From: Burkholderiales bacterium
GTDB lineage: Bacteria; Pseudomonadota; Gammaproteobacteria; Burkholderiales; Thiobacteraceae
Reading direction: 5' to 3'
DNA: 37,977 bases
Assembly: GCA_018781585.1 (NCBI GenBank)
Contig: JADMJT010000109.1
Coordinates: 26,558 to 64,534, forward strand
In this document: positions 1 to 37,977 of the stretch, one piece after another
How the letters are laid out: the number at the start of each line of letters is the position of its first letter
Position numbering within the stretch: position 1 is the first letter of the stretch
Notes under the pieces: model-generated
What the model was told of the DNA's origin: nothing
The model's database searches: none
What the model saw: only the letters and a program-made list of their open reading frames with translations
Made by a program: the position numbers and the translations under genes

Positions 1-92
1 ACACCGTGTTGGTCACCGAGACCGGCTACGAGGTGCTCACGATCTCGCCCGGCATACCCGCCAAACCAGCGGTGCTTCACGCGCATGCCTGA
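1..92 (+). CDS. map: Methionine aminopeptidase type I, C-terminal fragment (truncated by window edge)
   Basis: Frame 3 reads TVLVTETGYEVLTISPGIPAKPAVLHAHA*, a typical MetAP-I C-terminus; map next to glnD is a common gene order. Confidence 0.75.
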   Translation, partial: TVLVTETGYEVLTISPGIPAKPAVLHAHA

Positions 93-119
93 CGGTCATG
101 GCGCAAGCGTTGCATAAAA

Positions 120-2786
120 TTGACTCGCCATGACCGTTCCCTCTCTCGTCCCTCTCTCCCGCAAGCGGGAGAGAGGGACGATGGCTCGCTGCGCGAGTTA
201 CAGTTGAATGCCGCGGTACGCGCCGAACCCCCTGCCCCGGCGCGTTGGCGTGAATTTCTCACTGAACATCGCAACCGACTGCGCGAAGAATATACCGCAC
301 GCCCTGATCCTGCCCGGCTGCTCAAGGCCTTATCCCAACTGATTGACCAAGTATTGACCTGCGCCGCGCGCGAGATCGGGCTCCCGCCTGAAGTCTCCCT
401 ACTCGCCGTCGGTGGCTATGGGCGGCGCGAGTTGTTTCCTTATTCCGACATCGACTTACTGGTGCTGTTAAAACAAGCACCGGATGACGTACTGGCGCCG
501 GTGCTGGAACACTACATCACCTATCTCTGGGACATCGGCCTGGAAGTCGGCCACAGCGTGCGCACGCTGGATGAATGCCTGAGCGAAGCGCGCAAAGATA
601 TTACCGTCGAGACCACGTTGCTCGAAGCACGTTTGATCGATGGCAGCGCCACCTTATTCCACGCATTTCAACACGCACTCGATCAAGCGCTCGATGGTCG
701 CGCTTTTATGGAAGGGAAGCTGCTCGAACAACAGCAGCGCCATCTGCGCTTTCACGACGCCACTTATAACCTGGAGCCTAATCTCAAAGAAAATCCTGGC
801 GGCTTGCGCGACTTGCAGACCATATTGTGGATCAGCCGCGCATTGGGGTTGGGCGCCTCGTGGCAAGACTTGCTCAACAACGGGCTGCTCGCCGCAGAAG
901 AAGTACGCGAGATTCGCCAAGCCGAACGTCTATTACGCGACCTGCGCATTCGCCTGCATTTTCTGGCGCGGCGGCGCGAGGATCGCTTGCTGTTTGACTA
1001 CCAAGCTGCGCTTGCGCAAGCACTGGGCTTTAACCCGCGCGGGACACGCAGTGCGGCCGAAATCCTGATGCAGCATTACTATCGCGCCGCCAAGCGCGTC
1101 GGACTGAAAAACAAAATCCTGTTGCTCGATCTCAAAAGCCGCGCCCATCCCGCAACCGACTCGACCCCGCAACCGATCAATGCACGCTTCGCCATCAGCC
1201 GCGGCATGCTGGAAGCGTGCTCGCCGGATTTGTTCGAACGCGAATCGAGCGCGATACTTGAAGCTTTTTTACTGTTGCAGCAACAATCCGGCGTACTCGA
1301 CATGAGTGCGCAAACGCTGCGCAGCTTGATTCGAGCGACCGGCAATATCGATGCGGCATTTCGCCGCGACCCCTACAATCGGCAACTGTTTCTCGCCATC
1401 CTACGCGCCCCGCGCGGACTGACCCATGCCCTGCGCCGCATGAACCAATACGGCGTATTGGGACGCTATATCCCGGCCTTCGGCCGCATCGTCGGCCAGA
1501 TGCAGCACGACTTATTCCACGTCTACACCGTGGACGAACATATCCTATTCGTGGTGCGCAATCTACGCCGCTTCGCCATGACCGAATTCGCCCATGAATA
1601 TCCCTTATGCAGCCGCTTGATTCATAATTTTGAACGGCCGGAAGTGCTCTACCTCGCCGGCCTGTTTCACGACATCGCCAAGGGTCGTGGCGGCGATCAC
1701 TCCACCTTGGGCGCGGTGGATGCGCGCAAATTTTGTCGCGAGCATGGTTTGCATGCAGAAGATGCCGAGTTGGTTGCGTGGCTCGTCTCACAACATTTGA
1801 TGATGTCTGCCACCGCGCAAAAGCAAGATCTATCTGATCCGGACATCATTGCCGCCTTCGCTGCCAAAGTGGGCGACATGCGGCGCTTGACTGCGTTGTA
1901 CCTGCTCACCGTTGCCGATATTCGCGGCACCAGCCCCAAGGTTTGGAACGCTTGGAAAGGCAAGCTGCTGGAGGATTTATTTCGCGCCGCGCAACGGTTG
2001 CTCACAGGCGGCGCCGCACCGCTCGATCAGCAAATGGAAGTACGCAAGGAAGAGGCACGCAAACTGCTGCGCCAAGCCACCGTACCAGAGGAAGCCCAAA
2101 CGGTATTTTGGCATGAGTTGAATGATAGTTATTTCCTGCGCCATACCGTGCGTGAGATCGCTTGGCACACGCGACACTTACACAGCGTGACGCACAGCGC
2201 ACGGCCCGTCGTGCATGCCCGTAGTGCACCGGAGGGCGAAGGCATCCAAGTGATGATTTACACGCTGGATCGCGATGACTTGTTCGCGCGCATTTGCGCT
2301 TTTTTCGAGCGCATCAACTACACCATCGTTGATGCCAAAATCTACACTACGCCGCACCACTACGCGCTCGACACTTTTCTGGTACTGGATATGGGGGAAA
2401 CCGCAGTGCACTACCGTGATCTCTTATCTTTTATTGAGTTCGAGCTAACGCAGCGCTTGGTGGATGACACGCCGCCTGAACCACCGATGCAAGGGCGCGT
2501 ATCACGCCAGCTCAAGCATTTCCCGATTCAGGCGCAGGTTGCTATCGTGCCGGATGAGAAAGGCCAATATCACCTGCTGTCGGTGACAGCGGGCGACCGC
2601 CCCGGTCTGCTCTCGCGCATCGCACAAGTGCTGCTCAAGCACGGTGTTCACTTACACACGGCCAAGATCATCACCCTAGGCGATCGCGCCGAAGACGTTT
2701 TTCTCGTGCGCGCGGATGACGACCGGCTGTTGAATCAAAAAATCGTGTTGAAAATCGAAACGGATTTGCTGCAAGCGCTGGCCTAG
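120..2786 (+). CDS. glnD: [Protein-PII] uridylyltransferase / uridylyl-removing enzyme; true start probably downstream (in-frame TTG at 204 is one candidate)
   Basis: 888-aa ORF with nucleotidyltransferase motif (GGYGRRELFPYSDIDLLVL), HD domain (LFHDIAKGRGGDHS) and two C-terminal ACT-like regions. The called start at 120 is TTG, and the N-terminus reads through a perfect palindrome. Confidence 0.95.
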   Translation: MTRHDRSLSRPSLPQAGERDDGSLRELQLNAAVRAEPPAPARWREFLTEHRNRLREEYTARPDPARLLKALSQLIDQVLTCAAREIGLPPEVSLLAVGGYGRRELFPYSDIDLLVLLKQAPDDVLAPVLEHYITYLWDIGLEVGHSVRTLDECLSEARKDITVETTLLEARLIDGSATLFHAFQHALDQALDGRAFMEGKLLEQQQRHLRFHDATYNLEPNLKENPGGLRDLQTILWISRALGLGASWQDLLNNGLLAAEEVREIRQAERLLRDLRIRLHFLARRREDRLLFDYQAALAQALGFNPRGTRSAAEILMQHYYRAAKRVGLKNKILLLDLKSRAHPATDSTPQPINARFAISRGMLEACSPDLFERESSAILEAFLLLQQQSGVLDMSAQTLRSLIRATGNIDAAFRRDPYNRQLFLAILRAPRGLTHALRRMNQYGVLGRYIPAFGRIVGQMQHDLFHVYTVDEHILFVVRNLRRFAMTEFAHEYPLCSRLIHNFERPEVLYLAGLFHDIAKGRGGDHSTLGAVDARKFCREHGLHAEDAELVAWLVSQHLMMSATAQKQDLSDPDIIAAFAAKVGDMRRLTALYLLTVADIRGTSPKVWNAWKGKLLEDLFRAAQRLLTGGAAPLDQQMEVRKEEARKLLRQATVPEEAQTVFWHELNDSYFLRHTVREIAWHTRHLHSVTHSARPVVHARSAPEGEGIQVMIYTLDRDDLFARICAFFERINYTIVDAKIYTTPHHYALDTFLVLDMGETAVHYRDLLSFIEFELTQRLVDDTPPEPPMQGRVSRQLKHFPIQAQVAIVPDEKGQYHLLSVTAGDRPGLLSRIAQVLLKHGVHLHTAKIITLGDRAEDVFLVRADDDRLLNQKIVLKIETDLLQALA
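148..179. repeat. Perfect inverted repeat (15-bp arms, 2-nt spacer)
   Basis: GTCCCTCTCTCCCGC-AA-GCGGGAGAGAGGGAC read directly. Confidence 0.9.
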
Positions 2787-2799
2787 CGACTTCGAATTT

Positions 2800-2846
2800 G
2801 TAGCGCCGGCTTCCAGCCGGCATGCAAGCAAAGATGCTTGCGCTAC
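2800..2846. repeat. Compound inverted repeat (outer arms with two internal hairpins), REP-like or possible glnD terminator
   Basis: GTAGCG...CGCTAC outer arms enclosing CCGGC-TTCCA-GCCGG and GCAAGCA-AAGA-TGCTTGC hairpins. Confidence 0.8.
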
Positions 2847-3151
2847 TTAAGACTTGCACTCGACGTTGGCGCGGGCACGGCCAATCCACCATGCTCGATT
2901 TGATACAACCACGCCAGCAATTCCGCCACTGCCATGTACAGCTCGGGCGGAATGTGCTGATCCATATCCACCTGCATCAAGAGTGATACCAGCGCCGGCG
3001 ATTCGTGCACATAGACACCGGCCTCTTTCGCGCGCTGAATGATGGCCTCGGCTAATATGCCGCGCCCCTTCGCTACCACTTTCGGTGCCTGCATGCCCTC
3101 TTGGTAAGCAAGCGCGATGGCGGTTTTACGCTGTTCAGGCTGATCCGTCAT
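2843..3151 (-). CDS. FlhB C-terminal-domain-like protein (EscU/YscU/FlhB-like)
   Basis: 102 aa: TAIALAYQEGMQAPKVVAKGRGILAEAIIQRAKEAGVYVHESPALVSLL resembles the cytoplasmic FlhB C-domain; next to fliK. Confidence 0.85.
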   Translation of the reverse strand: MTDQPEQRKTAIALAYQEGMQAPKVVAKGRGILAEAIIQRAKEAGVYVHESPALVSLLMQVDMDQHIPPELYMAVAELLAWLYQIEHGGLAVPAPTSSASLK

Positions 3152-4265
3152 TCGTTTTCACTTTCATCTCGATCAAACGTAAACCGGCGCGCTCCATACT
3201 TTGATTTAGCAAGGGACCTGCTACCTGCAATGCCGCTACCGTATCTAATGTCGGCGCGGCAAGTTCGATGCGAATGCCTTGCGGCGTGAATTTGAGCAAG
3301 GCGCTCACCTGCCCTAAGTGTGGCAGGCTCAAATCGAGTCGCGTCTGCCAGTCACGCTCGGCTTCTTGCTCCCCCTCGTGCGCTGGACGTTCCTCGATTT
3401 GCCAGCGCATTTCCTGCCCCGGCCAAACTTGGCCTTGCCATAGGATTTGGCGCTGATCCAGGGTCTCCAATTGCTGCTGAACCAGCAGTGCGGTTTGCGG
3501 ATGCACCGGCTCCTGTGCACTGCTTGCGTGAACGAGCGCCGTGGCGAGTGGATTCAGCAGATCCACTTTTGGTGGTTGTCCCAATACTGTAGTTGCAAGC
3601 GCAGCATGTTGTGCCGCAGCAGACTGTTGCGCGGTAGTAAATGCGCGCGGCTCGGATAAACGGCCCTGGGGCTCGCGCAACAATTCGGTCAATGGCCGCT
3701 CGCCCGCCGCCCATTGCGCCTGGTGCGACTCATAAAACAAGCCGCTTTTGATCACGGTTTCTTTCAAGAGCGCGGCGAATTGCGCTAACTGAGGTGGTGC
3801 GCCCTCGATAATCGGCTTGGCGTTGGCGAGTGGCGCGGCTTGACCTTGCGCCGATGTAGATGTGCGTGATTGGGTCTGGGGCTGGCTTGTGGCCAAGTCT
3901 CTCACCCGATCCAATAGTGCATTCAGATAGCGCGAGCCGTCACTTAAATTGACCGGTGTTTGTGGCTGGCCCGGCGGCAACGGCTCACCTGCCAGCACAA
4001 AGGTTAAACGAGGATTGGCCGCCACAAAGCGCAGTTCGACGTTTTGCCCAGGTTGCGTATTGCGCGGCAAATTAAGATCGAGTTGCTGATCGCGAATCAG
4101 CACCAAGTAACGCCCGCTGGCAATCTGTTCTTGTACCTTAGCGGTATAGCGTTCGCCTGGCACAAAAGGAATAGCCACCTTCGACTGATCGGTCACTTCG
4201 ATCAGCTTGGGCGTAGCCCCCTGAATCAGGAGCTGCAATTGATTTAAAACATCGTTAACCGCCAT
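3135..4265 (-). CDS. fliK: Flagellar hook-length control protein FliK-like
   Basis: 376 aa, Gln/Ala/Pro-rich middle and C-terminal Flg_hook-like region (LPHLGQVSALLKFTPQGIRIELAAPT...LRLIEMKV). Confidence 0.7.
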   Translation of the reverse strand: MAVNDVLNQLQLLIQGATPKLIEVTDQSKVAIPFVPGERYTAKVQEQIASGRYLVLIRDQQLDLNLPRNTQPGQNVELRFVAANPRLTFVLAGEPLPPGQPQTPVNLSDGSRYLNALLDRVRDLATSQPQTQSRTSTSAQGQAAPLANAKPIIEGAPPQLAQFAALLKETVIKSGLFYESHQAQWAAGERPLTELLREPQGRLSEPRAFTTAQQSAAAQHAALATTVLGQPPKVDLLNPLATALVHASSAQEPVHPQTALLVQQQLETLDQRQILWQGQVWPGQEMRWQIEERPAHEGEQEAERDWQTRLDLSLPHLGQVSALLKFTPQGIRIELAAPTLDTVAALQVAGPLLNQSMERAGLRLIEMKVKTNDGSA

Positions 4266-4303
4266 GACGCCTCAATCAGCCGGCCTCGCGGGTCCGGCGC
4301 GGG

Positions 4304-4681
4304 TTAGTGCAAATGGTTGCGCTGCATGGCGACGATCAACTCGGCTTCCGAGCGCGATATGCCACAGTTCGCCGCCACTTGCGCCACGTCCATGCCCTGT
4401 TTGGCAAGGCTGAATGCCTTGCCATAAGAGTTGGACGCGATCTCCCCTAATGTATCGGCAGAATCCTCGCTTCCCTCAAGCTGCGCCAAGCGGATTTCCA
4501 GTGCCGCAAGTTTATTTCTCAGCTCGGTCAATTCCCGGTTCTCCGCGCGCCGGCGCCAAAAGCCCAATCCAATGGACTTGCCCGAACGCATGAGCAGCAG
4601 CAACTCGGCGATATACACCGCCAGTACGATAATGCCGGCGATCAGTAATTCCTTCCAAGAAATGATAAAACTGGCATCCAT
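4304..4681 (-). CDS. DUF2802-type membrane-anchored protein
   Basis: N-terminal TM segment, coiled coil, C-terminal GKAFSLAKQGMDVAQVAANCGISRSEAELIVAMQR (DUF2802-like). Confidence 0.7.
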   Translation of the reverse strand: MDASFIISWKELLIAGIIVLAVYIAELLLLMRSGKSIGLGFWRRRAENRELTELRNKLAALEIRLAQLEGSEDSADTLGEIASNSYGKAFSLAKQGMDVAQVAANCGISRSEAELIVAMQRNHLH

Positions 4682-4728
4682 GCTGATTCCTATTTTATAG
4701 CCGTCAGGCGAAGTTCTCTCGCCTTGAT

Positions 4729-4944
4729 TTAAGCATATTCATCCACTTTATGCTCGTCGTCTGGCTTGCGCTTATCTTTATCGGGGCGTTTTGGAGGGAA
4801 CGGAGGGCGTTTGCGCTGTTGGGGATTTTGATACTTGAAGCGTTCGATATCTGGCCGCAACGGCGATGTTGACGGTACCTCGCCGACTGGATCAGTGGCG
4901 GCCCAGCGAGGGGAGGGATGCGCTGGTGAAGGGACCGCGATCAT
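4729..4944 (-). CDS. Small Pro/Lys-rich hypothetical protein
   Basis: ORF track gives 4729..5034, but the in-frame ATG at 4944 (MIAVPSPAHPSPRW...) avoids overlap with the fliT-like gene. Confidence 0.45.
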   Translation of the reverse strand: MIAVPSPAHPSPRWAATDPVGEVPSTSPLRPDIERFKYQNPQQRKRPPFPPKRPDKDKRKPDDEHKVDEYA

Positions 4945-4955
4945 CTCTAGATATC

Positions 4956-5282
4956 CTAACCAGTTTCGTAAGCTCTGGCGAGTTTCCTCTCCGCTTGCAC
5001 ACTCGTCAAGATGCCTTCCATTTCCGTCATCCAAGCCGCAGTGAGGGCCTTAACTCGTTCATCCGCCGCCAGAATCCCGCGGATCAAGCTTTCCTTGCGT
5101 GCTTGCAGCGCGGCATCGGCATAGGGGGTAGCCGGTTCCGCGGTCACCACGACAATGAGATCGCGCCGGGTGATTTCCAAGTTGACCAAGTCCTCCCAAC
5201 GGTTTTCTTCAGCCGCCGCGATCATCTCGCCGCTTGCAGCGAGGATATGTTCATAACGCTGGATCACTTCTGCCGCTTGCAT
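4956..5282 (-). CDS. fliT: Flagellar protein FliT-like export chaperone
   Basis: 108-aa helical protein directly downstream of fliS; YEHILAASGEMIAAAEENRWEDLVNLEITRRDLI. Confidence 0.65.
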   Translation of the reverse strand: MQAAEVIQRYEHILAASGEMIAAAEENRWEDLVNLEITRRDLIVVVTAEPATPYADAALQARKESLIRGILAADERVKALTAAWMTEMEGILTSVQAERKLARAYETG

Positions 5283-5749
5283 TATGCCCTCAGGCTCCCC
5301 GTTTCATGCGCAGGTTGTTTTTGACTCATTTTTGCCATTTCGGCCACGGCGGTGGCGCGCTCGCGTTCGTCCAGTTTGGCCCAGGCTGTGCGTAAATCAT
5401 TCAGTAAACGCATCACTTCGGCTGGTCCCTCCGGATCATTTTTAAGATTGGCAATCGTTAACCGATGCTTCATGTATTCGTATAGATCATTCAAATTTTT
5501 GGAAATCTCGCCGCCCTTGTCAAAATCCAGCACGGAGCGTAAGCCTTCGATAATCCCGATTGCCTTAGAAATCAAACGCCCCTTCTCGGCAAATTTCATA
5601 TCCTGCATATGACCCTTCGCGGTGGCTAGCGAACCGATCGCGCCATCGTAAAGCAACAAAATCAACTGCAAAGGGCTGGCTGAATTGACAGCTGAGATTA
5701 GGTCGACATTGGAGTATGCGCTGAGCGCCCGGTTAGTCAGATTCGTCAT
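5282..5749 (-). CDS. fliS: Flagellar export chaperone FliS
   Basis: AYSNVDLISAVNSASPLQLILLLYDGAIGSLATAKGHM is the FliS signature; downstream of fliD. Confidence 0.95.
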   Translation of the reverse strand: MTNLTNRALSAYSNVDLISAVNSASPLQLILLLYDGAIGSLATAKGHMQDMKFAEKGRLISKAIGIIEGLRSVLDFDKGGEISKNLNDLYEYMKHRLTIANLKNDPEGPAEVMRLLNDLRTAWAKLDERERATAVAEMAKMSQKQPAHETGSLRA

Positions 5750-5779
5750 GATTTCCCTCTTATTAAAATAATGATGCCA

Positions 5780-7135
5780 TTAGCGAAGCTGCCGCGAGAG
5801 TAAATTGCTGGTGGAACTTAAGGTACCGAGCAACGCATCCAGGGTCGAGAATTGCTTGCGTAAGCGCGCCTCGATACTCGTCAAACGCGTTTCAAATTGA
5901 TTAATTCGAATATCCAAATTTGATATTTGAGCGGCGATGCCGTCATTCTTGGCGTCTATCACGCCATCGGCCTGCAACAACTTTGTCGTTTCGGTATAAA
6001 AACGTTGCGCGAAACCTTCCGTGGTGTCCGTAAACAGTTTCACCACATCATTTAATTTCCCTGAAAGCGCGCTCTTGAAATCGGCGGAATTAATCGCCAA
6101 GGTGCCATTGGATTGGAGGGCAATGCCCACCTCCGCTAGATAACTGTAAGCATTGCCCGGGATCGTGGCTTTGGTGTTAAAGATGCTCACCAATTGCGAC
6201 TGAAGCGTAATGAGGGTGTTGTCCGCTTCGAGCTTCCCACCTTTTTTGTGTAGATCGGTGATATCCGTCACCAGCTTGTTATACGCCGTCACCAAGGCAG
6301 TGGCTTTATCTGTGATGGCGCCGGTATCGACTGCGACGTCAAGGGTAGTTGAAACAGCACCGCCTGTTTTTAGATTCAAGGTCACGCCCTGAATCACGTC
6401 GGTGATGGTGTTCGAGGCCTTACTGATGCCTGATAAACCATCCACGGTGATGAGGGCGTTTTTCGCGGCCTGGGTTTGGCTGAGATTGAGCGCACCCGCA
6501 GTATAAGACAGCCGCGATAAGCCGTTCGTGTCGGTATTGTTGCTATCGCCCGTATCACTCACCGCCACGGTCACCGCATAAGCGGTGCCTGTATCATTGG
6601 GCGAAAACAATAAACGATAACCCGTGCCGTCATTCACGATGGAGGCGGATACGCCAAAATTACTGGATCCGGCATTCACCGCGTTCACAATGCCATCCAA
6701 CGTGTTGTTGGACGAATCAATGGTTACCGCGAACGAACTCGCGCCGTTTGCGATTGTCAGCGAACCTGTGCCGATTGTCGTGGTGGTGGTGTCGGCAAAC
6801 GTGACAGAAACCAATTTTTGCGCCTGAGCCAAGTCAGTAATGATGATCGAATGACTGCCCGCGCTCGCGGTAGAATCCGCACTGGCGCTCAGATACGTGG
6901 TGTTCGCAGCAGTAGCGGTGAAAACCTTAAAACTTTCGGCTGTTTTGAGCGCTGAGACAGCCGATTGAAATCCTGATAAATCGCTGGATATTTTTCCATA
7001 GGAAGAAAGCTCAGCGTTATATTGCGTTTTACGTAGGTTGAGTCTATCCAAAGGTCGGCGCTCCAGCGCCAACAACTGGCTAACCAGCGAATTCACATCG
7101 ATATTGGAGCCTATCCCGGCTGAGCTGATTGCCAT
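5780..7135 (-). CDS. fliD: Flagellar filament cap protein FliD (HAP2)
   Basis: 451 aa; ISSAGIGSNIDVNSLVSQLLALERRPLDRL N-terminus and coiled-coil C-terminus. Confidence 0.95.
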   Translation of the reverse strand: MAISSAGIGSNIDVNSLVSQLLALERRPLDRLNLRKTQYNAELSSYGKISSDLSGFQSAVSALKTAESFKVFTATAANTTYLSASADSTASAGSHSIIITDLAQAQKLVSVTFADTTTTTIGTGSLTIANGASSFAVTIDSSNNTLDGIVNAVNAGSSNFGVSASIVNDGTGYRLLFSPNDTGTAYAVTVAVSDTGDSNNTDTNGLSRLSYTAGALNLSQTQAAKNALITVDGLSGISKASNTITDVIQGVTLNLKTGGAVSTTLDVAVDTGAITDKATALVTAYNKLVTDITDLHKKGGKLEADNTLITLQSQLVSIFNTKATIPGNAYSYLAEVGIALQSNGTLAINSADFKSALSGKLNDVVKLFTDTTEGFAQRFYTETTKLLQADGVIDAKNDGIAAQISNLDIRINQFETRLTSIEARLRKQFSTLDALLGTLSSTSNLLSRQLR

Positions 7136-7170
7136 GATTTAATCCTCCACTTCCATTTCAATTCACCTTG

Positions 7171-7199
7171 AAAAGGGTGCGACCCCAAAGAGCCGCACC
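7171..7199 (-). terminator. Possible weak terminator/attenuator between flaG and fliD
   Basis: Minus strand GGTGCG-N12-CGCACC followed by CTTTT. Confidence 0.35.
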
Positions 7200-7213
7200 G
7201 GGTTTACTACTTG

Positions 7214-7585
7214 TCAGGCTTTAGACTGAATCAGTACGCCTTTCGACGTATTCAAACTACTCGCGATAGCAAGTGTTTCTTCTCCAGGAATCTGGCGAAT
7301 CACTTCACCGGTTTCCTTGTCCACAACTTTCACGATAATCCGGTTATTGGCTTTGTCCACCAAAAATTGCAGGTTGCGCGAGCTTGATTGAATAAACTCG
7401 TTAATCTGCGCGGCGGCTTTTTTGACCAATTCCGGATCAGCGATGGGTGTGGATTTACTCGATCCCGTCTGCGTTGCAGCCGGGGCACTCGCCGTTTCCG
7501 TGGGAGTAGGGATAGGCTGATTTGCTGCCTTTCCACTCTCCCGTGCTACTCCCTGACCGATATTGCTAATTAGGTCGTTTGGCAT
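7214..7585 (-). CDS. flaG: FlaG family flagellar protein
   Basis: C-terminus NLQFLVDKANNRIIVKVVDKETGEVIRQIPGEETL is the FlaG domain. ATG at 7585 has a GGAGG upstream; the ORF track start at 7600 is TTG. Confidence 0.9.
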   Translation of the reverse strand: MPNDLISNIGQGVARESGKAANQPIPTPTETASAPAATQTGSSKSTPIADPELVKKAAAQINEFIQSSSRNLQFLVDKANNRIIVKVVDKETGEVIRQIPGEETLAIASSLNTSKGVLIQSKA

Positions 7586-7683
7586 GGCTATGCCCTCCAA
7601 TCAATGAAGCGTTGAGCATGAACCGCACCGATGCGATTATTTGCGGCGATGTAGTTCATGATTTCTTCGCTTCCCTAGTACGC

Positions 7684-8538
7684 TTAGCGCAACAGACTCA
7701 AGGCCGTTTGCGGGAGTGCATTGGCTTGAGACAACACGGCGGTACCCGCTTGCTGCAAGATTTGACCACGGGTTAAGTTGGCTGTCTCTGCCGCAAAATC
7801 TGCATCCAAAATACGGCTGCGAGATGCTTCCAAGTTCTCCACATAGTTCTGCAAGCTGGAGATCACCGCTTCAAACCGGTTCTGCACCGCGCCAAAGGTC
7901 GAGCGTATCGTCGACACTTGGCTGATGTCGGAATCCAAGGACGCCAGCGCAGCGGAAGCAGTGGCCTGGGTGGTCACGTTGACAACGCCCGTAGCCGTCA
8001 ACGTACCACTGAAGGTAAATAGCCCCGCCGCGCCCGTTAGCGCGAGATTGGTCGTGGTCACCGACAATTGGTTGGTCGATGTGCCGTCCGCGCCGACCTG
8101 GAAGGTTAGCGTGCTCGCACCCGAGAGCAGATTGGTGCCGTTGAACTGCGTGGTGCTGACAATCCGCGAGATCTCTTGCGTCAGCTGATCCACCTCTTTT
8201 TGCAGTTGCGACCGGTTGGTGTTGCTAATCGTACCGTTCGCCGCCTGCACGGCGATTTCACGAATCCGCTGTACGTTACTGCCGATCTGACCCAGCGCAC
8301 CTTCCGCCGTTTGACCGAGAGAAATCCCGTCGTTGGCGTTACGTACTGCTTGGCCGTTACCACGAATTTGCGCTGTGAATGCTTGCGACACAGCAAGACC
8401 TGCTGCATCGTCTTTCGCGCTGTTCACACGCAGGCCGGAAGACAAGCGCTGCAAGGTAACAGCCAACTGTTGGCCTGACGCAGACAGGTTACGTTGTGCA
8501 TTAAGAGATGCAATATTGGTATTGACGACTAAAGCCAT
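7684..8538 (-). CDS. fliC: Flagellin, copy 1 (284 aa)
   Basis: [52 protein letters not shown]...[35 protein letters not shown]. Confidence 0.97.
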
Positions 8539-8617
8539 GATGATTCTCCTTCAAATTACAAAGTGCGTTGCCGCAGACGGCTGCTTAAATGCCGCCGTCA
8601 ATGTTTCTCGGCTACGA

Positions 8618-9472
8618 TTACCGCAACAGACTCAAAGCCGTTTGCGGGAGTGCATTGGCTTGAGACAACACGGCGGTACCCGCTTGTTGCAGAATCTGGC
8701 CGCGGGTCAAGTTGGCCGTCTCTGCTGCAAAATCCGCATCCAAAATACGGCTGCGAGATGCTTCCAAGTTCTCCACATAGTTTTGCAAGCTGGAGATCAC
8801 CGCTTCAAACCGGTTCTGCACCGCGCCAAAGGTCGAGCGTATCGTCGACACTTGGCTGATGTCGGAATCCAAGGACGCCAGCGCAGCGGAAGCAGTGGCC
8901 TGGGTGGTCACGTTGACAACGCCCGTAGCCGTCAACGTACCACTGAAGGTAAATAGCCCCGCCGCGCCCGTTAGCGCGAGATTGGTCGTGGTCACCGACA
9001 ATTGGTTGGTCGATGTGCCGTCCGCGCCGACCTGGAAGGTTAGCGTGCTCGCACCCGAGAGCAGATTGGTGCCGTTGAACTGCGTGGTGCTGACAATCCG
9101 CGAGATCTCTTGCGTCAGCTGATCCACCTCTTTTTGCAGTTGCGACCGGTTGGTGTTGCTAATCGTACCGTTCGCCGCCTGCACGGCGATTTCACGAATC
9201 CGCTGTACGTTACTGCCGATCTGACCCAGCGCACCTTCCGCCGTTTGACCGAGAGAAATCCCGTCGTTGGCGTTACGTACTGCTTGGCCGTTACCACGAA
9301 TTTGCGCTGTGAATGCTTGCGACACAGCAAGACCTGCTGCATCGTCTTTCGCGCTGTTCACACGCAGGCCGGAAGACAAGCGCTGCAAGGTAACAGCCAA
9401 CTGTTGGCCTGACGCAGACAGGTTACGTTGTGCATTAAGAGATGCAATATTGGTATTGACGACTAAAGCCAT
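8618..9472 (-). CDS. fliC: Flagellin, copy 2 (284 aa, protein identical to copy 1)
   Basis: Same amino-acid sequence as 7684..8538; consensus-like RBS GAAGGAGAATCATCATG. Confidence 0.97.
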
Positions 9473-9552
9473 GATGATTCTCCTTCAAATTACAAAGCGC
9501 GTTTTAAGCGGACGACAGTCCCGAAAATTCATTTCCGGCGTCGACATACTCT

Positions 9553-9580
9553 GTAACGGTCTTGAAGCAGCCAAGCTTTA
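9553..9580 (-). promoter_or_regulatory. Candidate sigma-28 (FliA) promoter upstream of flagellin copy 2
   Basis: Minus strand TAAAGCTT-N12-ACCGTTAC versus consensus TAAAGTTT-N11-GCCGATAA: good -35, partial -10. Confidence 0.45.
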
Positions 9581-9649
9581 GCGAACGCTGATAAAAAAGG
9601 AGAACCCAACTACGGTCTTGTTGAACTTGTTTTATTTGTTTTATTTCAA

Positions 9650-12600
9650 TTAGTTAACTTTATTGCGTAAGGCCTCGGCCAGTGTTTTCAAGACGAGTTG
9701 CCAATCTCCGCGCAGAGTTTGCCGAAATAGGCGTGCCGAGGGATACCAAGGCGTTGTTTGCATCTTTAATCCCCAACGCCAATCCGGCGCATAGGGCAGC
9801 AAAACCCATACCGGCACACCCATCGCTCCGGCCAAGTGAGCCACTGCCGTGTCCACGGAAATCACCAGATCGAGTTGGCTAATGGCCGCAGCCGTGTCGG
9901 CAAAATCGCTTAGCAACGGGGAGAGATCGTTCATCGGAAGACCAGCATTTACGTATTCACCCGTGTCACGCCCTAGTTGCAAGCTATAAAACACGGTGCG
10001 TGGCATGCCGGCGAGTGCCGCAGCCAATAATTTAACGTCCAAAGAACGATCCAGATCATCTTGATGTGCAGCCGCGCCCGCCCACACCAGCCCCACTTTG
10101 AAACTATCAGCAGATTGCGTAATCGCTGGCTTGATTCGTGCGATGCAGCTTGCATCTGCCACCATATAGGGCGCTGGCTCGGACACATCAGCCAGCGTCA
10201 CCCCGAACAAACCGGGCAAGCTCATGAGCGGAACCTGCATATCAATCAGCGCAAGCGGCACATCGTTATTCGAAATCACGCTATCGACGCCCTCACATGC
10301 ACGGATCAGTGCATGCAAGGCCGGTTGGCATGCAACGACCAACTTACCCACGCGCGACCTGGCTCGACTCAAAAAGCGAGTAAACTGGATGGCGTCACCG
10401 AAGCCCTGCTCGGCGCTAACCAGCAAGGTTTTCCCTGGCAGCATGTCACCCTGCCAAGCAGGATAAGCGTATTGCGTCATGGGCCGCGCACCCGCCCGGA
10501 TACCCCACTCGTATTCGGGCCAACCTCGGGCATAGTCGCCCAATAATAGCCAAGCAAGCGCGCGATTCCAGCGCGCCTCAGCAAAATCTGGTGTGATTTG
10601 AATAGCGCGATCAAAAGCGTCAAGCGCCGCTTGCACTTCGCCTTGGCGTTGCAAGGCAGCGCCCAAATTACTCCAGGTGCCAGCGTTCTCAGGGTTTTGC
10701 GCGAGTGCTGCCCGATAGTGCTTTACCGCCTCATCAATCCGCCCCAAGGCACGGCAGGTATTGCCCAGGTTGTTTCGCGCTTCAAGCAGGGACGCATCAA
10801 TGCTTAATGCCTGCTTGAATTCGGCCACAGCATCAAGCAGCTTTCCCTGCGCCTTGAGTGCTACGCCGAGCGCATTGTGCGCGCCCGCATGGTTCGCTTG
10901 AATACTCAAAGCTTGACGGAAACAGTTTGCCGCATCTGCAAGCTGCCCTTCCAAATACAGCGCATTGCCCAAATTCACCAAACTTTCCACAAAAGTCGGC
11001 GCAAGCCTGATCGCTTCTTTGAATTGCGTGATGGCCTGATTCCGCTCTCCTAAACTCAGCAAGGTCAAACCATAATTATTCAGGCACTCAGGGCTATGTG
11101 GCTTTAGCGCCAACGCGGCTTGATAATAATGGCTCGCGTGCAGAAGCTCGCCTGCGGTATGACGCAATAAACCTAAGTTAAACAACACTTCAGGATCATC
11201 ATTACCGAAGCGTAGCGCCTCCAGATAAAAAGCCTCTGCTTGTTCAGCTTGCCCCAGCGATTGCAAGGCGATGCCCAGCAGCCGCAACACCTCGGGATGC
11301 TCAGGCCAAGCCTCATAAGCCACGACCAAATGCGTTAAGGATTCAGCGAATAGTCCTTGCTTCAATTCCGCTACACCGAGCAGCCAATTGGCTTCCGGCA
11401 TTGCCGCATGCGTTACTGCGGATAGCGCAGTGGAATCCACCATATCCCATCTTGCTTCGCGCACCGCTAGCCGTGTCTGGCGCAGCAAGGAGATCGTTAT
11501 TGCGTCGTAAGTTGCCAGGTTTGCTGTCATCGGTGCGCGGGTCGCAACAAGCTGCATCAGCGATGATTTCAAGCGCGTGAATACACTCTCCCAATCGCCC
11601 GCATTGGCTTGCCGAAACAAACGCATGCTGGCATACCAAGGACTGGCATCCCCTGCCTCCAGCCAGCGAAAATCAGGCGCATAAGGCAGTATCACCCAAA
11701 CCGGTTTATTCATCGCGCCTGCCAAATGTGCGACGGCGGTGTCCACACAAATCACTACATCCAGATTGGCTATGGCGGCAGCCGTGTCGGCAAAATCGTC
11801 AATCTCTGGATCGAGGTCGACGACGCGCTCGCTGAATTCCAAATCTTGCAAATCGCGCACCGCCTCTCCCTTTTGCAGGCTGTAAAAACCTATGTCCGGC
11901 AGCGCGAGCAAATCGAGAAAATGATGCAGCGCACAGGATCGATTTTTGTCGTCTTCATGCGTGGGCCGCCCTGCCCACACGATCCCGACACGCAAGCGTG
12001 GATCGCCTCCCAAGCGCGCGGCCCAACGTTGCACTAAACATGGTTCGGGATGAATGTAGGGAAATTCGCATGGGATGGTTTCGCTCCGCGTATTAAAAAC
12101 ACGCGGCAAACTCAGTAAAGGCAAGTGCGTATCGAACGCCACCAAGGGCGCACCCGAAACCGGTCTCTCGGCAATCATGTCGATGCCGGGCGTACGCAAT
12201 AACAGCCGCTTGAGTCCGGGCTGGCACGCCATCACGACTTTACCCCCCAAGGCCCGAATCAAAGGCGCATAGCGCACAAACTGAAAGGTATCGCCAAATC
12301 CTTGCTCGGCGCGCAACAGAATGGTTTTGCCAGCGAGCGGCGCACCTTCCCATTGCGGCTGATTAAATGCCATCAGTTGCCGCTGCTTAATACGCAATCG
12401 CCACTCATATTCGCGCCAGCCTTCCTCAAACTCGCCTTTAAGCAGCAAAATTAAAGCGAGATTAAAATGCGCGTTAATGTGGTCGGGCTGATGCGCGATG
12501 GCTTGTCTGAATGCCGACTCGGCCTCGGTCATGCGCTGGCATTTTTGTAGCATGACGCCCAGATTACTCAACAGCTCTACGTCGTTGGGTGCGATGGCCA

Positions 12601-13198
12601 ATCCCGCTTGAAAATACGCCACCGCATCGGCGTAGCGCCGTTCCTGCATGGCGATGGTGCCAAGCCCGCGATGCGCCTCGACCTGGCTTGCATCCAGCAC
12701 TAATACACGTTGGTACTGCGCTTCCGCCTCGCGTAAGCGCATCAGCTCATGCAGCGTAGCGCCCAGATTAAAATGGCCCTCTACAGACGATGGCGTCAGC
12801 GCGACAAATTGCCGATATGCGCCTTCGGCTTCTGCAAAATTTTTCGTCCGATAAGCCATGAGGCCCAAGTGATACCAGGATTGTGCGTCATGCGGACGAT
12901 GCGATAGCACCGCCTTATAGCACTCCGCCGCAGCCGCTATATCAGATAGCGCCTCCAATACATGCGCTAGGTTTAGCCAGGCATCTATATGAGTGGGTTG
13001 CAGGACGACCAGTTGGCGCAGCTCGTCGGCGGCCAACGCCCACTTGCTTTGTTGCGCGTGCAAGGTCGCATTCAAGAAGCGCGCGTCGATATTGTCAGGA
13101 TCAGCGGCGAGTAGCTGCATATAGCCCGCCTCTGCTGCCGCTAAATCGCCGCGCAGATGGCTATCGGAGGCCTGCTTGATTAAGGCATGCGTGTCCAT
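9650..13198 (-). CDS. TPR repeat protein with two tandem TPR + GT-B (GT9/heptosyltransferase-like) modules; candidate flagellin glycosyltransferase with FlmG-like architecture
   Basis: 1182 aa; both halves carry TPR arrays then W[EQ]G..L.GKT.L..AEQGFGD..QF.R...DFADTAAAI..LD[VL]VI.VDTAVAHLAGAM..PVWV[IL]LPYAPD[FW]RW. Confidence 0.85.
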   Translation of the reverse strand: MDTHALIKQASDSHLRGDLAAAEAGYMQLLAADPDNIDARFLNATLHAQQSKWALAADELRQLVVLQPTHIDAWLNLAHVLEALSDIAAAAECYKAVLSHRPHDAQSWYHLGLMAYRTKNFAEAEGAYRQFVALTPSSVEGHFNLGATLHELMRLREAEAQYQRVLVLDASQVEAHRGLGTIAMQERRYADAVAYFQAGLAIAPNDVELLSNLGVMLQKCQRMTEAESAFRQAIAHQPDHINAHFNLALILLLKGEFEEGWREYEWRLRIKQRQLMAFNQPQWEGAPLAGKTILLRAEQGFGDTFQFVRYAPLIRALGGKVVMACQPGLKRLLLRTPGIDMIAERPVSGAPLVAFDTHLPLLSLPRVFNTRSETIPCEFPYIHPEPCLVQRWAARLGGDPRLRVGIVWAGRPTHEDDKNRSCALHHFLDLLALPDIGFYSLQKGEAVRDLQDLEFSERVVDLDPEIDDFADTAAAIANLDVVICVDTAVAHLAGAMNKPVWVILPYAPDFRWLEAGDASPWYASMRLFRQANAGDWESVFTRLKSSLMQLVATRAPMTANLATYDAITISLLRQTRLAVREARWDMVDSTALSAVTHAAMPEANWLLGVAELKQGLFAESLTHLVVAYEAWPEHPEVLRLLGIALQSLGQAEQAEAFYLEALRFGNDDPEVLFNLGLLRHTAGELLHASHYYQAALALKPHSPECLNNYGLTLLSLGERNQAITQFKEAIRLAPTFVESLVNLGNALYLEGQLADAANCFRQALSIQANHAGAHNALGVALKAQGKLLDAVAEFKQALSIDASLLEARNNLGNTCRALGRIDEAVKHYRAALAQNPENAGTWSNLGAALQRQGEVQAALDAFDRAIQITPDFAEARWNRALAWLLLGDYARGWPEYEWGIRAGARPMTQYAYPAWQGDMLPGKTLLVSAEQGFGDAIQFTRFLSRARSRVGKLVVACQPALHALIRACEGVDSVISNNDVPLALIDMQVPLMSLPGLFGVTLADVSEPAPYMVADASCIARIKPAITQSADSFKVGLVWAGAAAHQDDLDRSLDVKLLAAALAGMPRTVFYSLQLGRDTGEYVNAGLPMNDLSPLLSDFADTAAAISQLDLVISVDTAVAHLAGAMGVPVWVLLPYAPDWRWGLKMQTTPWYPSARLFRQTLRGDWQLVLKTLAEALRNKVN

Positions 13199-13207
13199 TT
13201 GATCGGG

Positions 13208-16200
13208 TCAACGCACCAAGGCACGCAACCATTCGTCTAAATGATCTTCAAGCATGTAGTTTTGCAATACCCATTGTTTTAATTGATCGCCTTCGCGTGC
13301 GGCAGCATCCAGATCATGCACACGCTCGCGAATCGCATCGACCCAGGCTTGCGGATCATTATTCGTCACGCGCGCAACCGGTGCATTCTGATAGGGATAG
13401 ATATCGGTACACACTACCGGCCAGCCCAATATGCCGTACTCCAATAGGCGCAGGTTGCTCTTGGCTTCGTTGAACGGGTGAAGTTCCAGAGGCGCAACCG
13501 CCAGGTCAAGATTTAAGCTGGCCAATTTGGCCGGATAGTCATAGAAGGACAAGACAAAATCATGGAACTCGCGCACATAGGGGCGCAACGTATCGGGACA
13601 CATACCGAAGAACACCCAATCCACTTCACTCGCTGTTGCTTTAACCACCGCTTCAATCAAGGCCAGATCGCCCGCGTGCTGTTGTGCGCCCGCCCATCCC
13701 ACACGCGGTTTTGCCCCCTGTCGGCGGTGTGATGTTAGATCGCCCCATAGGGCGCGTTCCAAGCGATTGGGTATCACATGCACTTCTTCGATCATCGGGC
13801 GACACAATTCGGCCAGCGGCTCGGTACTGACCACCGCCCGGTCGCACAAGGCCAACGCCTTGCGCATCCTCGGCTTGGCATCCCGGAAGGAATGGCGGTA
13901 ATAAGCGTTTTGTCTGGGAACCTGCGTCATCAAGTCATCCAGCGCAAACACGCGCAGCACATCTGGATTGTGCTGTTTGTAAGACGCCAACGCTTGCAGA
14001 TGCGCGTTGTCTATCGCGGTTTGCAACACCAGGGTATCCGGTTTTGAGCGCTCGATTTCCGTCGGCATCAATATCCGTGTTTGGAACATTTTCCCCATTT
14101 GAACCACATCGCACTGCGCCAGACCCGCGCGGCTCAGGGCCCGGAACGGGCCGATCACGCGATACTCGCCGGATCCACCCGCTAGCGGCGATGCGAGTAT
14201 TCTCGGCCGATCGTGAAAGTTCGGATCCCAATCAATGACTACCGTGCCTTCCACTTGATAGCCCGGCTGCATGAGACTTAAGTGCCGATTGTAGGCAGGG
14301 TCACTCGCCAGCAGCGGCAACCAACGTTGAAACATGGTGGTGTATTCGCGTTTTGCGCGTTCGGCGTTGATGGCGTATTTCATCACGTCGGGCTCCGCCT
14401 CCTTCAAGCTGCTCGAACCATGATGCACAACCGTCGCGAATGGGGTCCAGACAATTTTGTAACCCAAATCACCCGCTCGCAAACATAAGTCGATATCGTT
14501 GAAGAGCACCTTCAGGTGTTCCGCATCCATTCCCCCAATCTCCTCATAGAGGCTCTTGCGAATCAGCAGGCAGGCAGCGGTCACCGCTGAATAGTTCTGA
14601 TCCACCTGGGCGCGATGCATGTAGCCGGGGTCGGTAATAGACAGGACACCGTTGAACGGATGATCGGCAATGCAGCTCATGCCCAATACAACGCCGGCGT
14701 GCTGGAGCTTTCCCGACTCTGGATACACCAGCCGCGCCCCGACGATGCCGACGTCGGGACGCTGCCCATATGACAGCAGGCGCTCGAGCCATTCACCCTG
14801 AACAATTTGCGTATCGTTATTCAACAGCAGGAGGTACTCGCCTTTTGCCTCCCGTGCGGCCAGGTTATTCATGGCCGCGAAGTTGAATTCGGCGTCAAAA
14901 GAAAGCACGCGCAGCCGCCCCGGGAACCGCTGCCGCAATTCCTCGTAGTAATCGAGTACATCGGGATCGGTGCTCTGATTGTCCACGATGAGAATTTCAT
15001 AATCGGCGTAGCTGGTCTTCTCGAGCACGCTCTCCACACATGGCTCCAGGAACTCGAGCTTGTCGCGGTTCGGGATGATGATGGATACGAGCGGATTACC
15101 CACCCGCTCATAGACAACGCGATGCGTGCCTGGCACATAACCCTCGTCCACCCTGCCTTGGATCCCCTGGCGGACAAGGTGCTGGTTGACCGCCTCTCGC
15201 GCATTCTCCTCGTTGCCTATGGCATCCCAACTGCTCGGGAGGTGCAGCAGAACATCCGCGACATGACCGATCGCCTGCTCCCCATACCGATCAAGCACCC
15301 GCAAGGCCATATCGTAAGTCTCTGCCCGTTCCAGAATCGAATATCCACCGGTCTCACCCAGCGCATCGGCCCGGAACAGGCAGGGTCCGATATAGTCCGT
15401 TGAACGCAGAAAGTCGAGGTTGAAATCGGGTTTAAAGCGCGGTTCGGCAAATTCTCCGGTTGCGTTGACCCGATCATCATCGCAGTAAATAAGCCGCCAC
15501 TCCGGATGCAGGTTAACGTAATCTCCACAGCGAATGAGGGCATGCGGCTCGAGCGCCGCGCCCGGAGGCGCCAGCAACAGCCATCTCGTGTCCGCCCCAG
15601 CAATCAACGCATTCACGGCGGCCCCCCTTTCGGCGGTCGTACGCGCTTCGATCCAGCGCAACTGGGCTAGCTCATGAAAAACCGCATCCGGGGCTGGAAA
15701 GTCGGCAACGACTGTCAATCGCCAATCCGCATAGAACTGAGCCCCAAGCGAGTCAAGTGTGTCCGCTAGGAGCGGCTCTTCGCCGGGCGCCAAGATCAGC
15801 ACAATCTGAAACACGGGGCGCTCTTTCCAAACCAGTGTCATGCGTTCCGCAAATAATTGCGCGTCGATCTCCTGCAAGCTACGCTTGCTACGCCACGCTA
15901 GGTATTCTTGCTGGTTGCGATCGATTTCGCGCGGCTCTTCCTTCTTAAATGCATGTTTTACATAACCGGCATCTTCGACATCATTCAGCGATGGCCGTGC
16001 CAGCATGAAAAACTGAAGCGCACTTAGTTCGAATACCTCCTCCGGTGTAGCATTCTTGATTATGATTTTGTCTGTTTCGATATCAACACTATTTCCACTC
16101 ATACTCGGAATGACCACTCGGCCATCCTTGTTTGCTCCGATTTTCGACACTGCATAACCGGTTTCTCTAAAAGCCCTCTTCATTTCTTCAAGCGTAAAAA

Positions 16201-18049
16201 ACCGGATGGGCGTCATATCCGAGAGGTCAGCATGCTCGCATGACCAACGCCCTTGTGCTAATTGATCCATCAGCCACAAATTTCGTACGTTAGGAATACC
16301 GGCAAGAATCTGCGCATCGGATGTCAATACCTTTTTAAGGTTGGCAAGCACACTCCATGGATCATAAAAGTGCTCAAGAACGTCAGCGATAATTACCGTA
16401 TCTATGCTGTTGGGTTCAATTCCGACATCGTCCCAATTGATCCCATCGATTTTTTCATTTATCACCCTGTCAATCCGACTACTGGCAACTTCGGCTGCCG
16501 CTTTATTAAATTCAATGCCGATTACTTCCGCTTCCGGAAATTTTTCCTTAATCGCTGCTCCGATTCCCCCCCTATTGCAACCAATTTCAAGTACACGTTG
16601 AGGCCGCCGCTCAAACATTGCTATCAGGTCTATGCGAGGAATATCCGGATGGCCTTCCATCAGGGTTGCGCTACTCGCGCCCAATGCATCATAAGCGCTG
16701 GGTTCGGCCTTGTGGTCGGGGCTAGAAAGAATCGTTGCGCGCAGGGAGGGTCGCGCAGAAGTATCATTATCCAATGCCATTTCACCCATTAGCTTTGTCA
16801 CCTGTTCAGTCGCTGTCCCATCTATGGTGGAATTGTAATAATGCACTCTTGCCTTCGAGGCTTCCAACAGTTGCGCACGAAAATCGGTATCGTAGAGAAC
16901 ACCCACTAAGGCATTGATTAGATTATTCGGCTCCACCTCGACAATACCCGAGCCGCCATCAAAAATTGGGCCTAGACGCACACCAGGCTCGTTGATCAAA
17001 TTAATAGCCGGAACTTCTGCGAGCATCGCTTCCACTGTAAGATTTGAATCCACTGAAACTACAACATCTGCTGCCGTTATGTGTATCTCGGTTTCGCTTG
17101 TCACATAAGCAAAAGAATTAGACTGAACGCCCGCTTCACTTGCTGCAGCCATAACAAGATTGCGCCCAAAAGCTACATTAGACGCGCGATCTTTAATGAT
17201 CAAATTTAGGGCAAAACCTGTCTTCCGTAGCTCAGCATAGGCCTGAAAAACTGTAATCAACGTGTTATCAATGAGTGCATCATCAGCAAGTGCCGAATGC
17301 TCTCCACGCGAGGTTGTTCCAAACAACAAGATGGGCGCCTCTGAATCAAAGGCATACTTGGTAATGACGTATTTGCGAAGTAACTCACGTTTCTGCTTGT
17401 ATTGTGCATAAATATCCCAGGCCGGATTTCCCGTAATCCTTATGCGATCGGGAGGTATTCCAAGATCGTAGTAGGGCTCCGCTCCTCTCTCCCCAAAAAC
17501 CGCAACCACATCAGCACTCAACTGCCCATGCACCGTGTAAGGCTTAGCCAGTTGAAGCGCATGCGCAAGATGTAAGCTTGGAATGTTTCTCGTTTTGGCC
17601 CAACAGACAACAGTCTTTGATAATTGCATGTAGTCCTCGTTGACAAGAACCAACTCAAGAAAGAACTGCTGATGAACCTTTTCTAACATCTCAACGATAA
17701 CCATACCTTCAAAAAGATGCTGAACAAAATTTTGTAAAATTATTGCATCTGTTATGCTCGGGTCAGCACTAAAACGATTACGCCAGCTTATCCATGAAGC
17801 ATCTGTCATTAGCGCTTTACATTGCTCAGCACGCGTAGCAGACGCTTCTCTCAATTTATCTATTTCGCTCTTTGTAAGAAGCGATTCGAGAATCAGTAAC
17901 CGACTTCCTCTTAACTCAATTTCGCGTTTCACTTCATCGTTGCAGTACTGTGCCAGCGTCAGCACAACCCGTGGCTTCTGAGACAAGTAATTGAGTAAGA
18001 CAAGGCCATTCTTAGACCAAAGAAGATATAACACAGCGGCCTGTTTCAT
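13208..18049 (-). CDS. Giant multidomain glycan enzyme: N-terminal GT-B/epimerase-like domain, SAM methyltransferase, two GT2-like domains, C-terminal GT1/GT4-like domain
   Basis: 1613 aa; VLEIGCNRGGIGAAIKEKFP (SAM motif I), IADVLEHFYDPWSVLANL, VSIIIPNRDKLEFLEPCVESVLEKTSYADYEILIVDNQSTD (GT2), GWAGAQQHAGDLALIEAV and LRLLEYGILGWPVVCTDI (GT-B). Confidence 0.85.
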   Translation of the reverse strand: MKQAAVLYLLWSKNGLVLLNYLSQKPRVVLTLAQYCNDEVKREIELRGSRLLILESLLTKSEIDKLREASATRAEQCKALMTDASWISWRNRFSADPSITDAIILQNFVQHLFEGMVIVEMLEKVHQQFFLELVLVNEDYMQLSKTVVCWAKTRNIPSLHLAHALQLAKPYTVHGQLSADVVAVFGERGAEPYYDLGIPPDRIRITGNPAWDIYAQYKQKRELLRKYVITKYAFDSEAPILLFGTTSRGEHSALADDALIDNTLITVFQAYAELRKTGFALNLIIKDRASNVAFGRNLVMAAASEAGVQSNSFAYVTSETEIHITAADVVVSVDSNLTVEAMLAEVPAINLINEPGVRLGPIFDGGSGIVEVEPNNLINALVGVLYDTDFRAQLLEASKARVHYYNSTIDGTATEQVTKLMGEMALDNDTSARPSLRATILSSPDHKAEPSAYDALGASSATLMEGHPDIPRIDLIAMFERRPQRVLEIGCNRGGIGAAIKEKFPEAEVIGIEFNKAAAEVASSRIDRVINEKIDGINWDDVGIEPNSIDTVIIADVLEHFYDPWSVLANLKKVLTSDAQILAGIPNVRNLWLMDQLAQGRWSCEHADLSDMTPIRFFTLEEMKRAFRETGYAVSKIGANKDGRVVIPSMSGNSVDIETDKIIIKNATPEEVFELSALQFFMLARPSLNDVEDAGYVKHAFKKEEPREIDRNQQEYLAWRSKRSLQEIDAQLFAERMTLVWKERPVFQIVLILAPGEEPLLADTLDSLGAQFYADWRLTVVADFPAPDAVFHELAQLRWIEARTTAERGAAVNALIAGADTRWLLLAPPGAALEPHALIRCGDYVNLHPEWRLIYCDDDRVNATGEFAEPRFKPDFNLDFLRSTDYIGPCLFRADALGETGGYSILERAETYDMALRVLDRYGEQAIGHVADVLLHLPSSWDAIGNEENAREAVNQHLVRQGIQGRVDEGYVPGTHRVVYERVGNPLVSIIIPNRDKLEFLEPCVESVLEKTSYADYEILIVDNQSTDPDVLDYYEELRQRFPGRLRVLSFDAEFNFAAMNNLAAREAKGEYLLLLNNDTQIVQGEWLERLLSYGQRPDVGIVGARLVYPESGKLQHAGVVLGMSCIADHPFNGVLSITDPGYMHRAQVDQNYSAVTAACLLIRKSLYEEIGGMDAEHLKVLFNDIDLCLRAGDLGYKIVWTPFATVVHHGSSSLKEAEPDVMKYAINAERAKREYTTMFQRWLPLLASDPAYNRHLSLMQPGYQVEGTVVIDWDPNFHDRPRILASPLAGGSGEYRVIGPFRALSRAGLAQCDVVQMGKMFQTRILMPTEIERSKPDTLVLQTAIDNAHLQALASYKQHNPDVLRVFALDDLMTQVPRQNAYYRHSFRDAKPRMRKALALCDRAVVSTEPLAELCRPMIEEVHVIPNRLERALWGDLTSHRRQGAKPRVGWAGAQQHAGDLALIEAVVKATASEVDWVFFGMCPDTLRPYVREFHDFVLSFYDYPAKLASLNLDLAVAPLELHPFNEAKSNLRLLEYGILGWPVVCTDIYPYQNAPVARVTNNDPQAWVDAIRERVHDLDAAAREGDQLKQWVLQNYMLEDHLDEWLRALVR

Positions 18050-19302
18050 TTTATTTTATCCGGCATGTGCCCAGCAGCACTTAATAAATCCTGCATTAGT
18101 AAATATTCCATACCGGATCCAAGCGACACACCCTTATATTCGAGCAGTTCATTTATTCTGGGTTGGCAATACCATTCTTGTGCGAACTGAAGCGTTGTCT
18201 GATCTTGGTTATCTTGATCACGCCAACGCTGCATCGCCTTAATGTGGCGTGGCGCCAACAATGACTCCAAGTCAAGCCGTCCAATTTTAGGGAACAACTT
18301 GGACCACAAATGATAGAAAAAAACGCTATTCCTCGAATAATCCAGATGCTCATTCAAGGTGTTGCGCCATGCATCAAATGGCTGAGGCAGATAGGGTACG
18401 ACTGCAGACGATGAGAAATTCCCGAGGAGCGCTTCATTGAGATGCTGGTTTCTTTTTAGCCAATTTTCATTGGCGCTGTTGTCAGCGCGATTTTCCAAGA
18501 TGACCATCATTCGTCCGGTCATGGTGCAACTCAAAGAAGAGACGCATTGTTCTTCCAAAAATAAGACAAACTGGAACAAGCGTTCGTCTACTGAAAGGAG
18601 GGACATAAAACGATTCCACCAGAAACTCGACTCCAAAGAGTCATACAACCAGTAGTTAGTATTTTCCCCTCCAAAAAATGCGCCATAAGGAATAATTTCC
18701 TTAATTGTTAGCCCGAGTCGGTTAGCCTGCTCTACCACGTCAGACACCGACACACGCATGATGAAGGAGTCGCCATCCTGTGCAGTACTCCTAGATAAGA
18801 TTTCTGCCTTACTTTCTCCGCATGCAGCTAAAACATGATCCAAAGAATGAATATCAAAAATTATTCTTCCACCAGGCACCACAACCCTTTTCCATTCCGC
18901 TAGCACTGTCTGCCAGTGAGGGAATTGCGCCATCACGTTGAGTGCCATCAGGGTATGATATTGCTCGTTATGGAAAGGGAGGGCAGCAACGTCACCCAGT
19001 TTGAGCGCTATTGGCAACTCAGCGGCCATACGGCGACATTCGTCCAGCATTGCTTGCGAGCCGTCAACACCGGTAACCTCGAATCCCAAGGCCGCAAGCG
19101 CGAGGGATGCCCGCCCCGTGCCTACACCCACATCTAGTATTTTTGGCCCAACCGCATAAGTCGTACACAAATCCATCTCCACTTGGTTCTTAAGCAGGAT
19201 AGTGCCTTCATTTTCCCGCATTCTCTGCGAATACAAAGAAACCACACCAGTATCTTTACAGGCGTCCGTTTCCCCTTCAATTAAAGTACGCTCGCTGTCC
19301 AT
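18046..19302 (-). CDS. Class I SAM-dependent methyltransferase
   Basis: KILDVGVGTGRASLALAALGFEVTGVDGSQAMLDECRR. ATG at 19302 is preceded by AGGAGAG; the longer ORF (to 19353) starts at TTG. Confidence 0.8.
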   Translation of the reverse strand: MDSERTLIEGETDACKDTGVVSLYSQRMRENEGTILLKNQVEMDLCTTYAVGPKILDVGVGTGRASLALAALGFEVTGVDGSQAMLDECRRMAAELPIALKLGDVAALPFHNEQYHTLMALNVMAQFPHWQTVLAEWKRVVVPGGRIIFDIHSLDHVLAACGESKAEILSRSTAQDGDSFIMRVSVSDVVEQANRLGLTIKEIIPYGAFFGGENTNYWLYDSLESSFWWNRFMSLLSVDERLFQFVLFLEEQCVSSLSCTMTGRMMVILENRADNSANENWLKRNQHLNEALLGNFSSSAVVPYLPQPFDAWRNTLNEHLDYSRNSVFFYHLWSKLFPKIGRLDLESLLAPRHIKAMQRWRDQDNQDQTTLQFAQEWYCQPRINELLEYKGVSLGSGMEYLLMQDLLSAAGHMPDKIK

Positions 19303-19427
19303 TATGATGGCTCTCCTGATTGTCCTGATGTACCTAACTGAGGCATGGTTCAAGTCACTTCAACCATGCGGCCCAAATACCAAACATTCCTTGGCTATCG
19401 CCAGAAATAATTATTAACTATTGAGCA

Positions 19428-21401
19428 CTATAGCGCGCTCAACACAACAGAAAACCGCATTAACCTACCTCCCGTTCGTGAAGTGTCATCCAACTCACAC
19501 AGGGAAAACCAAAGCCGAGTTAAATAGCGATCTTGCGACCGATGATGTTGCAACATGGGTATAGCTGCGCAGTCGGCGGGATCCCAGGTCAGAACAAACC
19601 CACGGCTTCTGGCATCCTCAATCACAAGGCGCCCATCCGTTGCGCCGAAAGCGGCCGTGCTTGAGACTAATGTCGAAGCGGCGCGGCCATGATTAACCAC
19701 ATGGTCGAGCGAGAACAATTCGGCTTCTTGCCCGCCATTTACGCAACGCACTGTAAGGGGTAACGAAAACGACTCAGGAAGAAGGGTGACGATTCCAACG
19801 CGAACGATCCCCAGCGGGCGTTCGAACTGCTGAAAATCGTACGTCAACTTTACCTGTTCGGTTTCAACATCAATCGTGATTGTTTTCTCCAAAGTGCCTT
19901 GGACCAGTGAAATCATTGCGCTGATCAATAGCTCAGTGCCTCGCTGCCGGATGTTTGGCGAAACCCATTCAAGATCGGTCATGCGAGTGCGCTCACCGGG
20001 CATTTCAATGACCACGCCTCCTGAGTACCAGTCTGCACCCAATTCAATGGAGCTAAAGTAGCCTTGCGGCAAAGTGCCGACAACAGGCTCGTCGTTATGG
20101 GACTTGAACGCCAGCGACTTTATTGCCAGGCCACGACGCGCATTCAAGACAAGCTGAACATGGGGCGTCTTGATGGTCCACAGAATCCCCTCCTCGTCCT
20201 GATCAATCCGTACGCCTTCCGGCATCGTGATCCCGTTCAGGGGCAGATGAGCTCCGGCGGTTTCGATGCGCTTACCCCGGAGTTGTTCCAGATCCAATCG
20301 ACGCCTTAACGTAGAAACACGCGCAACCACATCATTCCAACGCCCGTCGGTGATATGAGTACGGAGATCGCTAGCCCATAATTCGCAGAGTTCCCGCCAG
20401 TTGACGTCATGCTCATCACCGTTTTCAACTAATGCCTGATGAATCTGGTGGCAAGACGTGTTGAGCCACAGATCATCCCTGCCCGTCACTGCCCAGCGAG
20501 TAATGTTGTACTTTGCCTGTTTCTTGACGGGAATCGGCTGGCTCACTGAAGTCAATCGCTTGATATTCTGGCTTGGCGTAGCTGCCTGGAAATTCAAGGC
20601 CTCGCTAGGGCTCAGCCAAGCTAGCGCAAGGTCTTTTTGCAGCCGGTTACATACGCGTTTAAGTCGTTCCCACTCCCCCTCTGGGTGCAGGCGCGACTCG
20701 GTCGTAAATCGCCCCGGTCGGTAGTCGAATATCTCTGCGTCATTGCAGTAGATGGGCAGCGCAGCACCGTCCTGATCTGCGCGTTGCTTAACGTAAGCCA
20801 TGTACTCGGAGACCGGGATATCTCCATGCACGACCCGTTGCAACCGCTGAAAAAGTATTGAGTCCGACCACAGCACGGGTACTGAAATATCTCTACAGCC
20901 CATCGCATGTGTTGGCGTTGCCGATATCGGCGCATGATCCAGGTCCAGCGCAAGGCGCACATTGTCCCGATCCATGACGATGCCTTCGTAACCGGCCTCG
21001 GCATACACATCCACCATTCCAGTCGAAAAAGCCATCTCGTTAACCAAGGCGATCTTGGGCGTGCCCCCCAGCATTTGCTGATAAGCCTCCAGCCCCAGTT
21101 TCTGGTTCCAGCGATTCACCTCGTACGGCACCAGCGGCCCAATGATCTGGGACCAACCGCTGCCGATTAGTTCGCACTGCTGGCCTTCAAGCATCTGGCG
21201 GAAGCGCTGCACCCAAGACCGATCAAGCAAAACCATCTGCTGCAGGGTCCAACCGGTCAGTTCTATTCCGATAGGGATACCCGTGCTCTCAGCCAACTCC
21301 AGCAACGGCCAGTAACACTTACGAATCGCCTCGGGCCGCGCCTCAGCCGGGATCGACGAGAATGCGAGATTGAGGTGAAAAATGAGATAGCCTTGAGTCA
21401 T
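19428..21401 (-). CDS. Glycoside hydrolase family 57-like protein
   Basis: 657 aa; IALVNEMAFSTGMVDVYAEAGYEGIVMD (nucleophile-Glu region) and YCNDAEIFDYRPGRF (catalytic-Asp region) resemble GH57 conserved regions. Confidence 0.65.
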   Translation of the reverse strand: MTQGYLIFHLNLAFSSIPAEARPEAIRKCYWPLLELAESTGIPIGIELTGWTLQQMVLLDRSWVQRFRQMLEGQQCELIGSGWSQIIGPLVPYEVNRWNQKLGLEAYQQMLGGTPKIALVNEMAFSTGMVDVYAEAGYEGIVMDRDNVRLALDLDHAPISATPTHAMGCRDISVPVLWSDSILFQRLQRVVHGDIPVSEYMAYVKQRADQDGAALPIYCNDAEIFDYRPGRFTTESRLHPEGEWERLKRVCNRLQKDLALAWLSPSEALNFQAATPSQNIKRLTSVSQPIPVKKQAKYNITRWAVTGRDDLWLNTSCHQIHQALVENGDEHDVNWRELCELWASDLRTHITDGRWNDVVARVSTLRRRLDLEQLRGKRIETAGAHLPLNGITMPEGVRIDQDEEGILWTIKTPHVQLVLNARRGLAIKSLAFKSHNDEPVVGTLPQGYFSSIELGADWYSGGVVIEMPGERTRMTDLEWVSPNIRQRGTELLISAMISLVQGTLEKTITIDVETEQVKLTYDFQQFERPLGIVRVGIVTLLPESFSLPLTVRCVNGGQEAELFSLDHVVNHGRAASTLVSSTAAFGATDGRLVIEDARSRGFVLTWDPADCAAIPMLQHHRSQDRYLTRLWFSLCELDDTSRTGGRLMRFSVVLSAL

Positions 21402-21403
21402 GA

Positions 21404-22390
21404 CTAGGCCAACAACGCCGCCACGGCCTGCACAAATTTCTGCCCACCCAGAGTCGGCATCCTCCGCCTCGCGTGATGTGAGAGGGAGGTAGCCAACTTA
21501 TGATCTGCCATCAATTCCTTCAGTTTGCCCACCGCATCCACTTCATCCTTCGCCACCAGCGCAACCCCCACTTCCGCAATTGCGGCCAGTTCTTCATCAT
21601 CTTTGTTGCCGTAGGGCGAGAACACGACTGTTGGCACGCCGTAATAAAGCAACTCGAAAAAGCTTACGCCATAAACTGTCACCGCATAATTTGCTTCGGC
21701 CATCAGGTCATCCAGACCGGATGGGGATTGATGATTCAACATCGAAAGCCGCGGGAAAACAGGCCAAACCGGTTCTTGTGCATAAGGACCGGTAACCCAG
21801 TGCAGTTCGGTGCCGCCAGGAAGCGCCTCATTCAGTAGCGTCGGCAATGTCTTACCCAAGCCTGTTGCGTCGCTGCCCCCAGTCAAGGCGAGAACCTTCC
21901 CGCCAGATTTCCACTCAATGGGGGGGCGTCTCACATTCAGCAGAAAGCAGTCCCATCCAAACAGAATCGGCGCCGCCCCAATTAAACCCTCTGCTGGCGA
22001 AAAACGAAACGACGGGATAAAGACCAAATCCAATTTGCTGCGATGATTCACGAGGCCATCTACGCTGATGACTTTGCAACCACCCCGCCTCAAATCCTCC
22101 AAAAGCCCATCGATATCCGCTGGCACTAGGCGAGGATGCAAATCAAGAACCACAATTTTGACATCGACATTTTGTACCTGCTGCCTGACCGCATAGAGCA
22201 GGTTTTCCTGAACACTCAGAAAATGATGTTCAAACTCACCCAGATCAGAGCGCTGAACCGGATCTCCCTGAATCAGAAGATGTACCTTGGCGCCAAGTTC
22301 TTGATGTAAAGCACGGGCCACTACAAGGGAGCGCGTCAAATGCCCAAGACCCAACCCCGCGCCCGCATGGCAGACAATCAGGGCATTCAT
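21404..22390 (-). CDS. PseG-like UDP-sugar hydrolase / GT28-like protein
   Basis: MNALIVCHAGAGLGLGHLTRSLVVARAL...VLALTGGSDATGLGKTL...YGVSFFELLYYGVPTVVFSP; next to a NeuB-like gene. Confidence 0.65.
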   Translation of the reverse strand: MNALIVCHAGAGLGLGHLTRSLVVARALHQELGAKVHLLIQGDPVQRSDLGEFEHHFLSVQENLLYAVRQQVQNVDVKIVVLDLHPRLVPADIDGLLEDLRRGGCKVISVDGLVNHRSKLDLVFIPSFRFSPAEGLIGAAPILFGWDCFLLNVRRPPIEWKSGGKVLALTGGSDATGLGKTLPTLLNEALPGGTELHWVTGPYAQEPVWPVFPRLSMLNHQSPSGLDDLMAEANYAVTVYGVSFFELLYYGVPTVVFSPYGNKDDEELAAIAEVGVALVAKDEVDAVGKLKELMADHKLATSLSHHARRRMPTLGGQKFVQAVAALLA

Positions 22391-22415
22391 GCAAGACCGC
22401 CAAGCCCCAATTCGA

Positions 22416-23264
22416 TCATTTCCACTGCTCGCGAATCCCCTTCAGCGGTCGCAGCCCGTCCGATGGATCCGCGCGCCACATACGATCGGACAGTTCAGAG
22501 GGGACTGGCTCCTTGATGCCATTACCATCAGCTTCAAAACCCTTCTTCACATCCCGAATCACGGCAGCGATCTGATCCGGCAGCCAGCAATGCCCCGCCT
22601 CGAACTCTTCCCCCTTGCCATCCAGATCGAGATGAAATTCAATGATCCTGGCGCCCCACCGATGAATCGCCCGGTGGATAACGGCGGGCTCCACGGTGTG
22701 ATCAGACCAACCTACCTCGCAGCCCGTCACCTGGCGAAGGGTCTCGATTGCAGCAAGGTTAGCTTCAGCGTAAGGCGTAGGATAGGCCGAAGTGCAGTGA
22801 AGAAGCGTCGGGGTCTTACAACCGTTTTGATGAAGCACTTCAACCGCGTGCTTGATCTCATCAATCGTCGCCATTCCGGTAGAGAGAATCACTGGCTTGC
22901 CGGTTCGAGCGCAGGCGGCCAGCAGCTCATCCCAGAGCAATTCGTAGGAGGCGATTTTGAAGAACGCCACATGCGGCTCAAGTGCTGAAACCGCGTCCAG
23001 GTAGAACGGCGTACAAGAGAACTCAATGCCCAATTCACGGCACCGTTGTGCCAGTTTGGGTACAAACTCCAGCGGCAGCTCCCAGTTTTTTCTCCGTTTT
23101 ACTTCAGATGCCGGCAACGCATTGGCTACAAACAACTGATCCACACGGAATAGTTGAAATTTGACCGCAGAACACCCCGCATCTGCAGCGCACTGGATAA
23201 AATCCAAAGACCGCTCAAGGTCTCTGGAATGATTACTTGAAACCTCAGCAATAAAATCGACCAT
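22416..23264 (-). CDS. N-acetylneuraminate/pseudaminate synthase family protein (NeuB/PseI-like) without C-terminal SAF domain
   Basis: FIAEVSSNHSRDLERSLDFIQCAADAGCSAVKFQLF...KIASYELLWDELLAACARTGKPVILSTGMATIDEI...LLHCTSAYPTPYAEANL; ORF ends at 282 aa. Confidence 0.85.
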   Translation of the reverse strand: MVDFIAEVSSNHSRDLERSLDFIQCAADAGCSAVKFQLFRVDQLFVANALPASEVKRRKNWELPLEFVPKLAQRCRELGIEFSCTPFYLDAVSALEPHVAFFKIASYELLWDELLAACARTGKPVILSTGMATIDEIKHAVEVLHQNGCKTPTLLHCTSAYPTPYAEANLAAIETLRQVTGCEVGWSDHTVEPAVIHRAIHRWGARIIEFHLDLDGKGEEFEAGHCWLPDQIAAVIRDVKKGFEADGNGIKEPVPSELSDRMWRADPSDGLRPLKGIREQWK

Positions 23265-23272
23265 GATTAAGA

Positions 23273-24055
23273 CTACCCTAAAAGGTTACCGCATCCAGCG
23301 AGCCAACCGCCATCGACATAGATTGACTGACCCGTAATATAACTCGATGCATCAGAGGCTAGGAAAACCGAAACACCAGCCAAGTCTTCTGGCGAGCCAG
23401 CACGCTTCATGGGTATAACGTCAAGGAATTTGGTACGTTTCGATGCATCGACAAACAAATCTTCGGTCATATTGGTTCTAAACCTACCTGGCCCTATACA
23501 GTTCACAGTAATGCCATGCTGGGCCCACTCCACTGCCATGGCTTTGCATAGCTGTCGAATTCCTCCACGACTAGCGGCATAAGCGGCGATATTAGGTATA
23601 CCAATTTCTGCCGTAAGTGAGGTGATCATGATAATCCGCCCGGAATTTTTCGAAATCATGTGCTTAGCAGCGGCCTGAGCACAATAAAACGTACCGTTTA
23701 AATTGATCTGTAGGACCTCATTCCATGCGTCGTGATTAAAAGTCAGCGCGGGGCTCCGATGTTGAATTCCGGCTGCGGTCACCAAAATATCGATTTGTCC
23801 AAGTCGCTGAATCACACCATCAATCATCGCATCAACTTGCTTAGCGTCAGCAACATCGACAACATAAGTGATGACCCGATCTAAAGATTCCCCCAATTTT
23901 TGAATAGCGCTTTTAAGTTTATTCTGGTCGCGTCCTGCCAGAACAACAGTGGCGCCTGCTTCAATATACGCTTTTGATATTGCAAACCCCAAGTCACCAG
24001 TCGCGCCGGTAATGATGGCTACCTTATTCTCAAGAGAGAAAATTGACTTTTCCAT
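23273..24055 (-). CDS. SDR family oxidoreductase
   Basis: VAIITGATGDLGFAISKAYIEAGATVVLAGR; YAASRGGIRQ; C-terminal YITGQSIYVDGGW. Confidence 0.9.
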   Translation of the reverse strand: MEKSIFSLENKVAIITGATGDLGFAISKAYIEAGATVVLAGRDQNKLKSAIQKLGESLDRVITYVVDVADAKQVDAMIDGVIQRLGQIDILVTAAGIQHRSPALTFNHDAWNEVLQINLNGTFYCAQAAAKHMISKNSGRIIMITSLTAEIGIPNIAAYAASRGGIRQLCKAMAVEWAQHGITVNCIGPGRFRTNMTEDLFVDASKRTKFLDVIPMKRAGSPEDLAGVSVFLASDASSYITGQSIYVDGGWLAGCGNLLG

Positions 24056-24135
24056 TCACTGTGACCCCTCTGCACAAAACGGTAAATTATCCTAGATATG
24101 CGCCATTGAAATGCAACTCCCGAAATATTTTTCAT

Positions 24136-24921
24136 TCACAGATCTGTGTGCCGCCCCCACCAAGCATTTTTCGTCCATCCACCATCCACGACAATCTGCT
24201 GTGCGTTGATATGTTTGGCTTCGTCCGAGACCAAGAACGCAACCGTGGAGCTAACATCTGTTAAGTCGCCGATCCTCACATTAGGTGTACGAGAAAGCAT
24301 TCCGGCTTCATTGTTGACATCTTGCGAAAGAAACCATCTTGTTCGAGGGGTGAGAATTGGACCAGGCGCAACCGTATTTACGGTGATTCCATAGTGCCCC
24401 CACTCAACCGCCAATGCACGTGAAAAACCCTCGACTCCAGACTTGGCAGCATTGTAGACAGACCTGAATGGGTAAGTGGCGACGTCATGGAAGCTAGTCA
24501 AGTTAACGATCCGGCCATATCGTTGCTCGATCATGGATCGACCAAATGTCTTACAAGACAAAAAAACACCGTCAAGATCGGTAGCAAGCACGGATCGCCA
24601 CTGCTCCATGCGGATGTCCTCTAATTTCCCAGATGCGGCCGGTGCTGCAGCGCAGGTCACCAGAATATCGACTTTTGAATAGGTACTAATAGCCTGGCTA
24701 TAAACACGGGCCAATGAGGCTTCATCGCTGACATCACAAGCATAGTAATCGCTACGTTTGCCGTCAGGATCAAGTTGCGCAAGAGCCTGCTCCATTTTTT
24801 CTGGAGAGCGCCCCAACAAAATAATATGCGCACCGAGGGAGTGGAGTGTTTCGGCGATGGCCAGCCCGAGAGCACCGGCGCCACCAGTGATCACCGCAAT
24901 ACGGTTGGGAAGAGCAAGCAT
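24136..24921 (-). CDS. SDR family oxidoreductase
   Basis: IAVITGGAGALGLAIAETLHSLGAHIILLGR; YNAAKSGVEGFSRALAVEWG; QQIVVDGGW. Start MLALPNRIAV at 24921 preferred over 24963. Confidence 0.9.
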   Translation of the reverse strand: MLALPNRIAVITGGAGALGLAIAETLHSLGAHIILLGRSPEKMEQALAQLDPDGKRSDYYACDVSDEASLARVYSQAISTYSKVDILVTCAAAPAASGKLEDIRMEQWRSVLATDLDGVFLSCKTFGRSMIEQRYGRIVNLTSFHDVATYPFRSVYNAAKSGVEGFSRALAVEWGHYGITVNTVAPGPILTPRTRWFLSQDVNNEAGMLSRTPNVRIGDLTDVSSTVAFLVSDEAKHINAQQIVVDGGWTKNAWWGRHTDL

Positions 24922-25508
24922 TAGATTTTTTCCCACGATGGTTTTTTGCACAAGTAAGCCCATACGTAGTGAACCTTGACACCAGGCTCGCCAACAACCG
25001 GGTGATAGCCCATGGGAATGGTACTGAATGAATGGTCATCAACAAACCATGCGGCCTTTACAGCACTACCATCGTGCCACACTCCCTCGCCGACTTGGAT
25101 AGCCCTTTGATTACCGCCGGCAATCAGATAAAAGAAAACTTCTTCAAAACCAAGTTCCGGGTTTAATTCAAAGTCATGCGGAAGACTCGACCAGGTTCCA
25201 TTACCACGATGCTTGGTAATTCCCAGGCGCAACTCCGGCGCCGGACCGCCAGGCTTAAGATAATGGTAGACATCCCTTTGGGCATTGCCTTCCCCGACCA
25301 CTATATGGTGCGCTTCATGGTTTTGAATGACCGTTTTCCGGCCACCATGGCGGCATACGACGCTAAGAATATCCGCACCATCCAGATAAACCTCTGCAGT
25401 TTCATTAGCTGTTTTAAAAATGAGCTTTGATTCGCCACCACTCGCGTGAAGAACGTCAAGTTTTGTCTCGTTACACCATGGGTATGACATAGCTACTTTC
25501 TTTGACAT
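24921..25508 (-). CDS. IolB/KduI-like (5-deoxy-glucuronate isomerase family) cupin protein
   Basis: 195 aa; THRGNGTWSSLPHDFE-type region ITKHRGNGTWSSLPHDFE, GFEEVFFYLI, IPMGYHPVVGEPGVKVHYVWAYL resemble IolB. Confidence 0.6.
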   Translation of the reverse strand: MSKKVAMSYPWCNETKLDVLHASGGESKLIFKTANETAEVYLDGADILSVVCRHGGRKTVIQNHEAHHIVVGEGNAQRDVYHYLKPGGPAPELRLGITKHRGNGTWSSLPHDFELNPELGFEEVFFYLIAGGNQRAIQVGEGVWHDGSAVKAAWFVDDHSFSTIPMGYHPVVGEPGVKVHYVWAYLCKKPSWEKI

Positions 25509-26670
25509 TATTTAATGCTAATTGCAATGATTTCTCGCGTTCGAAATCGATCCCTAGCGCAAATTTCCGCCCGATACAGTCTTTAGCCCCGGGAGAAATA
25601 TCAGCCATTATTGATGCATACAAACTTGGGTTCTTAAATTCGAAGAACGAGTACCACAAATCCAAGTCGAGTTGTTCACCAAGTGCCAAGCGAATTATCC
25701 CGCCCTGAAAGTCTGCGCCTCTTGCTGGGGTCGTAGCCGAACTATCCCACCCACCAGACAAGCGGGGGGTCAGTTCGATAATAATGGGGCCGTGGTTAGT
25801 CAGCATGACGTCTGCTTTCAGGATATGCCCACCGCTTTCCTCTTTCATGCCCAGGGCAAGCCCTGCAGCATGAACCATTTCATGAATTTGATTCCTGATC
25901 GAAACAGAATGGCATGCTGGATTGATATGTCCGATTTCAACCCCCCAACTCACGGGATCGATTTGCAAGCCATGTAGACTTGGAAAAAATTTCAAGTCCG
26001 ATCTAAATAAGCGATCGACCCAATTCAGCCAGTACATCTTTCCATTGAACCAGAGGGTCTCAACAGACAGTTCCGAAATGCAGTCCTCGCGAGGATTCAA
26101 TGCTTCTTCGATGATGACTGAACCGCTCGTCCCTGCGCTGATGGCCGTTGCAAATACATCGTCAGTTAACTCCACTGGTGAATTGATTTTAGCGAAACCT
26201 CGGCTCCCCGAGTTGTCCGTGGCCTTGATCACACATCGGCCTCCTAGGATTTCAAGAAATGATCTTGCCTCTTCGATATTTTGCACACAGGCGAATTGTG
26301 GCTGAGGAATCCCCGCATCAGTCAAGACCGCTCTTGTGAGATTCTTATGTCTGCAAATGTGCGAAATCTCGGGGGAGATTCCGGGGAGCCCGAGTTGTCG
26401 ATTGACATGCGCGACTGTCTCGTGGCAGTCCGCCGCAAGCGTGACTCCTGCGGAGATAGTGTACTTTTGTCGAAGTTTCTCGGCTGCCGCCTTGTTCCCA
26501 TCGATATCAAAAGTATCGCACTCAACAAATTCATGCGCATATTTCGCGCAAACACAATCTCGATTGAGGTCTGCAAGTATTAGCTTGTACCCGAAATCGA
26601 GTATCTTCTTAGCGGCAGATTCCTGCATCGGTCCGCCCGCGAATAGCCATATTGCTTTTTCTTTCTTCAT
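25471..26670 (-). CDS. ATP-grasp domain ligase
   Basis: 399 aa; GRCVIKATDNSGSRGFAKI, VIIEEALNPREDCISELSVETLW, HILKADVMLTNHGPIIIELTPRLSGGWDSS. Confidence 0.8.
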   Translation of the reverse strand: MKKEKAIWLFAGGPMQESAAKKILDFGYKLILADLNRDCVCAKYAHEFVECDTFDIDGNKAAAEKLRQKYTISAGVTLAADCHETVAHVNRQLGLPGISPEISHICRHKNLTRAVLTDAGIPQPQFACVQNIEEARSFLEILGGRCVIKATDNSGSRGFAKINSPVELTDDVFATAISAGTSGSVIIEEALNPREDCISELSVETLWFNGKMYWLNWVDRLFRSDLKFFPSLHGLQIDPVSWGVEIGHINPACHSVSIRNQIHEMVHAAGLALGMKEESGGHILKADVMLTNHGPIIIELTPRLSGGWDSSATTPARGADFQGGIIRLALGEQLDLDLWYSFFEFKNPSLYASIMADISPGAKDCIGRKFALGIDFEREKSLQLALNNVKESSYVIPMV

Positions 26671-26685
26671 GCTATAGCTGCCCCG

Positions 26686-27543
26686 TCAACTTAAAATGAA
26701 GAACTTGGGTAGCGCCAAAGTCAAATTTTTTGCTAATTTGTCAAACGCTGTTTTATATGGATCAGAAACATATTTTGCATAAGCATTAGCCCCAAAAGAA
26801 GACTGCGCTACGCATTCGAATCCTTCATTTTCAAAAAGAGCGAGCAATGCTTTTCGAGAAAATAAATGCAAATGCTCTACCACAAGGTAATGCGCGAAAG
26901 CCTCCTTCATGAATAGCGTCAAATCTCCAAAATGTGGCGTTTGAACAATAACCCTCCCGCCGATTGACAATAATGATTTGATTTCCCTGACTAGCTCTCT
27001 AGGATGTGGTACATGCTCAATCACATCCCATAGAGTTATTAAGCCAAAGTTTTTCTTAGAGATCTCTTCAATATGAAAGCATCGATAACCTTTTTCTCTT
27101 GCAACCAAAATCATATCTGCGCCTATGTCAACGCCATAAAGATTTTCCTTAGGCACACCTTCGGCTACCAAAAAATCAAAAAAAACACCATCCGCACATC
27201 CATAATCCAATATATCACCTGAATTAATGAGCCTCCCAGATTCAAACCCAACATCATTCAGTGAATAAGCGTATTCGTTAAATACTGTCGATCTATATTC
27301 GTCAGAAAAGCGGAGCTTATGGCTAACACCTGCATCCATTCCGTCCGATAGATCCATTTTTATATAATCAGAGTTGTAATACTTCGTAAGTTCTTCCTGT
27401 GTCGGATAAGGGTCAATATGTGCGCTTCCACAATGTTTGCAAAGTACCCATGCAGACTTGAGGTGCCCATGTATTTTTTCTACAAGAAAGACACCTTCAA
27501 ATGACCCACATATACGGCATTGATTTTTCATGAGTACGGTCAT
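26686..27543 (-). CDS. Class I SAM methyltransferase with N-terminal Cys4 zinc-ribbon-like motif
   Basis: CRICGSF...VLCKHCGSAHIDPYPTQEELTKYYNSDY; DILDYGCADGVFFDFL; LWDVIEHVPHPRELVREI. Confidence 0.8.
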   Translation of the reverse strand: MTVLMKNQCRICGSFEGVFLVEKIHGHLKSAWVLCKHCGSAHIDPYPTQEELTKYYNSDYIKMDLSDGMDAGVSHKLRFSDEYRSTVFNEYAYSLNDVGFESGRLINSGDILDYGCADGVFFDFLVAEGVPKENLYGVDIGADMILVAREKGYRCFHIEEISKKNFGLITLWDVIEHVPHPRELVREIKSLLSIGGRVIVQTPHFGDLTLFMKEAFAHYLVVEHLHLFSRKALLALFENEGFECVAQSSFGANAYAKYVSDPYKTAFDKLAKNLTLALPKFFILS

Positions 27544-28481
27544 TCTATGAATTCACTGTTTTTTTTCATATACAGAACAACCTCACGACCCATACCCTGG
27601 CTGGCAAATGCAGAATACAAATCTGTTAGTACATTACCCAGCCCGCTTTGGTTCATGGCCTTCTCAAAATTCATGCGTTTTGTATGACATGCCCGCCCCA
27701 ATTCATCGTTCCCAATGTAGTTATCGCCCATGAGTAAGAACATATCGATCGGGAAGGTGGCCTCTTTGTGCACCACTTCGAACCCGCATCGCTCTACCAG
27801 CCTGGAAAGCGAATCAAAATCGAAATAGTTAATGTGGTGCGGGGGAGCAACCCACCAAGGTTCGAATCCGAGGTGATCACGCAGCACCATCTGAAAGGGG
27901 TTAAAGTCGTTGGGCACTATGATGCAAACCATGCCGTTATCGTTCAATTGACCATTTACCAAGGACAAGAGTGCAGCGGGGTCTGGGATATGCTCCAGCA
28001 CTTCACCCATGTTGATGGCATCGAAATGCCCAAACTTCGGCGCCGTTGTCTCAGTAAAAAACACATTCTCAATATCAAGACCTAACCCAAGACTGTGCTT
28101 GGCCGCCTGCATAGAAGGCTCAATGCCCTTCACCTGCCAGCCCCGCTTCTTGCCGTTGAGCAGGAAGAAGCCTGGTCCTGAACCGATATCCAGCAAGCGC
28201 CGCCGCTCAGCAGGCAAATGCTGTTCCAGAATTGCGTAGCGCTGAGCGTAGACCATATTCCACCAGTCGAGGTCTTCTCGATAGCGCTCTATGTAGAGCG
28301 GCTTTTCCTGTATGTAGTAGTCGTGCTGATAAGCCTTCTCCAGCTCTTCTTCGGTGGGGATGGGAATGATGTGCTTGAATCCGCAAAGCTTGCAATCAAT
28401 GACATCAAAGCCATTGGCGGAGGCAACTACGGTGCCTTCATGGCCTTGCCAATTTTTTTGTATGATTTGGTTTTCGACCAC
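27540..28481 (-). CDS. Class I SAM methyltransferase
   Basis: LLDIGSGPGFFLLNGKKRGWQVKGIEPS; INMGEVLEHIPDPAALL; CKLCGFKHIIPIPTEEELEKAYQHDYY N-terminal motif. Confidence 0.85.
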   Translation of the reverse strand: MVENQIIQKNWQGHEGTVVASANGFDVIDCKLCGFKHIIPIPTEEELEKAYQHDYYIQEKPLYIERYREDLDWWNMVYAQRYAILEQHLPAERRRLLDIGSGPGFFLLNGKKRGWQVKGIEPSMQAAKHSLGLGLDIENVFFTETTAPKFGHFDAINMGEVLEHIPDPAALLSLVNGQLNDNGMVCIIVPNDFNPFQMVLRDHLGFEPWWVAPPHHINYFDFDSLSRLVERCGFEVVHKEATFPIDMFLLMGDNYIGNDELGRACHTKRMNFEKAMNQSGLGNVLTDLYSAFASQGMGREVVLYMKKNSEFIE

Positions 28482-28485
28482 GCTT

Positions 28486-29811
28486 CTACTCTTTTGTTAA
28501 TCGCTGAAAACCGGTATGCGCGAGCGGGGTATCGATACTGCTCGCGGGATCAGCAGCGATGAGCGCAAAAACCTCATTAACCGCGATTTGGTATTTCTCA
28601 ATATCCGTTGGCTGATGTGCCAGTGATGGTTTGAATTGCCGAAAACCTAGAAAGCCGCGTTTGAGCATCTCGATCGTGAAGCGCGTGTTCAACGCTATCG
28701 TGTTGGCGCTCTTGAAAGCAAATGCCGCAAGCGACGGCAATCCCGTCACATTGATTTCCATGCCATGGGTCTCAGCAGCACCTCGCCAGATTTGTTTAAC
28801 CTGGCTGCCCGTGTCGATCAAGTGCTTTTCCACCCCCAACCGCTGATATTTCCTTAGGGTCGCCAAAGCGGCGGTGGGACCGATGCGATCTGTCCAATTG
28901 GTGCTGGAAATGAAAGTGGTCTGGGCGGACTGCATCACTTTCTCGATCCCCATCACCACCGACATGGCATAACCGTTGGCCATGGATTTGGCAAAGACTG
29001 CCATGTCGGGGTGAACCCCATAATTGCGGTGGATGCCACCGGCACACATACGGAACCCGCTGGTGATTTCGTCAAAGATGAGTACGGCGCCAATCTCCGT
29101 CGCCAGTTCGCGCAGGGCTTTGAGATATCCGGCGGGAGCGTCCTCACCTCGGGCGGGTTCGATGATGATCGCGGCAATCTGTTTTTCCTTACCCCGGACC
29201 TTTTCGCGAAGTGAATCGATATTGTTGGCATCAAAGGGGATAGCCGTGCCGAGCAGCCCCCTGGGAACACCGTTTGGCTGAAGACCGGGCATGAGTTGGC
29301 CATCCAGGCCGGCGCTATCTGCCAAGTTGGCGGCCAGGTACCAGTCATTCCAGCCGTGGTAGCCGCTGAACATGATGACATCGCGCCGGGTGTGGGCACG
29401 GGCAATCCGCACGGCCAGACCCATGGCCTCGCCGCCACTTCTGGCGTAGCGCACCATGCCGAACCAAGGATGAAGCTCGATGAGCGCTTCTGCCAGCTCG
29501 ACTTCTTCCGGGCAGTTGAGCGAACTATTAACTCCACTGCGTAGTGCCTGAACGACGGCATCGTCTACCTCGTCATCGGCATAGCCGAGGATGCAGGCAC
29601 CGACCGCCATGATGGACATGTCGATGAACTCGCGCCCATCCAAATCCCAAACCCGACAGCCCTTGGCCTTGGAGTAGTAAGAAGGCCAGACATCGGGCGC
29701 AAACATCTCCGGACGCTTGGAGAGTAATTGTGTGCCGCCGGGGATGAGGGACTTTGCGCGGCTGTAAAGCGCCACGCCCTTGCTCTGTTTCAGTTCTTCA
29801 AGGCTGTACAT
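28486..29811 (-). CDS. Class III aminotransferase, glutamate-1-semialdehyde 2,1-aminomutase-like
   Basis: SLIPGGTQLLSKRP...YARSGGEAMGLAVRIARAHTRRDVIMFSGYHGWNDWYL...LIFDEITSGFR...AVFAKSMANGYAMSVVMG. Confidence 0.85.
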   Translation of the reverse strand: MYSLEELKQSKGVALYSRAKSLIPGGTQLLSKRPEMFAPDVWPSYYSKAKGCRVWDLDGREFIDMSIMAVGACILGYADDEVDDAVVQALRSGVNSSLNCPEEVELAEALIELHPWFGMVRYARSGGEAMGLAVRIARAHTRRDVIMFSGYHGWNDWYLAANLADSAGLDGQLMPGLQPNGVPRGLLGTAIPFDANNIDSLREKVRGKEKQIAAIIIEPARGEDAPAGYLKALRELATEIGAVLIFDEITSGFRMCAGGIHRNYGVHPDMAVFAKSMANGYAMSVVMGIEKVMQSAQTTFISSTNWTDRIGPTAALATLRKYQRLGVEKHLIDTGSQVKQIWRGAAETHGMEINVTGLPSLAAFAFKSANTIALNTRFTIEMLKRGFLGFRQFKPSLAHQPTDIEKYQIAVNEVFALIAADPASSIDTPLAHTGFQRLTKE

Positions 29812-30574
29812 TTGCTTTCCTGTCTTCTGCGAGGGATTTCAGATAACCCTCGTTCCGAATAATGTTGCTGTTGATAGTCATCACTTCGGGCTCTTTGTCG
29901 AGCAGCGCGAGAATTTCCGGGGCCAGGAACGGGGTTTCCTCCCGATAGAGCCGGGCAAAGATAGCTTGAAGAAATTCGTAATCGCGCGGCTCATCCAGTG
30001 TCCAGCGATGGTGTGATAAACCCTCGAACTTCTTGAGTCCTCCTGTTTTGAACAGTTCGGGATGTTTTTCGATATAGGGGCCGACATGCTCGCGCTCGGA
30101 TTTCAACTTGGCCTCACGCCATGCGCGCTCCAGCGCGGCAAACGAAAAGACTGTGCAATCCAGACCATCCGGGAACTCGCCCGAAAGTCCGTAGTAGTCA
30201 TACCCGCCCGCCAAAAAGCCCGTGACCACTTCATCCACAATCGTCGGGTCAAGGGCGGGGCAATCCGCAGTGATGCGCACAACGACATCGGCCTGATAGG
30301 TCTTTGCTGCTTGGTAGTAACGATCGAGCACATCATCCAGACTGCCACGGTAATGGCTGACCTCTTCCTTTTCGCACCAAGCCTGGATGGCGTCGTCAGT
30401 GTGCTCGGTTGAGGTGGCAACCACTACTTTCGTGATTGTCTTGCAGGCTCGGATACGTCTGACCACGTGTTCCAACACCGGCTTGCCTGCCAAAGGCATT
30501 AAAACCTTTCCCGGTAGGCGCGAGGAGCTCATCCGGGCTTGGATGATGGCAACGATGTTCTTTGTCTGATTCAT
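29798..30574 (-). CDS. SpsF/NeuA-type cytidylyltransferase (PseF-like candidate)
   Basis: IVAIIQARMSSSRLPGKVLMPLAGKPVLEHVVRRI...VVVRITADCPALDPTIVDEVV. Confidence 0.85.
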   Translation of the reverse strand: MNQTKNIVAIIQARMSSSRLPGKVLMPLAGKPVLEHVVRRIRACKTITKVVVATSTEHTDDAIQAWCEKEEVSHYRGSLDDVLDRYYQAAKTYQADVVVRITADCPALDPTIVDEVVTGFLAGGYDYYGLSGEFPDGLDCTVFSFAALERAWREAKLKSEREHVGPYIEKHPELFKTGGLKKFEGLSHHRWTLDEPRDYEFLQAIFARLYREETPFLAPEILALLDKEPEVMTINSNIIRNEGYLKSLAEDRKANVQP

Positions 30575-31437
30575 AGGTTTTCCCAGCGCGCGGGGTTGAT
30601 AAGATCAATATCGTTGCTATGCACTGCTTCCGGCAGTTCGGGGAGCGAACCTTCTGCAGCCAGCAAAATCTCCTTGAGTTGCACTAGGCTGTCTACGCCC
30701 ACAACCACACGAGCAATACCCGTTTGCGCCAATGCATCACGCAGGCAGGCTTGCAATGGCGTTAAACCGGTCTCGGCAAGCCATTGTTCCCATCGCTGCC
30801 AGATCGGCAGCCAACGATTGAATTTGCTGGGACGCTTAGCTGCAGGCATAAGTAACAACCCTTGCAGGAACACCGAACGGGCATGTAATTCGATGTTCAT
30901 TTGGGCCAAACGATCCATCCAGCCAGAAGTAATCAAACGGCGATCTAGCATATTGAACGGTGCTTGCACGATATCCAGTTGGAAACGTTGGGCGAGTGGG
31001 TCAAGTTCGGCCGGGTCGTAGATTGAAACACCGGTTTTTTCGACCAGGCCCTGCTGTTTGAGTGCGCGCAGCGCTTGGTAGATATTTTCTCCATGCTTTC
31101 CGAGGAGTTGCTCTGGCCGATGCAGCAGCAAGCCGCGCAGACTTGTAATGCGCAACCGCTCAAGCGAAGCCTGAACCTCACTGCGCACCCATGCTTCGAC
31201 ATCTTGGCATTGATCTGGCAAAGCGGGCAACTTGGAAATCACTTGCCAACCTATCACCCCGATTTCACCCAATCGCTGTTCGCTGTTGCCATAGTTGATG
31301 GCGGTATCCAAAGTGCCAATGCCATGAGCCTTGGCATGATCCAGGATGGATCTTGCTTCATCTTGGCTGACCTGGCCGCGTTGATTGGCGATGCCGTAGT
31401 CGAGGCCGAACTGGACGGTGCCGAGGGCGAGCTTCAT
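30571..31437 (-). CDS. Aldo/keto reductase
   Basis: MKLALGTVQFGLDYGIANQRGQVSQDEARSILDHAKAHGIGTLDTAINYGNSEQRLG. Confidence 0.85.
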   Translation of the reverse strand: MKLALGTVQFGLDYGIANQRGQVSQDEARSILDHAKAHGIGTLDTAINYGNSEQRLGEIGVIGWQVISKLPALPDQCQDVEAWVRSEVQASLERLRITSLRGLLLHRPEQLLGKHGENIYQALRALKQQGLVEKTGVSIYDPAELDPLAQRFQLDIVQAPFNMLDRRLITSGWMDRLAQMNIELHARSVFLQGLLLMPAAKRPSKFNRWLPIWQRWEQWLAETGLTPLQACLRDALAQTGIARVVVGVDSLVQLKEILLAAEGSLPELPEAVHSNDIDLINPARWENL

Positions 31438-32594
31438 TGCACCACAACCGCGCGTAAGGCACTGACAACCTGATCTTGCTGCCTGTCCGTCAGCCCCGGA
31501 TACATCGGCAAGCTTATCGCTTCGGCGTAATACCGCTCAGCCTCCGGGCAATGTCCGGCCTTGAAGTCCAGCCGTTCGTAATAGGGCTGGCGGTAGACTG
31601 GGATGTAGTGCAGGTTCACGCCCACGCCCTCTGCTCGCAGTGCCTCGAAGACCTCGCAATGCGACTTGCGAATCTCTGCGAGCTTGAGTCGAATCACGTA
31701 CAGGTGCAGCCCAGAATAGCTGTCTGGATGCTGCCAAGGCGTGACCAGCGGCAAGTCAGCCAGTAGCTCGTCATAACGCTGGGCGATGGTATGGCGCTTG
31801 ATTACGAACTCATCCAGCCGCTGCATTTGGCTCACGCCCAATGCAGCCTGCAAGTCGGTCATACGGTAGTTGTAGCCAAGGTCGATCTGTTGGTAATACC
31901 AAGGGCCGTCCGGCGCATGGGTCATCTCGGCCACGTCGCGAGTAATGCCGTGGGTGCGCAGCCGTGCCATGCGTTTGGCCAGTTCCGCATCGTTGGTCAG
32001 CGCCATACCACCCTCGGCGGTGGTGATGATCTTGACCGGGTGAAAGCTGAACACCGTGATGTCGCTGTAGCGGCTGTTGCCGATGGGCTCACCGCGATAC
32101 CGGCCACCGATGGCGTGTGAGGCATCTTCGATGATCTTGAAGCCGTAGCGCTGCGCCAGCGCATGTATGCCCGCCATGTCGCAAGACTGCCCGCACAGGT
32201 GCACCGGAATGACTACCTTAGGCAGGCGGTCGGCCTGTTCGGCCTGCGCCAGCTTTTCCGCCAGGCGCTCCACGCTCAGGTTGTAGGTGCGCGGGTCAAT
32301 ATCCACAAAATCCACCTGCGCGCCGCAATACAATGCACAGTTAGCGCTGGCCACAAAAGTGATAGGGCTGGTCCACACCCAGTCGCCCGGCCCCACGCCC
32401 AACGCCAAGCAGGCAATGTGCAGGGCGCCGGTAGCGCTGTTGACGGCCACCGCATGCTGCGCGCCGCAGTAACTGGCGACAGCCTTTTCAAATGCAGGGA
32501 CGGCAGGGCCTTGAGTGAGAAAATCCGAACGCAGCACATCCACTACTGCCTGGATGTCAGCTTCTGAAACGTCTTGGCGACCGTAGGGAATCAT
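31434..32594 (-). CDS. pseC: UDP-4-amino-4,6-dideoxy-N-acetyl-beta-L-altrosamine transaminase (PseC-like)
   Basis: MIPYGRQDVSEADIQAVVDVLRSDFLTQGPAVPAFEKAVASYCGAQHAVAVNSATGALHIACLALGVGPGDWVWTSPITFVASANCALYCGA. ORF track start (32813) overlaps pseB; ATG at 32594 fits. Confidence 0.88.
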   Translation of the reverse strand: MIPYGRQDVSEADIQAVVDVLRSDFLTQGPAVPAFEKAVASYCGAQHAVAVNSATGALHIACLALGVGPGDWVWTSPITFVASANCALYCGAQVDFVDIDPRTYNLSVERLAEKLAQAEQADRLPKVVIPVHLCGQSCDMAGIHALAQRYGFKIIEDASHAIGGRYRGEPIGNSRYSDITVFSFHPVKIITTAEGGMALTNDAELAKRMARLRTHGITRDVAEMTHAPDGPWYYQQIDLGYNYRMTDLQAALGVSQMQRLDEFVIKRHTIAQRYDELLADLPLVTPWQHPDSYSGLHLYVIRLKLAEIRKSHCEVFEALRAEGVGVNLHYIPVYRQPYYERLDFKAGHCPEAERYYAEAISLPMYPGLTDRQQDQVVSALRAVVVQ

Positions 32595-32601
32595 TTGTGC
32601 C

Positions 32602-33612
32602 TCAAACTGTATGGCTTTGATCGACATACGTCTGGATAAGATCGCGTAACTCATCCACGGTGAGGAAATGCTCATTGTTGCCACTGTTATAGCTGAAGCC
32701 TGGTTCAACCAGTTTTGCATCTGTTTTAGCACAGTATTCCGCAATGCTGTAGGCGCCGCCAAAAGGCAAGATGGCGTAGTAAGAGCCCATGTCCACCGTA
32801 TTGAAGCTGTCACTAGCGGTGATCATTTCTTCGTGAATTTTTTCACCGGGACGCACACCGATGATCGGATGTTCACACTCTGGGCCAATGGCCTTGGCTA
32901 CATCGGTAATGCGGTAAGAAGGAATCTTAGGCACCAGTAATTCGCCGCCCCTAGCATTTTCCAGCGCCCACAATACCATGTCGATAGCTTCTTGCAGGCT
33001 GATGTTAAAGCGCGTCATGGCCGGGTCAGTAATAGGCAATACCCCACTCGATCGCTTTTCAAGGAAGAATGGAATAACTGAACCACGACTACACATTACA
33101 TTACCGTAGCGCACCGCGCTAAAACGGATGTCGCGATGGCCTTTGATGTTGTTGGCGGCCACGAACAGCTTATCCGAACAAAGCTTGGTTGCACCGTAGA
33201 GATTAATCGGCGCTGCGGCCTTGTCAGTGGACAGCGCCACCACGCGTTGCACACCAGTATCCAGACAGGCTTCGATAACGTTCTGCGCTCCCAGCACATT
33301 GGTCTTGATGCACTCGAAGGGGTTGTACTCAGCGGCCGGTACCTGCTTGAGCGCAGCAGCGTGGATCACCACATCGATGCCTTCCATCGCACGACGCAGG
33401 CGAGCCTGATCGCGCACATCGCCAATGAAGTAGCGAATGCCTTTGTACTGACTCTCCGGAAACTGTTGTGACATCTCGAACTGCTTGAGTTCGTCGCGGG
33501 AGTAGATTACGAGGCGTTTGATATCTGGATGGCGCGCGAGAACGGTTTTGACGAAAGCCTGGCCGAAGGAGCCAGTGCCACCAGTGATGAGGAGAGATTT
33601 ATCGTTGAGCAT
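32602..33612 (-). CDS. pseB: UDP-N-acetylglucosamine 4,6-dehydratase (inverting), PseB
   Basis: MLNDKSLLITGGTGSFGQAFVKTVL...IHAAALKQVPAAEYNPFECIKTNVLGAQNVIEA...STDKAAAPINLYGATKLCSDKL. Confidence 0.93.
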   Translation of the reverse strand: MLNDKSLLITGGTGSFGQAFVKTVLARHPDIKRLVIYSRDELKQFEMSQQFPESQYKGIRYFIGDVRDQARLRRAMEGIDVVIHAAALKQVPAAEYNPFECIKTNVLGAQNVIEACLDTGVQRVVALSTDKAAAPINLYGATKLCSDKLFVAANNIKGHRDIRFSAVRYGNVMCSRGSVIPFFLEKRSSGVLPITDPAMTRFNISLQEAIDMVLWALENARGGELLVPKIPSYRITDVAKAIGPECEHPIIGVRPGEKIHEEMITASDSFNTVDMGSYYAILPFGGAYSIAEYCAKTDAKLVEPGFSYNSGNNEHFLTVDELRDLIQTYVDQSHTV

Positions 33613-33965
33613 GGATTTTTCCGTTAAACATAGTCATTACATTCCTTTGCTATCGCCAGAAAAAATATTGCACAGAAATTCACTTCACAATATTTCATTT
33701 TTGCACTGGTATATTTATCTCTGAAACAAAAACATCTGCATACCTAAACATCCGCAAATTCTCTATTCTGGAAAGATGTAGAACCCCCATCACACCCCAG
33801 CGCAACATCAGTACCCCAAGTAACCTGAGCGACCGGTACCCTGGCTATGTCTCTGATCCGCGCTGTTACAACATGGACGTAGGCAGGCTGTAGCAAAGGC
33901 CAGGCCAGCTAATCAGCGGCTATAAGTAAGAAAAACTTGAGGATTCTTTGAATTTTTTACGATTT

Positions 33966-34002
33966 TCGGCAATTTTTGCAGCCTTGCGGCCAAAATTGCC
34001 GA
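33966..34002. repeat. Intergenic inverted repeat (11-bp arms with nested GCC-GCAA-GGC hairpin on the minus strand)
   Basis: TCGGCAATTTT...AAAATTGCCGA read directly. Confidence 0.8.
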
Positions 34003-34086
34003 TTCAGCATAGGAAAGTATGTCGTTGACTATCATAAACATCTGGCTTTGTAGGATGACCAACCCCACCAAATACTGAGCACCGAA

Positions 34087-35721
34087 CTAGCCTGGCATGG
34101 TTTTCAGAAGGCCATATTTCATCAGCCAGATAACGCAAAGCCGCGTCACTGGAGGTGCTGCGCCGAACGCTGACTGACCGGTCTGGATAATGTCGGACAA
34201 GGAAGCGTGGTTACCCATTAAACGGGACAGCAAGCAGGTCAAGAGTGCGCCAGGAAGAAGCGGCGCGAGCTCTTCGTAGGTTGCGGGCATCAGCACCTTG
34301 CCTTGCAATACGTCATGTCCCAACTCGCTCAAGGCCAGCACGGTCGTATCCGTCAATATTTGGCTTGGATAATGCTCAAACACACGCGCCATGTCTGGCA
34401 GGTTAAGGTCAGTTCCGGCTTGAGTAATTGGCGTCTCCAGCGCCAGGTTCTTGAGCGTCCCCCACAGCTGCTCATATTGATGGATGATAGTGCGCCAATG
34501 AAATCTCCGCTCAGCAAGCGCGCGCCCTGTATCACCCATGCGTTTGCGCAGCGCACCATCCGCAATCAAACTTTGCAATCGCTCAAATAATGCCTCCTGG
34601 TCCAACGCAATGCTTTGAGCGGCATAAAAGCTGGAAAGCGCGGGCTCCAATATTCCCCTGATATCTGCAATATCTTCAGGTGCTTTCAACCAAGTGGTCG
34701 GTATGCGGTAGCCCGTCACCCCCTCTTCCACCAGATCTCGATACCCATCGAAGTCTGAGACTACCGTCGGCAACCCGCTTGCCATCGCTTCTACCACGGA
34801 GATGCCGAAGGTTTCCTGAAAATTGTCGATGGGCGACACAAAGATATCCGCCGCCGCATACAGGTCGAATTTATCCGCATCCGCGATATTCGGTTTTAAA
34901 AGAACGCGCTCGCCCAGCCCCAACTCGTCGATAACCAGCTTCAGATTTTGGACATTTTCCTTGTCTGCACCTCCAGCGAGAATTAGGTATACTCGATTCA
35001 CTGCCCCTTCCTCCGCGCACAAACGGTGGAAGGTATAAAGTAAAGGGGCCAAATCCGCCTTGGTGGAGATTGATATTCGCCCTATGTAGAGCAGCAGCAC
35101 CGCCGACGACTCCAGCCCCAATTGGACGCGCGCTGCAGCACGGTCACCTGGGCGAAAACACTCATCGCCCACCCCTAAGGGAATCAAATCCAGCCTTGCT
35201 GGAAGGCTTAAAGCAGTATCTTGCGCATGCGCTGCTTCCACATAATTTTGAAAGACCTGACGCCCAGACGCCGATGTACAAACGATAGAATCACACCCAG
35301 CGAGCGGTGAACGCATCAACTCACGCACATCCAGAATCACTTCAGATGGATCGAGGCTATGGATAATGCCCGTCAACGGAAAGCTGGCCTGATACTTGAC
35401 GCGCAGATAGGCGAGCCGCGGTAAGTACCAGTTCCAACCTCCCACATGGAATGCGGAAAAATCGGTATCGCGCAGTGCATCCGGGAAATTCAGATGATGT
35501 GAAAGGATGACCCGGCTGAGCACCCTATCATCGACCACGCCCTCAAGCCGATGTTTAAGCAATTTAAGATTGTCGAAGGTAGGGCAATAAATTTGGTATT
35601 GATCGAAAGATCCGTAAGTCAGCAATGCTTTCAAGAATTCGAAATTGGCCACCAGCCTGCCCAGCTTGAGGCTTGTCTCGCCAGTTTCGACAAATGAATC
35701 GATGCTTCCAAAGACTTTCAC
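34087..35721 (-). CDS. GT4-family glycosyltransferase
   Basis: 544 aa; LLLYIGRISISTKADLAPLL...GLGERVLLKPNIADADKFDLYAAADIFVSPIDNFQETFGISVVEAMASGLPTVVSDFDGYRDLVEEG. Confidence 0.88.
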   Translation of the reverse strand: MKVFGSIDSFVETGETSLKLGRLVANFEFLKALLTYGSFDQYQIYCPTFDNLKLLKHRLEGVVDDRVLSRVILSHHLNFPDALRDTDFSAFHVGGWNWYLPRLAYLRVKYQASFPLTGIIHSLDPSEVILDVRELMRSPLAGCDSIVCTSASGRQVFQNYVEAAHAQDTALSLPARLDLIPLGVGDECFRPGDRAAARVQLGLESSAVLLLYIGRISISTKADLAPLLYTFHRLCAEEGAVNRVYLILAGGADKENVQNLKLVIDELGLGERVLLKPNIADADKFDLYAAADIFVSPIDNFQETFGISVVEAMASGLPTVVSDFDGYRDLVEEGVTGYRIPTTWLKAPEDIADIRGILEPALSSFYAAQSIALDQEALFERLQSLIADGALRKRMGDTGRALAERRFHWRTIIHQYEQLWGTLKNLALETPITQAGTDLNLPDMARVFEHYPSQILTDTTVLALSELGHDVLQGKVLMPATYEELAPLLPGALLTCLLSRLMGNHASLSDIIQTGQSAFGAAPPVTRLCVIWLMKYGLLKTMPG

Positions 35722-35751
35722 TGAACGCCCTCTACCGGTCCATTTTTTAAG

Positions 35752-36801
<1,050 letters not shown>

Positions 36802-36802
36802 C

Positions 36803-37977
36803 TCAAATCACCCTATCGTTTCCGCCATCCACCGGAATTTGCGCCGCGGTGGTTTTTGCGAATAGCGACCCGCACAATTCAGCAGCCAATTCGGCTACAT
36901 CATGGCTAGTGACTTCAGTTTTCAATACATTGTTGCGTTTGTATTCATCGACCGTGAGACCGTAATGTTTAGCGCGCGAAGCCAACACTTCCTCGGTCCA
37001 TATGCCGGTATCGAACACGGCATTGGGGTGCAGGGTGTTGATGCGGATGCCATCCGCCCCCCATTCCAGCGCAGCCACGCGCATGAGTTGGTTGAGCGCG
37101 GCTTTGGAAGCCGAATAGGCGGCAGCGCCCGGCCCCGGTGCGGGTACATTCTTGGAGCCGATCACCACTACGCGGCCATAGCGCGGCGCGAGCTTGAGCA
37201 AAGGATAGGCCTCGCGCATGAAGGATAGATTCGCATCCAGATTTACGCTCATCACTTTGCGCCATTCTGCGGAGCCAAGCTGATCGATGCGGCAGCCGCC
37301 GGGGAAGATGCCTGCATTTAAGACCAGCATGTCGAGCCCGCCGAAGCGGCGCACGGTTTGCTCCAACGCGGATTGAATTTCGCTATCGCTGGAGATGTCG
37401 CATCGAATACCCAAGTAATCGCAACGTTTAAATAGCGATTCAATCTCAGGATTGATATCTAACCCTACCACCGCCGCACCGCGCGCCAAAAGGGATTCCG
37501 CGCAGGCTTTACCGATTCCGGAGGCAGCGCCGGTCACTAAAGCTACTTCGCCCGCGAAGGCTAAGGGCTTGCCGCTTTTCTTGAGTTTGGCTTGCTCCAA
37601 GTCCCAATATTCCACATCAAAAATATCTTTGGCGGGTAGCGCTTGAAATCCACCGAGCGCGGTCGCGCGCAGGATGATATCGATGGTGTGATCATATATG
37701 TCGGTGATGATTCCGGTGTCTTTCGCGCTTCGTCCAACCGCGCACAGGCCAAACTCCAGATCGAGAATGACGCGCGGCGCAGGATCAAGCATGGTTTTGG
37801 ATTCTTTAGCTTGTGGCGCATACGCATCAAAGTAAGCGCGGTATTGCGTGGCGTAATCCTCCAGATCGCGACCCAGCATGGGAATCCGTTTGGTACGGAT
37901 CACATGATCCGGTGTCGCGGGGCCTTGGCGTGCAATAACAGTTGCATCAGACCGCTGGGCAAACGCCAAATATTTTG
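36803..37977 (-). CDS. Bifunctional class II aldolase/short-chain dehydrogenase, N-terminus truncated by window edge
   Basis: RQGPATPDHVIRTKRIPMLGR linker typical of RhaD-type aldolase/SDR fusions, then VALVTGAASGIGKACAESLLARGAAVVGLD and YSASKAALNQLMR. Frame stays open to the edge. Confidence 0.85.
   Translation of the reverse strand, partial: KYLAFAQRSDATVIARQGPATPDHVIRTKRIPMLGRDLEDYATQYRAYFDAYAPQAKESKTMLDPAPRVILDLEFGLCAVGRSAKDTGIITDIYDHTIDIILRATALGGFQALPAKDIFDVEYWDLEQAKLKKSGKPLAFAGEVALVTGAASGIGKACAESLLARGAAVVGLDINPEIESLFKRCDYLGIRCDISSDSEIQSALEQTVRRFGGLDMLVLNAGIFPGGCRIDQLGSAEWRKVMSVNLDANLSFMREAYPLLKLAPRYGRVVVIGSKNVPAPGPGAAAYSASKAALNQLMRVAALEWGADGIRINTLHPNAVFDTGIWTEEVLASRAKHYGLTVDEYKRNNVLKTEVTSHDVAELAAELCGSLFAKTTAAQIPVDGGNDRVI

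Follow-up and report, generated by a model that had tools for sequence, protein, structure and literature searches.

A tandem TPR-glycosyltransferase encoded directly before fliC is a probable second flagellin O-glycosyltransferase

Results

A protein with two TPR-glycosyltransferase modules is encoded before the flagellin genes

The analysed stretch of DNA (37,977 nucleotides from a member of the Thiobacteraceae, referred to below as the window) encodes, directly before fliC, a 1182-aa protein that combines two TPR-glycosyltransferase (TPR-GT) modules, each having an intact set of GT motifs. We consider it rather probable that this protein is a soluble, cytoplasmic O-glycosyltransferase of flagellin and that it is a second transferase beside an Fgt-like neighbour; flagellin as the acceptor, the activity of both modules and the order of action are what we infer. 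The features of the locus are collected in Table 1.

Table 1. Positions of the features discussed, in window coordinates.
Feature	Position	Strand	Basis
Tandem TPR-GT-TPR-GT protein, 1182 aa, ATG start	9650..13198	-	ORF, Pfam, module alignment
Module 1 TPR superhelix, residues 1-271, eight hairpins	12386..13198	-	Model; Pfam TPRs
Module 1 GT9-like domain, residues 280-555; EQGFGD (D303), VDTAVAH (D486, H491)	11534..12361	-	Pfam, alignment, model
Module 2 TPR superhelix, residues 589-904, ~nine hairpins	10487..11434	-	Model; Pfam TPRs
Module 2 GT9-like domain, residues 914-1181; EQGFGD (D935), VDTAVAH (D1116, H1121)	9656..10459	-	Pfam, alignment, model
Methyltransferase/GT2 protein, 1613 aa; C-terminal 900 aa at ~13211-15910	13208..18049	-	Pfam, profile search, flank reading
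Flagellin gene fliC copy 1, presumed acceptor	8618..9472	-	Sequence
Flagellin gene fliC copy 2, identical protein	7684..8538	-	Sequence
Sugar cassette: PseB, PseC, SAF-less NeuB-like protein; possible, unproven donor source	22416..33612	-	Profile matches

The gene is a single uninterrupted, intact ORF on the minus strand. Pfam detected many TPRs in its product and Glyco_transf_9 matches in both GT parts, the latter just above the cut-off of PF01075 (24.3 and 25.9 bits against 22). With the EQGxGD and DT..H motifs also present, both domains were classed as GT9-like TPR glycosyltransferases, and Glyco_transf_41 was not among the Pfam matches listed for either the whole 1182-aa protein or the GT domains alone. 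The two modules align with each other over 537 aa (36% identity, E 3e-104), the GT domains taken alone being 43% identical. Modelled separately, each on a 17-row alignment, both modules were predicted to consist of a TPR superhelix ahead of an alpha/beta GT domain; the superhelix has about eight repeats in module 1 (mean pLDDT of the module 85.8) and about nine in module 2 (86.9). The initial annotation had read two complete TPR + GT modules in one protein, with GT cores at 12375-11570 and 10480-9670. ORF, Pfam, module alignment and models bear this out, and the domain limits that we find (~12361-11534 and ~10459-9656) agree closely.

The best solved folds for both models were SPINDLY and O-GlcNAc transferase (Foldseek, E 1e-17 to 4e-19). 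TM-scores were modest (0.3-0.5) over these whole-protein alignments, so the likeness lies more in the overall plan than in close agreement of the GT domains; when PDB sequences were searched with the GT profile, TPRs were the sole matches. O-GlcNAc transferase (GT41) and SPINDLY likewise place a TPR superhelix before a GT-B enzyme that acts on cytoplasmic proteins, but they contain a single module, whereas the window protein has two and its GT domains match GT9 and not GT41. The GT9 heptosyltransferases, to which the PF01075 matches point, act on the LPS core and are not known to have TPRs. A search of the literature found no report of a tandem TPR-GT flagellin enzyme.

The tandem form is conserved before fliC and the genome lacks Maf

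The end of the TPR-GT gene is separated by 177 bp from the first of two fliC copies, confirming the previously noted position directly upstream of the flagellin genes; flaG, fliD and fliS come after the two copies. The copies are identical at 842 of 855 nt and encode identical proteins. Tandem-bearing relatives with a readable locus have one fliC copy at this place, which indicates, judged from these sequences, that duplication or gene conversion has recently shaped the window pair. A sigma-28-like site before fliC scored 12/16, a value reached by 9 of 300 shuffles and too weak for use. Adjoining the flagellar genes, positions 2843-3151 encode a small protein like the C-terminus of FlhB.

Tandem orthologues (42-58% identity) are present in five genus-mates (G002, G003, G004, G005 and G007), and the tandem gene is therefore not an assembly artefact. 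It lies directly before fliC in G002, G003, G004 and G007, where the genes after it are fliC-flaG-fliD-fliS or, if the contig stops there, fliC; the G005 contig breaks off within the tandem gene. In the tree, all modules 1 form one clade (support 100/99) and all modules 2 another (99/98), and thus the tandem form predates the split of these species. A sister relation of modules 1 and 2 was neither shown nor rejected (AU p 0.35), both duplication and fusion of paralogues being compatible with the data. Two genomes from other families of the same order, G022 and G056 (loci L049 and L052), carry a single-module TPR-GT at 138 and 141 bp from fliC.

Maf (PF01973) shares with the proposed enzyme a role in the cytoplasmic glycosylation of flagellin, but is an unrelated domain. 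PF01973 had no match in the whole window genome, which is 98.7% complete, while the same model matched in 40 of 150 genomes of the phylum. The absence of Maf, reported previously for the locus, thus holds genome-wide. The Maf N-terminal model PF20157 was dropped as a test because it matched no control, which makes its absence uninformative. To our knowledge, few cases of flagellin glycosylation without Maf have been described.

The window protein thus probably acts on flagellin. This is supported by the position of its gene before fliC in the genus and of single-module relatives in two other families, is consistent with the resemblance of the models to the protein-glycosylating TPR-GT enzymes SPINDLY and OGT, and is suggested by analogy with the homologue FlmG, which binds and glycosylates flagellins (PMC7591256). 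Against it stand the many TPR-GT9 copies away from flagellin, which are most of those examined, and the Fgt-like neighbour, which in many genomes is found alone beside fliC with no TPR-GT nearby.

An Fgt-like neighbour is a better candidate for adding the first sugar

The TPR-GT gene starts 9 bp after the 13208-18049 gene, a spacing from which the two are probably co-transcribed. The C-terminal 900 aa of the product of that gene were found in 33 of 276 genomes of the class (E below 1e-90), while its N-terminal part varies across genomes, the open frames spanning some 1200 to 2700 aa. We read 26 other Fgt-like loci with their flanks, a set that leaves out G110 and G118, which do have a TPR-GT9 nearby. 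fliC was located within 400 bp in 15 of them, within 1 kb in 17 and within 5.4 kb in 21, and a GT9-type TPR-GT was nearby in none of the 26. On these sequences, the C-terminal half of 13208-18049 is a more widely conserved fliC-adjacent putative transferase than the TPR-GT. In this bacterial class, the widely conserved fliC neighbour is the Fgt-like gene.

In P. syringae, fgt1 and fgt2 are located upstream of fliC and Fgt1 puts rhamnose on serine (PMC3927599); in P. aeruginosa, flagellin of a mutant in pa1091 (FgtA, a GT2 enzyme) is nonglycosylated (PMC11833859). What these Pseudomonas proteins have in common with 13208-18049 is a gene upstream of fliC and a GT2 domain, a likeness by layout and domain alone. 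It belongs to the neighbour and not to the TPR-GT, whose gene in the window sits between 13208-18049 and fliC; we know of no TPR superhelix described for Fgt1 or FgtA. FgtA is also of the GT2 family (PMC11833859), unlike the GT9-like tandem protein. Because of the fliC adjacency in many loci and the Fgt1/FgtA precedents, 13208-18049 appears a better candidate than the TPR-GT for the transferase that initiates flagellin glycosylation, and we hold the tandem TPR-GT to be a second, lineage-specific transferase. This neighbour, although the main rival transferase, had not entered into the initial annotation.

A stricter division of labour has a sizeable though lesser chance of being correct: 13208-18049 would add the first sugar in the way of Fgt1/FgtA, and the tandem TPR-GT would only extend it, by one further sugar per module. 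This is a sub-form of the preferred explanation in which the TPR-GT would never be the linking enzyme. It is favoured by the 15 loci in which the C-terminal half of the neighbour lies within 400 bp of fliC, all of them having no TPR-GT nearby, by the transfer of rhamnose to serine by Fgt1 (PMC3927599) and by the nonglycosylated flagellin of the pa1091 mutant (PMC11833859). However, TPR superhelices are expected to grip protein rather than glycan, in the case of FlmG it is the TPR-GT itself that makes the linkage (PMC7591256), and the comparison of the neighbour with Fgt1/FgtA is one of layout and GT2 domain alone.

The window protein is FlmG-like in plan but lies outside the FlmG clade

FlmG of Caulobacter (596 aa) binds flagellins through its TPR part and links pseudaminic acid to them (PMC7591256). 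By scanning named genomes with a Caulobacter flagellin sequence and then reading the flanks, a 596-aa TPR-GT of C. vibrioides was recovered near flagellin (L215 5919-7709, minus strand), which we take to be FlmG on the basis of its length, architecture, organism and nearness to flagellin. FlmG-like loci were absent from the genomes of family f238. In Asticcacaulis benevestitus, two FlmG-type GT domains occur in adjacent frames near flagellins (L276 5262-6784).

FlmG and the window protein share N-terminal TPRs, a homologous C-terminal domain of the GT-B superfamily, a gene close to the flagellins and a genome without Maf. The window GT profile matches FlmG across its whole GT domain (E 2.8e-48), although identity with the two window modules is 26% and 27%. 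FlmG differs in having a single module, FSNATINLAGA where the window modules have VDTAVAHLAGA, and a pathway that includes a full-length NeuB. At the second GT motif, [SPA]NATxN was present in 11 of 11 FlmG-type domains of Caulobacteraceae, as compared with DTAVAH in both window modules. The FlmG proteins group in a clade of their own that excludes the window modules (support 100/100), and grouping them with modules 1 and 2, or with module 2, was rejected (AU p 3.7e-5 and 6.8e-5, respectively). The separate clade and the different motif indicate that the window protein is not a member of the FlmG clade and make a different donor plausible. Hence, of the earlier FlmG-like designation, the architecture, homology and flagellin linkage stand; membership of the clade does not.

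A nonulosonic acid is a possible but not a favoured donor

In the upstream sugar cassette, PseB and PseC exceed the NCBIfam cut-offs, but scores far under the respective cut-offs, that for NeuB/PseI included, were obtained for the NeuB-like, PseG-like and cytidylyltransferase proteins. The NeuB-like protein (22416-23264, 282 aa) has no C-terminal SAF part and the next gene starts immediately after it, so the arginine normally provided by SAF must be either absent or supplied otherwise. Further members of the cassette, which is nonulosonate-like but unusual, are a KidO-like aldo-keto reductase, a cytidylyltransferase, a glutamate-semialdehyde-aminomutase-like protein, two methyltransferases, an ATP-grasp protein, a KduI-like protein and two SDRs. 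The PseG-like protein is encoded after the cassette, at 21404-22390, and a GH57-like protein at 19428-21401 lies within the same flagellin glycosylation island.

NeuB (PF03102) had no match in G022, a 100% complete genome that carries one of the fliC-adjacent single-module relatives. The NeuB candidate of G056 (~45 bits, PF03102) was rejected, as it reads as a DAHP synthase and lies beside prephenate dehydrogenase and HisC genes. In G003, glycosyltransferases but no sugar-synthesis genes adjoin the tandem gene, and NeuB is on another contig. Together these genomes indicate that the nonulosonic acid link is a feature of the window and not of the family, and that a donor other than a nonulosonic acid is possible; more generally, a TPR-GT near flagellin does not imply one.

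A FlmG-like enzyme that moves CMP-activated pseudaminic acid, or a relative of it made by the upstream cassette, onto flagellin is accordingly an unlikely reading. It has in its favour PseB, PseC and a NeuB-like protein in the same island, homology to a pseudaminic acid transferase (PMC7591256) and a genome without Maf. Weighing more heavily are the position of the modules outside the FlmG clade, their lack of NATxN, the fliC-linked relatives in genomes without NeuB, the surroundings of the tandem gene in G003, and a window NeuB that is SAF-less and scores far under the cut-offs. The nonulosonic acid donor of the initial annotation is thus possible, but neither favoured nor proven. Its proposal of a flagellin transferase, on the other hand, remains probable in view of the fliC linkage, the TPR-GT architecture and the absence of Maf.

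TPR-GT9 proteins form a large family with recurrent flagellin linkage

TPR-GT9 proteins are numerous. Among 52 other loci of the same class, outside the tandem set, flagellin was within 6 kb in nine, against an expectation of ~0.9% per locus (binomial ~7e-10), a statistic that overestimates the link, since fliC-linked members went into building the profile and the 6 kb distance was set only once the data had been seen. The recurring slot between the Fgt-like gene and fliC is a stronger argument than this count.

An accidental gene position, the true acceptor being another protein or a glycan, is quite improbable: the family is large and mostly found away from flagellin, and other TPR-GTs occur elsewhere in the window genome, but the same slot before fliC is occupied throughout the tandem-bearing genus-mates with a readable locus and, by the single-module form, in two more families. 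Contig C44 of the window genome encodes three consecutive TPR proteins (L043 4576-10084). A zinc-type motif, CPCGSGKK, occurs in two of them, and two of the three are TPR-GTs whose second GT motif reads VSN[AT]NMH, reminiscent of the SNATIN of FlmG.

Both modules look active and may belong to a modular series

E-Q-G-x-G-D and D-T-x-x-x-H were invariant in a 12-row alignment of modules 1, modules 2 and two single-module relatives, and both modules of the tandem orthologues examined keep EQG[FY]GD and VDT[AS]VAHLAGA. By comparison with GT9 heptosyltransferases, we take D303/D486/H491 and D935/D1116/H1121 to be catalytic or donor-binding positions. On sequence and models, both modules look active. 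That one of them is a pseudo-enzyme, as the initial annotation had considered, with a regulatory or binding function in place of catalysis, is very unlikely: divergence of the GT domains to 43% identity and the slightly lower conservation of module 2 within the genus (mean 54% against 59% for module 1) are outweighed by motif residues that are invariant in both modules across the tandem orthologues and by models of two complete GT domains.

In the mechanism that we favour, each TPR superhelix would hold unassembled flagellin and each GT9-like domain would add one sugar from an activated nucleotide sugar to Ser/Thr side chains or, alternatively, extend a sugar already on flagellin. Glycosylation by the tandem protein would precede flagellin export and would take place beside, not instead of, that by the conserved Fgt-like transferase.

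More tentatively, a single protein carrying two superhelices that grip flagellin and two distinct active sites might make two linkages, or a disaccharide, per flagellin in the cytoplasm. It would belong to a modular series, with one to three GT9 modules or a GT9 module joined to an OGT-like one, in which the number of modules would set the glycan. If the modules differ in acceptor or donor, the rule that protein choice lies with the TPR part could be tested within one enzyme. In G110 (L104 7878-10385), a fliC-linked TPR-GT9 module is fused to a second TPR-GT of OGT type, a label that comes from reading the sequence with no database match behind it. Three GT9 modules share a single frame in G118 (L122 6131-10588), downstream of an Fgt-like gene; their contig stops short of any flagellin gene. 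Outside the class, two paralogous TPR-GT9 genes, forming two separate clades, lie in tandem in several families (L192-L198); a PF01973 (Maf) match is nearby on the same contig, and most of these loci also have PseB-, PseC- or NeuB-like genes.
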